In this document: positions 1 through 64,000 of the stretch, piece by piece
Layout of the letters: each line of letters begins with the position of its first letter
How positions within the stretch are numbered: position 1 is the first letter of the stretch
From: Marinomonas sp. SBI8L
Lineage (GTDB): Bacteria; Pseudomonadota; Gammaproteobacteria; Pseudomonadales; Marinomonadaceae
NCBI RefSeq assembly: GCF_001624705.1
Contig: NZ_JSEO01000019.1
Coordinates: forward strand, 1-64,000
Length of the DNA: 64,000 bases
Direction of reading: 5' to 3'
Translations under genes and position numbers: made by a program
The notes under the pieces: generated by a model
The model's input: only the letters and a program-made list of their open reading frames with translations
What the model was told of the DNA's origin: nothing
Database searches by the model: none

Positions 1-63
1 CTGGGTGTGTAAGCGTTGTGAGGCGTTGAGCTAACCAGTACTAATTGCTCGTGAGGCTTGACC
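1..63 (+). rRNA. rrl: 23S rRNA, 3' end (partial)
   Basis: The first bases match the extreme 3' end of bacterial 23S rRNA: the conserved GTGTGTAAGCG, GCGTTGAGCTAACCAGTACTAAT and CGTGAGGCTTGACC blocks appear in order. The body of the gene lies upstream of the window. The mature end is set by analogy with E. coli and may be off by a few bases. About 177 bases of spacer without a tRNA separate it from 5S. Confidence 0.93.
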
Positions 64-240
64 ATATAACGCCAAAATGGTTTAGCGTTATATTACGATA
101 AAGCTGGTTTGAGGCTTGGTTATCGTTAACTTCTCTAATAAAGAGAAAACTATTCAGAAAGTTATTGTTAAAGACACCGTATTCGAGTGTGAATGAGCCG
201 TCTAAAGAGACATTAAGACTCATAAACCTCAAAACAGTTT

Positions 241-356
241 TCTTGATAATCATAGAGTCGTTGAACCACCTGATCCCATCCCGAACTCAGAAGTGAAAAG
301 TGACATCGCCGATGGTAGTGTGGGAGGTCCCATGTGAGAGTAGGTCGTTATCAAGA
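241..356 (+). rRNA. rrf: 5S rRNA
   Basis: A complete 5S rRNA of about 116 nt. The terminal stem pairs CTTGATAA (242-249) with TTATCAAG (348-355). The conserved CCGAACTCAGAAGTGAAA and GCCGATGGTAGTGTG blocks and the GAGAGTAGG motif are present. It is the last gene of the rRNA operon and is followed directly by an intrinsic terminator. Confidence 0.95.
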
Positions 357-366
357 TTAAAATATG

Positions 367-399
367 AAAAGCCTGATCTTATGATCAGGCTTTTTTTTT
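367..399 (+). terminator. rRNA operon terminator
   Basis: Perfect 8-bp stem GCCTGATC (371-378) / GATCAGGC (383-390) with a TTAT loop, followed by nine T residues. It is a classic rho-independent terminator 14 bases after the 5S gene. Confidence 0.93.
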
Positions 400-456
400 G
401 CCTAAAATTTATCGAAAGACACATTGTAATCCCGGGGTAATCCCCCCGAAAAGTTA

Positions 457-534
457 CAGAAGTGACATCGCCGATGGTGGCTCTTTTCTTCAAGGAGAGG
501 TGCTAAGGGGTCAAAGGGCTCGTTATCAAGATTA
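457..534 (+). pseudogene. Degenerate partial second 5S rRNA copy
   Basis: Two islands of 5S sequence recur in order after the terminator. The block at 457-480 matches the CAGAAGTG...ACATCGCCGATGGT region but lacks 8 bases of the true gene. The block at 520-534 repeats the 3' terminal-stem strand (real copy at 345-359). The sequence between them is unrelated, and no 5' half exists to pair with the 3' strand, so it cannot fold as 5S. It is followed by a second copy of the terminator and of a downstream motif, which points to an old tandem duplication. Confidence 0.8.
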
Positions 535-552
535 CTCTCTAAAGATAAGTAA

Positions 553-580
553 GAAGCCTGATCACTGATCAGGTTTTTTT
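553..580 (+). terminator. Duplicated terminator after the 5S remnant
   Basis: Stem CCTGATC (557-563) / GATCAGG (567-573) with a 3-nt loop and seven T residues. It has almost the same sequence as the terminator at 367-399, and both are followed by a near-identical motif ending in GAAAGACACAT (401-429 and 581-609). Confidence 0.8.
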
Positions 581-727
581 ATCTGAAATTTATTGAAAGA
601 CACATCATAAGCCGCCTATCTCTCGTTCCCATGATCTTTCGTAGGAATGCATATTCGCCAGCTCTGCTGGCTTTTGTGGCTAGACGCGCTAACACGCGCT
701 TGAATAAGCCGATAGCCTTAAAGCCTT
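581..727. other. Non-coding spacer with one small hairpin
   Basis: No gene is seen here. It begins with the repeated motif described for the 5S duplication (581-609). A 6-bp hairpin GCCAGC (657-662) / GCTGGC (666-671) followed by TTTT lies at 657-675 and could act as a backup terminator. The rest shows nothing recognisable. Confidence 0.5.
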
Positions 728-1894
728 CTACCTCTCAGAGCGAGACAATCTGATCAACTTGCCCGAATCTGTTCCTATGTATAAATATCCCTTTGAGTCT
801 TCCGCAATGGATCTAAACCTTTCATCTAGTTCACCTAGATAGCGGTTTTCTGTTGGTTCGCCTTGGCTGTTGAAGGTTACTAGGTTTAAGTGTCTTTTGG
901 CCAATGCTAGGGAAATGTGGTTACCTTGCCAGCCATCGAATAATTGTCCTTGGTATATGTGTAAGGCGCTTGGTGCGATTGAAGGAATAAAGACTTTTAA
1001 TGGATTTTCGATGCCTTCTTTTTCTGTGCCATCGCCCACGCTAATTGGGCCCCAGTATTCTTTACCGTGGGAGACGATAGGCCAGCCGTAATTAGCACCG
1101 CGTTTGATTTTGTTTATCTCATCACCACCTCGTGGGCCATGTTCGTTTGACCAAAGCGTGTTGGTGACTTTATCGAAAAAGAGACCCTGCGGGTTTCTAT
1201 GGCCATAACTCCAAATCGCATCTTGAGCTGCTGCTGTCCCAACGAATGGGTTGTCCTTAGGTATACGTCCATCCGGATGTAATCTAAGAATCGACCCCGC
1301 ATGATTTTGAAGATTCTGTCCATTGGGTCTTTCACCTCGATCACCGATACCAAAGTAAAGATAACCTTGATTATCGAAGGCAATACGAGAGCCAAAGTGT
1401 TGGCCAGAAGAGGAGGCGGACTGGGTAATGAAAACATCTTCCCAATTGATTAATTGTGAACCACTAAGCTTGGCTCTGCCCAAGGTCACTGTGGCACCTT
1501 GAGTCATAGGTTTACTATAGGTGAAATAGAGCCAGCCAGATTCGTCATATTCTGGGAAAGCTGCCACATCTAGCAAACCGCCCTGGCCACGGGTGGCAAT
1601 TTTAGGCAAGCCAGATAACTTAGTTTGTTTGCCAGTGATTAAATCTAGGTGAAAGGCTTGGCCTTTTCTTAAGGTAAGTACCGCCTCTGTATCATTAATC
1701 AGCGCAAGCCCCCAGATAACACCATCTAATTCGCTCACAAGATCTGCTTTTAATAGCGTGTCTTGATAAAGTGTTTTTGTCTTTATGGAAGCGGCTTGTA
1801 TTGAACCAGAAAATACTGAGAGGGAAAGAAGAGAAACAGACAGCACAGAGGAGAAAAGCAGTGCAGGTGTCAATGTGACTAACCAAGGCTTCAT
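728..1894 (-). CDS. PQQ-dependent sugar dehydrogenase (soluble aldose dehydrogenase family)
   Basis: A 388-residue exported protein of the glucose/sorbosone dehydrogenase six-bladed beta-propeller family (E. coli YliI/Asd type). Such enzymes oxidise aldoses in the periplasm using PQQ and calcium. Visible: an N-terminal signal peptide (about residues 1-35, ending SIQAAS), QGGLLDVA (104-111), HFGSRIAF (166-173), GHRNPQG (231-237), NEHGPRGGDEIN (250-261) and GANYGWP (266-272), all landmarks of the PQQ/metal site. Length fits the family. GGAG lies about 11 bases before the ATG. No PQQ biosynthesis genes are in the window, so whether the cell makes PQQ is unknown. The natural substrate cannot be told from sequence. 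Confidence 0.9.
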   Translation of the reverse strand: MKPWLVTLTPALLFSSVLSVSLLSLSVFSGSIQAASIKTKTLYQDTLLKADLVSELDGVIWGLALINDTEAVLTLRKGQAFHLDLITGKQTKLSGLPKIATRGQGGLLDVAAFPEYDESGWLYFTYSKPMTQGATVTLGRAKLSGSQLINWEDVFITQSASSSGQHFGSRIAFDNQGYLYFGIGDRGERPNGQNLQNHAGSILRLHPDGRIPKDNPFVGTAAAQDAIWSYGHRNPQGLFFDKVTNTLWSNEHGPRGGDEINKIKRGANYGWPIVSHGKEYWGPISVGDGTEKEGIENPLKVFIPSIAPSALHIYQGQLFDGWQGNHISLALAKRHLNLVTFNSQGEPTENRYLGELDERFRSIAEDSKGYLYIGTDSGKLIRLSRSER

Positions 1895-1978
1895 AATGAA
1901 ACACTCCTTTATTTAATTCAGTTTTAAACTGGTTATCATGATACTCATCATAAGTAAGAAACACCTTAAGAGCAGAAG

Positions 1979-2932
1979 TTATTGCTCGTCTAAAAGCCAA
2001 GCAATAAAGGCCTTAATACGTTTATCTTCTACTAGGTTTTTATGGCAAACAATGCCCCACTCGCCAAACCCTTTTGCTGTGTGCTCCACTGGAATGACTA
2101 AACGACCACTAGCGAGATCTTTATCTGCAAAAGGTCCATTTACTAGAGCGATGCCTTCTCCGATGATGGCCATTTCTAGAGCCGCTGCCAAGGTATCCAC
2201 ATCCATACAGTTTAAGCTTGTTTGAGCCTTGTTGTCAGGCTTGTGATCAATGCCTGCTGATTCAAACCAGTTCTGCCAACTCCAGTATTTGTTTTCGGTA
2301 TAGACTGAAATCAAAGGATAGTTTTTAAGGTCATGGGTTTCTAGCTGGCTAGGTAGCTTTGCTAAGAATTCAGGGCTGCAAACCGGGAAGACTTTTGACT
2401 GAAAAAAGGGTTGCCAACTTAAATGCTCAGGCAAGGGTTGGGTTTTATAGATAATGGCAATGTCTGCGTGTTTTTCATCAAAGCGCCAATCTGCGCTATA
2501 GGTACTCACTTGCAATGTGATATCTGGGTGCTGCTGACGAAACCTATTTAGACGTGGTGCGAGCCAGCGAATTGAAGTGGTTACATAGGTCTGTACTCTA
2601 AGTGGGGGCTGGCTGGTGTTATTTCTAACTTCTTCTGTGCCAGCTATGAGGATGTTTAATGCTTGTCGAACAAACTGATAATAGCGTGAGCCTGCTTCGG
2701 TAAGGCGAATAGTTCTTCCTTCTCGAATAAAAAGTTTACAGGCTAGGCTCTCTTCTAAAGTTTGTATTTGGTGACTAATTGCTGGGTGAGTGAGGTTTAG
2801 TTCTTCTGCTGCACCTCTAACACTGGCTAGACGAGCAGTGGCTTCAAACCCTTTTAATGCTTTAAGAGGAGGAAGTTTGCGTAAGTCGATTTGTTCGAAT
2901 GCAGATTCATTTCGATGCTCTTTCACTGTCAC
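1979..2932 (-). CDS. LysR-family transcriptional regulator (GcvA-like)
   Basis: A 317-residue LysR-type regulator. The N-terminal winged helix-turn-helix spans about residues 15-78, with LPPLKALKGFEA, HPAISHQIQTLE and the FIREGR / LTEAG segments typical of the GcvA-like subgroup. The rest is a periplasmic-binding-like effector domain. It starts at GTG; a second in-frame GTG two codons on is equally possible. It is divergent from the beta-hydroxyacid dehydrogenase at 3159, with 226 bases between them, the usual layout for a LysR regulator and its target. That link is inference. The effector is unknown. Confidence 0.9.
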   Translation of the reverse strand: MTVKEHRNESAFEQIDLRKLPPLKALKGFEATARLASVRGAAEELNLTHPAISHQIQTLEESLACKLFIREGRTIRLTEAGSRYYQFVRQALNILIAGTEEVRNNTSQPPLRVQTYVTTSIRWLAPRLNRFRQQHPDITLQVSTYSADWRFDEKHADIAIIYKTQPLPEHLSWQPFFQSKVFPVCSPEFLAKLPSQLETHDLKNYPLISVYTENKYWSWQNWFESAGIDHKPDNKAQTSLNCMDVDTLAAALEMAIIGEGIALVNGPFADKDLASGRLVIPVEHTAKGFGEWGIVCHKNLVEDKRIKAFIAWLLDEQ

Positions 2933-3158
2933 CTTCTTCCTATTGGTTTATATGTCCCATTACCTACCTAAGTTTTCACTAAGCACGTTATCTATTCACG
3001 TAAATGATTGGAAGATTTTTTTTACCGAAGTGTCAAAAAAAGATCAAATTTTCCTCTTTCAACTCACGGGTACTCTGATTCTAGGCCAGTACATAGTGTC
3101 TAAGGTTTGATGCTTTTGCTGTGAGTAAGCTTTTCTAATCAAGTATTTGGAGGTTTTT

Positions 3159-4124
3159 ATGCAAGTAGGTTTTGTAGGCTTGGGTAATGTGGGAGGTCAA
3201 CTGGCAGGGAGTTTACTGCGAAATGGTATGGACCTCATGGTGAGAGATATTGATGAAGACTTAATGGCAAGTTTTGCAGAAAAAGGTGCCAAGACAGCTG
3301 AATCGGCAAAGGTGCTTGCTCAAGCATGTGATGTGATTATTACCTGTTTGCCTTCGCCTGCTATCTGTGCCCAAGTGATGGAAGCCGATGATGGGGTTAT
3401 TGCAGGTCTGAAAGCAGGTGCTATCTGGTTAGAAATGAGTACTACAGATGAAGCAGAAGTTAGGCGTATTGCCGACGAGGTAGAAACACGAGGTGGGATG
3501 GCGGTTGATTGCCCTGTTTCAGGTGGCTGTCATAGAGCGGGAACGGGAAACATTTCTATCTTTGCTGGCTGTGAGCGTGCTGCATTTGATCGAGTATTAC
3601 CTATTTTAACTACCATGGGACGTCGTATTATTCACACAGGCCCACTGGGTAGTGCCTCAAAACTTAAAGTAGTGACGAATTACTTATGTAGTGTGCATCT
3701 GATTGCTCTATCTGAAGCCTTAACGGCATCTAAGGTGATGGGGTTGGATATGAACGTGACTTACGAAGCAATCAAGGCTTCTTCTGGTAATTCCTTTGTG
3801 CATGAAACCGAATCTCAAGTCATTTTAAACGGTAGTCGTGATATCAGTTTTACGATGGATCTAGTCACTAAGGATGTAGGCTTATTTGATCAAGTAGCTA
3901 AACGCCATGGTTTACCGCTAGAGCTGGCGCCTCTTGTGGTGGACATCTTTAAGGATGGGCAGTCCCGTTATGGCGATAGGGAATTCTCGCCAAATATCAT
4001 TCGTCGTTTAGAAGAGGCTTGTGATGTAAAAGTATTAGGGCAAGGTTTTCCCGCTCAAATGAAAGATGATGAAAAAGAAGAAAGAGGTTATGAGGTGAAA
4101 ATTCCTCTAAGAATGGATTATTAA
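3159..4124 (+). CDS. NAD(P)-dependent beta-hydroxyacid dehydrogenase (3-hydroxyisobutyrate dehydrogenase family)
   Basis: A 321-residue oxidoreductase. The N-terminal Rossmann motif is VGFVGLGNVGG. The family substrate motif DCPVSGGCHRAGTG follows, then the catalytic-lysine helix motif SKLKVVTNYL. Such enzymes oxidise 3-hydroxyisobutyrate, tartronate semialdehyde or similar acids; the exact substrate is not decided by these motifs. The ATG at 3159 is chosen over an upstream TTG because GGAGG (3149-3153) sits 5 bases before it. It is divergent from the LysR gene and convergent with the aldehyde dehydrogenase, so the three may form a small catabolic locus. The C-terminal 25 residues are charged and look like an extension. 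Confidence 0.88.
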   Translation: MQVGFVGLGNVGGQLAGSLLRNGMDLMVRDIDEDLMASFAEKGAKTAESAKVLAQACDVIITCLPSPAICAQVMEADDGVIAGLKAGAIWLEMSTTDEAEVRRIADEVETRGGMAVDCPVSGGCHRAGTGNISIFAGCERAAFDRVLPILTTMGRRIIHTGPLGSASKLKVVTNYLCSVHLIALSEALTASKVMGLDMNVTYEAIKASSGNSFVHETESQVILNGSRDISFTMDLVTKDVGLFDQVAKRHGLPLELAPLVVDIFKDGQSRYGDREFSPNIIRRLEEACDVKVLGQGFPAQMKDDEKEERGYEVKIPLRMDY

Positions 4125-4148
4125 AAGTACAACTAAATTGCAGTTCAA

Positions 4149-4187
4149 GAAAAAAGGCTTAGTGGTTCTTGCTCACTAAGCTTTTTT
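4149..4187. terminator. Bidirectional terminator
   Basis: Stem GCTTAGTG (4157-4164) / CACTAAGC (4174-4181) flanked by an A run on the left and six T residues on the right. It can terminate both the dehydrogenase on the plus strand and the aldehyde dehydrogenase on the minus strand. Confidence 0.8.
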
Positions 4188-4247
4188 GTTTTCTCTTTTG
4201 CTTCTTATCTATGTTGATCCCTTGAAGGCGTTTATTCTTTTCTTATA

Positions 4248-5672
4248 TTAGCTAGGGTAAATGATAGCCTGAGTTTCAATATACTCTTCTAGTGCTTCTT
4301 CCCCCCATTCACGGCCATTACCAGATTGCTTTACACCGCCAAAAGGCGCGTGCATGGAGAAGTAGCTCCCTTGGATATAGCATTGTCCTGCTTCTAATCG
4401 TCTAGCAATGGTTAAGGCTGATTCTGGATCCTTGGCGTAAACCGCAGAGGATAAGCCGTATTGGCTATCATTGGCGATTGCTATGGCTTCCCCTATATCA
4501 TCATAGGTAAGGATACAAAGCACAGGGCCAAAGATCTCTTCTTGTGCGATGCGCATTTTTGGGGTGACTTGGGTAAAGATGGTGGGCTTTATGTAATAAC
4601 CTCTGTCTAGATGCTCAGGTAATTCAGCTCCTCCTGTTAATAAACTGCCACCTTCTTCTAAGCCTAATTGAATATAGTCTTTTACCACCTGATGCTGTTT
4701 TGCTGACGCAAGCGGCCCCATGCTGGTTTCTGCTAATCTAGGGTCACCGACGTTTTGTTCTAGTGCGACTTGTTTAGCAACTTTTATGACTGTTTGATAT
4801 TGGCTTTTTGGTATTAACATACGAGTGAGTGCATTACAGGTCTGACCTGTATTTGCCATGACATCTTCTACACCATATCGAACAGCCGCTTCGATATCAG
4901 CATCTTGGGTAATGATAAAAGCCGACTTGCCCCCTAGCTCTTGGCATACTCGCTTAACACTTGTGGCAGCGTTCTTAGCGACTTCTATTCCTGCTCTTGT
5001 GGAGCCAGTGAAAGACACCATATTAACTTTGGGGTGTTCTGCCAGTAGTGGGCCTATTTCATGGCCATGTCCAAAGATTAGATTAAAAACGCCGGCAGGT
5101 AGACCAACTTTGTGCATAATCTCCGCCATGATGATGTCTGTTAGCGGGGTTTGTTCGGCAGGCTTTTCAATCAAGGTGCAGCCTGCTGCTAAGGCCGGAG
5201 CGAGCTTTCCGATAAGCTGATGCAATGGGTAATTCCAAGGGTTGATAAGTGCGCAGACACCTATGGCTTTTTGGGTCAGTAATACGCCTTCTCTAGTTGT
5301 TTCTTTCTCCATGTTGAAAGCAAGCTTTGCATAGTAACGCATGGCATCGATAGCACAATCTAGATGGTAGGCACCTACTAAGTGAGCGGGGCAGCCCATA
5401 GAAAGTACATGAGCTTCAATTAAGTCCTGATAGCGAGCCTGCATCCCATCAGCGATGGCATTCATATAGTCTGCTCTAGTTTGAACGCTGGTATTTGACC
5501 AAGAAGCGAATGCTTTATGTGCCGCCGCTACGGCATCTTCGACATCTTGCGGTGATGCCATATTGACTTGGGCTATGCCATCTTGGGTAGCAGGATTAAT
5601 CAAAGAGTAAAGAGATGAGCTTTGTGTTGGGCGCCAATTTCCGCCTATGTAAACTTGATCTATTTGCTGCAT
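4248..5672 (-). CDS. NAD(P)+-dependent aldehyde dehydrogenase
   Basis: A 474-residue ALDH-superfamily enzyme oxidising an aldehyde to its acid. Visible with this start: NPWNYP (catalytic Asn about 147), IEKPAE (cofactor lysine), FTGST, QELGGKS (general-base Glu about 245) and NTGQTCNA (nucleophilic Cys about 279), then EIFGPVL near the C-terminus. The ATG at 5672 is preferred because GGAAG lies 8 bases upstream; an ATG five codons further up (5687) has no ribosome site. Length is normal. Substrate unknown. The neighbouring beta-hydroxyacid dehydrogenase suggests oxidation of an alcohol/aldehyde intermediate, which is inference. Confidence 0.92.
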   Translation of the reverse strand: MQQIDQVYIGGNWRPTQSSSLYSLINPATQDGIAQVNMASPQDVEDAVAAAHKAFASWSNTSVQTRADYMNAIADGMQARYQDLIEAHVLSMGCPAHLVGAYHLDCAIDAMRYYAKLAFNMEKETTREGVLLTQKAIGVCALINPWNYPLHQLIGKLAPALAAGCTLIEKPAEQTPLTDIIMAEIMHKVGLPAGVFNLIFGHGHEIGPLLAEHPKVNMVSFTGSTRAGIEVAKNAATSVKRVCQELGGKSAFIITQDADIEAAVRYGVEDVMANTGQTCNALTRMLIPKSQYQTVIKVAKQVALEQNVGDPRLAETSMGPLASAKQHQVVKDYIQLGLEEGGSLLTGGAELPEHLDRGYYIKPTIFTQVTPKMRIAQEEIFGPVLCILTYDDIGEAIAIANDSQYGLSSAVYAKDPESALTIARRLEAGQCYIQGSYFSMHAPFGGVKQSGNGREWGEEALEEYIETQAIIYPS

Positions 5673-5895
5673 AAGGACGACTTCCATAATTAAGCGAGTG
5701 GTTGGGTGATCAAATCAGATTAATAGGCTTAAGGGTGCGGAACAATTGATATTTTTTGCCTAAAAACGGTAAAAATATCTAACCAATTTAGATTACTAAA
5801 TGTAATGATTTTGTATAGAGATATGTGTTTTGTTGATAGTGTGATAGCTTCTTTTTTGACCTATTCATGATGATAAAAATAAAGAGGAAGGCCAA

Positions 5896-6621
5896 ATGAG
5901 ACTAAATAAAATAAAAAAGACCTGGCTGGTGAGTGTTGGTATTGGTGTCAGTATTGCTGCATCAGGCCATTTATTTGCATCAGAGCATGCGTTAATGAGT
6001 GATGCTGAGATCGATGAAAGATTAAATTATTTGGAGCAGAGCATAAATGATGTTTCGAGTCCTTATGCTTATTGGCAATATGGCTGGAGTGGGCTCTATT
6101 CGGTGAGTGCAATTAGTAACTTCTCAACAGCGCTGGATGAAGATGATCATGATGAAGAAGTGTTCGCTTGGGTGTCTGGCTTGAAGTCCTCCGCCGCTTT
6201 AGCAAAGATGTTATTAGAACCAGTCCCTTTGTTATCTGAGCCTGATGTGAGTGAACTGGCAAACGAAACAGCACAAGAGCAACGGGCTCTTAAGCTATAT
6301 AAGCTAAAAGAGTACGAAGCCCAGTTAAGTTCGACAGCTTTAAGAAGTGACGAAAGGTACCAATGGCAAACACATGCAACAACCATAGGCGTGAATTTAA
6401 TTGCAGCTGCTGCGATAGCTGCATGGGGTGATAGTGATGATGCTTTAGGTTCCGCTGCACTCGGAATCGGGATGGGTGAGTTGGCTATTTGGACTCAGCC
6501 AACCAAAGCGAGCCAGAAGTGGCAAGCTTATCAGGCGCACTTTTCTGATATAGAAAAAGAAACCGTTTCTTGGCATCTAGTGCCAAAACTGAATGGAATG
6601 GATTTAGTTATGACATTTTAG
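5896..6621 (+). CDS. Exported protein of unknown function
   Basis: I do not recognise this 241-residue protein. It has a clear signal peptide: basic MRLNKIKKTW, a hydrophobic stretch and a likely cleavage after LFASEH-type residues near 28-30. An acidic patch (DEDDHDEE) lies near residue 80, and two alanine/glycine-rich hydrophobic stretches follow at about 160-176 and 180-197 that could be membrane segments or a packed helical pair. An AGAGGAAGG-type ribosome site is just upstream, and codon use resembles its neighbours, so it is a real gene. It stands alone and ends in a hairpin shared with the next, convergent gene. Confidence 0.75.
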   Translation: MRLNKIKKTWLVSVGIGVSIAASGHLFASEHALMSDAEIDERLNYLEQSINDVSSPYAYWQYGWSGLYSVSAISNFSTALDEDDHDEEVFAWVSGLKSSAALAKMLLEPVPLLSEPDVSELANETAQEQRALKLYKLKEYEAQLSSTALRSDERYQWQTHATTIGVNLIAAAAIAAWGDSDDALGSAALGIGMGELAIWTQPTKASQKWQAYQAHFSDIEKETVSWHLVPKLNGMDLVMTF

Positions 6622-6680
6622 TAGCAGATTTGGGTTTGTTTTGATTTAAGAAAATTAAGTGTCATTAAAACGAGTTTAGA

Positions 6681-6706
6681 GCACCAGCAACATTTGTTGC
6701 TGGTGC
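6681..6706. terminator. Convergent-gene hairpin terminator
   Basis: Perfect 11-bp stem GCACCAGCAAC (6681-6691) / GTTGCTGGTGC (6696-6706) with loop ATTT, lying between two convergent genes. T-tracts are weak on both sides, so termination efficiency is uncertain. Confidence 0.65.
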
Positions 6707-6719
6707 GTTTGGTTAAGCT

Positions 6720-7652
6720 TTAGGAGAGTTGTTTCTTAAAGAAATCGAGTGTACGAGACCAAGCAAGTTCTGCTTGGGACTCATCGTAACGGCCTGTTGA
6801 ATCATTGTGAAAACCATGGTTAGTTTTTTCATAAATAAAGGCTTGGTAGTCAACTTTATTCGCTTTTAATGCTTTTTCATAAGCAGGCCAAGTGGCGTTT
6901 ACGCGTTTATCAAGCTGAGCAAATTGCAGCATGAGAGGTGCTTTTATATCTTTAATATAAGCCTCTTTTGGTGGTGTGCCATAGAAGGGAACAGCTGCAT
7001 CAATCACATCTGGTAAACGTGCTGCTAACATGTTGCTTGCATAGCCGCCAAAGCAGAAGCCAACTACACCAAGTTTGCCTGAACTTGCCGGATGAGCTTT
7101 TAGCATTTTAGCCGCCGCCATAAAGTCGGCTTCTATTTTGCTTCTATCTAGACTTTTCTGCATGCTGCGCCCTTCATCATCATTACCCGGGTAACCTCCA
7201 AGAGGGTGCAGTGCATCGGGTGCAAAAGCGACAAAGCCTGCTTTTGCTAAGCGCCTAGCGACATCCTTAATGTAAGGATTGAGGCCACGGTTTTCATGAA
7301 TGACGAGTACCGCAGGAGCTGTACCTGATAAGTTCTTAGGAGTAACTAGATAGCCTTTCCCTTCTTTGTAACCTTTCGGAGAGTCAAAAGTCAGGTAGCT
7401 GGCGGTTATGTCTGGATCATTAAAGGAGACTTGCTCTGCAAGAGCGTAATTAGGTGTAAGAGCACTCGTGAGTACACCAAGACTTAAACCTGCAACACCA
7501 AGGGCGCCTAATCTATTTAAAAAAGTGCGTCTATCAATGTCTCCATGAGCGTACTCATCGTACCAATCAAACGCCTCTTGAGGGATTTGATCTGGGGTTA
7601 ACTTATTGTCTTTTACTGGGTGAGTCTTTGGGGATAAGTCTGAAACCTGCAT
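6720..7652 (-). CDS. Tat-exported dienelactone hydrolase family protein
   Basis: A 310-residue alpha/beta hydrolase of the dienelactone hydrolase family (YghX-like). The twin-arginine motif [10 protein letters not shown] (about 40-49), followed by a hydrophobic stretch and an Ala-rich cleavage region ending NYALAEQ, predicts folded export to the periplasm. The catalytic triad is visible: nucleophile Cys200 in GFCFGG, Asp248 in QLDKRVN and His279 in [15 protein letters not shown] (117-124) forms the oxyanion region. The n-region before the twin arginine is unusually long at about 40 residues. Substrate unknown. Transcribed alone, upstream of the beta-glucosidase terminator. Confidence 0.88.
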
Positions 7653-7732
7653 TGCATCACTCCCTAATAGAAATCAAAATTGAGGCCGTTTGGCATAAAA
7701 AAGGCTAGCTAATAGTGAGGGATATGTCCTAT

Positions 7733-7764
7733 CAAAAAAGGCACCTTTACAATAAAGCGCCTTA
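7733..7764 (-). terminator. Terminator of the beta-glucosidase gene
   Basis: Read on the minus strand, a 10-bp stem AAGGCGCTTT / AAGGTGCCTT with G-U pairs and a short loop is followed by a T run (A run at 7734-7739 on the plus strand). It lies about 57 bases after the stop of the gene at 7821-9161. Confidence 0.75.
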
Positions 7765-7820
7765 ATTTGATTGTTTTTTGCACATTTTTTTTGATGGTTT
7801 TGCTAAACAAGATTAATTAT

Positions 7821-9161
7821 TTAGCGTGAACACAAGAGTTCTTTATAAGCTTTAGCGCTGGCTTTCAAGCTTCTCTTCTGTGTTCCATAATCAACATACA
7901 CTAAACCAAAACGTTTGCTATAGCCTTCAGCCCATTCAAAGTTGTCCATTAAACTCCAGGCGAAATACCCCTGAATGTCGACTCCTTCTGTGATGGCGTT
8001 GTGAATCGCATTTAGGTGGGCATTTAAATAACGTACACGCTGCTCATCATGAACTTCACCCTCTATCAACTTGTCATCACAAGCCGCACCGTTTTCCGTA
8101 ATATAAATAGGAGGAAGAGCGTACTCTTTGTTCAGTTCAAGCAAAAGTTGGGTTAAGGATTCTGGATTAACCTCCCAGCCAATGTGAGTATATTCGACCT
8201 CTGTTACAGGCTTTAAGATTGTTTGGCGTTTCAGCTCTGGATGCCATTTTGCGTGATTACAGGTGTAATAGTTTAAACCCAGATAGTCGATAGGTTGGCT
8301 TATGATATCCATATCGCCTTTTTCTATCTGAGGGATTAACTCAGGAGATAGGGCTTTGATAATGTTTGGGTATTGGCCCTTTAGTAAAGGCTCAATGAAG
8401 AAATGGTTATCCAAGGCTTCAGCATATAGGCTTGCCATCTTGCTACTTGCTTCATTATCAGCTGGGTAAGCCTTGCTCATATTCAGTACAATACCTGCTT
8501 GGGCATTTGGGCAAACTTTCTTAAGAATCGGCATAGCTAAACCATGGGCGAGTAAAACGTGGTGGCCAGCTTGTCTTGCTTTAACTGCATCTTTTAAACC
8601 CGGTGCATGAATGCCTTCACCATAGCCTAGAATGCTGGTGCACCAAGGTTCATTAAAGGTTGTCCAAACATCTACCCACTGACCAAGCTCTTCAGCAGCA
8701 AGCTGGGTATACTCTTTAAACTTGTAAGCTGTCTCTCGGTTAAGCCAACCACCCTTTTCTTCTAAATGTTGAGGTAAATCCCAGTGGTAAAGTGTGATAA
8801 AGGTTTTAATTTGGTTGGCTTTCAACTGCTCTAATAGATTGCGATAAAAGGAGATGCCTTTCGGATTGGCTTTACCTTCTTTATCCATTAGTCGTGGCCA
8901 AGCGATGGATAGACGATAGGCATCCACACCCAAGGATTTGATTAGGTCTATATCTTCTTGCCATTTGTGGTAATGATCACAAGCTATGCTACCGTCATCA
9001 CCATTCAGTACTTTGCCAGGTGTCGCGCAAAACCTATCCCAGATAGATTCAATTCTGCCATCGAGTTGGTTAGCTCCTTCAATCTGGAATGCCGCCGTGG
9101 CAACGCCAAAGGTAAAGTTTGATTGTAATAATGGTGAGTTGCTTGGTAATGAGATGGACAT
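7821..9161 (-). CDS. Family 1 glycoside hydrolase, beta-glucosidase
   Basis: A 446-residue GH1 enzyme with the full-length TIM-barrel family size. The acid/base Glu171 lies in TTFNEPW and the nucleophile Glu356 in YITENGAA. The N-terminal FTFGVATAAFQIEGA and the sugar-contacting WDLPQ and SLMDNFEW motifs are present. It has no signal peptide, so it acts in the cytoplasm on imported beta-glucosides or cellobiose-like sugars. The start ATG has GGAG 10 bases upstream. No sugar transporter or local regulator accompanies it, so it probably relies on a general uptake system. Confidence 0.93.
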   Translation of the reverse strand: MSISLPSNSPLLQSNFTFGVATAAFQIEGANQLDGRIESIWDRFCATPGKVLNGDDGSIACDHYHKWQEDIDLIKSLGVDAYRLSIAWPRLMDKEGKANPKGISFYRNLLEQLKANQIKTFITLYHWDLPQHLEEKGGWLNRETAYKFKEYTQLAAEELGQWVDVWTTFNEPWCTSILGYGEGIHAPGLKDAVKARQAGHHVLLAHGLAMPILKKVCPNAQAGIVLNMSKAYPADNEASSKMASLYAEALDNHFFIEPLLKGQYPNIIKALSPELIPQIEKGDMDIISQPIDYLGLNYYTCNHAKWHPELKRQTILKPVTEVEYTHIGWEVNPESLTQLLLELNKEYALPPIYITENGAACDDKLIEGEVHDEQRVRYLNAHLNAIHNAITEGVDIQGYFAWSLMDNFEWAEGYSKRFGLVYVDYGTQKRSLKASAKAYKELLCSR

Positions 9162-9273
9162 GTAAAGGGCTCCATTAGTATCTACTTAATGGAATGAGTT
9201 AAAAAGAATGGGCGTTAGGATGCAAGTAAGCGATATCTAAATTAAGAGGTTTAAGAAAATTAAGTAGATTAAG

Positions 9274-9293
9274 GCTCTTAAGATATTAAGAGC
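9274..9293 (-). terminator. Hairpin over the stop codon of the acetyltransferase gene
   Basis: Perfect 8-bp inverted repeat GCTCTTAA / TTAAGAGC with a 4-base loop overlaps the stop codon of the minus-strand gene at 9286. There is no good T-tract. It may be a weak terminator or an mRNA 3'-end stabiliser. Confidence 0.4.
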
Positions 9294-9741
9294 TGCGGAT
9301 AAGTAATGCGAACTTCATAGGTATCAGGGCTTTGCCTGATTGAGTATAAGCTAAATACCTAGATTTGAGCGCTATTGGAAGCTCCTCAACTGTGATGCTA
9401 GTAAAGCCTGCTTTTTGGTAGAAACCCTCTAAATGAGTGAAGGCAAAGCAATAGCAGGGCTTTGTTAATAGAGGCCGGGTGCTATCACTTATTAATGCCG
9501 TTAATAGGCTTTTTCCTAGTCCTTGTTTGCGAAAATTAGGATGGGTAACCATAGCGGTTAAAAGCTGACAATCCTCGAACTGCTTTAGACGTAGACAAAC
9601 ACGTATCTGATAGCCTTCCGTAAGCGCCCAAATAGGGTCTGCTTTATTCGCTTTACCTGATGGGTAATGTGCTTGGTAAAACTTCTTCGCAAGGGGAAAG
9701 TGCAATTTATCTATAAGCTTGTGAGTGAGAGTGCTTGGCAT
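9286..9741 (-). CDS. GNAT-family N-acetyltransferase
   Basis: A 151-residue single-domain GNAT protein. Motif A is visible as THPNFRKQGLGKSLL (about 67-81), which carries the R-x-x-G-x-G acetyl-CoA pyrophosphate loop. FYQKAGF near residue 110 is the usual motif B region. The acceptor substrate cannot be told. It is flanked by the beta-glucosidase downstream on the same strand and by the divergent hydrolase pair. Confidence 0.85.
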   Translation of the reverse strand: MPSTLTHKLIDKLHFPLAKKFYQAHYPSGKANKADPIWALTEGYQIRVCLRLKQFEDCQLLTAMVTHPNFRKQGLGKSLLTALISDSTRPLLTKPCYCFAFTHLEGFYQKAGFTSITVEELPIALKSRYLAYTQSGKALIPMKFALLIRSS

Positions 9742-9891
9742 AAAGTGGGTTTAGATGTGTGTGAATTATGGAGTTTCAAATAAATGGGTTTAGATAAGCT
9801 TATATTTGATAGGATTAAGCCTAAGTTTTCAATCTTCTTATTAGGTTAAGGAGTTAGCTTGATTCTATAAAGGTATGGTAGGGATTAAATC

Positions 9892-11088
9892 ATGAAGGGT
9901 ATGTTGAATTGTATGAAGCAAATTGGATTGCTTTTTTGCTTGTTTGGAAGCATTTTTTCAAGCCTTGTAATTGCTCAATCACAGTGGCCGATTCCTCAAG
10001 AAGGCCAAGAATTTTCTGACTACCTTGTTGAGACTGATCGTTTCCTAGAGCAAAATAAAGAGTGGTTGGTAAGCGCTAATAAACAGCTTGAGAAAGATGC
10101 TGTCATGCCGTTTGAAATAAAGCCAAGTGCAACTTGTGAGCAAAATGGTAAGGGTGTTCTTCTGTTGCACGGTTTATCCGATTCAACTTACTCACTAAAG
10201 TCTATGGGGAAGGCTTTAGCTAAAGAGTGTCTTTGGGTTAGGGCTGTACTATTGCCAGGACATGGAACAAGAGCAGAGGATCTTATTGACCTTCATCGTC
10301 GTGAATGGCGTGAGGCGGTTAAGGCGTCAATTTATAATTTCGCTCAACAAACGGACTCTCTCTATGTTGCTGGTTACTCGACAGGAGGTACGCTTGCATT
10401 AGATTATATGAGCCGCCCTGAAGTGTCATTGTCCGGCTTAATATTGTTTTCGCCATTGCTAAAGATTAATACTAATGCAGATTGGTTAACACCTATATTA
10501 GCGCCATTCGTAACTTGGTTGGATTACAAAAAGCCGGATGATTACGCTAAGTACGCATCAATTCCTGTGCCTGCTATGGCGCAAGTGTTTCATTTAGCGA
10601 CAGAAGTTCGAAGGGGGTTGAAGCAAAAGTCGATAGACATCCCTGTGTTTGTTGCTATGTCAGCTGAAGATAATACGGTAAATAGTCAAACAACTTTAAA
10701 GCTTTTCAATCAGAATATGGTGAACCCCAAATCCATGCTTTGGCTCTACGCTAATGAAAAAGTGAGTTTCCCTGATAAGCGTATTACCGAGTTTAATAGT
10801 TATAATGAAGCCTTAAAGATTACAGGCTTTTCGCATATGTCAGTGCACATGAGCCCAAAGGACCCTTATTACGGTCAAAACGGGGAGTACCGTGTATGTC
10901 AGTGGTACAAAGGTGATGCTTTGGCAGAGTGTAAAAAAGATAAGCAAGGCTGGTCTGGTGAAAAAGGGGCGTTGCTTACCAGTAAAAGTCAGTACGGAGC
11001 ACGTTTAAGTTGGAACCCTGACTTTGACCAGCTGGTGGATAAGATTGCGCATTACATTAAATCTGATGCAAATCTGAACCTAAATTAA
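9892..11088 (+). CDS. Secreted alpha/beta hydrolase, first of a tandem pair
   Basis: A 398-residue hydrolase of the serine-aminopeptidase/monoacylglycerol-lipase-like group. A signal peptide covers about residues 1-28. LLHGLSDS (91-98) is the oxyanion loop, GYSTGG carries nucleophile Ser163, and the acid and base are probably Asp260 (SAEDNTV) and His315 (GFSHMS). A cysteine near 82, one near 113 and two in the C-terminal YRVCQWY...ECKKDK region are shared with the next gene, suggesting disulfides in the periplasm or outside. Substrate unknown; an esterase or lipase activity is the simplest guess. The ATG at 9892 is used; in-frame ATGs at 9901 and 9913 are alternatives. Confidence 0.82.
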   Translation: MKGMLNCMKQIGLLFCLFGSIFSSLVIAQSQWPIPQEGQEFSDYLVETDRFLEQNKEWLVSANKQLEKDAVMPFEIKPSATCEQNGKGVLLLHGLSDSTYSLKSMGKALAKECLWVRAVLLPGHGTRAEDLIDLHRREWREAVKASIYNFAQQTDSLYVAGYSTGGTLALDYMSRPEVSLSGLILFSPLLKINTNADWLTPILAPFVTWLDYKKPDDYAKYASIPVPAMAQVFHLATEVRRGLKQKSIDIPVFVAMSAEDNTVNSQTTLKLFNQNMVNPKSMLWLYANEKVSFPDKRITEFNSYNEALKITGFSHMSVHMSPKDPYYGQNGEYRVCQWYKGDALAECKKDKQGWSGEKGALLTSKSQYGARLSWNPDFDQLVDKIAHYIKSDANLNLN

Positions 11089-11095
11089 ACTAATG

Positions 11096-11123
11096 GGCTG
11101 CTTGCTAGTGAGCAGCCTATTTT
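11096..11123 (+). terminator. Intergenic hairpin between the hydrolase paralogues
   Basis: An 8-bp stem GGCTGCTT (11096-11103) / GAGCAGCC (11110-11117) followed by TATTTT. It is a modest terminator or attenuator between the two tandem hydrolase genes. Confidence 0.5.
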
Positions 11124-11149
11124 AACCTTAAAGTAATAAAGGCGAGTGA

Positions 11150-12325
11150 ATGAAGCACTTCTTAAAAATTAGAAAGCAATTAGTTTTAGGAGCGCTATTA
11201 AGCGTGACCGGTTTTTCTCAGTTAGTCGCGAGTGAATCGGTTATGCCGCTACCCGGTCAGACATTTGCTGATTATTTGGTAACAGCCGATACATTTTTGT
11301 CTGATAACAAAAAGTGGTTAGACCCAAATAATAAAACCATTGAGAAGGCCGCGGTAATGCCATTTGAAATTAAACCAGCCGAGAGCTGTGAAAGGCAGAA
11401 TGTTGGGGTTTTATTATTACATGGCTTATCTGATTCCCCTTATTCTTTGCGCTCCATGGGAGAAGCTCTTGCTCAGCAATGTTTGTGGGTTAGAGCTGTG
11501 CTATTGCCAGGGCATGGAACAAAAGCGGAAGATCTGATTGATGTTGATCGCAGCGAGTGGAGGCAGACTACCAGGGTTGCCATAGAAAACTTTGCGGCTG
11601 AAACAGACAGTCTTTACCTTGCTGGCTTCTCTACAGGTGCTGCGTTGGCATTAGATTATGTGAAGCAAAATACAGCAGATGTAAAAGGTTTGGTGTTATT
11701 TTCGCCACTACTAAAGATCAATTCGAGTATTGATTGGTTATCACCTTACTTAGCGCCGGTTTTGACTTGGCTAGAGCATAAAGAAAGTGATGATTATGCT
11801 AAATACGCCTCTATTCCCGTACCTGCTATCGCGCAAGCTTATGAACTGGCGGCAGAAGTAAGAGATGGCTTAGAAGATCAGAATATGACACTGCCTACTT
11901 TTGTTGTTATGTCGGCAGAAGATTCTACGGTAGATAGCCATGTTACCTTGGACTACTTTAAGCGCACCATGGTCAATGCTCATTCAAAAGTGTGGCTTTA
12001 CTCAAATCATGCCGTTGATTTTGATGATGCTAGGGTGCAAGAGTTTAATGCTTATAACGAAGATTTAAGAATTACTGGGCTATCTCATATGTCCGCGCAT
12101 ATGGACCCTAACGATACCTATTATGGAAAGAATGGGCAGTACCGAGTGTGTTCTTGGTATCAAGAAGAAGAATTAAAAAGCTGTAAGCAAGATAAAATGA
12201 ATTGGTTGGGTGAAAAGGGTGAACTTTTGAATGAAAAAAGTCCCTATGGTGGGCGCCTAAGTTGGAACCCTGACTTTAATCGTCTGGTTGATCAAATAGC
12301 GCAATTCATCAACACCCAATCATAA
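11150..12325 (+). CDS. Secreted alpha/beta hydrolase, second of a tandem pair
   Basis: A 391-residue paralogue of the preceding gene. The two align end to end without large gaps: LLHGLSDS, WVRAVLLPGHGT, YAKYASIPVPA and SWNPDF are shared. It has its own signal peptide (about 1-28), nucleophile Ser161 in GFSTGA, probable Asp258 and His313, and the same four cysteines. The pair is a clear tandem duplication that has since diverged. Both catalytic sets are intact, so both are probably active. An AAGG ribosome site lies just upstream. Confidence 0.82.
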   Translation: MKHFLKIRKQLVLGALLSVTGFSQLVASESVMPLPGQTFADYLVTADTFLSDNKKWLDPNNKTIEKAAVMPFEIKPAESCERQNVGVLLLHGLSDSPYSLRSMGEALAQQCLWVRAVLLPGHGTKAEDLIDVDRSEWRQTTRVAIENFAAETDSLYLAGFSTGAALALDYVKQNTADVKGLVLFSPLLKINSSIDWLSPYLAPVLTWLEHKESDDYAKYASIPVPAIAQAYELAAEVRDGLEDQNMTLPTFVVMSAEDSTVDSHVTLDYFKRTMVNAHSKVWLYSNHAVDFDDARVQEFNAYNEDLRITGLSHMSAHMDPNDTYYGKNGQYRVCSWYQEEELKSCKQDKMNWLGEKGELLNEKSPYGGRLSWNPDFNRLVDQIAQFINTQS

Positions 12326-12407
12326 AAATACGATAAAATTTCGCTTCGTTAGTGGGGACTAGCACTTAAGAGCTAGTTACCCAGATAGATAAAGTTTGGA
12401 GAAAAGC

Positions 12408-13355
12408 ATGCGTGATCTATTGCTCTTGTTGGCAGATAGTCAGTTTCATTCAGGAGAAGAGCTAGGGGAAGCACTCGGTGTGACTAGAGCGGCTATCTGG
12501 AAGAAATTAAAAAAGCTTGAGACTCTAGGTATTAAATTGCATTCAGTAAAAGGAAGAGGTTATCGACTCCCCCATGAAATTGAGCTTTTAGACCAGACCA
12601 AATTAGATGGTATGGGGTTGAATGTGCCAATTAAAGTTTGCTTTGAAACTAAATCCACTAACGATGATGTAAAAAAACATATTAGCTCAGGCTCAGGGCT
12701 CCCTATCGTTATAGCGACTGAAATTCAAAATCAGGGTAAGGGGCGTCGTGGGCGTCAATGGCAGGGCGGTGTTGCCAAAAATATCATGATGTCATTTGGT
12801 TGGCGTTTTGAAAGTGGTATTTCGGCGGTTGAAGGTCTAAGTCTTGCTGTTGGGGCTGTTGTTGCTCGAGTGCTGAAAAAGCATGGTGTTGAGTCTGTCG
12901 GTTTGAAATGGCCCAATGATGTTCAAGTTGAAGGCCGAAAGATTTGTGGCATTTTACTAGAGATGGTGGCTGATCAGGATATTTGCGATGTCATTATTGG
13001 AATTGGGTTAAATGTGTCCATGTCAGAACAGGATATGACAGATGTTGAGCAACCATGGACTGATGTTAGACACGAAACATCTCAAACAGTCAGTCGTAAC
13101 CAAATACTTGCTGATTTGGTAAGTGAGCTGGAGATCGTTTGTAAAACGTTCGATCAAGGAGATGGTTTGGCTGCCTATTTAACTGAATGGATGCAGCAAG
13201 ACGTGTTGAAAAATCAGCCTATCAAAATGATCAATGGTAAGCTTGAAGAGTTTGGTATTGCTCGCGGAATTGATGCGAAAGGGGCTTTGTTATTCGAGCA
13301 AGAGGGCGTAGTTAAGGCCTTGCACGGAGGAGAAGCTAGTGTCCGTAAACAATAG
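12408..13355 (+). CDS. birA: Bifunctional biotin-protein ligase / biotin operon repressor
   Basis: A 315-residue BirA. It activates biotin to biotinyl-AMP, attaches it to the acetyl-CoA carboxylase carrier protein, and represses biotin synthesis genes when idle. The N-terminal helix-turn-helix (about 1-60, LGVTRAAIWKKLKKL) is present, so it is the repressor-competent type. The ligase domain shows GKGRRGRQW (110-118), KWPNDV (167-172) and catalytic Lys178. The ATG at 12408 is chosen because GGAG sits 7 bases upstream; an in-frame TTG four codons earlier overlaps that site. It overlaps coaX by 17 bases. Confidence 0.95.
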   Translation: MRDLLLLLADSQFHSGEELGEALGVTRAAIWKKLKKLETLGIKLHSVKGRGYRLPHEIELLDQTKLDGMGLNVPIKVCFETKSTNDDVKKHISSGSGLPIVIATEIQNQGKGRRGRQWQGGVAKNIMMSFGWRFESGISAVEGLSLAVGAVVARVLKKHGVESVGLKWPNDVQVEGRKICGILLEMVADQDICDVIIGIGLNVSMSEQDMTDVEQPWTDVRHETSQTVSRNQILADLVSELEIVCKTFDQGDGLAAYLTEWMQQDVLKNQPIKMINGKLEEFGIARGIDAKGALLFEQEGVVKALHGGEASVRKQ

Positions 13356-14097
13356 GGTACTTGTGGTTGATGCAGGGAATACTTGTGTAAAGTGGGCTGC
13401 ATTTGACGGAGAAGACTTATTGCTAATTGGACGCGATATTCAGTTGTATCCTGCTGAGTCAATTGATGAGGCGGGAGAAAGTATTTTAGCTTACCAGCCG
13501 GATAGTATTTATTTTGCGAGTGTTAGAAGCCCAGAACAAGAAGCGTTGTTGAGAAACTTCATAGCAGACAAGTTTTCTGGTGCTCCTTGTTATGAGCTTA
13601 AGAGCGAACCTTACTCATGTGGTGTAAAAAACTCTTATGAGGATGTGTCTCGTTTAGGTGTGGATCGTTGGTTAACTGTTCTCGCCGCTTATGATAACAC
13701 TCAGGATACCCTAGTTATTGATGCGGGAACCGCGCTAAAGGTAGAGTTTGTTCCTGCTACTGGCCAGTATCAAGGCGGTTATATCGTTCCAGGGCAAGCC
13801 ATGATGGAAAGTATGCTGGTGGCGAATACAGGAAAAATTCGCTTTAATGAGGAAGATTTAAAAGACTATCAAGGCATTATCAATAATACTGGCTTGGCAG
13901 TGCATCTAGGTTGTTGGGAAATGACCTTGGCGTTAGTTGAGAGAGTGTGTGCTCAGAATAAAGAAAGCCGCTGTGTATTCACAGGGGGAAATGGTGAGAG
14001 GATTATGAAAGCACTGGGTATTGAAGGGTTGTTTGAGCCTAACTTAGTTCTTTTAGGGGCAAAAAAATTAGGTGATGAGTGGGTGAGCCAAGCATGA
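13339..14097 (+). CDS. coaX: Type III pantothenate kinase
   Basis: A 252-residue CoaX that phosphorylates pantothenate in the first step of coenzyme A synthesis. Visible: the ATP-binding DAGNT motif (11-15), GVDRWL and a second VIDAGTALKVEF phosphate motif characteristic of type III enzymes. It starts at GTG with GGAGG 8-12 bases upstream, inside the end of birA, so the two are translationally coupled. The stop overlaps the ATG of the next gene (ATGA). The birA-coaX order is as in Pseudomonas. Confidence 0.94.
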   Translation: MSVNNRVLVVDAGNTCVKWAAFDGEDLLLIGRDIQLYPAESIDEAGESILAYQPDSIYFASVRSPEQEALLRNFIADKFSGAPCYELKSEPYSCGVKNSYEDVSRLGVDRWLTVLAAYDNTQDTLVIDAGTALKVEFVPATGQYQGGYIVPGQAMMESMLVANTGKIRFNEEDLKDYQGIINNTGLAVHLGCWEMTLALVERVCAQNKESRCVFTGGNGERIMKALGIEGLFEPNLVLLGAKKLGDEWVSQA

Positions 14098-14813
14098 AGT
14101 GGTTATTTCTATTGCTAGTGATTAGCAATATCGGTGTTTTTGGTTGGTTTAATTTCGTAGCGATTAATAAAGAAGTCGCAGCCGAGCCTGTTTATGCGCC
14201 ACCTGTTAGTCAAAAGATACTGACACTCAGCGAAGTGCCAAAAGTGGTTAAAAAACCAGAGCCAACAGCAAAACAAATTGAATTTAAGGCTGTTGAGCAA
14301 GAGTTAAGAGAGATTACAGGTGCGTTTGAACAGTTAAGTTCGCTTGATGCTAATCAAATGTATTGCCCTCATATTGAGTTTGAGAAAGAGCAAGATAAGC
14401 GCGCTTTTCTACCGCAGATTGATGCTTTAGGTTGGCAGTACATCGAGTCTAAAATGGAAGGAGAGAGGCAAAAGTTCTGGCTTTACATAAGCGCTCCAGA
14501 CACTCGAGAACAGGCAAATAGGGTAGTAAGAGCACTCAAAGTGCGGGATATCGATAGTTTCATTATTAACCGCGGAGAGATGAAAAATCGTATCTCTTTG
14601 GGTTTATATTCAGTTGCAGTTACAGCAGAAAAAGAGCGCCTTAGAATCAGCGATTTATCTGGCTTTGATGTTAGGGTGTATCCGCACTTAAGAAAAGTGC
14701 CTCTCTCTGTGATAGAAATTAGTCAGGGTATTAATGAATCCGAGTGGAAGAAGTTCATTGGACAAATTAATTTCGGCAAGATGATGATAAAGTTAGAAAA
14801 AAATCCTTGTTAG
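14094..14813 (+). CDS. SPOR-domain-like membrane-anchored protein
   Basis: A 239-residue protein with an N-terminal membrane anchor (residues 2-20), a proline/lysine-rich stretch and a C-terminal SPOR-like region (about 110-185, with FWLYISAPDTREQA and GEMKNRISLGLYS). SPOR domains bind glycan strands lacking stem peptides at division sites. It occupies the same position, after coaX and before the tRNAs, as the SPOR-like gene in Pseudomonas. The ATG overlaps the coaX stop as ATGA, so it is the third gene of the birA-coaX operon. The SPOR call is by pattern and is moderate. Confidence 0.75.
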   Translation: MKWLFLLLVISNIGVFGWFNFVAINKEVAAEPVYAPPVSQKILTLSEVPKVVKKPEPTAKQIEFKAVEQELREITGAFEQLSSLDANQMYCPHIEFEKEQDKRAFLPQIDALGWQYIESKMEGERQKFWLYISAPDTREQANRVVRALKVRDIDSFIINRGEMKNRISLGLYSVAVTAEKERLRISDLSGFDVRVYPHLRKVPLSVIEISQGINESEWKKFIGQINFGKMMIKLEKNPC

Positions 14814-14816
14814 GTG

Positions 14817-14844
14817 TTGCAATTGCATTTTCTATTCATATAAT
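14817..14844 (+). promoter_or_regulatory. Sigma-70 promoter of the tRNA cluster
   Basis: TTGCAA (14817-14822) and a perfect TATAAT (14839-14844) with a 16-base gap, ending 44 bases before tRNA-Tyr. The position and strength fit a stable-RNA promoter. Confidence 0.8.
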
Positions 14845-14888
14845 GACTCGCACCTTTTGGGGTTATTGCAAGAGTTAGTTGCAGTAGT

Positions 14889-14972
<84 letters not shown>

Positions 14973-14976
14973 ATTT

Positions 14977-15050
<74 letters not shown>

Positions 15051-15053
15051 ATT

Positions 15054-15129
15054 GCTCATGTAGCTCAGTTGGTAGAGCACACCCTTGGTAAGGGTGAGGT
15101 CGGCAGTTCAAATCTGCTCATGAGCTCCA
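15054..15129 (+). tRNA. tRNA-Thr(GGT)
   Basis: A 76-nt tRNA with encoded CCA. The anticodon GGT is at 15087-15089 in a CACCC/GGGTG stem. The acceptor GCTCATG pairs with CATGAGC. In Pseudomonas and E. coli a tufB gene follows this tRNA; here it does not. Confidence 0.96.
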
Positions 15130-15155
15130 GTGTTACTTCAAAAAATAAATAGGGT

Positions 15156-15172
15156 GGCGATACGCCTTTTTT
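15156..15172 (+). terminator. Short hairpin terminator after tRNA-Thr
   Basis: GGCG (15156-15159) / CGCC (15163-15166) with a 3-base loop and six T residues. The stem is short but the layout is typical. It lies where tufB is found in related bacteria. Confidence 0.6.
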
Positions 15173-15246
15173 ATTGTCTGTTTTTTGGGCAAAACCACTT
15201 GCGAATTACTTTGTAAGTCGGTATCATCCACCGCCCATGTGAATGT

Positions 15247-15322
15247 AGGCCAGTAGTTCAGCTGGTAGAGCGTCGGTCTCCAAAACCGAATGTCGGGGGT
15301 TCGAATCCCTCCTGGCCTGCCA
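15247..15322 (+). tRNA. tRNA-Trp(CCA)
   Basis: A 76-nt tRNA with encoded CCA. The anticodon CCA is at 15280-15282 in a TCGGT/ACCGA stem, with T-loop GGTTCGAATCC. It lies just before secE, as in Pseudomonas. Confidence 0.96.
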
Positions 15323-15361
15323 ATTTCACATCCTAATTCTTTGCTAGGGATCACCTGAAAT

Positions 15362-15730
15362 ATGAGTTCAAGTACTGAAGCTCAAGCACCTCGCGCTGAT
15401 GTTTTTAAGTGGGTTGCTGTTGTGCTGCTGGTCACTGTTGCTGTGGTCGGTAATAACTATTTTTCTGAAGAATCGTTGCTGTATAGGCTGATAGCTATTT
15501 TAGTTTTAGCTGGTTTGGCTGGTTTTATAGGTTTGCAGACGGTTAAAGGTAAGGCGTTCTCTGTGTTGGCTCGTGAAGCAAAGACAGAAATTCGCCGTGT
15601 TGTATGGCCAACAAGACAAGAAACCGTTCAAACAACTTTGATCGTGTTGGCAGTTGTAATTTTTATGTCTCTTGTGCTGTGGGGAGTTGATTCGCTTCTT
15701 GGCTGGATTGTCTCTGCGGTAATAGGTTAG
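15362..15730 (+). CDS. secE: Preprotein translocase subunit SecE
   Basis: A 122-residue inner-membrane protein that clamps SecY in the SecYEG channel. Three hydrophobic segments are visible (about 15-34, 40-62 and 92-121), the three-segment form of gammaproteobacteria. The conserved cytoplasmic motif EIRRVVWPTRQET precedes the last segment. It lies 39 bases after tRNA-Trp and 9 bases before nusG, the standard secE-nusG pair. Confidence 0.95.
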   Translation: MSSSTEAQAPRADVFKWVAVVLLVTVAVVGNNYFSEESLLYRLIAILVLAGLAGFIGLQTVKGKAFSVLAREAKTEIRRVVWPTRQETVQTTLIVLAVVIFMSLVLWGVDSLLGWIVSAVIG

Positions 15731-15739
15731 GAGTTGTTC

Positions 15740-16273
15740 GTGGCGAAACATTGGTATGTAGTACATGCGTACTCAGGGTATGAAAAGCACGTGATGCGTT
15801 CGCTTACAGAACGGGTTCAGATCATGGGCATGGAAGACTATTTTGGTGAAATCTTGGTCCCAACTGAAGAAGTAGTTGAGATTCGAGATGGCAAAAAGCG
15901 CAAGAGCGAAAGAAAGTTCTATCCTGGCTATGTATTAGTTCAGATGGATATGAACGACGACTCTTGGCACTTGGTGAAGGGTACTAGTCGTGTGCTAGGT
16001 TTTATTGGTGGAACAGCTGATAAGCCTTCTCCAATTACAGAAAGAGAAGCTGATGCGATATTGCAGCGTGTTAGTGATCGCGCTGATAATCCTCGTCCTA
16101 AGACATTGTTCGAAGTGGGTGAGGTTGTGCGAGTGATTGATGGTCCATTTGCTGACTTTAACGGTGTTGTTGAAGAAGCGGACTATGATAAAAGCCGAAT
16201 CAAGGTTGCTGTGCTTATCTTCGGACGCTCAACACCTGTTGATTTGGAATTTAGTCAGGTCGAAAAGTCCTGA
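15740..16273 (+). CDS. nusG: Transcription termination/antitermination factor NusG
   Basis: A 177-residue NusG. It binds RNA polymerase, suppresses pausing and links to Rho and to ribosomal S10. The NGN domain starts [17 protein letters not shown], and the C-terminal KOW domain contains [18 protein letters not shown]. The GTG at 15740 is chosen because AGGAG lies 7 bases upstream; a TTG two codons earlier overlaps that spacing. Length is close to the E. coli protein (181). Confidence 0.96.
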
Positions 16274-16322
16274 TATTTATAACCGGGTAGCCTTAGGGCT
16301 GTGACCCAAACGGAGTTAAAAA

Positions 16323-16757
16323 ATGGCTAAGAAAGTCGAAGCTTATATCAAGCTACAAGTTAAAGCGGGTCAAGCGAACCCAAGTCCGCCAGTTGGTCCT
16401 GCTCTAGGTCAACATGGTGTGAATATCATGGAATTCTGTAAAGCGTTCAATGCTAAAACTCAAGGCGTTGAGCCAGGTCTTCCAACACCTGTAATTATCA
16501 CTGTTTACAGTGATCGTAGTTTCACTTTCGAAACTAAATCTACTCCTGCTTCAGTGCTTCTTAAGAAAGCAGCTGGCCTTAAGAGTGGTTCTCCACGTCC
16601 AAACACTCAAAAAGTTGGTACTGTTACACGTGCTCAACTTGAAGAGATTGCTACAGCTAAAGCAGAAGATCTGACTGCAGCTGATATGGATGCGGCAGTT
16701 CGTACTATCGCTGGTAGCGCACGCGCTATGGGTCTTGATGTAGAAGGTGTTAACTAA
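16323..16757 (+). CDS. rplK: 50S ribosomal protein L11
   Basis: A 144-residue L11 of the GTPase-associated centre, where it binds 23S rRNA helices 43/44. The N-terminal [20 protein letters not shown] and the C-terminal RNA-binding domain are intact. GGAG lies upstream. It overlaps rplA by one base (TAATG). In E. coli, L1 represses this L11-L1 message. Confidence 0.97.
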
Positions 16758-17452
16758 TGGCTAAGCTAACTAAACGCGCTCGTTTGATCGCTGAAAAAGT
16801 TGAATCTACTAAACAGTACTCTGTTGAAGAAGCGGTAGCGCTTTTATCTGAGCTTTCTACTGTTAAGTTTAAAGAATCTGTAGACGTATCTGTAAACTTG
16901 GGTGTTGACCCACGTAAATCTGACCAAGCTGTTCGTGGTGCTACTGTGCTACCAAATGGTACTGGTAAAGATGTACGTGTTGCTGTTTTCGCTCAAGGCG
17001 CAAATGCTGAAGCTGCTCTAGCTGCTGGTGCTGATGTTGTAGGTTTTGATGACCTAGCAGCAAAAGTTAAAGAAGGCGAGTTGGATTTTGATGTTGTAAT
17101 CGCATCTCCAGACGCTATGCGTGTTGTTGGTCAGTTGGGTCAGATTCTTGGTCCACGTGGTCTTATGCCTAACCCGAAAGTGGGTACTGTAACTCCTGAT
17201 GTTGCAACGGCTGTTAAGAACGCTAAAGCTGGTCAAGCGCGTTACCGCACAGACAAAAACGGTATCATCCATGCAGGTGTTGGTTCTATCGACTTTACTG
17301 CTGATGCTGTTAAAGGCAACCTTGAAGCGCTATTGGGTGACCTACGTCGCGCTAAGCCTGCTTCTGCTAAAGGTGTCTACATGAAGAAAGTAACCTTGTC
17401 CTCTACAATGGGACCTGGTTTGGTACTTGATTTAGGTTCTTTGAGCTTCTAA
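16757..17452 (+). CDS. rplA: 50S ribosomal protein L1
   Basis: A 231-residue L1, the stalk protein at the E site and translational repressor of rplKA in E. coli. The signature [20 protein letters not shown] is complete. It is coupled to rplK through a TAATG overlap. Codon use is strongly biased to the preferred set, as expected of a ribosomal gene. Confidence 0.97.
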
Positions 17453-17464
17453 ATCAAACTTTGG

Positions 17465-17502
17465 GGTCTCTGTGTTTTATATATAAATATAATTCAGAGG
17501 CC
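17465..17502 (+). terminator. Intercistronic hairpin after rplA
   Basis: GGTCTCTG (17465-17472) pairs with CAGAGGCC (17495-17502) around an A+T-rich loop. There is no T-tract after it, so it is more likely an attenuator or a processing/stability element. The loop contains a TATAAT (17488-17493) without a good -35 box. Confidence 0.4.
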
Positions 17503-17504
17503 GT

Positions 17505-17682
17505 CAAAGACCGTAGGAATCGAAAGGTTTAATTAAACATTGTGAAATGTTTGTCCTGCGCAGATGGTGTGGTCCCGATTCAGATTAACTGGATCCAGCT
17601 CACCAGTGAGTACTCCAACATTTAGTTGGGGAATTGGTAAAATTGGGGATGCTTTTATCCCTGTCAATCCAGGAGAAAACCA
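17505..17682 (+). promoter_or_regulatory. L10 leader (autoregulatory mRNA element)
   Basis: The spacer before rplJ carries the conserved core of the gammaproteobacterial L10 leader: AGACCGTAGG (17508-17517) facing CCTGCGCAGATGGTG (17555-17569), matching the E. coli pattern. The L10-(L12)n complex binds this RNA and represses rplJL translation. The stretch to the rplJ start is long and can fold further. Confidence 0.75.
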
Positions 17683-18183
17683 GTGGCATTAGGTCTAGAA
17701 GACAAAAAAGCCATTGTTGCCGAAGTAAACGAAGCTGCCAAAGTTGCGTTGTCTGCGGTTGTTGCTGACTCTCGCGGTGTTACCGTGGGTGCGATGACTG
17801 CATTGCGCAAAGAAGCTCGTGAAGCTGGTGTTTATGTACGTGTAGTACGTAACACTCTAGCTAAACGTGCTGTTGAAGGTTCAGACTTCGAATGCTTGCA
17901 AGATAGCTTTGTTGGTCCTACTCTGATTGCATTTTCTAACGAGCACCCAGGTGCTGCAGCGCGTCTGCTTAAGAAATTTGCAAAAGAAAATGATCAACTA
18001 GAAGTTAAAGCGTTGGCGTTCAACGGTGAGTTGATCCCAGCTGGCGACATTGATCGTTTGGCGACTCTGCCTACATACGACGAAGCAATTGCACGCTTGA
18101 TGAGTGTTATTCAAGGCGCAACAAGCAAATTCGTACGTACACTTGCAGCAGTTCGCGATCAGAAAGAGCAAGAAGCAGCGTAA
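17683..18183 (+). CDS. rplJ: 50S ribosomal protein L10
   Basis: A 166-residue L10, the stalk base that anchors L7/L12 dimers through its C-terminal helix. The N-terminal [14 protein letters not shown] and the [14 protein letters not shown] motif are typical. It starts at GTG with AGGAG about 8 bases upstream. Its own leader RNA lies directly before it. Confidence 0.97.
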
Positions 18184-18258
18184 TAAGCGCGCTTTTTGAA
18201 TTTATTTTGTTTAATTGCCTACGGGTAATATTGTTAAAAAATGCTAGGAATCTGAGTC

Positions 18259-18630
18259 ATGGCTCTATCTAAAGAAGATATCATCAATGCAGTAGCAGAA
18301 ATGTCTGTAATGGATGTTGTTGAATTAATTTCAGCAATGGAAGAAAAATTCGGTGTATCTGCAGCTGCTGCTGTAGCTGCTGGTCCTGCTGGCGATGCTG
18401 GTGCGGCTGCTGAAGAACAAACTGAATTTGACGTTGTTCTTACTGCTGTTGGCGATAAGAAAGTAAACGTAATCAAAGCAGTACGTGCAGCTACTGGTCT
18501 TGGCTTGAAAGAAGCTAAAGGCATGGTTGACGGCGCTCCTGCAACAGTTAAAGAAGCTGTATCTAAAGAAGATGCTGAAGCTCTTAAAACTGCTCTTGAA
18601 GAAGCTGGTGCTTCTGTCGAAATCAAGTAA
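18259..18630 (+). CDS. rplL: 50S ribosomal protein L7/L12
   Basis: A 123-residue L7/L12, the flexible stalk protein that recruits translation GTPases. An N-terminal dimerisation helix is followed by an Ala/Gly hinge (about 35-52) and a C-terminal domain with [25 protein letters not shown] lies 8 bases before the ATG. A strong hairpin follows before rpoB. Confidence 0.97.
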
Positions 18631-18669
18631 TGCTACTTGTATTTTCGCACTTCGACTTTTAGTCGGAAT

Positions 18670-18699
18670 GGCTGGTGACTTTATGTCACCGGCCTTTTT
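18670..18699 (+). terminator. rplL-rpoB attenuator hairpin
   Basis: A perfect 10-bp stem GGCTGGTGAC (18670-18679) / GTCACCGGCC (18685-18694), with one G-U pair, followed by five T residues. It lies where E. coli has its partial attenuator between rplL and rpoB, which sets ribosomal-protein expression above polymerase expression. Confidence 0.75.
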
Positions 18700-18810
18700 A
18701 GGTTTACACCTAAATAAATTTTGAATTTTTAAAGTAAGAGAATGTCTCTTATTTCGGTAAGGCCTGTTTGAGGGCCTTTTGCGTCAATGTGCACAAGCTG
18801 GGGAATGCTG

Positions 18811-21800
18811 ATGGCTTACTCATACACTGAGAGAAAACGTATCCGTAAGGATTTCGGTAAACTGCCGCCCGTTTTGGATGTGCCATACTTGCTGGCAATT
18901 CAGCTTGAATCCTATCGTAATTTCTTGCAAGAAGGGAAACCTCTTGCAGAGCGCGGGGACTTAGGTCTGCATGGGGCCTTTAAATCTGTCTTTCCAATGG
19001 TCAGCTTTTCCGGCAATGCAGCGCTAGAATATGTTGATTACCGTTTAGGTAAGCCAGTTTTTGATGTTAAAGAATGTCAACTTCGTGGTGTGACTTATGC
19101 TGCTCCTTTGAGAGTGCGCGTACGACTTATCATTTATGATAAAGAATCGTCTAATAAAGCCATCAAAGATATTCGCGAGCAAGAAGTCTACATGGGCGAA
19201 ATTCCGCTCATGACAGAAAATGGTACTTTTGTTATTAATGGAACTGAGCGTGTAATCGTATCTCAGTTGCATCGTTCACCTGGTGTTTTCTTCGATCACG
19301 ATCGTGGTAAGACACACTCTTCAGGTAAATTGCTTCATTCTGCCCGTGTAATTCCATACCGTGGTTCTTGGTTGGATTTCGAGTTTGATCCAAAAGATTG
19401 CGTCTTCGTACGTATCGACCGTCGTCGTAAATTGCCAGTAACAATTTTACTACGTGCCTTGGGTTATAACACTGAGCAAATTTTAGAAACTTTCTTCGAA
19501 ACAACGAAATTCTATCTTGGCCGTGATGGCTTTGAGATGGAGTTGATTGCAAATCGTCTGCGTGGCGAGACTGCAATGTTTAACATTACCGATACTGAAG
19601 GTAAGGTTATTGTTGAAGAAGGTCGTCGTGTTACTGCTAAGCATATCCGAGCTATGGATAAAGCAGGCGTTGAGCGCTTGAGCGTTCCGCTAGAGTATAT
19701 GCTGGGTAAAGTAACTGCGACTAATTTAGTGGACTCTGCAACGGGTGCATTGATTTCTGAAGCAAACACTGAATTGACAGTTGAATTGTTGGAAGCATTA
19801 GTAGCGGCTGGCATTAAAGAAATCGAAACGCTATATACAAATGATTTGGATCACGGTCCTTTCATTTCTGATACTTTACGTATCGACCCAACAAACAACC
19901 CACTAGAAGCGTTGGTAGAAATCTACCGTATGATGCGTCCTGGTGAGCCACCAACTAAAGAATCTGCTGAAGGTCTATTCCAAGGCTTGTTCTTCACAGA
20001 AGATCGCTATGATCTATCTGGCGTTGGTCGTATGAAGTTTAACCGCCGTCTAGGCCGTGATGAAGATACGGGTGCGGGCATTTTGGATAACGACGATATC
20101 GTCGCTGTTCTTAAGACCCTGCTTGATATCCGTAACGGTAATGGCATGGTTGATGATATCGATCACCTAGGTAACCGTCGTATTCGTTCTGTTGGTGAAA
20201 TGGCAGAAAACCAATTCCGCGTTGGTTTGGTACGAGTTGAGCGTGCAGTGAAAGAGCGTCTGTCTATGGCAGAAGCTGATGGCCTAATGCCACAAGACTT
20301 GCTAAACGCGAAACCTGTTGCTGCTGCAATCAAAGAATTCTTCGGCTCTAGTCAGTTGTCTCAGTTCATGGACCAAAACAATCCATTGTCTGAAATTACT
20401 CACAAGCGTCGTGTTTCTGCATTAGGCCCCGGTGGTCTAACTCGTGAGCGTGCTGGTTTTGAGGTACGTGACGTACATGCGACTCACTATGGTCGTGTAT
20501 GTCCTATCGAAACACCAGAGGGACCAAACATTGGTTTGATTAACTCCCTTTCTACTTACGCGCGTACAAATAGTTATGGCTTCTTAGAAACGCCATACCG
20601 TAAGGTTGTTGATGGCAAGATGACAGATGAGACTGTCTATGTATCTGCTATCGACGAAGCTAAGTACGTAATTGCTCAAGCGTCTGTAAAAGTAGATGGT
20701 GAAGGTCGTCTAACTGATGAACTGGTTCAGGTTCGTCACATGCATGAAACAACATTGATCCAGAAAGAGAAAGTGAACCTAATGGACGTGTCACCGCGTC
20801 AGGTCGTTTCTGTGGCTGCTTCATTGATTCCATTCCTAGAGCACGATGATGCTAACCGAGCTTTGATGGGTTCGAACATGCAACGTCAAGCGGTTCCAAC
20901 ACTTAAGGCTGATAAGCCAGTTGTTGGTACAGGTATGGAGCGTAATGTAGCTAAAGACTCTGGTGTATGTATTGTTGCACGCCGTGGTGGTGTGATCGAA
21001 GCAGTTGATGCTAGCCGTATTGTGGTTCGTGTTAACTCTGAAGAGACGCTTGCAGGTGAGGCGGGTGTAGATATTTATAACTTAACTAAATATGTACGCT
21101 CTAACCAAAATACCTGTATTAATCAGCGCACCTTGGTAATGAAAGGTGAGAGTGTTGCTTCTGGTGACATCATGGCTGATGGTCCTTCTGTTGATATGGG
21201 TGAATTGGCTCTTGGTCAAAACATGCGTATCGCTTTCATGCCTTGGAACGGTTTCAACTTCGAGGACTCGATCCTAGTATCTGAGCGCGTTGTTGAAGAA
21301 GATCGCTTCACTTCTATCCATATTCAGGAACTAACCTGTGTTGCTCGAGATACTAAGCTTGGGCCAGAAGAAATCACAGCGGATATTCCAAATGTTGGTG
21401 AAGGTGCGTTATCTAAGCTTGATCAATCAGGTATCGTTTATATCGGTGCTGAAGTTGAACCAGGCGATATCCTAGTTGGTAAAGTAACTCCTAAAGGTGA
21501 AACTCAACTAACACCAGAAGAGAAGCTATTACGTGCTATCTTCGGTGAAAAAGCATCTGATGTTAAAGATACATCGCAACGTGTTAAAACAGGTACGCGC
21601 GGTACAGTTATCGACGTTCAAGTATTTACACGTGATGGTATTGATAAAGATGAGCGTGCTAAATCAATCGAGAAATCTCAGTTAGATCAAGTTCGTAAAG
21701 ACTTGAATGAAGAATTCCGTATTGTTGAGCAAGCAACTTTTGAGCGTTTGGCTGAAGCTCTAGTGGGACAAGCTGTTGAAGGCGGTCCTGGGCTAGCTAA

Positions 21801-22911
21801 GAACTCAATTATCTCTGCTGATTATCTAGAGGCGCTTGAGCACTCTGAGTGGTTCAAGATTCGCGTAATTGACGAAGTTGCGAGTGAGCAATTAGAGAAG
21901 GCGCAAGCTGCTCTAGTTGAGCGTCGTAAAGAGTTAGATGCGAAGTTCGAAGATAAGAAACGTAAACTACAAAGCGGTGATGATCTTGCGCCTGGCGTAC
22001 TTAAGATTGTTAAAGTTTATGTAGCGATCAAGCGTCGCATCCAGCCTGGTGATAAAATGGCCGGCCGTCACGGTAACAAGGGTGTAATCTCTAAGATCAT
22101 GCCTGTTGAAGATATGCCGTATGACGAAAATGGTGACCCAGTTGATATCGTACTAAACCCATTGGGTGTACCTTCGCGAATGAACGTTGGTCAGGTACTT
22201 GAGACTCACTTGGGTGCAGCTTCTAAAGGCCTTGGTCGTAAGATCAATGAAATGCTAGAAGTTGAGCGCGAGAAAGCGGGACATGTTGCTGAATTGCGTA
22301 CTTTCCTTGATGAAGTGTATAACGGTCATGAAGGTGGTGTGCAGTGTGCTCGTTCAGAAGATCTTGATAGCTTCTCTGATGATGACATCATGGAGTTAGC
22401 GGGTAATCTGAAAGGCGGTATTCCGATGGCTTCTGGTGCCTTTGATGGTGCTAAAGAGTCGGAGATCAAGCGTATGTTACGTCTTGCTGGTATCAATGAA
22501 AGCGGACAAATCAAATTGTTCAACGGTCGTACCGGTGAATCTTTTGAGCGTCCTGTAACTGTTGGTTACATGTACATGCTTAAGTTGAACCACTTGGTTG
22601 ATGATAAGATGCACGCGCGTTCTACTGGTTCATACAGTCTGGTTACACAGCAGCCGTTGGGTGGTAAAGCTCAATTCGGTGGTCAGCGTTTCGGTGAGAT
22701 GGAGGTGTGGGCACTTGAAGCTTATGGTGCTGCATATACATTGCAAGAAATGCTAACAGTGAAATCTGATGATGTGAATGGCCGTACTAAGATGTATAAA
22801 AACATCGTAGATGGTGATCACAGAATGGAACCAGGTATGCCTGAATCCTTCAATGTATTGGTCAAAGAGATTCGCTCTCTTGGTATCGATATTGAACTTG
22901 AAGTAGATTAA
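18811..22911 (+). CDS. rpoB: DNA-directed RNA polymerase subunit beta
   Basis: A 1366-residue beta subunit, slightly longer than the E. coli protein (1342). The start is set at [16 protein letters not shown], which matches the E. coli N-terminus; GGGA lies 6 bases upstream. The rifampicin region (about 509-543, [20 protein letters not shown]) is wild type, predicting sensitivity. The C-terminal [13 protein letters not shown] and [20 protein letters not shown] are intact. It is co-transcribed with rpoC. Confidence 0.98.
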
Positions 22912-22931
22912 GCACGAATTATATTTGACCT

Positions 22932-22954
22932 GCTGGGAGAGTGATTCTCCCAGC
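22932..22954 (+). other. rpoB-rpoC intercistronic hairpin
   Basis: A perfect 9-bp inverted repeat GCTGGGAGA (22932-22940) / TCTCCCAGC (22946-22954) with a 5-base loop, 22 bases before the rpoC start. There is no T-tract, so it is probably an mRNA processing or stability element rather than a terminator. Confidence 0.6.
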
Positions 22955-22976
22955 CTTACGTACGGGGCGATTTTCT

Positions 22977-25900
22977 ATGAAAGACTTATTAGGTCTTCTA
23001 AAATCACAAGGACAATCAGACGAGTTCGATACAATCCGTATCGGTCTAGCGTCGCCAGATATGATTCGTTCATGGTCTTTTGGTGAAGTTAAAAAACCAG
23101 AAACCATCAACTATCGTACCTTTAAACCTGAACGCGATGGTTTGTTCTGTGCAAAAATCTTTGGTCCTATCAAGGACTATGAGTGCTTGTGTGGCAAATA
23201 TAAGCGTTTGAAACACCGTGGTGTTATTTGTGAAAAATGTGGTGTTGAAGTTGCTTTGTCTAAAGTGCGTCGTGAGCGCATGGGACACATTGAGCTAGCT
23301 TCACCTGTTGCTCACATCTGGTTCCTAAAATCTTTGCCTTCTCGTATTGGTCTTATCCTAGATATGACGCTACGTGACATTGAGCGCGTATTGTACTTTG
23401 AATCTTTCATCGTGATTGATCCAGGTATGACAACGCTTGATAAAGGCCAGTTGCTTAATGATGAGCAATACTTTGAAGCGCTAGAAGAATTTGGTGATGA
23501 ATTTGATGCCCGTATGGGTGCTGAAGCGATCCAAATGCTATTACGCGACCTTGATATGCCTGTTGAAATACAGACAATGCGTGAAGAGTTGAATGCTACT
23601 AACTCTGAAACACGTATCAAGAAGCTATCTAAGCGTCTTAAGTTGGTAGAAGCTTTCTATCATTCTGGTAATAATCCAGAGTGGATGGTGCTTGAAGTGC
23701 TTCCAGTACTTCCGCCGGATCTACGTCCTCTAGTACCACTTGAAGGTGGTCGTTTTGCGACGTCTGATTTGAATGACTTGTATCGTCGCGTTATCAACCG
23801 TAATAACCGTCTAAAACGTCTATTGGAATTGGCTGCGCCAGATATCATCGTACGTAACGAAAAACGTATGTTGCAAGAATCTGTTGATGCGCTATTGGAT
23901 AATGGTCGTCGTGGTCGTGCGATTACTGGTTCTAACAAGCGTCCTCTGAAATCTCTTGCTGATATGATCAAAGGTAAGCAAGGTCGTTTCCGTCAGAACT
24001 TGTTGGGTAAACGTGTAGATTATTCTGGTCGTTCTGTAATCACAGTAGGTCCATCTTTACGCTTACATCAGTGTGGTCTTCCTAAGAAGATGGCGCTTGA
24101 ATTATTCAAACCATTTATTTTCTCTAAATTAGAGCTTCGCGGTATGGCTACTACCATTAAAGCGGCGAAGAAAATGGTTGAGCGTGAAACACCAGAAGTT
24201 TGGGATATCCTAGATGAAGTGATTCGTGAGCACCCGGTTATGCTTAACCGTGCGCCTACTCTTCACCGTTTAGGTATCCAGGCATTTGAGCCTATGCTAA
24301 TCGAAGGTAAAGCGATTCAGTTGCACCCACTTGTGTGTGCGGCATATAACGCTGACTTTGATGGTGACCAAATGGCGGTACACGTACCACTGACTATTGA
24401 AGCTCAGTTGGAAGCGCGTGCGCTTATGATGTCGACTAACAACATTCTTTCTCCAGCCAATGGTGAGCCTATCATCGTTCCTTCTCAGGACGTTGTACTA
24501 GGTCTTTACTATATGACGCGTGATAAAATTAACGCGCAAGGTGAAGGTATGATGTTCTCTGACATTAAAGAGGTTCATCGTGCATATGGTGCTAAGCAAG
24601 TTGCTTTGCATGCCAAAGTTAAAGTTCGCATCAATCAAGTAGATACAACAATCGAAGGTGAAAAGGTGTCTTCTACCTTTATTGCTGATACGACTGTTGG
24701 TCGTGCTTTATTGTTTGATATTGTGCCTGATGGCCTACCATTCTCTGTTGTTAACCAAACAATGAAGAAGAAGGCGATCTCTAACCTGATCAATGAGTGT
24801 TACCGTAAAGTTGGCTTGAAAGAGAGCTGTATCTTTGCTGACCAATTGATGTATACCGGCTTCCAGTATGCAACAGCATCAGGTTCTTCTGTTGGTGTAG
24901 ATGACTTTGTTATCCCGCCTGAAAAAGCAGAAATCATTGAGCAGGCTGAGTCTGAAGTTAAAGAGATCGAATATCAGTACGCTGATGGTCTTGTAACTCA
25001 AGGCGAGAAATACAACAAGGTTATCGACTTGTGGTCTCGTACCAACGAGAAAGTAACTGATGCCATGATGAAAAACTTGGCGAAAGAGCAGACTACTAAC
25101 AAAGCAGGTGAAACTGTTGAGCAGCAATCATTTAACTCAGTTTATATGATGGCCGACTCCGGTGCTCGTGGTAGTGTTGCTCAGATGCGTCAGCTAGGTG
25201 GTATGCGTGGTCTAATGGCGAAACCGGATGGTTCCATCATCGAGACACCTATCACAGCTAACTTCCGTGAAGGTCTATCAGTACTTCAGTACTTCACCTC
25301 GACTCACGGTGCACGTAAAGGTTTGGCCGATACCGCTTTGAAAACAGCTAACTCTGGTTACCTAACTCGTCGTCTTGTAGATGTAGCGCAAGACCTTGTG
25401 GTAACAGATGTTGATTGTGGTTCTGAGCGAGGCTTGATCGCTAGTGCAATGATTGAAGGTGGCGATGTTGTAATCCCACTAGGTCAGCGTGTACTAGGTC
25501 GTGTAGCAGCAACAGATGTAATGGATAGTAAAGGTAATGTTGTTTTACCTGGCGGTACTTTGATTGATGAGCATCACGTGCGCACAATTGAATCTGCTGG
25601 TGTGGATGAGATGCTTGTACGTTCTGTTATTACTTGTGATGTTAAGCACGGTGTATGTAGTACTTGTTATGGTCGTGACCTAGGTCGTGGTCATTTGGTT
25701 AACATTGGTGAAGCAATCGGTGTTGTTGCTGCTCAGTCTATCGGTGAGCCCGGTACTCAGCTAACAATGCGTACCTTCCACATCGGTGGTGCGGCGTCTC
25801 GTGCGTCTGCTGTTGATAGTGTGCAGGTTAAGAGTGCTGGTACTGTTCGCTTCCATAAAATGAAGTCGATCACTCGTCCTGATGGTAACCTAGTAATTGT

Positions 25901-27179
25901 TTCTCGTTCTTCTGAATTGGCGATTGCTGATGAAGCGGGTCGTGAGAAAGAGCGTTATAAGCTTCCATATGGTGCTTTGTTGACTGTTAAAGACGGCGAA
26001 GAAGTATCTGCAGGCCAAGTTATTGCTAACTGGGATCCGCATACGCACCCAATTGTCTCTGAGATGCAAGGTCGTCTAGAGTTCAGTGGTATGGAAGAAG
26101 GTCAAACAATTCGTCGTCAATCAGATGAAATGACTGGTTTGACAACAATTGAAATTCTTGAGATCAAAGATCGTCCAGCTGCAGGTAAGGACTTACGTCC
26201 TATGATTGCTGTAGTTGATGAAAACGGTGAGCCAGTACTTGTTCCAGGTACGGATTCTCCAGTGCAGTACATGTTGCCTGAAAAAGCACTATTGAGCTTG
26301 GATCATGGTGCCAGCATTCAGTCTGGTGAGGTACTTGCACGTATTCCTCAAGAAACAATTGGTAACAAGGATATTACCGGTGGTCTACCTCGTGTTGCTG
26401 ACTTATTTGAAGCGCGTCGCCCTAAAGATCCAGCTGTTATGGCTGAGGCTTCTGGTGTGGTTAGCTTTGGTAAAGAGACGAAAGGTAAGATTCGTTTGGT
26501 AATCAATGCTCAAGATGGATCTGATCCAATTGAGACCTTGATTCCTAAGTGGCGTCAAATCAACATCTTTGATGGTGAAGAAGTGGAGCGTGGTGAAATT
26601 ATTGCCGATGGTCCATTAAACCCACATGATATCTTACGCTTGAAGGGTGTGGCGGCATTGGCTGAATACATAACTAGTGAGATTCAAGAGGTTTACCGTC
26701 TACAGGGTGTTGTGATCAACGATAAACACATTGAGGTTATCGTTCGTCAAATGCTACGCAAGGTAGATATTTCTGAATCAGGTGATACTAACTTGATTCA
26801 AGGTGATCAGGTTGAGTTAACGCAAGTACTTGAAGCAAATGAAGAAGCGGAAGCTGAACAGAAATTCATTGCTAAATACGAGCGTGTTTTGCTTGGTATC
26901 ACTAAAGCCTCTTTGGCAACTGAGTCATTTATCTCTGCAGCATCCTTCCAGGAAACAACTCGCGTGTTAACAGAAGGTGCGGTAACAGGTAAGAAAGACC
27001 ATTTGCGTGGCTTGAAAGAGAACGTTGTAGTAGGTCGTCTGATTCCAGCCGGAACAGGTTTGGCTTACCACAGTGAGCGCAAGAATAAGAAAGAGCTTGC
27101 GCGCGCAGAGAAAGAAGGTTCAGCAACAATTAGTGCTTCTGATGTAGAAGAAGCGCTAAGTGCGGCACTAAAAGACTAA
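22977..27179 (+). CDS. rpoC: DNA-directed RNA polymerase subunit beta'
   Basis: A 1400-residue beta' subunit (E. coli 1407) carrying the catalytic centre. Zinc site 1 uses Cys70, Cys72, Cys85 and Cys88. The magnesium-binding NADFDGD is at 458-464. Zinc site 2 lies near 887-900 ([13 protein letters not shown]). The start at [11 protein letters not shown] is chosen by homology, with GGGGCGA upstream. It ends 18 bases before a strong hairpin. Confidence 0.98.
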
Positions 27180-27197
27180 AATTCGATGCAAATTGGG

Positions 27198-27227
27198 TAG
27201 GGAGGCGATTTTTTAGTCGCCTCCCTA
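27198..27227 (+). terminator. Hairpin after rpoC
   Basis: A perfect 11-bp stem TAGGGAGGCGA (27198-27208) / TCGCCTCCCTA (27217-27227) with a T-rich 8-base loop. The following sequence is not a clean T-tract. It probably ends or attenuates rpoBC transcription before the str operon. Confidence 0.65.
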
Positions 27228-27689
<462 letters not shown>

Positions 27690-27788
27690 GTTTTTTACTA
27701 ACTTAGTTGAACGATTAGACAAAAATTTTAATACAGTAAGGCCGAGCACAATGTTTTGTCTCGGACTAACCTGAAGAAGGATATAGAC

Positions 27789-28262
27789 ATGCCAAGAAGA
27801 CGCGTCGTCGCAAAGCGTGAAGTACTTCCAGATCCTAAACATGGAAGCCAACTTCTTGCTAAATTTATTAACCATGTAATGGTTAGTGGCAAGAAGTCTG
27901 TAGCAGAGAGTATTGTTTACAATGCACTAGAAACTGTTGCAACTCGCGCAAAAACAGAAGAGCCAATGGCTATCTTCGAAAAAGCACTAGAATCTATCCA
28001 GCCTATGGTTGAGGTTAAATCTCGCCGTGTTGGTGGTGCTACCTACCAAGTACCTGTTGAGGTACGTCCTGCACGTCGTGCAGCTCTATCTATGCGTTGG
28101 TTGGTTGAGTCTTCACGTAAGCGTGGGGAAAAATCAATGGCACTTCGTCTAGCTGGCGAAATTTTAGATGCTGCTGAAAATAAAGGTTCTGCTGTTAAGA
28201 AACGTGAAGACGTTCATCGCATGGCAGAAGCTAACAAAGCGTTCTCGCATTACCGTTTCTAA
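27789..28262 (+). CDS. rpsG: 30S ribosomal protein S7
   Basis: A 157-residue S7, the primary assembly protein of the 30S head and the str-operon repressor in E. coli. It starts [17 protein letters not shown], with AAGGA 8 bases before the ATG at 27789; an in-frame upstream extension is rejected. [15 protein letters not shown] is typical. It ends 18 bases before fusA. Confidence 0.97.
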
Positions 28263-28280
28263 AAATTCGGAGAGTAAATC

Positions 28281-30374
28281 GTGGCACGTACAACACCTAT
28301 CAATCGCTATCGCAATATTGGTATTTGTGCACACGTTGACGCTGGTAAAACGACGACAACTGAACGTGTTCTTTTCTATACTGGTCTATCCCACAAAATT
28401 GGTGAGGTTCATGATGGCGCTGCCACCATGGACTGGATGGAACAAGAGCAAGAGCGCGGTATTACCATAACATCTGCTGCCACTACCTGTTTTTGGGGTG
28501 GGATGAGTAAGCAGTTTGATCAACACAGAGTCAATATAATTGATACGCCTGGGCACGTGGACTTCACTATTGAAGTTGAGCGTTCTTTGCGAGTGTTGGA
28601 TGGTGCGGTTGTCGTACTTTGCGGATCTTCAGGTGTTCAGCCTCAAACTGAAACAGTATGGCGTCAAGCCAATAAATACGAAGTTCCGCGATTGGTGTTT
28701 GTTAATAAGATGGACCGAGTTGGTGCTAATTACTTTAATGTAGTTGAGCAGCTTGAGGAGCGTCTTGGAGCAAATGCTGTGCCTATTAATATTAATATTG
28801 GATCTGAAGACGACTTTAAAGGCGTTATCGATTTGATATTGATGAAAGCTATTATGTGGAATGAAGATGATCAGGGTATGACCTTCGAATACGAAGAGAT
28901 TCCTGCTGGTCTACTTGATACTGCAGAAGAGTGGCGTGAAAAGCTTGTTGAGGCTGCGGCTGAAGCAAATGATGAGTTGATGGATAAGTACCTTGAAGAA
29001 GGTGAATTGTCTGTCGAAGATATCAAGATGGGCTTGCGTGCTAGAACGCTAGCTAATGAAATAGTCTTGGTAACTTGTGGCTCAGCTTTCAAGAATAAGG
29101 GTGTTCAGGCTGTACTTGATGCAGTGGTTGAATATCTGCCGTCACCATTAGAGGTGAAGGCTATTGAGGGTACGCTAGAGGATGGTGAAACATTAGATGA
29201 TCGAGAAGCAGACGATAAAGCACCTTTTGCTGCGCTTGCTTTTAAGATTGCTACTGATCCATTCGTAGGTACGTTAACCTTCGTTCGCGTTTACTCTGGT
29301 GTATTGAATTCTGGCGATGCTGTTTATAATTCCGTTAAAGGAAAGCGTGAACGTATTGGTCGTATGGTTCAGATGCACTCGAATAATCGAGAAGAGATTA
29401 AAGAAGTTCGGGCGGGTGATATCGCTGCAATAATTGGCCTTAAACATATTACAACTGGTGACACCTTGTGTGACCCAGATAAGGCGATTGTATTGGAGCG
29501 TATGGACTTTCCTGAGCCGGTCATTTCAGTTGCAGTAGAGCCGAGATCACAAGCTGATCAGGATAAAATGAATGTTGCGTTAGCTAAGTTGGCGCAAGAA
29601 GATCCATCGTTTCGTGTAGAAGTGCATGAAGAGACGGGTCAAATCATTATATCTGGTATGGGTGAGCTGCATTTAGATATCCTTGTTGAACGTATGAAGC
29701 GTGAATTCAAGGTTGAGGCGAACATTGGTAATCCTCAAGTCTCGTATCGTGAAAAGCTTCGTAAAGAAGTTGAAATTGACCAAAAGTTCATCCGTGAATT
29801 TAACGGAAAAGGACAATACGGTCACGTTGTAATGAAACTTATCCCGACTGTTGAAGAAGGGTTGGAATTTGTCAACGAGATTGTTGGTGGTGAAATCCCT
29901 AAGGAATTCATCCCAGCGGTAGAGAAGGGTGTATCCGAGCAAATGAAGAACGGTGTAATCGGCGGCTTCCCAATTTTGGGGCTGAAGGTTGTATTGGTCG
30001 GTGGTTCTTTCCACGATGTTGACTCAAGTGATATGTCTTTTCACATAGCCGCATCTCAGGGACTAAGGAAGGGCGCGGTTGAGGCCGATGCTTGTCTTTT
30101 AGAGCCTGTTATGAAGGTGGAGGTTGTTACTCCTGAAAGCTGCATGGGGGATGTGATGGGTGACCTGAATCGTCGTCGTGGTGTGGTGTTAGGGATGGAT
30201 GACATTCCGTCTGGTAAAGTAATTCGAGCAGAAGTGCCCTTGGGTGAGATGTTCGGTTATGCTACCGATGTACGTAGCTTGTCGCAAGGTCGTGCAAGTT
30301 ATGCAATGGAATTTGAGAAGTACGCTGAAGCGCCGTCAAGTGTGGCAGATGCGATCATCAATAAAGAATATTAA
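28281..30374 (+). CDS. fusA: Elongation factor G
   Basis: A 697-residue EF-G that drives translocation and, with RRF, ribosome recycling. The G1 AHVDAGKTT (17-25), DTPGHVD (88-94) and NKMD motifs and all five domains are present. It starts at GTG with GGAGAG upstream. It uses rare codons (at least six ATA, two AGA, one AGG, one CGG and many CGA) that are nearly absent from its ribosomal neighbours and from tuf. This suggests weaker translational selection or replacement. In P. aeruginosa the str-operon EF-G1A is specialised for recycling, with a second EF-G elsewhere; whether that holds here is inference. Confidence 0.96.
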
Positions 30375-30409
30375 TCATCTACCTACAGATCTTATAAGGT
30401 GTATGTATC

Positions 30410-31633
30410 ATGGCAAAAGCTAAGTTTGAACGTAATAAGCCACACGTAAACGTTGGCACAATCGGTCACGTTGACCACGGTAAAACAACTCTAACTGCAG
30501 CACTTACTCGTGTATGTGCTGAAGTTTTCGGTGGTGAAGCTGTTGATTTCGCTGGTATCGATAACGCTCCTGAAGAGCGTGAGCGTGGTATCACAATCGC
30601 GACTTCACACGTTGAGTATGATTCAACAATTCGTCACTACGCACACGTAGACTGCCCAGGACACGCCGATTATGTTAAAAACATGATCACTGGTGCTGCT
30701 CAAATGGACGGTGCTATCTTGGTATGTGGTGCAACTGACGGCCCTATGCCTCAAACACGTGAGCACATCCTACTTTCTCGTCAAGTAGGTGTACCTTACA
30801 TCGTTGTTTTCCTAAACAAAGCTGACCTACTAGCTGAAGACTGTGGCGGTGCGGATTCTGAAGAATACGCTGAAATGCTAGAGTTGGTTGACATGGAACT
30901 TCGTGATCTTCTTTCTGAATACGAATTCCCTGGTGACGACACTCCAATCATCCCTGGTTCTGCTCTAATGGCATTGAACGGTGAAGATGACAACGAAATG
31001 GGTACAACTGCTGTTAAGAAGCTAGTTGAAACTCTAGATAACTACATCCCAGAGCCAGAGCGTGCTATCGACGGTGCATTCATCATGCCTATCGAGGACG
31101 TATTCTCTATCCAGGGTCGTGGTACTGTTGTAACTGGTCGTGTTGAGCGTGGTATCGTGAACGTTGGTGATGCTGTAGAAATCGTTGGTGTTAAAGAAAC
31201 AACAACTACTACATGTACTGGTGTTGAAATGTTCCGTAAGCTTCTTGACGAAGGTCGTGCTGGTGAGAACATTGGTGCACTTCTACGTGGTACTAAGCGT
31301 GAAGATGTTGAGCGTGGTCAAGTATTGGCTAAGCCTGGTTCTATCAATCCTCACACTGACTTCACAGCAGAAGTATATGTATTGAGCAAAGATGAAGGTG
31401 GTCGTCATACTCCATTCTTCAAAGGTTACCGTCCACAGTTCTACTTCCGTACAACTGACGTAACTGGTGCTTGTGAGCTACCTGAAGGCGTTGAAATGGT
31501 AATGCCTGGTGACAACGTTCAAATGACTGTTTCCCTAATTCACCCAATCGCGATGGACGAAGGTCTACGTTTCGCGATCCGTGAAGGTGGTCGTACAGTT
31601 GGTGCTGGTGTTGTTGCTAAAATCATCAAATAA
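30410..31633 (+). CDS. tuf: Elongation factor Tu
   Basis: A 407-residue EF-Tu that delivers aminoacyl-tRNA to the ribosome. [18 protein letters not shown] and NKAD are intact. It is longer than E. coli EF-Tu (394), mainly through insertions in the G domain around [13 protein letters not shown] and [13 protein letters not shown]. Codon use is extremely biased to preferred codons. It ends the str operon before a strong terminator and is the only tuf in this window. Confidence 0.97.
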
Positions 31634-31667
31634 TTTACTAGTTAAATAGTAAAATATTAATGGTTTC

Positions 31668-31698
31668 AAAGGGCTGCCCGAAAGGGTGGCCCTTTTTT
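31668..31698 (+). terminator. str operon terminator
   Basis: A 12-bp stem AAAGGGCTGCCC (31668-31679) / GGGTGGCCCTTT (31684-31695) with a GAAA tetraloop, two G-U pairs and a run of six T residues. Confidence 0.92.
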
Positions 31699-31743
31699 AT
31701 GTGGAATCAAGATGAGCATAAAATGATTTGTTAAATTGGTTAC

Positions 31744-31772
31744 TTGACAACCAGTTTGCAAATCGATAAGAT
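31744..31772 (+). promoter_or_regulatory. S10 operon promoter
   Basis: A perfect TTGACA (31744-31749) and TAAGAT (31767-31772) with a 17-base gap. It lies between the tuf terminator and rpsJ, giving a leader of about 70 nt. Confidence 0.85.
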
Positions 31773-31849
31773 TCGCCGTCCTCAAAAGAGGAAGGCAGCT
31801 TAGTTATTGAGATTTTGTTGTCAAAAAAACACTGTATTTGGAGTTGGAA

Positions 31850-32161
31850 ATGCAAAGCCAAAAAATTCGTATTCGTTTGAAAGCATTTGATCATCGTCTG
31901 ATTGATGCTTCAACACAAGAGATTGTGGAAACAGCGAAACGTACAGGTGCGCAAGTACGTGGACCTATTCCACTTCCTACTCGCAAAGAACGTTATACAG
32001 TACTGATTTCTCCTCACGTAAACAAAGATGCGCGTGATCAATATGAAATCCGTACACACAAACGTGTTCTAGACATCGTTGAGCCAACAGAAAAAACTGT
32101 TGACGCTCTAATGAAGCTAGATCTTGCGGCAGGCGTGGAAGTACAAATTTCTTTAGGTTAA
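31850..32161 (+). CDS. rpsJ: 30S ribosomal protein S10
   Basis: A 103-residue S10, identical in length to E. coli. It is part of the 30S head and, as NusE, of antitermination complexes with Nus[15 protein letters not shown] and [15 protein letters not shown] are diagnostic. GGAG lies 6 bases before the ATG at 31850. It heads the S10 operon but is followed by an unusually long spacer before rplC. Confidence 0.97.
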
Positions 32162-32286
32162 TCCTTAAAGATTGGGGTGCGAGAACCGATTGGTATCAAT
32201 CGGCTTATGCACATTAGTGGAATGATCTGGAATGATCAGCCGTAGCGGGTGATAGCCCCTTACACAACTGGCAAACGAGGTATAAA
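32162..32286 (+). other. Structured rpsJ-rplC spacer
   Basis: A 125-base gap inside the S10 operon, where most junctions here are 10-20 bases or overlaps. It contains a 7-bp hairpin CCGATTG (32186-32192) / CAATCGG (32197-32203) with a GTAT loop, and GGGG/CCCC tracts that could pair further apart. It may be an internal regulatory element; no known leader is recognised. Confidence 0.45.
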
Positions 32287-32925
32287 ATGGCTATTCAATT
32301 AGTCGGACGCAAAGCCGGAATGACACGTATCTTCAATGAAGATGGTGTATCCGTGCCAGTAACCGTCATCGAAGTAGAACCGAACCGCGTAACTCAGGTA
32401 AAAACTGCAGATACTGATGGCTATACAGCTGTTCAAGTAACTGTTGGTTCTCGCCGTGCGAGTCGCGTCAATAAAGCAGCTGCAGGTCACTTTGCAAAAG
32501 CGAAAGTTGAAGCAGGTCGTGGTTTATGGGAGTTCCGTCTTTCTGGTGACGAAAAAGAAATCAATGTTGGTGATGAGCTAACTGTTGCTGATTTCGAGTC
32601 TATTACTACTGTTGACGTTATTGGTCAATCAAAAGGTAAAGGCTTCCAGGGTGCAATCAAGCGTCATAATTTCAGTATGCAAGATGCAACCCATGGTAAC
32701 TCATTGTCTCACCGTGCACCTGGTTCCATTGGTCAATGTCAAACACCTGGTCGTGTTTGGAAAGGCAAAAAAATGGCGGGTCACATGGGCGCAGCTCAAG
32801 TAACTACTCAATCACTAGAAGTGGTTCGCGTTGATTTAGAACGTAACCTAATCATCGTGAAAGGAGCAGTTCCTGGCGCGACTAATGGTGATGTTATTCT
32901 TCAACCAGCTGTTAAAGCTCGCTAG
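32287..32925 (+). CDS. rplC: 50S ribosomal protein L3
   Basis: A 212-residue L3, an early assembly protein that reaches the peptidyl transferase centre. The [20 protein letters not shown] loop contains the Gln methylated by PrmB in E. coli. It starts [15 protein letters not shown]. The next gene, rplD, follows after 12 bases. Confidence 0.97.
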
Positions 32926-32937
32926 AAGGGGTAGACA

Positions 32938-33543
32938 ATGAACTTGAATCTAACAGGAACTGAAGGAACTCTAGAAGTTTCAGAAGTTACCTTTGCTCGT
33001 GAATACAACGAAGCCCTAGTTCACCAAGTGGTTACTGCTTACTTGGCTGGTGCTCGTCAAGGTACACGTGCTCAAAAAACTCGCTCTGATGTTGCCGGTG
33101 GTGGTCGCAAGCCATGGAAACAAAAGGGTTCTGGTCGCGCTCGTGCAGGTACTATTCGTAGTCCTATCTGGCGTAGCGGTGGCGTAACTTTCGCTGCTCG
33201 TCCACAAGACCATTCACAAAAAGTGAACAAGAAGATGTATCGTGCAGCAATGCGCACCATCTGGTCTGAGCTAGTACGTCAAGACCGTCTTGTTGTAGTT
33301 GAAGAACTTAGTTTGGAAGCTCCAAAAACTAAGCTTTTCAAAGCTAAAATGGCTGAATTGAATATTGAGAATGCTTTAATCGTTTCTGCTGAATTAGATG
33401 AGAATCTTTTCCTAGCAGCACGTAACATTCCAAATGTTGATGTACGCGATGCGGCGTCTATCGATCCAGTTAGCTTGATTGCTTACGACAAAGTGTTGGT
33501 GACTGTTGGTGCTCTTAAGCAAGTTGAGGAGGCATTAGCATGA
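32938..33543 (+). CDS. rplD: 50S ribosomal protein L4
   Basis: A 201-residue L4, the same length as in E. coli. It lines the exit tunnel and in E. coli represses its own operon through the S10 leader. The tunnel loop [17 protein letters not shown] is intact. Its stop overlaps the rplW start as ATGA, so they are coupled. Confidence 0.97.
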
Positions 33544-33833
33544 TCGGCGAACGTATTTATAAGGTTTTGTTAGGACCACACATCTCTGAAAAAGCTACTA
33601 TCGTTGCTGAAGGCAATGGTCAGTATGTTTTTCGTGTAGTTGGTGATGCGACAAAAACTGAAATTAAACAAGCAATCGAAGCTCTATTTGAAGTCAAAGT
33701 AGACACTGTTCGTACCTTGAACCAAAAAGGTAAGACTAAGCGTACTGCTCGTGGTCTTGGTAAGCGTAACGACGTTAAAAAAGCGTACGTACGTTTGACT
33801 GAAGGCCAAGAAATTGATTTCTTAGCTGAATAA
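33540..33833 (+). CDS. rplW: 50S ribosomal protein L23
   Basis: A 97-residue L23 at the tunnel exit, the docking site for trigger factor and [18 protein letters not shown] is typical of the N-terminus. It overlaps rplD by 4 bases (ATGA), and GAGG lies upstream within rplD. Confidence 0.97.
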
Positions 33834-33847
33834 GGGGAGATAGGTCA

Positions 33848-34672
33848 ATGGCTGTTGTAAAATGTAAGCCAACGTCTGCAGGCCGTCGTCACGTTGTTAA
33901 AGTTGTAGGTGAAAATCTACACAAAGGCGCACCATATGCACCACTTCTTTCTAAGAAGAGCAAATCTGGTGGTCGTAACAACAATGGTCGCATCACTACG
34001 CGTCACGTAGGTGGTGGTCATAAGCAGCATTACCGTATGGTTGATTTCCGTCGTAACAAAGATGGTATTCCAGCGGTAGTTGAACGTTTGGAATATGATC
34101 CAAATCGTTCTGCAAACATAGCATTGGTTTTATATGCTGACGGTGAACGTCGTTATATCATTGCTTCTAAAGGCATGGTAGCAGGAACCACTGTTTCTAA
34201 CGGTGCTGATGCACCTATCAAGCCAGGTAACACTTTGCCATTGCAAAATATTCCTGTTGGTAGTGTTGTGCATTGTATCGAGCTTAAGCCAGGTAAAGGT
34301 GCTCAAGTAGCACGTTCTGCTGGTGCTTCTGCTCAGCTTGTTGCTCGTGAAGGTCGTTACGTTACTCTTCGTCTACGTTCAGGCGAAATGCGTAAAGTAT
34401 TGACTGAATGTCGTGCAACTCTTGGTGAAGTATCCAATTCCGAGCATAGCTTACGCGTGCTAGGTAAAGCTGGTGCTAGTCGCTGGCGTGGTGTTCGTCC
34501 TACCGTTCGCGGTGCGGCGATGAACCCGGTAGATCACCCACATGGTGGTGGTGAAGGTCGTAGCTCAGGTGGTCGCCACCCAGTTAGTCCTTGGGGTATG
34601 CCAACCAAAGGTTACAAGACACGCAGTAATAAGCGTACCGATAAACTTATTGTACGTCGTCGTACTAAGTAA
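33848..34672 (+). CDS. rplB: 50S ribosomal protein L2
   Basis: A 274-residue L2, needed for subunit association and peptidyl transfer. The conserved [18 protein letters not shown] segment includes the critical His. GGGGAGAT lies upstream. It belongs to the continuous S10 operon. Confidence 0.98.
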
Positions 34673-34687
34673 TAAGAGGAAACGACT

Positions 34688-34963
34688 GTGCCACGTTCAC
34701 TAAAAAAAGGTCCTTTCATCGACCTTCATTTGTTGAAAAAGGTAGAGGCTGCGGTAGAAAAGAATGATCGACGTCCAATCAAAACTTGGTCTCGCCGTTC
34801 TACTGTCTTCCCTGAATTTGTAGGGTTGACTATCGCTGTCCATAATGGTCGCCAACACGTCCCAGTTCTAGTAACTGAAGACATGGTAGGTCATAAATTG
34901 GGTGAGTTCGCTCCGACCCGCACATATCGCGGTCACGTCGTGGACAAGAAAGCCAAACGGTAA
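34688..34963 (+). CDS. rpsS: 30S ribosomal protein S19
   Basis: A 91-residue S19 of the 30S head that contacts S13. [18 protein letters not shown] at the N-terminus is diagnostic. It starts at GTG with AAGAGGAAA upstream. It lies 15 bases after rplB. Confidence 0.97.
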
Positions 34964-34978
34964 TAAGGGGTAATAAAT

Positions 34979-35311
34979 ATGAGTGAAGTTAAAGCCTCAT
35001 TAAAAGGTGCTCGCCTCTCAGCGCAGAAGGCCCGTTTGGTTGCAGATCAAATCCGCGGCAAATCTGTTAGCGAGGCGCTTGACATCTTGGCGTTCAGCCC
35101 TAAAAAAGCAGCAGTACTAGTTAAAAAAGTACTAGAATCAGCTGTTGCAAATGCTGAACATAACGAAGGTGCTGATATAGATGACCTACGTGTTTCAACT
35201 GTATACGTTGACGAAGCTACAACGTATAAGCGCATCATGCCACGTGCTAAAGGCCGTGCAGATCGCATCTTGAAGCGCGGTTGTCATATTACAGTTAAAG
35301 TCGCTGACTAA
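34979..35311 (+). CDS. rplV: 50S ribosomal protein L22
   Basis: A 110-residue L22, the same length as in E. coli. Its beta-hairpin reaches the exit tunnel ([14 protein letters not shown] region). The N-terminal [20 protein letters not shown] is typical. AAGGGG lies upstream. Confidence 0.97.
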
Positions 35312-35325
35312 TTAGGAGAAACCCA

Positions 35326-36006
35326 ATGGGTCAGAAGGTTCATCCAACTGGAATACGCCTAGGGATAGTTAAAGACCATACTTCTACTTGGTATGCGAAT
35401 AATCAAAACTACTCTAAGTTGCTATTAAACGATCTTCAAGTACGTAAGTACTTAGAAGGTAAACTAGTTCAGGCTTCTGTTTCTCGTATCGAGATTCAAC
35501 GTCCTGCTCAATCTGCACGCATCACTATCCACACAGCCCGTCCAGGCATTGTGATTGGTAAGAAAGGTGAAGATGTAGAGAAGCTACGTAACGCAGTTTC
35601 TGACATGATGGGTGTGCCAGTGCACATCAACATCGAAGAAATTCGTAAGCCTGAATTAGACGCTAAACTTGTTGCTCAGAACATCGCTGGTCAACTAGAG
35701 CGTCGCGTAATGTTCCGCCGTGCTATGAAACGTGCTGTACAAAACGCAATGCGCGCAGGCGCAAAAGGTATCAAGGTTCAGGTAAGTGGTCGTTTGGGTG
35801 GTGCAGAGATTGCACGCGCAGAATGGTACCGCGAAGGTCGTGTACCATTACACACTCTACGCGCTGACATTGACTACGCTACTTATGAAGCAAACACAAC
35901 TTACGGCATCATTGGTGTTAAGACGTGGATCTTCAAAGGCGAAATCTTGGGCGGTATTGAGCAAGTGCGAGCTAATAAAGGCGCACAAAAGAAGAAGTCT
36001 AAGTAG
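35326..36006 (+). CDS. rpsC: 30S ribosomal protein S3
   Basis: A 226-residue S3 at the mRNA entry site, with helicase activity in the entry channel. It starts [17 protein letters not shown]. The KH-domain [11 protein letters not shown] loop and the C-terminal [15 protein letters not shown] are intact. It is slightly shorter than E. coli S3 at the basic C-terminus. Confidence 0.97.
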
Positions 36007-36016
36007 GGGGTAGCAT

Positions 36017-36430
36017 ATGTTGCAGCCGAAACGTACTAAGTTCCGTAAAATGCAGAAAGGCCGTAACCGTGGTCTTGCATTACGCGGTAACCAAGTTAGC
36101 TTTGGTGAATTTGGTTTGAAATCCACAGCACGTGGTCGTATTACGGCTCGTCAAATTGAAGCGGCGCGTCGTGCAATGACTCGTCACATCAAACGTGGTG
36201 GTAAAATCTGGATTCGTGTTTTCCCTGATAAGCCGATTACTCAGAAACCTCTAGAGGTTCGTCAGGGTAAAGGTAAGGGTAACGTAGAATACTGGGTTGC
36301 ACAGATTCAACCTGGTAAAATGCTTTATGAAGTTGAGGGTGTTTCAGAGCAGCTAGCTCGCGAAGCTTTCGCACTAGCAGCCGCTAAGCTTCCTCTGGCC
36401 ACAACTTTCGTGACGCGTACGGTGATGTAG
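36017..36430 (+). CDS. rplP: 50S ribosomal protein L16
   Basis: A 137-residue L16 near the A-site tRNA elbow. The [18 protein letters not shown] segment contains the arginine hydroxylated by YcfD in E. coli. GGGGGTAG lies upstream. The stop is directly followed by the rpmC ATG, so the two are coupled. Confidence 0.97.
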
Positions 36431-36622
36431 ATGAAAGCAAAAGATTTACAAGAAAAGTCTGTAGCTGAGCTACAGGAAAGCTTGATTGAACTGCTAAAAG
36501 AGCAATTCACGTTGCGTATGCAAAAGGCTACTGGCCAGCTAACGCAAACTCATTTGCTTCCTCAAGTTCGCCGCAATATCGCACGTGTTAAAACCGTGCT
36601 AAATGATAAGGCAGGTAACTAA
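36431..36622 (+). CDS. rpmC: 50S ribosomal protein L29
   Basis: A 63-residue L29, an all-helical protein near the tunnel exit. It starts immediately after the rplP stop and overlaps rpsQ by one base (TAATG). [19 protein letters not shown] and [13 protein letters not shown] are typical. Confidence 0.96.
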
Positions 36623-36888
36623 TGGCAAATGCAGAAACTCAAGCTCGCACAGCTACTGGTAAAGTAGTAAGCGACAAGATGGATAAAACCATCACAGTAC
36701 TAGTAGAACGTACTGAAAAACACGCTCTATACGGCAAGTTTATTCGTCGTTCTACTAAATTACACGCTCATGATGAGAACAACGAATGTCGCATTGGCGA
36801 CACAGTAAAGGTTGTGGAAACACGTCCTTACTCCAAGTCTAAAACTTGGAACCTGGTTCAAGTTGTTAACAAAGCGGCAGCTATCTAA
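36622..36888 (+). CDS. rpsQ: 30S ribosomal protein S17
   Basis: An 88-residue S17, an OB-fold protein of the 30S body. [18 protein letters not shown] and [15 protein letters not shown] are diagnostic. It is the last gene of the S10 operon, followed by a 47-base gap before rplN. Confidence 0.97.
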
Positions 36889-36935
36889 GCTGCCCCATCG
36901 TGAGACTTGTTATCTAATTTTATTGGAGAGCAGTT

Positions 36936-37304
36936 ATGATTCAAACAGAATCGATGCTTGATGTTGCAGATAACAGCGGCGCAAAGCGTGTTCAGTGTAT
37001 TAAAGTACTGGGTGGCTCACATCGTCGTTACGCTGGTATCGGTGACATTATTAAGGTCACTGTTAAAGAAGCGATCCCTCGTGGTCGTGTTAAAAAAGGG
37101 CAAGTTCTTAACGCAGTAGTAGTTAGAACTAAGAAAGGTGTTCGTCGTCCTGATGGTTCAGTAATCCGTTTTGATGTAAACTCAGCGGTTCTATTGAATG
37201 CAGCAGGTCAACCGATCGGCACACGTATCTTTGGCCCTGTTACCCGTGAATTGCGTTCAGAGCAATTTATGAAAATTATTTCTCTTGCACCTGAAGTGCT
37301 GTAA
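36936..37304 (+). CDS. rplN: 50S ribosomal protein L14
   Basis: A 122-residue L14, at the subunit interface. [19 protein letters not shown] and [16 protein letters not shown] are diagnostic. TTGGAGAG lies upstream. It heads the spc operon; no separate strong promoter is visible in the 47-base gap, so readthrough from the S10 operon is likely. Confidence 0.97.
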
Positions 37305-37320
37305 GAGGGAGGGGACGTAA

Positions 37321-37638
37321 ATGCGTAAGATCAAAAGTAACGACGAAGTTATTGTGATTGCCGGTAAAGATAAAGGCAAACGCGGTAAAGTTGTTAAAAT
37401 TGTAGACGAAAACCGAGTTCTTGTTTCTGGCATCAATATGATGAAGAAACACGAGAAGCCAAACCCTATGAAAGGGTCTACTGGCGGTATCGTCGAGAAA
37501 GAAGCACCTATCCAGGTTTCTAACGTAGCTATCTTTAATGGTGCTACTGGTAAAGCGGATCGCGTCGGCTTTAAAGTGAATGAAGATGGTACTAAGGTAC
37601 GTATCTTTAAATCTAACAGTGAAGCGATCGACGCCTAA
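37321..37638 (+). CDS. rplX: 50S ribosomal protein L24
   Basis: A 105-residue L24, an assembly initiator near the tunnel exit. The KOW motif [18 protein letters not shown] and the [13 protein letters not shown] loop are present. GGGAGGGG lies upstream. Confidence 0.97.
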
Positions 37639-37655
37639 GAGCGAGAATTATAGCC

Positions 37656-38195
37656 ATGGCGAGACTTAAGCAAGTTTATAAAGATCAAGTTGTAGCAGCT
37701 CTAACTGAAGAGTTTAGCTACAAGAATGTAATGGAAGTGCCTAAAATCACAAAAATTACATTGAATATGGGTGTTGGTGAAGCTATCGCAGACAAGAAAC
37801 TTCTTGAAAATGCGGTAAATGACCTTGAAGCACTTAGTGGCCAGAAAGTTGTAGTGACTAAGGCTCGTAAATCAGTAGCAGGCTTTAAAATCCGTGACGG
37901 TTACCCGATCGGTTGTAAAGTTACGCTACGTGGTGAGCGTATGTGGGATTTCTTCGACCGTTTGGTTGATGTAGCAATTCCACGTATCCGTGACTTCCGT
38001 GGACTTAATCCTAAGTCTTTCGATGGTCGTGGTAACTACAGCATGGGTGTTAAAGAGCAGATTATCTTCCCAGAAATCGATTACGATAAAGTAGACCGTG
38101 TACGTGGTATGGATATTACCATCACAACGACTGCTCGTACCGATGCGGAAGGTCGTGCTTTGTTAGCAGCCTTTAGTTTCCCTTTCAAGAAATAA
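37656..38195 (+). CDS. rplE: 50S ribosomal protein L5
   Basis: A 179-residue L5, the same length as in E. coli. It binds 5S rRNA and forms a bridge with S13. [21 protein letters not shown] and [19 protein letters not shown] are diagnostic. Confidence 0.97.
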
Positions 38196-38207
38196 GAGGT
38201 AGGAATC

Positions 38208-38513
38208 ATGGCAAAGATCTCAATGATTCAACGCGAAGCAAAACGCACTAAATTAGTAGCTAAGTTCGCTGAAAAGCGTGCAGCTCTAAAAGCAATAATT
38301 AGCGATGTGAATGCATCGGATGATGAAAAGTGGGAAGCAACTCTTAAGTTGCAAGCTCTTCCACGTGATTCATCTTCTTCACGCCAGCGTAACCGTTGCC
38401 AAGTAACGGGTCGTCCACATGGTGTTTATCGTAAATTTGGTTTGTCAAGAATCAAACTACGTGAAGCAGCTATGCGCGGTGACGTACCAGGCTTGAAGAA
38501 AGCTAGTTGGTAA
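38208..38513 (+). CDS. rpsN: 30S ribosomal protein S14
   Basis: A 101-residue S14 of the long form. It lacks the CxxC zinc pairs of the short paralogue, so it is the zinc-independent version. [17 protein letters not shown] and [18 protein letters not shown] are typical. A 132-base spacer follows before rpsH. Confidence 0.97.
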
Positions 38514-38645
38514 GCAAGTAGATCACGATCATAATACACGGCAGTGGGTGGGGTGTCTGGATTAGTTCTGGACATTCTGTCTGCTGCTGTGTACTATGCG
38601 CGAGCTCTATTTGCTGCACAATGGTTTTTAATTAGGAGCTCTTCA
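38514..38645 (+). other. Structured rpsN-rpsH spacer
   Basis: A 132-base non-coding gap inside the spc operon. It contains an extended stem, GTGTCTGGA with TCTGGACAT (about 38558-38580, with G-U pairs), and two GAGCTC sites (about 38601-38606 and 38636-38641) that can pair with each other and loop the region before the S8 start. It may be an autoregulatory element. No known family is recognised. Confidence 0.4.
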
Positions 38646-39038
38646 ATGAGTATGCAAGATACACTTGCGGATATGTTTACACGTATTCGTAATGCGCAGA
38701 TGGCGTCTAAGACATCTGTGAGCATGCCTTCATCAAAAATGAAGGTATCTGTTGCTTCTGTTCTACGTGAAGAAGGTTATGTAACCGATTTCGCTGTAAC
38801 TGAAGAAACAAAACCGACTCTTACTATCGAACTTAAGTATTTCGAAGGTAAACCGGTAATCGAAGAAATTAAACGCGCTTCTCGCCCAAGTCTTCGTCAA
38901 TACAAGTCATCAGTTGATCTACCTAAAGTAGAAGCTGGTCTTGGCGTTGCTATCATCTCTACCTCTAAAGGTGTGATGACCGATCGTGCTGCACGTGCTG
39001 CAGGCATCGGTGGCGAAGTAATCTGCACAGTATTCTAG
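38646..39038 (+). CDS. rpsH: 30S ribosomal protein S8
   Basis: A 130-residue S8, the same length as in E. coli, where it is also the spc operon repressor. It starts [18 protein letters not shown]; the ATG at 38646 has AGGAGC upstream, and a longer in-frame extension is rejected. The C-terminal [20 protein letters not shown] is diagnostic. Confidence 0.97.
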
Positions 39039-39046
39039 GAGTTAGT

Positions 39047-39580
39047 ATGTCTCGTGTTGCTAAAAGTCCCGTGACGCTTCCTGCTGGTGTAGATGTAACT
39101 CTTAAAGGACAAAACCTTGTAGTTAAAGGTGGTAAAGGTTCTTTAGAGTTGAATGCGCATCAAAGCGTTGAACTAACTGTTGAAGATAAGGTTATTACTT
39201 TTGCTCCTCGTGATGGTGCAAAACAGAGCCGTGCTTTAGCAGGTACTACTCGTTCTTTGGTCAACAACATGGTTGTTGGTGTTAGCCAAGGTTTCGAGAA
39301 GAAATTATTGCTTCAAGGTGTTGGTTACCGTGCTGCCGTTAAAGGTACAGTACTTAACTTAACTCTTGGTTTCTCTCACCCTGTAGAATACGACCTACCG
39401 GAAGGTATCAGCGCTGTTGTTAACGGCCAGACTGAAGTTGTAATCTCAGGCGTCGACAAGCAAGCTGTTGGCCAAGTGGCTGCAGAAATCCGCGGTTTCC
39501 GTCCTCCTGAGCCTTATAAAGGTAAGGGTGTTCGTTACGCTGATGAGCATGTTCGTCGTAAAGAAGCTAAGAAAAAATAG
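39047..39580 (+). CDS. rplF: 50S ribosomal protein L6
   Basis: A 177-residue L6, the same length as in E. coli, near the sarcin-ricin loop. It has two similar beta-alpha domains; [19 protein letters not shown] at the C-terminus is diagnostic. AGGAGTT lies upstream. Confidence 0.97.
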
Positions 39581-39589
39581 GTAGACATC

Positions 39590-39940
39590 ATGAACACTAA
39601 AAAACAATCTCGAATTCGTCGCGCACAACGCGCACGTCTGCATATTCGTGAGTTGGGTGCGAATCGTCTTTCTGTTCACCGCACACCGCGTCACATGTAT
39701 GCTCAAGTTATTTCGGCTTCTGGTAGCCAAGTGCTAGCTAGCGCATCTACCTTGGACGAAAGCCTTCGTTCTTCTGCAACTGGTAACAAAGATGCGGCTG
39801 CTAAAGTCGGCGCTTTGATTGCTGAACGTGCAAAAGAAGCAGGTGTCACTGCGGTCGCTTTTGATCGCTCTGGTTTCAAATACCATGGTCGCGTACAAGC
39901 TTTAGCTGACGCAGCCCGTGAAGCCGGTCTAGAGTTCTAA
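39590..39940 (+). CDS. rplR: 50S ribosomal protein L18
   Basis: A 116-residue L18 that binds 5S rRNA together with L5. The arginine-rich N-terminus ([20 protein letters not shown]) and [20 protein letters not shown] are typical. It lies 9 bases after rplF. Confidence 0.97.
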
Positions 39941-39950
39941 GGGGTAGCAA

Positions 39951-40451
39951 ATGGCAGTTAATGATCAACAAACTAGCGACCTCCAAGAGAAGCTAGTACA
40001 AGTCAACCGTGTAGCTAAAGTTGTAAAGGGTGGTCGTATCTTCTCTTTCACAGCGTTAACAGTGGTTGGTGACGGAAATGGTAAAGTAGGCTTTGGTCGC
40101 GGTAAAGCGCGTGAAGTGCCTCAAGCTATCCAGAAAGCGATGGAGCAAGCTCGTCGTAACATGGTTACTGTTCAGTTGAACGGCGATACTCTTCAGTATC
40201 CTGTTAAAGCTGTTCACGGCGCATCTAAAGTTTACATGCAACCTGCATCTCAAGGTACTGGTGTAATTGCCGGTGGTGCGATGCGTGCGGTTCTTGAAAT
40301 CGCTGGTGTACACAACGTATTGGCTAAGTGCTACGGCTCTACAAACCCAGTAAACGTTGTACGTGCAACCATTAAAGGTTTGCAAGACATGAACTCTCCT
40401 GAACAGATTGCAGCGAAACGCGGCAAGTCAGTCGATCAAATTTTGGGGTAA
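39951..40451 (+). CDS. rpsE: 30S ribosomal protein S5
   Basis: A 166-residue S5, at the mRNA entry and in decoding accuracy. [20 protein letters not shown] includes the spectinomycin loop with wild-type residues. [16 protein letters not shown] is typical. AAGGGG lies upstream. Confidence 0.97.
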
Positions 40452-40457
40452 TGTGAA

Positions 40458-40643
40458 ATGGCTAAAAATACCATCACAGTAGAACTAACCCGTAGCCCGA
40501 TCGGTCGTCTTCCGAAACATCGTGCAAGCGTTAATGGCTTGGGTTTACGTAAAGTTGGTCAACGTCGCGAGTTGGAAGATACTCCAGCTGTACGTGGCAT
40601 GATCAATAAAGTTTATTACATGGTTAAAGTGGTAGGAGAATAA
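40458..40643 (+). CDS. rpmD: 50S ribosomal protein L30
   Basis: A 61-residue L30, two residues longer than E. coli L30. [18 protein letters not shown] and the GLRKVGQ motif are diagnostic. It lies 6 bases after rpsE and 1 base before rplO. Confidence 0.97.
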
Positions 40644-40644
40644 A

Positions 40645-41079
40645 ATGTTCTTGAATACTATTCGACCTGCCGAAGGTAGCAAGCCTACTGCCAAACGTCG
40701 CGGACGTGGTATGGGTAGCGGCTTGGGCAAAACAGGCGGACGTGGCCATAAAGGTCTTAAGTCTCGTTCTGGCGGTTCAGTACGTCCTGGTTTCGAAGGT
40801 GGTCAAATGCCTTTACAGAAACGTCTACCGAAATTTGGCTTCACTTCACGTCAAGCTAAATTTGTTGCTGAAATTCGTTTGAATGAACTAGCAGCAGTAA
40901 ATGCTGAAGTTGTAGATTTAGCTTCTTTGAAAGGCGCTGACATCATTGGTCATCAAATTAAAACTGCACGTGTAATCTTGTCTGGTTCTATCGACAAAGC
41001 TGTTACCGTTCGTGGTCTTAAAGTGACTAAAGGTGCTCGTGCAGCTATCGAAGCAGCTGGCGGAAAAATCGAGGAATAG
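40645..41079 (+). CDS. rplO: 50S ribosomal protein L15
   Basis: A 144-residue L15, the same length as in E. coli. The glycine/arginine-rich N-terminal tail ([16 protein letters not shown]) threads into 23S rRNA. TAGGAG lies upstream. The stop is followed at once by the secY ATG. Confidence 0.97.
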
Positions 41080-42411
41080 ATGGCTAAGCGTGGTTCACTA
41101 CCAGCTGGAATGCAAAACGGTTTAGGCGAACTTTGGTCGCGTATCCGTTTCGTATTCTTAGCAATTATTGTATACAGAATAGGTGCTCATATACCGGTTC
41201 CGGGTATTAACCCAGATCGTTTGTCAGCACTATTTGATCAAAATGAAGGCACAATCCTGAGTCTATTTAACGTATTCTCAGGTGGGGCATTGGAACGAAT
41301 GAGTATCTTTGCTCTTGGTATTCTGCCCTATATTTCTGCTTCTATTATTATGCAGTTGTTAACGGTAGTTAGCCCGCAGCTAGAGCAGCTTAAGAAGGAA
41401 GGTGAAGCTGGGCGTCGTAAGATTACTCAGTATACCCGTTACGGCACCGTCCTTCTTGCGTTAGTCCAATCAGCCAGTATGGCTGTTGGCCTAGCCAGTC
41501 AAGGGATATCATTCAGTTCTGGTTTAGAGTTTTATGCTGTTGCAGTTATTACTCTTGTTGCTGGTACTGTCTTCCTTATGTGGTTGGGTGAACAAGTTAC
41601 TGAAAAAGGTATTGGTAATGGTATTTCCATTCTTATCTTTGCAGGTATCGTGGCTGGGCTACCTTCTGCTCTTGGTATGTCATTCGAATCGGCTCGTCAA
41701 GGCGATATAAATATCCTTGCCTTATTGTTGATTGGCATTTTAGCTATTGCGACCATCGCATTCGTTGTTTTCATCGAGCGTGGACAGCGTCGCATTACAG
41801 TTAACTATGCAAAACGTCAGCAAGGCAAAAAAGTGTTTGCTGCACAAAAGAGTCATCTACCATTGAAGGTGAATATGGCGGGTGTAATCCCACCAATCTT
41901 CGCTTCAAGTATCTTGTTGTTTCCTGCTTCGATTGGCCAATGGTTTGGTCAAGGTGAAGGTATGGAATGGCTTCAAGGTATGTCGTTGGCTCTAGCACCT
42001 GGGCAACCTCTATATGTGCTGTTGTTTGCTATAGCAATTGTATTCTTTTGCTTCTTTTACACAGCATTGGTGTTCAACCCTAAAGATGTGGCAGATAATT
42101 TAAAGAAATCCGGTGCGTTTTTGCCGGGTATTCGTCCAGGCGATCATACCGCTCGATATATTGATGGGGTAATGACTCGATTAACACTGTTTGGTGCTTT
42201 GTACATCACGCTAGTGTCCCTGATGCCTCAGTTCTTTGTTGTGTTCTGGAACGTGCCTTTCTACTTTGGCGGTACATCGTTACTGATCGTAGTAGTTGTG
42301 GTTATGGACTTCATGACACAAATACAAAGTCATCTGATGAGTCATCAATATGAGTCATTAATGAAAAAGTCTAATCTGACTGGTTATGGTCCAAATGGCC
42401 TAATGCGCTAA
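41080..42411 (+). CDS. secY: Preprotein translocase subunit SecY
   Basis: A 443-residue SecY, the pore of the SecYEG channel, the same length as in E. coli. Ten hydrophobic segments are visible. Landmarks are [12 protein letters not shown], the [19 protein letters not shown] plug region, and the basic cytoplasmic loops with [13 protein letters not shown] and [10 protein letters not shown]. It starts directly after the rplO stop, with GAGG inside that gene. It uses less optimal codons (AGA, ATA) than the ribosomal genes around it, as membrane proteins often do. Confidence 0.97.
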
Positions 42412-42430
42412 GCATAGGTTGGAGTTGAAC

Positions 42431-42544
42431 ATGAAAGTACGTGCATCTGTAAAGAAAATCTGTCGTAACTGTAAAATCGTTCGTCGTAACGGTTCAGTTC
42501 GAGTGATCTGCTCTGAGCCTCGTCACAAACAGCGTCAAGGTTAA
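42431..42544 (+). CDS. rpmJ: 50S ribosomal protein L36
   Basis: A 37-residue L36. It starts [20 protein letters not shown] and keeps the zinc ligands Cys11, Cys14, Cys27 and His32, so it is the zinc-binding form. GGAG lies 8 bases upstream. It sits between secY and rpsM as in E. coli. Confidence 0.95.
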
Positions 42545-42572
42545 TTTAGAGTCGGGTTCGCTCGATGATGGG

Positions 42573-42619
42573 AAGGTGGTTGATTTTTCGCCTAGAGTTA
42601 GGCATAATCAGCCGCCCTT
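42573..42619 (+). promoter_or_regulatory. Structured leader before rpsM (alpha operon)
   Basis: A long stem AAGGTGGTTGATT (42573-42585) with AATCAGCCGCCCTT (42606-42619, one bulge) encloses a 5-bp hairpin GCCTA (42590-42594) / TAGGC (42599-42603). In E. coli, S4 represses the alpha operon through a leader pseudoknot at this position. This is a different sequence at the same place, so an S4 role is inference. Confidence 0.55.
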
Positions 42620-42666
42620 ATGAAAGCAAGTGATGAATTATCATCCTAACAACGGAGTAAAGTTGA

Positions 42667-43023
42667 ATGGCTCGTATAGCCGGTGTCAATATTCCTGACA
42701 ATAAACATGCGGTCATTTCTCTGACTTACATCTTCGGAATTGGTCGCACACGTTCTCGCGCAATCTGCGCGTCAACAGGTGTCGCAGAGTCTGCTAAAAT
42801 CGGATCTCTAAGCGATGAAGTGCTAGACCAGTTACGTGGCGAAGTTGCTAAGTATACTGTAGAAGGTGACCTTCGCCGTGAGCTAAGCATGTCTATCAAG
42901 CGTTTGATGGATATGGGTTGCCACCGCGGAATTCGTCATCGCCGCAGCTTACCAGTTCGTGGTCAACGTACCAAAACGAACGCTCGTACACGAAAAGGCC
43001 CTCGTAAGCCAATTCGTAAGTAA
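42667..43023 (+). CDS. rpsM: 30S ribosomal protein S13
   Basis: A 118-residue S13, the same length as in E. coli, bridging to L5 and contacting P-site t[22 protein letters not shown] and [20 protein letters not shown] are diagnostic. CGGAG lies upstream. It heads the alpha operon behind a structured leader. Confidence 0.97.
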
Positions 43024-43086
43024 TCTTAACGCGTTTCGCTCTAGTTACAGGTAATTAGAGCTGAGCATTAAATAGGAAAGTGCAAT

Positions 43087-43479
43087 ATGGCTAAGCCAGC
43101 TACGCGCAATACCAAGAAAAAAGTCAAAAAGACGGTTGTCGACGGTGTTGCTCATGTACATGCGTCTTTTAACAATACAATCGTGACTATCACCGATCGT
43201 CAAGGCAATGCTTTGTCTTGGGCGACTGCCGGTGGTTCTGGTTTTCGCGGTTCACGTAAGAGTACTCCGTTCGCTGCACAGGTTGCTGCTGAACGCGCAG
43301 GTGCTGTTGCTCAAGAGTTCGGTCTTAAGAACGTTGACGTTATGATCAAGGGCCCTGGTCCTGGTCGTGAGTCCGCAGTTCGTGCATTAAATGCATTAGG
43401 TCTGCGTATCAATAACATTACGGATGTGACGCCAATTCCACACAATGGTTGCCGTCCACCGAAAAAACGTCGCGTTTAA
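43087..43479 (+). CDS. rpsK: 30S ribosomal protein S11
   Basis: A 130-residue S11 of the 30S platform. The C-terminal [18 protein letters not shown] is identical to the E. coli form and carries the Asn known to isomerise there. AGGAAAG lies upstream. Confidence 0.97.
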
Positions 43480-43495
43480 CTGAGGAGACAGATAC

Positions 43496-44116
43496 ATGGC
43501 TCGTTATATAGGTCCAACTTGTAAGTTGTCTCGTCGTGAAGGTACCGACTTGCAATTGAAGAGCGGTTCACGCGCTCTTGAGTCGAAATGTAAAGCAGAG
43601 ACAGTTCCTGGTGTGCACGGTGCACGTCGCGGTCGTCTTTCTGATTACGGCTTACAATTACGTGAGAAACAAAAAGTTCGTCGTATCTACGGCGTACTAG
43701 AAAAGCAATTCCGTAACTACTACAAAGATGCGGCTCGTGGTAAAGGTGCAACTGGTGAAAACCTTCTGCAACTTCTTGAGTCTCGCTTGGATAACGTAGT
43801 ATATCGCGCTGGTTTCGGTGCGACACGTGCGGAATCTCGTCAGCTTGTTGCTCACAAAGGCATTCAAGTTAACGGCGCAACAGTAAACATTGCATCTTAC
43901 CAAGTTAAAGCTGGTGATGTTGTTTCTGTTCGTGAAAAAGCTAAGAAGCAATTGCGTATTCAAAATGCAATTGAGCTATCTAAAAATCGCACTTCTACAC
44001 ATTGGGTAGAAACTGATGCGACTAAACTGGAAGCTGTATTCAAAGCGGCTCCAGAGCGCAGCGATTTATCAGCTGAAATTAATGAGAACCTAATCGTCGA
44101 ACTTTACTCTAAGTAA
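43496..44116 (+). CDS. rpsD: 30S ribosomal protein S4
   Basis: A 206-residue S4, the same length as in E. coli. It is an assembly initiator and the alpha-operon repressor in E. coli. [18 protein letters not shown] and the S4 RNA-binding domain ([19 protein letters not shown]) are intact. TGAGGAGA lies upstream. Confidence 0.97.
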
Positions 44117-44150
44117 GTTCTGGCTATTAGGATTAGATATAGGTGGATCT

Positions 44151-45155
44151 ATGCAGCGTTCAGTGAGCGAATTGTTAACCCCACGCAACATTGAAGTACA
44201 AGAAGCAGGTAAAACACGCTCTAAAGTTACTCTTCAACCGCTTGAACGTGGTTTTGGACATACTTTAGGTAATGCGCTACGCCGTATTCTTTTATCTTCA
44301 ATGCCTGGTTGTGCAATTGTTGAAGTAGAAATCGACGGTGTATTGCATGAATACAGCGCCATTGAAGGGGTTAAAGAAGATGTAATTGAAATTCTTCTTA
44401 ACCTTAAAGGAGTTGCGATCGCTCTACACGGGCAAGATGAAGCAACTCTTACTTTAAGTAAAAAGGGACCTGGTGTTGTAACAGCTGGCGATATTCAGCT
44501 TGTTGCAGATGCTGAGATCTCGAATCCTGATCACGTAATTGCGCACTTAGATGATACTGCAGAACTAAATATGCAGATCAAAGTCGCTCGTGGTTGTGGT
44601 TATGAGCCTGCTGATGCTCGTATTGCAAGTGATGATGAGACTCGTCCTATCGGTCGCTTGCAACTGGATGCCTCATTCAGCCCTGTGCGTCGTGTTTCTT
44701 ACAGCGTCGATAATGCTCGTGTAGAGCAACGTACTGACCTAGACAAGCTTGTCATTGACATCGAGTCTAACGGTACTATCGATCCAGAAGAAGCAATCCG
44801 TCGCGCGGCTACTATCTTACAACAACAGATCGCTGTGTTTGTTGCTCTTGAGAGCGAAAGCGAGCAAGTTGTTGAAGAAGAAGAAGATGAGATTGATCCA
44901 ATATTACTACGCCCGGTTGATGATCTTGAGTTGACCGTTCGCAGTGCTAACTGTTTGAAAGCAGAGAACATTTATTACATCGGTGATTTGATTCAACGTA
45001 CTGAGGTTGAGCTTCTTAAGACGCCTAACCTAGGTAAGAAGTCGTTGACTGAAATTAAAGATGTTTTAGCACAGCGTGGTTTGTCTTTGGGAATGCGTTT
45101 GGAAAATTGGCCACCGGCTAGTTTGAAAGACGATAGCAAGGTACTAGCTCGCTAG
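44151..45155 (+). CDS. rpoA: DNA-directed RNA polymerase subunit alpha
   Basis: A 334-residue alpha subunit (E. coli 329). The N-terminal dimerisation domain has [21 protein letters not shown] linker with acidic [11 protein letters not shown] precedes the C-terminal domain, which carries [16 protein letters not shown] and the [18 protein letters not shown]-element contact region. AGGTGG lies upstream. Confidence 0.98.
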
Positions 45156-45197
45156 GTCATTGTTCCCTGACCACCGTAGTTCGGTAAGGAATTTAAA

Positions 45198-45587
45198 ATG
45201 CGTCATCGTAAGAGTGGTCGTCACTTAAACCGTACTAGCTCGCATCGTAAAGCGATGTTCAAAAATATGGCTGCTTCTTTATTTGAGCACGAAGTTATTA
45301 AAACTACGTTGCCGAAAGCCAAAGAACTTCGTCGAGTTGCTGAACCATTGATAACAATGGCTAAAGTTGACTCCGTTGCGAACCGCCGTTTAGCCTTTGC
45401 ACGTACACGTGACAAAGCTGCTGTAGGTAAATTGTTTGGCGAACTTGGTCCTCGTTACCAAGCTCGTCCAGGTGGATACATCCGCATCCTAAAATGTGGT
45501 TTCCGCGCTGGTGACAATGCACCAATGGCTTACGTTGAATTGGTCGACAGACCAGTTGCTGACGAAGCGGCAGACTCAGCTGAATAA
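45198..45587 (+). CDS. rplQ: 50S ribosomal protein L17
   Basis: A 129-residue L17 at the tunnel exit. [20 protein letters not shown] is diagnostic. AAGGA lies upstream. It is the last gene of the alpha operon and is followed by a strong terminator. Confidence 0.97.
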
Positions 45588-45604
45588 GCCGAGTATGTAA
45601 CATG

Positions 45605-45635
45605 AAAAACCGGACTTTATAGTCCGGTTTTTTTT
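45605..45635 (+). terminator. alpha operon terminator
   Basis: CCGGACT (45610-45616) / AGTCCGG (45621-45627) with a TTAT loop, an upstream A run and eight T residues. It is a strong rho-independent terminator ending the ribosomal block. Confidence 0.94.
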
Positions 45636-45701
45636 GCTTTAAATTTTGTTTAAGGCTTACCTTATGGCTTTAACTTCATTATCTATGAGTTTTAAAGGCA
45701 T

Positions 45702-45727
45702 AAAAAAACCTCCCGGAGGAGGTCTTT
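45702..45727 (-). terminator. uvrA terminator
   Basis: On the minus strand, stem ACCTCC / GGAGGT (plus-strand 45708-45713 and 45718-45723) with a 4-base loop is followed by a T run (A run at 45702-45708). It lies just after the uvrA stop. Confidence 0.88.
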
Positions 45728-45743
45728 TAGTTACTTCTATTCT

Positions 45744-48572
45744 TTAGTCCATCTTCAACAAAGGTTTTAAGAATCTAGCGGTATGGGACTTTGTTTCCAT
45801 AGCAACTGTTTCTGGTGTGCCTTCGGCAATGATATAACCACCACCACTACCTCCTTCTGGGCCGAGATCAATAATCCAGTCAGCTGTTTTAATAACATCT
45901 AAGTTATGTTCGATCACGACTATGGTATTACCATGGTCACGCAACCTATGCAGAACTTTTAATAACTGTTTGATATCTTCAAAATGTAAACCTGTTGTTG
46001 GCTCATCTAAGATGTACAAGGTTTTACCTGTATCTCGTTTAGAAAGTTCTTTAGAAAGCTTAACCCTTTGCGCTTCGCCACCAGAAAGTGTGGTTGCTGC
46101 TTGTCCTAGGCGAATATAGCCAAGTCCAACATCTATTAGTGTCTGAAGTTTACGAGCAATAGATGGGATAGCGTCAAAGAAGCCTCTCGCATCCTCTACA
46201 GTCATTTCTAAACATTCATGTATGTTCTTATCTTTATATTTAATCTCTAAGGTTTCACGATTATAACGTTTACCTTTACAGACATCGCAAGGCACATACA
46301 CATCAGGTAAGAAGTGCATCTCTACCTTAATTACACCGTCACCTTGGCAGGCCTCACAACGGCCGCCTTTTACGTTGAAACTAAAGCGACCTGGTTTATA
46401 ACCACGAGATCTTGCTTCTTGTGTCGCCGAGAATAGCTCTCGCATTGGTGTAAAGATACCTGTGTAGGTTGCAGGGTTTGACCTTGGTGTTCTACCAATT
46501 GGGCTTTGGTCTATGTCTACACACTTATCAAATAGGTCTAAACCTTTTACTTCTCCATGAGGAGAGGCTTTAAGAGTCGTTGCACCATTAAGTGCTGTTG
46601 CAGCTAATGGATATAAGGTGCTGTTAATAAGAGTTGATTTACCTGAACCAGACACCCCTGTTACACAGGTCATTACTCCTGCTGGTATTTTGAGATTAAC
46701 ATTTCTCAAATTGTTACCAGTAGCATCAGAAAGTTCCAAGTACTCGTTATTTTTAGCAGGAATACGTGTTGCAGGTAGGTCTATACCTAAGGTGCCATTT
46801 AGGTACTTACCTGTAATCGAATTCTTATTATTCATTATGTCCTGCGGCGTACCATGAGCGATAACTTGACCGCCATGAACACCTGCCCCTGGGCCGATAT
46901 CAACGACAAAGTCAGCTACACGAATAGCATCTTCATCATGTTCCACTACTATTACTGTATTCCCTAAGTCTCTTAAGCGAGTTAGGGTAGCAATGAGTCT
47001 TTCATTGTCTCTTTGATGCAGGCCGATAGAAGGTTCGTCTAAGATATACATGACACCAACAAGGCCAGCGCCTATTTGGCTTGCTAAGCGTATTCTTTGT
47101 GCTTCACCACCTGAAAGGGAATCCGCTTTACGATCAAGGGTGAGATAATCCAAACCAACATTAACCAAGAAGGTTAATCTATCGCGAATTTCTTTTAGTA
47201 TTTTGCTAGCAATTTCACCTTTCGCACCAGCGAGTTGCAGGTTCTCAAAATACTCTAAACAAGCTGCCACAGGCATGACTGTGATTTCTGGCAGGGTTTG
47301 CTCTTCTATAAAGACATTACGTGCCGCTTTATTTAGACGAGAACCTTTGCAGTCAGGACAAGGTTGCACGCTAATATACTGAGTTAGATCTTGGCGTACG
47401 CTATCTGATTCTGTCTCGTGATAACGACGTTTTAGGTTAGGTAGGACACCTTCAAATGGATGCGAGCGACTTATTTTGTCGCCTCTGTCATTAATGTACG
47501 TGAATGACAGCTCTTCTTTACCTGAGCCTTCCAGAATGCGTTTTTTGAATTTATCTGGAATATCTTTATAAGGCAGTTCGATATCAAAACCATAATGATC
47601 TGCTAAGGCGTTTAATTGTTGGAAATAAAAGATACTTCTACGTCCCCAACCGCGAATAGCGCCTTCCGCCAGAGTAAGTGTGTCATCAACAATGATAAGT
47701 TCAGGATCAAATAATTGATGCGTGCCTAGGCCATCACAAGTACCACAAGCACCATTTGGGTTGTTGAAGGAGAAGAGTCTTGGCTCAAGCTCTGTCAAAC
47801 TATATCCACAAACTGGACAAGCAAACTTGCTGGAAAAGATATGCACATCTTTTTCATCATCCATGTTCACTGCCATCGCAATGCCATCTGACAATGCTAA
47901 GCAAGTCTCAAAAGATTCAGCTAAACGTAGTTGTAAGTCTGGGCGAACCTTAAATCTGTCTATGACGACTTCAATTGTATGCTTTTTATTCTTCTCTAAC
48001 GCAGGAGCGTCATCTAGATCTACTACGAGGCCATCGATACGTGCACGAATAAAGCCTTTTGATAATAGATCACTGATAGTATGTAAGTGCTCACCTTTTC
48101 TATCTTTTACGATAGGGGCGAGTAGCATCATCTTACTGTCTTCAGGTAAGGAGATAACCTTATCTACCATTTGTGAGATAGTCTGAGCTTCTAGTGGTTC
48201 ACCATGTTCTGGACAGCGTGGTTGGCCTGCACGAGCAAATAATAGGCGAAGATAGTCATAGATCTCAGTAATGGTTCCCACTGTCGAGCGAGGGTTGTGG
48301 GAAGTAGACTTTTGCTCAATAGAAATCGCTGGGGATAAACCTTCAATATGATCAATATCGGGTTTCTCCATCATGGAGAGAAACTGCCTCGCATAAGTTG
48401 ATAAAGACTCTACATAGCGACGCTGTCCTTCAGCATATAATGTATCAAATGCCAGTGATGATTTACCTGAACCAGATAAGCCGGTAATCACAACGAGTTT
48501 GTCTCGAGGAATATCTAAATCTATGTTTTTTAGATTATGAGTACGTGCCCCACGTATAGTAATGGTATCCAT
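45744..48572 (-). CDS. uvrA: Excinuclease ABC subunit A
   Basis: A 942-residue UvrA (E. coli 940), the damage-recognition ATPase of nucleotide excision repair. It has two ABC modules: Walker [11 protein letters not shown] near the N-terminus and [10 protein letters not shown] in the second half, each with an LSGGEAQR signature. Two zinc modules are present (CPVCGYSL...CGTCDGLG and CEACQGDG...CDVCKGKRY). The ATG at 48572 ([16 protein letters not shown]) matches E. coli; an in-frame ATG 8 codons upstream is less likely. A LexA box in the divergent spacer implies SOS induction. Confidence 0.97.
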
Positions 48573-48701
48573 TAATCTTGTGCCTATTATGCTCAAAAGT
48601 GCGAATGTTAGAGAGATGGGTGAGGCTAAAAACAGTACTTGCGCATCACACAGGTCGTAAAAGAGTGAATATTATCAACTAATCTACTACTCATCTTAAA
48701 T

Positions 48702-48721
48702 TACTGTCTATTTTTACAGTA
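48702..48721. promoter_or_regulatory. LexA (SOS) box
   Basis: TACTGT-N8-ACAGTA with an A/T-rich centre matches the E. coli LexA consensus at every conserved position. It lies between divergent uvrA and the MFS gene, 130 bases before the uvrA start and 77 bases before the MFS start. Confidence 0.9.
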
Positions 48722-48797
48722 GTTCAAATGGAGCTTCAACGGTATTTTTTGTAAAATTGCCAACCTTTGTCATTAATTTTGTTTGGTCTCCCTATTT

Positions 48798-50156
48798 ATG
48801 GATGCACTTGAGCGTCGATCTGTCCTGGCTTTGGCCAGCGTATACCTGTTTAGAATGCTGGGCTTATTTCTTATTATGCCTATTATCAGCATTGCTGCGG
48901 ACGACTTAACTGGCGCTAATGCTGCACTAATAGGTGCCGCGATTGGGGTGTATGGACTAACCCAAGCTTTGTTACAAATTCCTATGGGGATGATGTCAGA
49001 CAAAATAGGGCGCAAACCTATTATTTTGATTGGCCTGACAATTTTTGCTTTAGGTAGCTTAATCTGTGCTAATGCCGATAGCATGACAAGCTTGATTGTT
49101 GGTCGAGCAATTCAAGGCGCTGGTGCGATAGCGAGTACCTTGATGGCTTTGCTAAGTGATGTCACCCGAGAGCAAAATCGTACCAAGGCTATGGCGACTG
49201 TGGGCATCAGTATTGGCGTGTCTTTTATGCTGTCACTGGTAATGGGGCCTTGGCTATTTTCCATGATAGGGCTAGCAGGTTTATTCTATTTGTCTTTGGC
49301 TTTCTCAGTAATCGGCATGGGGCTAATCCTGTTCGCTGTTCCTAATGTGAAGCAACATACCTTTAAACGAGATACCACGCCTTCCTTACAAGCTCTCACG
49401 CAAGTCTTTGCTAATAAGCCACTGCGCTTTATGAATATGAGTATCTTTATACTACATGCCAGCTTAACTGCGCTATTTGTAAGTATTCCTAGCTTGCTGC
49501 TAACTAAGTTTGATTTAGCGCTGGCAAATCACAGCTGGTTGTATCTGGCAGTAATGGGGCTTGCCTTTGTTGGCATGTTACCTATGGTGATAGTGGCTGA
49601 AGCGAAAGGTAAAATGAAGCAAGTGGTTAGCTATGCCATTCTAATGTTGGCGTTTGGTACCTTATTGATGGGCTTTAGCTCTTCTGTTAGCTTGTTCGCC
49701 ATTACCCTTTGGCTGTATTTTGTTGGTTTTAATACCTTAGAAGCCACCTTGCCATCTTTGGTTAGTAAAGTATCCCCTGTGGGCTTTCGCGGTACAGCCA
49801 TGGGCATTTTCTCAACTCACCAATTCTTAGGTGCTTTTGTTGGCGGCATTGGCGGCGGTTGGATACTACAAAATTATTCTAGCCAAACACTTTTTGTGGC
49901 CGTGGCCGTGATTATGTTTATTTGGACCTTCCTTGCAACGAGACAAGCACCAACGCGTCATTTAACCAGCCTTGCATTTAGCTTGCAGCATCTAGATCTT
50001 ACGCAAATAGATAAGCTTGCCAATGACTTATCTGATGTGGATGGAGTAGAAGACATGCAAATCTTTAGCGACGAAAAAACGGCTTATCTCAAGGTGGATA
50101 AAAAACTCTTAGATAAAGATAAATTACTGCAGCTAGCACCCACTGTTTCAGTGTAA
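48798..50156 (+). CDS. MFS transporter, YajR-like
   Basis: A 452-residue major facilitator superfamily protein. Twelve membrane segments are visible, with the family motif QIPMGMMSDKIGRKP between segments 2 and 3. A soluble C-terminal tail (about 385-452, with LTQIDKLANDLSDVDGVEDM) resembles the small ferredoxin-like YAM domain of E. coli YajR. Substrate unknown. The ATG at 48798 is preferred to an upstream TTG; the ribosome site is weak. It lies between uvrA and ssb, as the homologous gene does in Pseudomonas. Confidence 0.88.
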   Translation: MDALERRSVLALASVYLFRMLGLFLIMPIISIAADDLTGANAALIGAAIGVYGLTQALLQIPMGMMSDKIGRKPIILIGLTIFALGSLICANADSMTSLIVGRAIQGAGAIASTLMALLSDVTREQNRTKAMATVGISIGVSFMLSLVMGPWLFSMIGLAGLFYLSLAFSVIGMGLILFAVPNVKQHTFKRDTTPSLQALTQVFANKPLRFMNMSIFILHASLTALFVSIPSLLLTKFDLALANHSWLYLAVMGLAFVGMLPMVIVAEAKGKMKQVVSYAILMLAFGTLLMGFSSSVSLFAITLWLYFVGFNTLEATLPSLVSKVSPVGFRGTAMGIFSTHQFLGAFVGGIGGGWILQNYSSQTLFVAVAVIMFIWTFLATRQAPTRHLTSLAFSLQHLDLTQIDKLANDLSDVDGVEDMQIFSDEKTAYLKVDKKLLDKDKLLQLAPTVSV

Positions 50157-50276
50157 ACTAGGGCACATATTTGGCCTTGGCCTAAAACGAATTTAGAAAA
50201 AACGAATTTGGCGTCCATTTGCTGCAAACAGCAAGTGCATAAAACGCTAAACGAATAGGAAAACTTGGAGAACGTC

Positions 50277-51053
50277 ATGGCACGTGGAATAAATAAAGTC
50301 ATCTTGATCGGTAATGCGGGCAATGATGCAGAAGTACGTTATATGCCTTCTGGTGGCGCGGTTGCAAATGTCAGCCTAGCAACAACAGAAAGCTGGAGAG
50401 ACAAGACAACAGGTCAAATGCAAGAGCGTACTGAGTGGCACCGTGTTTCTTTTATGGACCGTGGTAACTTCCGCCTAGGTCAAATTGCCGGTGACTACAT
50501 CAAGAAAGGTTCTAAAGTGTATGTTGAAGGTTCTCTTCGTACACGTGAGTGGGAAAAAGACGGCATTAAACGTTACACCACAGAAATCATTGCTAACGAA
50601 ATGCAATTGCTAGATGGTCGTGGCGATCAAGCTGGCCAAGGTGGTTTTGACAACAATGCACAAAACGGTGGTTTTGGTGGTCAACAGCAGCAAGCGCCAG
50701 CAATGAACAATATGGGGAACCAAGGTGGCTTCCAGCAAGCACCTCAGCAACAAGCGCCTCAACAAAATAATGGTTTCCAACAGCGTGCACCGCAACAACA
50801 AGCACCGCAGCAAAACCAACAGCCTCAAAATAATGGTTTCCAACAGCAAGCGCCGCAGCAGCAACAAGCTCAGCCGCAATCTTTTGGTAGCTGGGGCCAG
50901 CAACCACAACAAGCTGCTCCACAGCAAAATCAACAGCAAGCTGCGCCTCAACAGCGTGCGCCACAGCAACAGGCTCAACAACGCCCAGCGGCACCAGCAC
51001 CTAAGCCTGCAGCACCTAGCTTTGATGATTTTGATGATGACATTCCTTTCTAA
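50277..51053 (+). CDS. ssb: Single-stranded DNA-binding protein with long Q/P/A linker
   Basis: A 258-residue SSB, much longer than E. coli SSB (178). The OB-fold (about 1-110, [20 protein letters not shown] onward) is standard. The disordered linker (about 115-245) is made of repeated Gln/Pro/Ala runs with Asn-Gly-Phe-Gln punctuation. The tip DDFDDDIPF, which recruits repair and replication partners, is intact. A near-identical 21-base DNA segment recurs at 50763-50783 and 50826-50846, 63 bases apart and in frame, so the linker has grown by repeat duplication. TTGGAG lies upstream. Confidence 0.96.
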
Positions 51054-51083
51054 GGAACAGATTGTCTAGATTGAAATACAGAA

Positions 51084-51112
51084 AGCCTCGCTAAATTAGC
51101 GGGGCTTTTTTT
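51084..51112 (+). terminator. ssb terminator
   Basis: A 10-bp stem AGCCTCGCTA (51084-51093) / TAGCGGGGCT (51097-51106) with a 3-base loop and a T run to 51112. It marks the boundary between the conserved uvrA-ssb block and the insert that follows. Confidence 0.9.
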
Positions 51113-51233
51113 GGGCTGTAAATAGAGCTGAAATCTTACCCGTAAAGTACGGTCGCTATTATTCAATGTAGAGTGTTTTTTATAGTATGATTTAAGTTAT
51201 TGAAATAGTTAGATAATTGATTGGCAGGGACTT

Positions 51234-54200
51234 ATGCAATTTGTTAAAAACGGACCAAATATACCTGATGAACTCCTTCAGGCGCATGAAGATGGCAATG
51301 TCATTTTCTTCTGTGGAGCTGGTATATCTTATCCTGCCGATTTACCAGGCTTTAAGGGTCTAGTGGATAAAATATATCTTGAGGTTGGTGAAACTAAGAA
51401 TGAAATAGAATCAAATGTTTATGACCGTGAGCAATTTGATAGCACTCTTGATCTTCTTGAAAGAAGAGTTGTTGGTGAAAGGCAGACTGTTAGAAAAGCG
51501 TTATTAAAAAGCTTAAAACCAAACTTCAGAAAAAAGCATGCTTTACGCACCCATGAGTCTCTTTTGAAGCTTTCTTGCGACAATGAAGGAATGACTCGTT
51601 TAGTTACAACAAACTTTGACAGGATTTTTGAGAAGGTTATAAAGCAGCGGAAGCTTGATATAAACTCTTTTGTTGCACCATTACTGCCAATACCTAAAAA
51701 AAGTCGTTGGGATGGATTGGTCTACTTACATGGTTTGATTCCAGACAAAGAAAACTACTCAGATTTAAATCGCCTAGTTTTCACTAGTGGTGACTTTGGG
51801 CTGGCTTATTTAACAGAACGTTGGGCATCGCGCTTTGTCTCTGAATTATTCCGAAGTTATGTTATTTGTTTTGTTGGATATAGCATTAATGATCCGGTAC
51901 TTAGATATATGATGGATGCACTAGCTGCAGACCGTATGCTAGGAGAAGATCTACCAGATGCTTATGCTTTTGCTGATTTTAAAGCTGGTAATGAGGAAGT
52001 CGCAGCGAATGAGTGGAAGGCTAAGAATGTAATTCCGATTCTCTACGAAGATCATTCAAAATTACATGACACCTTAGATAGTTGGGCTCAAACATACTCA
52101 GAAGGATCTCTAGGTAAAGAAAGTATTGTAGCAAAGTATGCAATGTTCCCACCTACAGCGAGTACTCAAAATGATGACTTTGCAGGAAGGGTTATCTGGG
52201 CATTATCTGAGCCAAATGGCTTACCTGTTAAACGATTCTCTGAGCTAAATCCCTGCCCTCACATAGATTGGCTTGAGATAATTTCGGAGAGACGCTACTC
52301 AAAAAAAGATTTACCTCGACTTGGCATTTCTACATTAACAGAGGGTAATTCAGACTTAAGTTTTAGTTTAGTTGAAAGGCCTTCTCTTCCTAGCGAAAGT
52401 ATATACGACTCTATTCGTTCTTTGCATTATGAAAACAGTAATTGGGACCGTGTAATGTCTCAAATTTGCAACTGGCTTTTAAGGCATCTAAACGACCCGA
52501 GACTTGTATATTGGTTAATAAAATATAGAGGCGAGCTTACTAGTAGTTTTAAAAGTACCCTTGAAAGAAAACTGTCTGCGTTAAACAAGCTTGATGATAA
52601 TGAAAAGCTGATTTTACAAGAGAATTCACCGAACGCTATCCCTGATGATGAAATGTTGTCTCTTTGGAAAATGCTACTAGCAGGCAGAATCCATACAGCA
52701 TCAAATGATTCTCGATTGTATAACTGGGTAGGCCGAGTAAAGCAACATGGCTTTAATACGCTCTTAAAGCTAGAGCTGAGAGAGTTATTAGCTCCAAAAA
52801 TATCCATTAAGAAGCCATATAGCTTGAGTACACGACGTTATGATTGGGAATTAAAGCTAACATATAATTTAAAACACGATATAGAGAAAATAACCTCATT
52901 AATAGGGCCTGAAAATTTAGCAGAACTCTTTGATGATTTTCAAGTGCTGCTTGTTGACGCATTAGATTTGGCCCAAGAGATGGGGGAGGCTGATAACCTC
53001 ATAGATAATTCCCACTGGGACTTGCCATCAATTTCTCATCATATGCAAAATCGAGGTTATCATGACTGGATAATTTTAATCGAGCTGTTGAGGGACTCTT
53101 GGTTAGAGGTTTTGTCTAAAAATATTTTATTAGCTAGGGAAAAAGCTATTCTATGGTTTCAAAAACCTTACCCTGTTTTTAAAAGGCTTGCTTTATTTGC
53201 TGCAAGTTATGATCAGGTTATTGCTCCAAAACAATGGTGTGATTGGCTATGTCAAAATGATGCTTGGTGGTTGTGGGATACACAAACTCAGCGTGAAACT
53301 ATGAGGCTACTGGTGCTTCAAGGTGAAAATTTAGATCAACACAGTCAATCCTGTTTAGAGGAGGCTATTCTATCAGGTCTCCCTCGTCGGATGTTCCGAG
53401 AAGATTTGGAAGTAAGCCAATTTCAAGAAATGAATGAACATACCATATGGTTACATTTAGCTAAGCTTGATAGTGGTGGAGTAAATCTTTCAGACAACAC
53501 AGAAGCATACTTCAAAGAGTTATCATCTAATAATCCAAAATGGGAGCTTGATAATAAATATCAAAAAGATGAGTTTTCCCATTGGATGAGTGGTTCGGGT
53601 GATCCTGATTATGAGGATAAGCGAACATACGAATTGGCACCAACAAAGAAGTTAGATTTAATGGAATGGCTGATGGAGAGTAAGTCTAATTATTCGTTCG
53701 AACATGGAGATAATTGGAGAGATGTTTGCATAGAAGATATGAGTTTAGCCTTCAACTCTCTTTATGATTTATTTAATGGAAAAAAATTTCCTGAACATCG
53801 ATGGAATGTTGCGTTTTCAGCTTGGTGTAGCGATAAAACAATAGCTGATTCGTGGATATTAGCTGCTCCAATTATAGTCACATTCTCTGATGACCAGTTT
53901 GTAACATGTATTCATGGTATTGGCCGGTGGCTTCAAGCTGTATCTAAAAATGTAACATTACATGCTGAAAAATTTCTTCTTTTAGTAGAGCGAGTATTAA
54001 CGATTTACCCTGAAAGTGAGAATACAGGAAATGTTGCAACTGTTTCTTCTGCTATTAATCATCCTGTTGGCATATCAACAGAAGCATTATTTAATTACTG
54101 GTTTACTACTGGGTTGCAGGATAATACAAAAATCGATGGAAACTTTTCTCAAATTTTCCATCTTATTTGTATTGATAAAACCAATGCTTTTGATCAGGGA

Positions 54201-54971
54201 AAGGTAATTGTAGCGTCTCGGGCTATGGCTTTGTATCGTGTTGACCCAATTTGGACGAAAGATAATTTAGTCCCTTTATTTGACTGGGACAAGAATGAGA
54301 GGGTGGCTAGTATAGTTTGGAACGGCTTTTTATGGGGAGCGAGAATATACCTCCCGCTAATGGAAGAGTTGAAAGATTCATTTATTGATACAGCAATGAG
54401 GCTCCCTTTTTTAGAAGGTGGTGAAAGGAGGTATATAGAATTTTTAATTCATATTTCTTTAGAGAAAAATGCGATTTTAAACGATAAAGAAGTTCATCTT
54501 GTATTTAATAAACTATCGCTTAAGTCCTTAGAAAATGCTGCAAATATTCTAAATCAAATTCTTAGTGCTTCAGAAAGAAAAGAAGAGCTTTGGAAGAATA
54601 GAGTACTCCCTCTATGGAAAAGTGCTTGGCCAAAATCGAAAGATAAGCTGACACCTAAGATCTCAGACTCATTGATAAGATTTTGTTTAGATTCTGGCGA
54701 TGAGTTTCCAAATGCCTTTTTGCTGTTGAAAGATTATATTGGAAAAGTTAAACAGCCGGATTATGTTATTAGCTTAATGGCCCAGTCGAAAACATCGGAA
54801 AAATTTCCAATAGAAACCCTCGAGTTATTAGATCTTATTGTTGATCAAAATAGCAATAGAGCTCCTTATTCTCTAACAGAAGCTTTAGAGGTATTAGGGA
54901 AGTCTAATGGGTTTTGTAATAAATCTCAGTTTAAAAAGTTAATAGAGTTTAACAGACGCTTTGGATGCTAG
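51234..54971 (+). CDS. SIR2-domain anti-phage defence protein, Dsr1-like
   Basis: A 1245-residue protein with an N-terminal SIR2 domain (about 1-290). Catalytic landmarks: FFCGAGIS (25-32), TTNFD (125-129, Asn127), YLHG (164-167, His166) and FVGYSINDP (213-221). Known defence sirtuins with this motif set degrade NAD+ on phage sensing and arrest the cell. The other 950 residues are mostly helical with no motif of known enzymatic function. A conserved-looking block, NHPVGISTEAL (about 942-952), recalls the DUF4020 region I associate with Dsr1-type proteins; this is memory, not a search. Such proteins work alone, with the C-terminal part as sensor. The gene is visibly A+T-rich with many AGA and ATA codons, unlike its neighbours, suggesting acquisition. 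AGGGA lies just upstream. Confidence 0.82.
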   Translation: MQFVKNGPNIPDELLQAHEDGNVIFFCGAGISYPADLPGFKGLVDKIYLEVGETKNEIESNVYDREQFDSTLDLLERRVVGERQTVRKALLKSLKPNFRKKHALRTHESLLKLSCDNEGMTRLVTTNFDRIFEKVIKQRKLDINSFVAPLLPIPKKSRWDGLVYLHGLIPDKENYSDLNRLVFTSGDFGLAYLTERWASRFVSELFRSYVICFVGYSINDPVLRYMMDALAADRMLGEDLPDAYAFADFKAGNEEVAANEWKAKNVIPILYEDHSKLHDTLDSWAQTYSEGSLGKESIVAKYAMFPPTASTQNDDFAGRVIWALSEPNGLPVKRFSELNPCPHIDWLEIISERRYSKKDLPRLGISTLTEGNSDLSFSLVERPSLPSESIYDSIRSLHYENSNWDRVMSQICNWLLRHLNDPRLVYWLIKYRGELTSSFKSTLERKLSALNKLDDNEKLILQENSPNAIPDDEMLSLWKMLLAGRIHTASNDSRLYNWVGRVKQHGFNTLLKLELRELLAPKISIKKPYSLSTRRYDWELKLTYNLKHDIEKITSLIGPENLAELFDDFQVLLVDALDLAQEMGEADNLIDNSHWDLPSISHHMQNRGYHDWIILIELLRDSWLEVLSKNILLAREKAILWFQKPYPVFKRLALFAASYDQVIAPKQWCDWLCQNDAWWLWDTQTQRETMRLLVLQGENLDQHSQSCLEEAILSGLPRRMFREDLEVSQFQEMNEHTIWLHLAKLDSGGVNLSDNTEAYFKELSSNNPKWELDNKYQKDEFSHWMSGSGDPDYEDKRTYELAPTKKLDLMEWLMESKSNYSFEHGDNWRDVCIEDMSLAFNSLYDLFNGKKFPEHRWNVAFSAWCSDKTIADSWILAAPIIVTFSDDQFVTCIHGIGRWLQAVSKNVTLHAEKFLLLVERVLTIYPESENTGNVATVSSAINHPVGISTEALFNYWFTTGLQDNTKIDGNFSQIFHLICIDKTNAFDQGKVIVASRAMALYRVDPIWTKDNLVPLFDWDKNERVASIVWNGFLWGARIYLPLMEELKDSFIDTAMRLPFLEGGERRYIEFLIHISLEKNAILNDKEVHLVFNKLSLKSLENAANILNQILSASERKEELWKNRVLPLWKSAWPKSKDKLTPKISDSLIRFCLDSGDEFPNAFLLLKDYIGKVKQPDYVISLMAQSKTSEKFPIETLELLDLIVDQNSNRAPYSLTEALEVLGKSNGFCNKSQFKKLIEFNRRFGC

Positions 54972-55007
54972 GGTATTATCTCTTAAAGTAGATCTGGATT
55001 GATATTT

Positions 55008-55042
55008 TAAGAGATCTCAGATAAATTGTCTGAGATCTCTTA
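55008..55042. terminator. Perfect 14-bp inverted repeat after the SIR2 gene
   Basis: TAAGAGATCTCAGA (55008-55021) pairs perfectly with TCTGAGATCTCTTA (55029-55042) around a 7-base loop. There is no T-tract. It may terminate or stabilise the SIR2 mRNA, or be a remnant of the insertion. Confidence 0.5.
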
Positions 55043-55185
55043 TGTTAGAGTGATTTCCAAAAAAGAGAAATGTGATTTTGTTTTGGAGTTATCGTCTCTC
55101 CGTTTTTATAGCTCCTCTATAATTAGAAAAAATAACGCATAAATCTTAGTGAATGAATTTAAAAGTAAGAAAGGGTTAATGGAAT

Positions 55186-55689
55186 ATGATCTTTTTGAAG
55201 AGTAAAGTTAAAAATATAGCTTTCTTTTTAGGACTTATTACTGCAGTGATAACTTTGTTAGATTATACAAATGAATTTTACTTTTGGGCTTCAGGTAATG
55301 ATTCTGTTTTTACTGAAGATGATAAGTGGGTTGGAAGTTACAAGTGTATCGGCTCAGAAAGGATTCACCTTGAATTGTATACAAAAGAAGTGGTAGAGAA
55401 AAATGGCGAATTTAATTTAACGATGGAAGCGGCATTTTCTGAAAAGGATCGATTTGATGGAGCCACACTTAGACACGGAAGTTTTGAAGTTTCAGGTAAA
55501 TATTTTCCAAGAAGTGGTAATGTTGATTTAAAACCTTTAGGACCAGATGATTTTATTGTAAAACCTAAGAGTTCGTATACAACAATTGGCTTTATAGGGA
55601 AGGTAACTTCGAATAAAATTAATGGGAGTGTTTGGAATCCTGATGGGTATCAAGGATGTAAGGACTTTAGAGTAAACAAGTTAATTTAA
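55186..55689 (+). CDS. Small membrane-anchored protein of unknown function
   Basis: I do not recognise this 167-residue protein. One hydrophobic segment (about 8-28) anchors it, and the rest looks like an extracytoplasmic beta-rich domain, with two cysteines (near 53 and 158) that could form a disulfide (YKCIGSE and QGCKDFR). It is A+T-rich like the SIR2 gene before it, lies in the same insert and is closed by a strong terminator. Its position suggests co-acquisition, but it is separated from the SIR2 gene by 214 bases and a hairpin, so it is probably a separate transcription unit. No link to defence can be shown. Confidence 0.7.
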   Translation: MIFLKSKVKNIAFFLGLITAVITLLDYTNEFYFWASGNDSVFTEDDKWVGSYKCIGSERIHLELYTKEVVEKNGEFNLTMEAAFSEKDRFDGATLRHGSFEVSGKYFPRSGNVDLKPLGPDDFIVKPKSSYTTIGFIGKVTSNKINGSVWNPDGYQGCKDFRVNKLI

Positions 55690-55843
55690 ACTTCTCATTT
55701 ACTTTTTTACCTGAGTGAAACTTGATAACTGTGATTGTTCATTTGTCATAATAAAACCAGTTATTAATATCTTCAATGATGCTTGAATATTGACCGTTAA
55801 ATACTTTCAACTTTGCTTTGTCAAAGTCCTGTAGGTATTGAAC

Positions 55844-55871
55844 CAATATCCGACAGGGTATTGTTTTTTTT
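55844..55871 (+). terminator. Terminator at the end of the insert
   Basis: CAATATCC (55844-55851) / GGGTATTG (55856-55863) with loop GACA and eight T residues. It is a good rho-independent terminator facing the convergent thioesterase gene. Confidence 0.85.
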
Positions 55872-55902
55872 ATTACTAATGAGGAATTAAGAGCAAGCTA
55901 AG

Positions 55903-56367
55903 CTAATCAGGCTTTCTCTCCACCGCCACATAAGCCCCTTTCAGTGTCATAGCGACCTGATCACCTTGTTTGACCTCGATTTCTAGGTTGAGGCGACCAC
56001 GACCTTTGTTGTCGAGGAAAGACATAAATGTGGTTAAGTCTGTTTCATCCGGAAGGCAAGTCTCGGCATAAAAATCATCTGTGATAGGGGCGAGATAGTT
56101 GATCTGGCTATCTCGGATCATAACATCACAATCTCGACCTTGTTCACGTAGGTAGAGAGTAACCAGCGCCCAACCACATAAGGTTGCAACCGTAGAAAGA
56201 GAACCACCAAAGCCCGTACCTTTATCATTCACATTAGGTGTTAATGCCGCTGGCATTTGCAGTGACTGACCATCATAAACAAGATCACCAAAGCCCATAT
56301 GATTAATCAGCGGAATTTGTCCTTTTAGCCAAATAAGAAACTCGTCGGCGGTTTGCTGCTGGGTCAT
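55903..56367 (-). CDS. Hotdog-fold thioesterase (YiiD C-terminal type)
   Basis: A 154-residue single hotdog domain. The PNVNDKGTGFGGSLSTVA segment and the IRDSQINYLAPI strand are typical of the putative thioesterase domain found at the C-terminus of E. coli YiiD. It probably hydrolyses an acyl-CoA; the substrate is unknown. It lies 56 bases downstream of the regulator gene on the same strand and may be read with it. Confidence 0.82.
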   Translation of the reverse strand: MTQQQTADEFLIWLKGQIPLINHMGFGDLVYDGQSLQMPAALTPNVNDKGTGFGGSLSTVATLCGWALVTLYLREQGRDCDVMIRDSQINYLAPITDDFYAETCLPDETDLTTFMSFLDNKGRGRLNLEIEVKQGDQVAMTLKGAYVAVERKPD

Positions 56368-56423
56368 ATTCGTCTCCGTGAATTATCTTGGTGAAATTGA
56401 GTTTGTAGGCTAAGTGCTATCAA

Positions 56424-57083
56424 TTAATTGGTGGACTTGAAGGCTTCTAACTGAGCTTTAGTAAAGTCCTGCAGGTAGCTAATTAATTCTGCCGATGCAT
56501 TCAAGGCCGTGTCTTTATCCGAGAGAAGTAGGGCGTTCATCTGTCTGATATAAAGGTCTGTACAGTAGGCTTGGTCCTTCGCTGTGGCGTAGTAGCACCA
56601 AAAGCGTCGTGAGAGCGCTTGGGTGGTTTTGATCGAGGCAAGAATAAATTCATTTTTAGAAGATTGAGCCAAGATATGGTGCATTTGGCGTAAGACATCC
56701 ATAAAACCATTTCTGTCTTCAGCATCGAGCTGGGTGAGGGTCATGATGACTTTTTCCACTTCCCTCTTGTCAGCTTCGTTCATTCTATCAATGGCTTTAT
56801 CAATACATAGACTTTCAATTAGAGATCTTGGCTCCAGCAGTTTGAGCATAGTCATAGGATTAAGCTCAGGAATGACAACGCCAGCACGGGATAAGCGGAC
56901 TAGGTTTTCATTGGCCAGCTTCATCAAGGCTTCTCGTACCGGTGTACGACCTAAGTTGAGAAACTCACTGATTTCGGTTTCTGTCATAACAGAGCCCGGT
57001 TCAATGAGGCAATCGACAATTGCTTCTTCTAACTTCTCTGCTGCAACTTCTGCTTTCGTTCTTTTCTCTAACGGGTTGTGCAT
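56424..57083 (-). CDS. FadR-subfamily GntR transcriptional regulator
   Basis: A 219-residue GntR regulator. The N-terminal winged helix (about 15-70, EISEFLNLGRTPVREALMKL) is followed by an all-helical FCD ligand-binding domain, with the metal-site-like MHHILAQSSKN. Such proteins usually repress catabolic operons until a small acid binds. It overlaps the upstream enolase-superfamily gene by 16 bases and is therefore the probable local regulator of this cluster. A candidate operator lies over the cluster promoter at 62311-62330. Confidence 0.9.
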   Translation of the reverse strand: MHNPLEKRTKAEVAAEKLEEAIVDCLIEPGSVMTETEISEFLNLGRTPVREALMKLANENLVRLSRAGVVIPELNPMTMLKLLEPRSLIESLCIDKAIDRMNEADKREVEKVIMTLTQLDAEDRNGFMDVLRQMHHILAQSSKNEFILASIKTTQALSRRFWCYYATAKDQAYCTDLYIRQMNALLLSDKDTALNASAELISYLQDFTKAQLEAFKSTN

Positions 57084-58207
57084 GATTGAATAATATCCCA
57101 GTTTAGCTTAATGCCAAGGCCATCTTGTTCTTTATCTATTGTAACCATGCCATCCTGATCAATGCTATAAGGATTTTTGATTAGGTGTTGGCGCAACAGA
57201 GATGGGCTGGTGGAATATTCAAGAGGCTCTTGTTTGTTCTGGGTTGATAAAAAGTGGCTGTTTACTGCAATTGTGATGTCTGTGTTATAGGCATGAGGCA
57301 CGATACGTTTGTTCTGTTTATTCATTAAACCTCTTAGCTTGATGACTTCGCTGACTCCTCCGAATAGGGTGATATCCGGTTGAGCGATATCAAATGACTG
57401 TTTTTCTAAATAGGGTAGAAACTCTTTGCAGGTTGTCATGCCAAGGTCACCGACGCCTATCGGAATATGAGTTAGCTGCTTTAAGGCAATGTGATCTTCA
57501 AGGTTTTCTAAGTTAAATGGCGCTTCTATCCATTTAAAATCTAATGCCTCTAAGGTACTAAGGAAGGGTTTTAATTGTGCTAACGAATTGAATTCTAGTG
57601 CCACATCTAGCATTAATTCTATATCTCGACCAACTAGGTGTCTCAGATAATTAAGGTTGGATCGCGTTTTATCAAAGTTGCTCCACCAAGGCTCAACACA
57701 AATTTTAATTCGCTTCATACCTTTTTCTAACAAGGGCATGATTTGAGCTTTGATGCCGTCTTCGGTATCCGCTAAAGGGTAAATGGTGGCATAGGCAGGT
57801 AATCTTTTATGCTTACGTTCACCAAAGTAATGATGTAATGGGACTTTATTGAGGCGTGAAAATAGGTCCCAAATAGCAATATCAAGCGCACTAATAGCGT
57901 GAATAACAGCGCCATTACGTCCATGCCAATAACTACCTTGATACATTTTTTGCCAAAGACGTTTTGGGTCATCTAGGGCTTCGCCTATTAACAAAGCGGC
58001 AAGACCTTGAGATAGATGGTTATAGCTTGGCGCTTCAATGAGAGCTTTAATTATTTGCGGAGGCGAGTCGCTTTCACCTATGCCATACATGCCATTGTCT
58101 GCTGTAACAACAACCACAACATTTTGGTAGCTACCCTCAAAACGAACAAAGTCCGCTTGAGGGTCTTGTAAGCAATAAACGTCAATTTTCTCGATACGAT
58201 TTAGCAT
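57068..58207 (-). CDS. Enolase-superfamily protein (mandelate racemase/muconate lactonizing type), A
   Basis: A 379-residue member of the mandelate racemase side of the enolase superfamily, which abstracts a proton alpha to a carboxylate. By eye alignment to mandelate racemase: Arg166-x-Lys168 at the KxK site, metal ligands Asp201, Glu228 and Asp254 (Asp in place of the usual Glu), and a His305/Asp278 dyad. Glu330 fits the electrophilic Glu. These residues support an active acid-sugar dehydratase, racemase or epimerase. The substrate is unknown. It is transcribed with the second family member 9 bases upstream. Confidence 0.85.
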   Translation of the reverse strand: MLNRIEKIDVYCLQDPQADFVRFEGSYQNVVVVVTADNGMYGIGESDSPPQIIKALIEAPSYNHLSQGLAALLIGEALDDPKRLWQKMYQGSYWHGRNGAVIHAISALDIAIWDLFSRLNKVPLHHYFGERKHKRLPAYATIYPLADTEDGIKAQIMPLLEKGMKRIKICVEPWWSNFDKTRSNLNYLRHLVGRDIELMLDVALEFNSLAQLKPFLSTLEALDFKWIEAPFNLENLEDHIALKQLTHIPIGVGDLGMTTCKEFLPYLEKQSFDIAQPDITLFGGVSEVIKLRGLMNKQNKRIVPHAYNTDITIAVNSHFLSTQNKQEPLEYSTSPSLLRQHLIKNPYSIDQDGMVTIDKEQDGLGIKLNWDIIQSCTTR

Positions 58208-58216
58208 GAACTTAAC

Positions 58217-59341
58217 CTAAAGATTGAACTCTTTGCGTTGATAAATGAAAGGCTCGATCTGCTCCCAATCTAACTCTACTCCTAACCCTGCTTTAGTTGG
58301 GGCTTGGATATAACCATCTGTATCAGGTCTAAATACTTGTTTAGCACCAAACTCATATTTCTCATAAGGGGCAGCTTGTTCAAAATAATGGCAGTTATTG
58401 TGGGCTAGCATAATATGAAGGTTAGCCGCTTGAGTTAGGGTATAACCCCATGACTGCACTTCCGCTATTCGGTTTAGCTCTTTGGTAAATTGCATCACTT
58501 TATTGGCATTAGTAAAGCCGCCAATACTAGTAACATCAAAACGGCTTCTATCCCAGCAACCTTCTTTCAAACCATACTCAATAAGTGAAGGGTGAGGGAG
58601 GCTATTACCGCCGCTGATAACATCTAAATTAAGACGTGAAACCAATACCTGATAGCCAGTGAAGTCTGAATCAGGCAGGGGCTCTTCGAAGAATTCCCAC
58701 TCGTATTCATCAAGTAGTTGCCCCATTTTAATGGCTTCTTCTAGGCTGTAATTGGCGTCAACATCAAGGCTCCAACCAATGTTTTTACTGCCAAACTCAG
58801 CTTGTAGCGCTTCAACTAGCTCTCTATCGGTTTGATAAACACAAGGGGGATGAATTTTAATGGCGTTAAAGCCTTGTGCTAGCATCTCGTGGCAATAATC
58901 TAGGTATGCCTCTATGGTGCTGAATACAGGGCTAGACGCATAAGCACGGACTTTTTCTTGTTCTGCTCCTAGCATCTTATAGATAGGCAAACCTAATGAT
59001 TTGGCTTTTGCATCATGTAATGCAATATCAAATAAGGAGCTGGAAATATGCTTGAGTGGTACATACTTAGCTTGCATATCTTGATGGATTTCAGGAATTT
59101 CATCTAGATGACGGCCCAGAATAAAAGGTGACATCAAGGACGCACTATGAAATGCGGTTTGGTCGAACTCATGCTCAGTGTAAGTCGTAAGGCCAGCAAT
59201 ACCTTCTAGACCATTATCAAAAGTAAGACGAGTTACTATCATTGCTTCACTCATAGGCCCTAGAAAAGAAGACCAACTGATCTTCTTTCCATTTGGGCCT
59301 ATCGCGAAAAGCTCAATTTTTTTCACAATAGGCGCAGACAT
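58217..59341 (-). CDS. Enolase-superfamily protein, B, with atypical active site
   Basis: A 374-residue enolase-superfamily protein, only distantly like its neighbour. The KxK position reads Lys162-x-His164. Metal ligands Asp195 and Glu219/220 are present. At the third ligand position the sequence is SGGN (243-246) instead of a Glu-containing motif, and where many relatives carry a catalytic His it reads VQSW (Gln296). If this hand alignment is right, it lacks canonical catalysis and may bind metal differently, use another mechanism, or act non-catalytically. It lies 1 base after the BCCT stop, so it is translationally coupled to the transporter. Confidence 0.8.
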   Translation of the reverse strand: MSAPIVKKIELFAIGPNGKKISWSSFLGPMSEAMIVTRLTFDNGLEGIAGLTTYTEHEFDQTAFHSASLMSPFILGRHLDEIPEIHQDMQAKYVPLKHISSSLFDIALHDAKAKSLGLPIYKMLGAEQEKVRAYASSPVFSTIEAYLDYCHEMLAQGFNAIKIHPPCVYQTDRELVEALQAEFGSKNIGWSLDVDANYSLEEAIKMGQLLDEYEWEFFEEPLPDSDFTGYQVLVSRLNLDVISGGNSLPHPSLIEYGLKEGCWDRSRFDVTSIGGFTNANKVMQFTKELNRIAEVQSWGYTLTQAANLHIMLAHNNCHYFEQAAPYEKYEFGAKQVFRPDTDGYIQAPTKAGLGVELDWEQIEPFIYQRKEFNL

Positions 59342-59342
59342 A

Positions 59343-60896
59343 TTAGGCGTTATCCTCTTTGATATATTTGCTGGTGGTGATCATCATAAGTACTAAGATT
59401 CCCATAACAGGTAAACCAACCAATACGGATGCAGTTTGCATACTTTTTAGCCCACCTAGGAACATTAAAGTCAGTGGTAATACGGCGATAGCAAAACACC
59501 AGAATAGTCGATTAGAGCGTTCTGGCTCTTGACCTTCACCTAACTCTTTTGTTGTTGCACATGCCATCACGTAAGCAGCTGAGTCAAAGGTTGTCGCAAG
59601 TAGTACTATGCCAGAAGCCGCTAGAGCAATAAGGACTAAGCCACTCGCTGGTAAGGTTTTAAAGAGTTCGATAATGGCAACAGCAACGCCTTTTGTATTG
59701 ACCAGTTCAGACATAGGAAGTATGCCTTCCATTTGTAGATTAATACCGTATCCGCCTAGAACTATGTAGAAAAGGGCACAACCAGAAGAGCCATAAACTA
59801 GCATACCAAAGATAACTTCACGGATAGTACGACCACGAGAAATACGAGTAACAAACATACCCATGAATGGTGCGTACGCTACCCACCAGGCCCAATAGAA
59901 AACAGTCCAAGCTTGAGGGAAACCACTCTTCTCGACACTGTCAGTCCAAGTGCTCATCTTGATATAGTTTTCAGCCATATAGCCTAAAGAATCCATGCCT
60001 AAACCTAGGATGAATTTTGTTGGCCCTACGACAAATACATAAGCAACAATGGCAAGCGTTAATAGCGTTGAGAAAGTACTAAGGCGTTTAATGCCTTGAG
60101 AAAGACCAAGACCGCTACTTACAGAGAAAATTGCAGTACAAATAAGAATGACAGAGATGTCCATATAAGTGCCGCCGGCTACTCCTAAGACTTCTGCTAA
60201 AGCATTGCTTATCATAGGGGTGCCTAGGCCAAGAGAGGTGGCTGCTGCACCTAATACCCCAAAGATGAAGGTGTAATTGATAATGGTACCAAGAGGCCCG
60301 TCGACAAGGTCACCTAATGCGCCACGGCATGATTCACTCACCTTATAGATGTGTTTTTGACGCACATAATAAATATATGAGATAGCAATTGTCGGCACAC
60401 AGTAAAGTGCCCATGCAGTCGGGCCCCAATGGAATATGCCGTAGCCTTGCGCCACTGTGTACATTTCAGTGGTTTTAGCTTCGATACCAAAAGGAGTCCA
60501 AGCATAATGGTAACCCCATTCAGTGCCGCCCCAAAGTAAAAGACCCGAAGCAATACCAGCAAGAAAAACCATGGCTCCCCATGCACCTTTCGAAAACTCC
60601 GCTTCTGCATTTTTATCTGCACTTAGCTTGATATTGCCATGGCGAGAAAAAGCCAATGCCAATAAGAAAATAAGTGCACCAAGGCCTATGCCGAGAAAAG
60701 CAAAATCAAAGCTGTTTGTCATCCATTTAAAAAGCGCATTGATGGTTGTTTTAGCAGACTCTGGGAAGAGAATAATAGGTAATGCCATAGCAACAATGAT
60801 CATTAAACTAATGACCTGCATTCTGCGATCGGTTTCAACGCTCGCAGTTTGAGTTTGGGTGTTTGATGCCCCGAGGTTTTGAGAAGACACGCTCAT
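59343..60896 (-). CDS. BCCT-family transporter
   Basis: A 517-residue betaine/carnitine/choline transporter-family protein with 12 membrane segments. The family signature in segment 8 (FYWAWWVAYAPFMGMFVTR) is clear. BCCT members import quaternary-amine zwitterions such as betaine or carnitine, by sodium or proton symport or by exchange. It is in a catabolic cluster rather than next to osmoregulatory genes, and lacks a long C-terminal osmosensing tail, so nutrient uptake is more likely. This is the strongest clue that the pathway substrate is a betaine-like or related acid. Confidence 0.92.
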   Translation of the reverse strand: MSVSSQNLGASNTQTQTASVETDRRMQVISLMIIVAMALPIILFPESAKTTINALFKWMTNSFDFAFLGIGLGALIFLLALAFSRHGNIKLSADKNAEAEFSKGAWGAMVFLAGIASGLLLWGGTEWGYHYAWTPFGIEAKTTEMYTVAQGYGIFHWGPTAWALYCVPTIAISYIYYVRQKHIYKVSESCRGALGDLVDGPLGTIINYTFIFGVLGAAATSLGLGTPMISNALAEVLGVAGGTYMDISVILICTAIFSVSSGLGLSQGIKRLSTFSTLLTLAIVAYVFVVGPTKFILGLGMDSLGYMAENYIKMSTWTDSVEKSGFPQAWTVFYWAWWVAYAPFMGMFVTRISRGRTIREVIFGMLVYGSSGCALFYIVLGGYGINLQMEGILPMSELVNTKGVAVAIIELFKTLPASGLVLIALAASGIVLLATTFDSAAYVMACATTKELGEGQEPERSNRLFWCFAIAVLPLTLMFLGGLKSMQTASVLVGLPVMGILVLMMITTSKYIKEDNA

Positions 60897-60952
60897 AATT
60901 TTTCCAACATATTGTTATTATTTAGTGGTTACCCTGACTGGCTTGGAAAGCG

Positions 60953-62281
60953 TTAAGCTTGCTGCATCAGTTGGGCGATTCGGTTACCGTCGATCGCTTG
61001 AAAATCAAGCGCTTCCATAATCGATATATGTGCAGCAAGGGCTGCTGCTTTTCCATATTCAAAGCATTGGGCTGTGACACGACAGCTTGCTAGTGCTTCG
61101 TGTTCACTGCTTAAACAGCGGCCCGCAACAATGAGGTTTTTGCCTTCTTTAGGCACTAAGGTATGAAAGGGAACTTCATAGTAGTCATCCACTAGCCATT
61201 CAGTTCTTGGCTTGTCGCCATAATGCAATTCGATCGGCCAAGCGCTTTTCACCATGGCATCTGAGAATTTTGCGCCTGAGACAACATCATGATTGGTTAA
61301 GGTTTTAACACCATCGATGGAGCGAGTTTGTCGAACACCCACTTCGGTGGCGTAATCAATAAAGTAGCTATTTTCACAGCCAGGCAAATTTGCCTTCATA
61401 AAATTGAAAAATGCCTCAGCTTGATAAATTGAGAATTGCTCGGCTTCTGTATGATCGACAGGGTCTGTAACATCCAAAGCGCGTTTGTCAAAACCTGTGA
61501 TTTTCGTGGCATTAACGAGAAGCTCACCTGGGTTCACCGTAGGGAATAGCCAAACTTTTTTACGCAGTAGGTCATCTTCTGCTTCAAGCATGCTAACGAC
61601 TTTTGGGGGGGAAATAGTGTTCTCACCCCAATAGTTTAGGTAAGTCTCCATATCCACATTACCGACTTTAAACATCATTGTTGGGTTTTGAATGATGCCG
61701 TTTTGACCCTTACGAGTTTTTTGCCCCAACTTGAATACCAAGTCTGCATCACCACTGGCATCGATAAAGCGTTTCGCTGATACAGAGGTAAAGCCAGACT
61801 TTGTATGAAGTACTAGGCCGGTAACTGTGTCTTTTTCAGAAATTACATCAACAACTTGAGTGTGATAAAGGACAGAAATGTTTGGTTGGCGAAGCATGTC
61901 AGTAGCGACTTTTTTGTATTTAGCGCAATCATGAGTAGCAACCCAGGTTTTTCCGTATATTTGAGGCTCAGTTAAGCCACCTGCTGCATGCAAGGCATCA
62001 CAAAAACGCCCAGCGAAACCAAATACAAGTTGTTCTGCTTGTACCTCACTTGGATTCTCAACAGACTTATATAAACCACAGACTGTACCTGATAAGCCTG
62101 CGACAGCTGCACCACCACAAAAGCCTAAGCGCTCTATGATAAGCACTTTGAGATCCAGTTCGGCAGCGGTGACTGCTGCTGCGATACCAGCAGGGCCTGC
62201 GCCAGTGACAATAACGTCATAGTCACCAAAGCAAGGTAAGTCGGTTTTATAGTCAGCAGGGAGGTTGAGGCAATAGCTCAT
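60953..62281 (-). CDS. FAD-dependent oxidoreductase
   Basis: A 442-residue flavoprotein of the FAD_oxidored type. The N-terminal dinucleotide motif DVIVTGAGPAGIAAAV, the following LIIERLGFCGGAAVAG and the C-terminal FAD block LIVAGRCLSSEHEALAS are clear. FIDASGDADL is typical of this family. It probably oxidises or reduces the pathway substrate. The ATG at 62281 is used; a TTG and GTG just upstream are alternatives. It is the first gene of the cluster, 56 bases before the BCCT gene, and a good promoter precedes it. Confidence 0.85.
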   Translation of the reverse strand: MSYCLNLPADYKTDLPCFGDYDVIVTGAGPAGIAAAVTAAELDLKVLIIERLGFCGGAAVAGLSGTVCGLYKSVENPSEVQAEQLVFGFAGRFCDALHAAGGLTEPQIYGKTWVATHDCAKYKKVATDMLRQPNISVLYHTQVVDVISEKDTVTGLVLHTKSGFTSVSAKRFIDASGDADLVFKLGQKTRKGQNGIIQNPTMMFKVGNVDMETYLNYWGENTISPPKVVSMLEAEDDLLRKKVWLFPTVNPGELLVNATKITGFDKRALDVTDPVDHTEAEQFSIYQAEAFFNFMKANLPGCENSYFIDYATEVGVRQTRSIDGVKTLTNHDVVSGAKFSDAMVKSAWPIELHYGDKPRTEWLVDDYYEVPFHTLVPKEGKNLIVAGRCLSSEHEALASCRVTAQCFEYGKAAALAAHISIMEALDFQAIDGNRIAQLMQQA

Positions 62282-62310
62282 AGTTAGCACCAAGTATGTT
62301 TATATTTGTA

Positions 62311-62330
62311 GAATATATTTAAAATATATT
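62311..62330. promoter_or_regulatory. A/T palindromic element, candidate operator
   Basis: Two self-complementary AATATATT blocks separated by three bases cover the -10 box of the minus-strand promoter. It could be the operator of the cluster's GntR regulator. It may also just be A/T-rich promoter sequence. Confidence 0.35.
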
Positions 62331-62350
62331 TTAACTCTTGCTGCTGTCAA
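62323..62350 (-). promoter_or_regulatory. Promoter of the FAD/BCCT/enolase cluster
   Basis: On the minus strand a perfect TTGACA (62350-62345) and TATATT (62328-62323) are spaced by 16 bases, about 40 bases before the FAD-oxidoreductase start. Confidence 0.75.
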
Positions 62351-62572
62351 GCACTGTTTTACGACGGATTTAAATTTGCTTTCTTAATCAATTCGTTAGG
62401 TTTTAAAATAATTGCGTGAGCTTATACATCGTGTAAATTTCAAAAAAGCGCTACAATCCCGCTTCTATCTGGCTTGTATACTTGTATATAAGCATTTGAG
62501 AAGGCAGTGTTTAAAGCGGCAATAGAGTTGAAACGAAAGCTCATTGTTATCTTGGTAGTGGTTGAGGTTGTT

Positions 62573-63145
62573 GTGGAAGAAGATGATTTTTCATTGTTCG
62601 CGGAAGAAGTTGCGGGCATAAAAAAAATGCGAAAAGATGAAGTCTATCTTGGCAAAAAAGGGCCGAGTGTAGATTTTAGTGAGCGCAAAAAAGCCGCCAC
62701 AATCGCACCTGAAAAAGACAGCAATCACTTATCTGCAGACTATGTGGAAAAAGTCGACATCAACGATGTACTTGCCTACAAAAAAGACGGTGTACAAGAA
62801 GGGGTTTTTAAACGCTTACGCCAAGGGAAATATGGCATAGAATCTCGTTTAGATTTACATAGAAGGACGGTAAATCAGGCCCGAGAATTGGTGTATCAAT
62901 TTGTGGGTGACTGTATGCGCAATGATATTCGCGTTGCTATTTTGGTGCATGGTAAAGGCGATCGTACGCCAGATAATCAAGCAACGCTTAAGAGCTACAT
63001 TAATAAGTGGCTTAAAGACATGGATGATGTCATGGCGTTTCATACCGCTCAACAATACCATGGTGGTTTAGGCGCCGTTTATATTCTTTTTAAGAAGAGC
63101 GAAAAAGCACGTCTTGAAGCCTGGGAGCAACATCAAAAGCGTTAA
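62573..63145 (+). CDS. Smr-domain protein (SmrA-like)
   Basis: A 190-residue protein with a C-terminal Smr domain (about 90-180). LDLHRRTVNQAREL (93-106), HGKG (126-129) and GGLGAVYILFKK (164-175) are the family motifs. Smr proteins are RNA or DNA endonucleases; recent work links members to rescue of stalled or collided ribosomes. The GTG at 62573 is chosen because GAGG lies just upstream and the protein then begins VEEDDFSLFAEEVAG, as in relatives. A longer GTG start at 62507 adds an odd hydrophobic Val-rich stretch and is less likely. Confidence 0.85.
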   Translation: MEEDDFSLFAEEVAGIKKMRKDEVYLGKKGPSVDFSERKKAATIAPEKDSNHLSADYVEKVDINDVLAYKKDGVQEGVFKRLRQGKYGIESRLDLHRRTVNQARELVYQFVGDCMRNDIRVAILVHGKGDRTPDNQATLKSYINKWLKDMDDVMAFHTAQQYHGGLGAVYILFKKSEKARLEAWEQHQKR

Positions 63146-63243
63146 TTCTTAACTTATCAGTGTCGTTATCTGGTAATTTTTCCTGTTATTTCACCTGTTT
63201 TATTCTAAGCCTGTCTTTGTTCGTGCAGTAAATACGACATTTT

Positions 63244-63252
63244 TGCTATAAT
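63244..63252 (+). promoter_or_regulatory. Extended -10 promoter before the M16C peptidase
   Basis: TGCTATAAT: a perfect -10 hexamer (63247-63252) with an extended TGn element. No clear -35 box is seen at standard spacing. It lies about 110 bases before the gene at 63364. Confidence 0.55.
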
Positions 63253-63363
63253 CTTGGCAATTTGCTTAGACCACAAGAAGTTAACGGATTTAATTTTCAT
63301 ATAGAGGGGAGCACTTACATTCATGCTGACCCTATTTAGTCTTTTTCAATTCAGAGGTAGATA

Positions 63364-64000
63364 ATGACAACACATACAGCGCATCACCCAGCGTTTACCC
63401 TAGTGCGTAAAGAGTTTATCGATGCATTAAATGTTGAAGTGATTGAGTTTGAGCACAAGGTAACCGGTGCCAAGCATTTCCATATTGCCTCTGATAATGA
63501 TGAGAACGTTTTTCTTGTTGGCCTAAAAACTGTGCCAACAGACTCTCGAGGTGTGGCACATATTCTAGAGCATACTGCACTTTGTGGCTCCGAGCGTTTC
63601 CCTGTTCGTGACCCTTTCTTCATGATGATTCGCCGTTCATTAAATACCTTTATGAATGCCTTCACTTCATCTGATTGGACGGCATATCCTTTTGCCAGTA
63701 AAAACAAAAAAGACTTTAAAAATTTACTTGATGTGTATCTTGATGCAGTCTTCTTCTCGCGCTTGGATAAACTAGACTTCTCCCAAGAAGGGCATCGCCT
63801 TGAGTTTGCTGAAATGGAAAACTCAGAGTCTGATTTAACGTTTAAAGGTGTTGTATTTAACGAAATGAAGGGGGCTATGAGTTCAACCAACTCTGTGCTT
63901 TGGCAAACCCTGACTAAGTACCTTTTTCCAAACAATACCTATCACTTTAACTCTGGTGGTGAGCCGACAGATATTCCTGATCTGTCCTATGATGATTTAC
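63364..64000 (+). CDS. M16C metallopeptidase, presequence-protease-like (partial)
   Basis: The first 212 codons of a large zinc peptidase; the gene runs off the window. The inverted zinc motif HILEH (66-70) is followed by TALCGSERFPVRDPFF, characteristic of the M16C subfamily (mitochondrial PreP/Cym1 and bacterial homologues of roughly 970 residues). It probably degrades peptides. The frame is open from the ATG at 63364 to the end. Confidence 0.9.
   Translation, partial: MTTHTAHHPAFTLVRKEFIDALNVEVIEFEHKVTGAKHFHIASDNDENVFLVGLKTVPTDSRGVAHILEHTALCGSERFPVRDPFFMMIRRSLNTFMNAFTSSDWTAYPFASKNKKDFKNLLDVYLDAVFFSRLDKLDFSQEGHRLEFAEMENSESDLTFKGVVFNEMKGAMSSTNSVLWQTLTKYLFPNNTYHFNSGGEPTDIPDLSYDDL

Follow-up and report, generated by a model that had tools for sequence, protein, structure and literature searches.

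An intact Dsr1 defence sirtuin beside ssb in Marinomonas sp. SBI8L, probably cargo of a variable site between ssb and smr

In Marinomonas sp. SBI8L, a 1245-residue ORF begins 180 bp after the stop codon of the core gene ssb, and it raises the question of what kind of protein it encodes and how that protein came to this address. An earlier note, made from the sequence of the window (the whole 64,000-nucleotide stretch analysed here), proposed a single-gene anti-phage system resembling Dsr1, with a sensor of its own. Of the two sirtuin defences that consist of a single gene, Dsr1 has received less study; it is believed to degrade cellular NAD+ when a phage infects. Our analysis indicates that the window very probably holds an intact Dsr1, predicted to be a latent SIR2 NAD+ hydrolase with a phage-sensing solenoid, and a probable cargo of the interval between ssb and smr. 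The features on which this reading draws are as follows.

50265..51053, + strand: ssb, left core border (DNA match in 49/49 genomes of the genus)
51081..51112, + strand: terminator-like hairpin with a T-run, 3' of ssb (13-pair stem, -19 kcal/mol, z -4.76 by folding)
51234..54971, + strand: dsr1, defence-associated sirtuin 1, 1245 aa (NCBIfam NF041818, PADLOC Dsr1)
51234..52103, + strand: predicted SIR2 NADase domain, residues 1-290 (motifs GAGIS 28, TTNFD 125, YLHG 164, GYS 215)
52104..54968, + strand: C-terminal, mostly helical solenoid, residues 291-1245, presumed sensor or regulatory part
53025..53054, + strand: PSIxxHxQNR motif, residues 598-607, strongly conserved in 17 Dsr1 rows
54054..54071, + strand: INHPVG motif, residues 941-946, the sensor block proposed earlier (17 Dsr1 rows)
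55186..55689, + strand: 167-aa ORF with an apparent N-terminal membrane segment (by eye)
62507..63145, + strand: Smr-domain gene, right core border (Pfam Smr; homologue in view in 39/49 fetched stretches)

The dsr1 gene and its family

The ATG start of dsr1 is backed by its relatives, whose N-termini read MQFVKNGP or near variants. Its GC content (0.369) lies under the minimum of the 44 other window ORFs of at least 140 aa that served as background (0.441 +/- 0.018, range 0.403-0.489), which, together with a break in DNA similarity to a sister genome after the ssb stop (see below), bears out the earlier description of an A+T-rich foreign insert. The richness in AGA and ATA codons noted at the same time is present too: AGR codons make up 0.50 of arginine codons (background mean 0.18) and ATA 0.39 of isoleucine codons (mean 0.12), yet both values still fall within the ranges of the background ORFs. 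The T-run hairpin located 3' of ssb makes it likely that dsr1 is transcribed as a unit of its own. A consensus terminator scan of the ssb-dsr1 region missed this hairpin, and the terminator result of that scan is not trustworthy; the consensus scan found no sigma-70-like promoter in the gap (shuffles 1.1).

The four SIR2 motifs occur in the order previously read, and the numbering of N127 (in TTNFD) and H166 (in YLHG) is correct; both residues are invariant in 18 aligned rows. A SIR2 fold is present in the predicted structure, although the full-length model has a pTM of 0.48 and residues 147-167, including H166, have pLDDT below 50 in it.

Family models identify the protein over its whole length. 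It scores 1564.9 bits against the curated NCBIfam equivalog model for Dsr1 (NF041818; cut-off 1400) over residues 1-1240, a match beyond chance at that score, and 1438.6 bits against PADLOC Dsr1 (PDLC02183), where residues 1-1242 align with positions 1-1272 of 1275 and the long C-terminal part is colinear with the model. At Pfam's own cut-offs SIR2_2 alone matches (77.2 bits). As judged from its sequence, the ORF product is an ordinary, intact member of Dsr1, a known anti-phage protein family, and the proposal of a single-gene Dsr1-like system is upheld by both curated models.

Two other SIR2-bearing systems were considered and rejected. SIR2-HerA would need an adjacent HerA gene and Thoeris a ThsB partner, and the neighbours are ssb and the 167-aa ORF, which matches no family; the best ThsA model, moreover, covers only profile positions 12-224 of 478 (31.5 bits). 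Among solved structures, no chain matched the dsr1 product beyond SIR2-domain proteins.

Relatives and the C-terminal motifs

Dsr1 relatives with most of their length matched were found at six loci (37-49% identity in the best segment), from Photobacterium, Legionella sp., Rhizobium, Thalassotalea, Paraburkholderia and a deltaproteobacterial MAG. Eight plasmid records also match (41-45% identity over 97-100% of the query; seven of the eight annotated as Dsr1), and a scan of viral contigs found 17 Dsr1 loci; at E 1e-5, a collection of 50,697 phage records contained no Dsr1 match. The family model has a match in 14 of 369 genomes from the class, and in four of these, the genome of the window included, the score is above its cut-off. 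Among intact relatives, the nearest that we found share about 45-47% identity with the window copy; in a broken one (L149) the best segment is 56% identical. The window copy resembles the rest of the family in its full length, SIR2 motifs, presumed catalytic N and H, C-terminal motifs and single-gene form; it differs in its distance from those nearest intact copies and in being chromosomal, between ssb and smr. Other members lie on plasmids and viral-type contigs.

One further genome of the genus (G018) carries a relative, at 47% identity. A tree of 20 rows places the G018 copy with plasmid-collection copies from Shewanella, E. coli and Pantoea (98/99), and the window copy on a long end branch (1.24) at an unresolved fork, with a highest identity of 46%. 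Because of these different placements in the tree, the two copies were probably gained separately.

Several other forms of the gene were seen. In Photobacterium aquae (L006 and L136, 6001-9755), and also on an IMG/VR viral contig, Dsr1 is split into two slightly overlapping ORFs of 467 and 786 aa and lies among apparent Mu-like prophage head genes. L044 (G094; 5498-17958, minus strand) holds tandem Dsr1-like genes, one intact (1242 aa) and others broken into frames of 645 + 618 and 705 + 492 aa. Short N-terminal matches of about 52-75 residues, apparently remnants, occur in G195 (L027, 1501-1701), G218 (L042) and G158 (L043); that in G195 follows an apparent tmRNA gene (by eye) and precedes transposase-like sequence. 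Two species of the genus (G035, L045, 7096-10818; G019, L046, 6744-10466; both minus strand) encode a divergent, 1241-aa protein of Dsr1-like type that shares 21-22% identity with the window copy and has no PSIxxHxQNR; similar genes lie on one side of it. In viral-type contigs L137, L138, L140-L144, L146, L148 and L152, Dsr1 (broken in L148) lies directly 3' of a 405-407 aa ORF that presumably resembles an integrase; the position of this integrase-like ORF directly before Dsr1 suggests a mobile carrier.

Conservation within the C-terminal part bears on the sensor. In PSIxxHxQNR, residues P598, S599, I600, H603, Q605 and N606 are identical in 17/17 Dsr1 rows (R607, 0.82), as are I941, H943, P944 and G946 in INHPVG (N942, 0.94; V945, 0.76); this count and the tree leave out L133, which is N-terminally truncated as annotated. 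Three relatives at 21-23% identity have lost PSIxxHxQNR and keep N942 and G946 in 3/3 and I941 in 2/3. The segment NHPVGISTEAL, which begins at residue 942, had been put forward as the mark of a distinct sensor. That idea is not supported: INHPVG is nearly invariant across the 17 rows and, being common to nearly all Dsr1, therefore cannot mark a distinct trigger.

The same evidence weighs on the view that this is a new type of defence sirtuin, Dsr1-like at its N terminus only and equipped with its own sensor. The long end branch, the modest highest identity in the tree and the existence of the divergent clade in the same genus (L045, L046) all speak for it, but the matches to the equivalog and PADLOC models extend past the SIR2 part to the full protein, and the C-terminal PSIxxHxQNR and INHPVG are motifs of Dsr1 at large. 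We consider a new type improbable and an ordinary Dsr1 the better reading.

Residues 595-608, the loop that holds PSIxxHxQNR, have pLDDT below 50 in the C-terminal model, a value also explicable by the shallow alignment (13 rows). That this loop is invariant yet not confidently folded suggests a candidate binding role for it. A bolder and rather doubtful extension is that the loop and the INHPVG segment might form one conserved binding site on the solenoid, with which all Dsr1 would sense a single, widely conserved phage or host ligand. If true, this would be the opposite of the earlier prediction that each protein has its own sensor. The two motifs provide concrete C-terminal residues to mutate.

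The variable site between ssb and smr

We fetched 49 ssb stretches from 48 other genomes of the genus (two from G024), and 39 of them hold both ssb and smr, a set that excludes the window itself; the ten with no smr in view comprise two short stretches, the second ssb copy of G024 and seven others. In 24/39 stretches more than 600 bp separate ssb from smr; in the other 15/39 the gap is 52-550 bp long and contains no ORF of 80 aa. Gaps above 600 bp are absent from the five intervals that follow (0/39, 0/35, 0/35, 0/33 and 0/33). In the window, this accessory interval spans 51054-62506 (11,453 bp).

Comparison with a sister genome (G036) delimits the inserted part. As far as the ssb stop the two share 88% DNA identity; similarity then ceases and returns, again at 88%, with a thioesterase gene near window position 55914; the replaced segment holds Dsr1 and the 167-aa ORF in the window and an NsnA-NsnB-NsnC cassette (405.6, 404.6 and 278.3 bits) in G036. 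The rest of the gap (55903-62293) is filled by the thioesterase, a GntR regulator, two mandelate-racemase-type enolases, a BCCT transporter and an FAD oxidoreductase. The earlier note took the DNA to the right of dsr1 for a conserved block, but 55903-62293 is not conserved: the thioesterase occurs in 2/49 genus genomes, its own included, and the border is smr at 62507.

Elsewhere ssb is followed by SIR2 and HerA (G005 and again G041), by AbiEii with PDC-M60A and M60C (G010) and by LmuB (G018); smr is not in view in G041 and G018, and their defence genes lie after ssb without being proven occupants of the ssb-smr interval. Non-defence occupants of the site include an AraC-type regulator and an acyltransferase, and in seven stretches the sole content is one shared ORF of 142-158 aa. 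Individual PADLOC scans of 20 occupant ORFs, picked mainly by size, left 10 without a family at E 1e-8. A further 74 occupant ORFs, pooled and scanned at E 1e-15, gave few family matches; among the 25 of 34 families listed, these were mad3 (four members), AbiEi (two), and PDC-S20, PDC-M60B and kinase models (one each). As evidence of defence, the kinase match in G044 and that to HEC-09 in G006 are weak, and the 44 other window ORFs, which are mostly core genes rather than accessory-site controls, gave one member each of mad3 and mad8 at E 1e-15.

Two finds after ssb fall outside these matches in part or whole. A 1473-aa protein occupies the ssb-smr interval of G035 (L093, 1357-5775); it carries Pfam nSTAND_NTPase5, matches nothing in PADLOC at E 1e-8 and is a candidate STAND-type single-gene defence protein. 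After ssb in G018 (L095) there are large ORFs of 449, 516, 754, 664 and 996 aa, and only the last matches PADLOC (LmuB, 243.9 bits); the run is possibly a divergent Lamassu-type or undescribed system.

Variable content that includes several defence types, fixed core borders and empty sites together make the ssb-smr interval a probable defence hotspot, and dsr1 probably reached it as cargo exchanged between these two core genes. A study of Pseudomonas aeruginosa (PMC10250203) offers a parallel in cDHS1 and cDHS2, core defence hotspots occupied in the majority of strains. There as here, diverse defence systems are swapped between fixed core genes with no single obvious mobile element; the borders here are ssb and smr, in another genus and over only 49 genomes, and 15/39 sites are empty whereas the cDHS are mostly occupied. 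We recognised no integrase or transposase ORF in the Dsr1 segment (51-56 kb) and, at its ends, no direct repeats of the kind that mark a mobile element, only weak internal pairs; an imperfect inverted pair (51080-51100/55897-55917, 76%) uses part of the ssb hairpin as its first arm. Homologous recombination through the flanks would be a fitting means of exchange; the P. aeruginosa study raises this route, along with transduction, for its own sites (PMC10250203).

The 167-aa ORF, which has no Pfam, PADLOC or NCBIfam match, could in principle form a two-gene system with Dsr1, as a membrane-type regulator or immunity protein. Both genes are A+T-rich (GC 0.327 for the ORF and 0.369 for dsr1) and they share one replaced segment, but between them lie 214 nt that include an inverted repeat, the ORF's only relative in the genus occurs in a stretch without Dsr1 (G041), and among 39 fetched loci, nearly all with Dsr1, it matches only L039, which has none. 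We regard such a partnership as very unlikely and take the 167-aa ORF to be co-inserted only. A 168-aa ORF after the Nitrosococcus Dsr1, considered as a counterpart for its size, gave no tblastn match at E <=1.

Proposed mechanism and its comparison with DSR2

Beyond the family membership, conserved motifs, predicted fold and variable-site insertion described above, NADase activity, sensing by the solenoid, oligomerisation and phage protection would be expected by analogy with the family and DSR2. The N-terminal SIR2 domain would be a latent NAD+ hydrolase with N127 and H166 as catalytic residues, and the solenoid should hold it off until a trigger binds, because this plan is common to DSR2. 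On sensing a phage component, the helical solenoid of about 950 residues would release the SIR2 domain, and the resulting loss of NAD+ would stop phage replication. Against this reading, the DSR2 rows given by Foldseek lack a global superposition on the model (TMq 0.16-0.20, rmsd 34-45).

For DSR2, the full-length protein degrades NAD+ upon encountering the phage tail tube protein and the SIR2 domain alone does not, with N133A/H171A as the dead control (PMC10973363; PMC11290490). According to a review that cites Garb et al. 2022, DSR1 differs from DSR2 in that the cell does not die when phage replication is inhibited (PMC10952713). The earlier statement that Dsr1 and Dsr2 deplete NAD+ lumps these two behaviours and was overstated; of that overall reading, the SIR2 fold, the single-gene Dsr1 and the foreign insert stand, and the distinct sensor does not.

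That the protein is instead a Dsr2-type sensor of tail tube protein is the least likely reading: Foldseek puts 41 DSR2 chains first and the SIR2-plus-solenoid plan is shared, but Dsr2 is absent from the PADLOC results at E <=1, a search of the whole genome with its model (PDLC02184) gave nothing at E 0.001, and the contact of a Dsr1 profile with DSR2 chains is confined to about residues 18-53, at E >=0.15. Outside SIR2 the two have no detectable sequence kinship, and they differ in length (1245 residues against 1005). DSR2 is absent among the 50 matches listed for the C-terminal model alone, which excludes nothing.

The window protein, an ordinary Dsr1, is thus well supported in kind, and its genomic address is the less ordinary part. 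In the titles, abstract openings and passages covered by our literature search, we found no report of a Dsr1 activator or structure, and trigger screens gain in the window copy a family member that is remote from its nearest intact relatives. The ssb-smr interval, where several occupants match no defence model, is a simple place to seek further defence systems in the genus.
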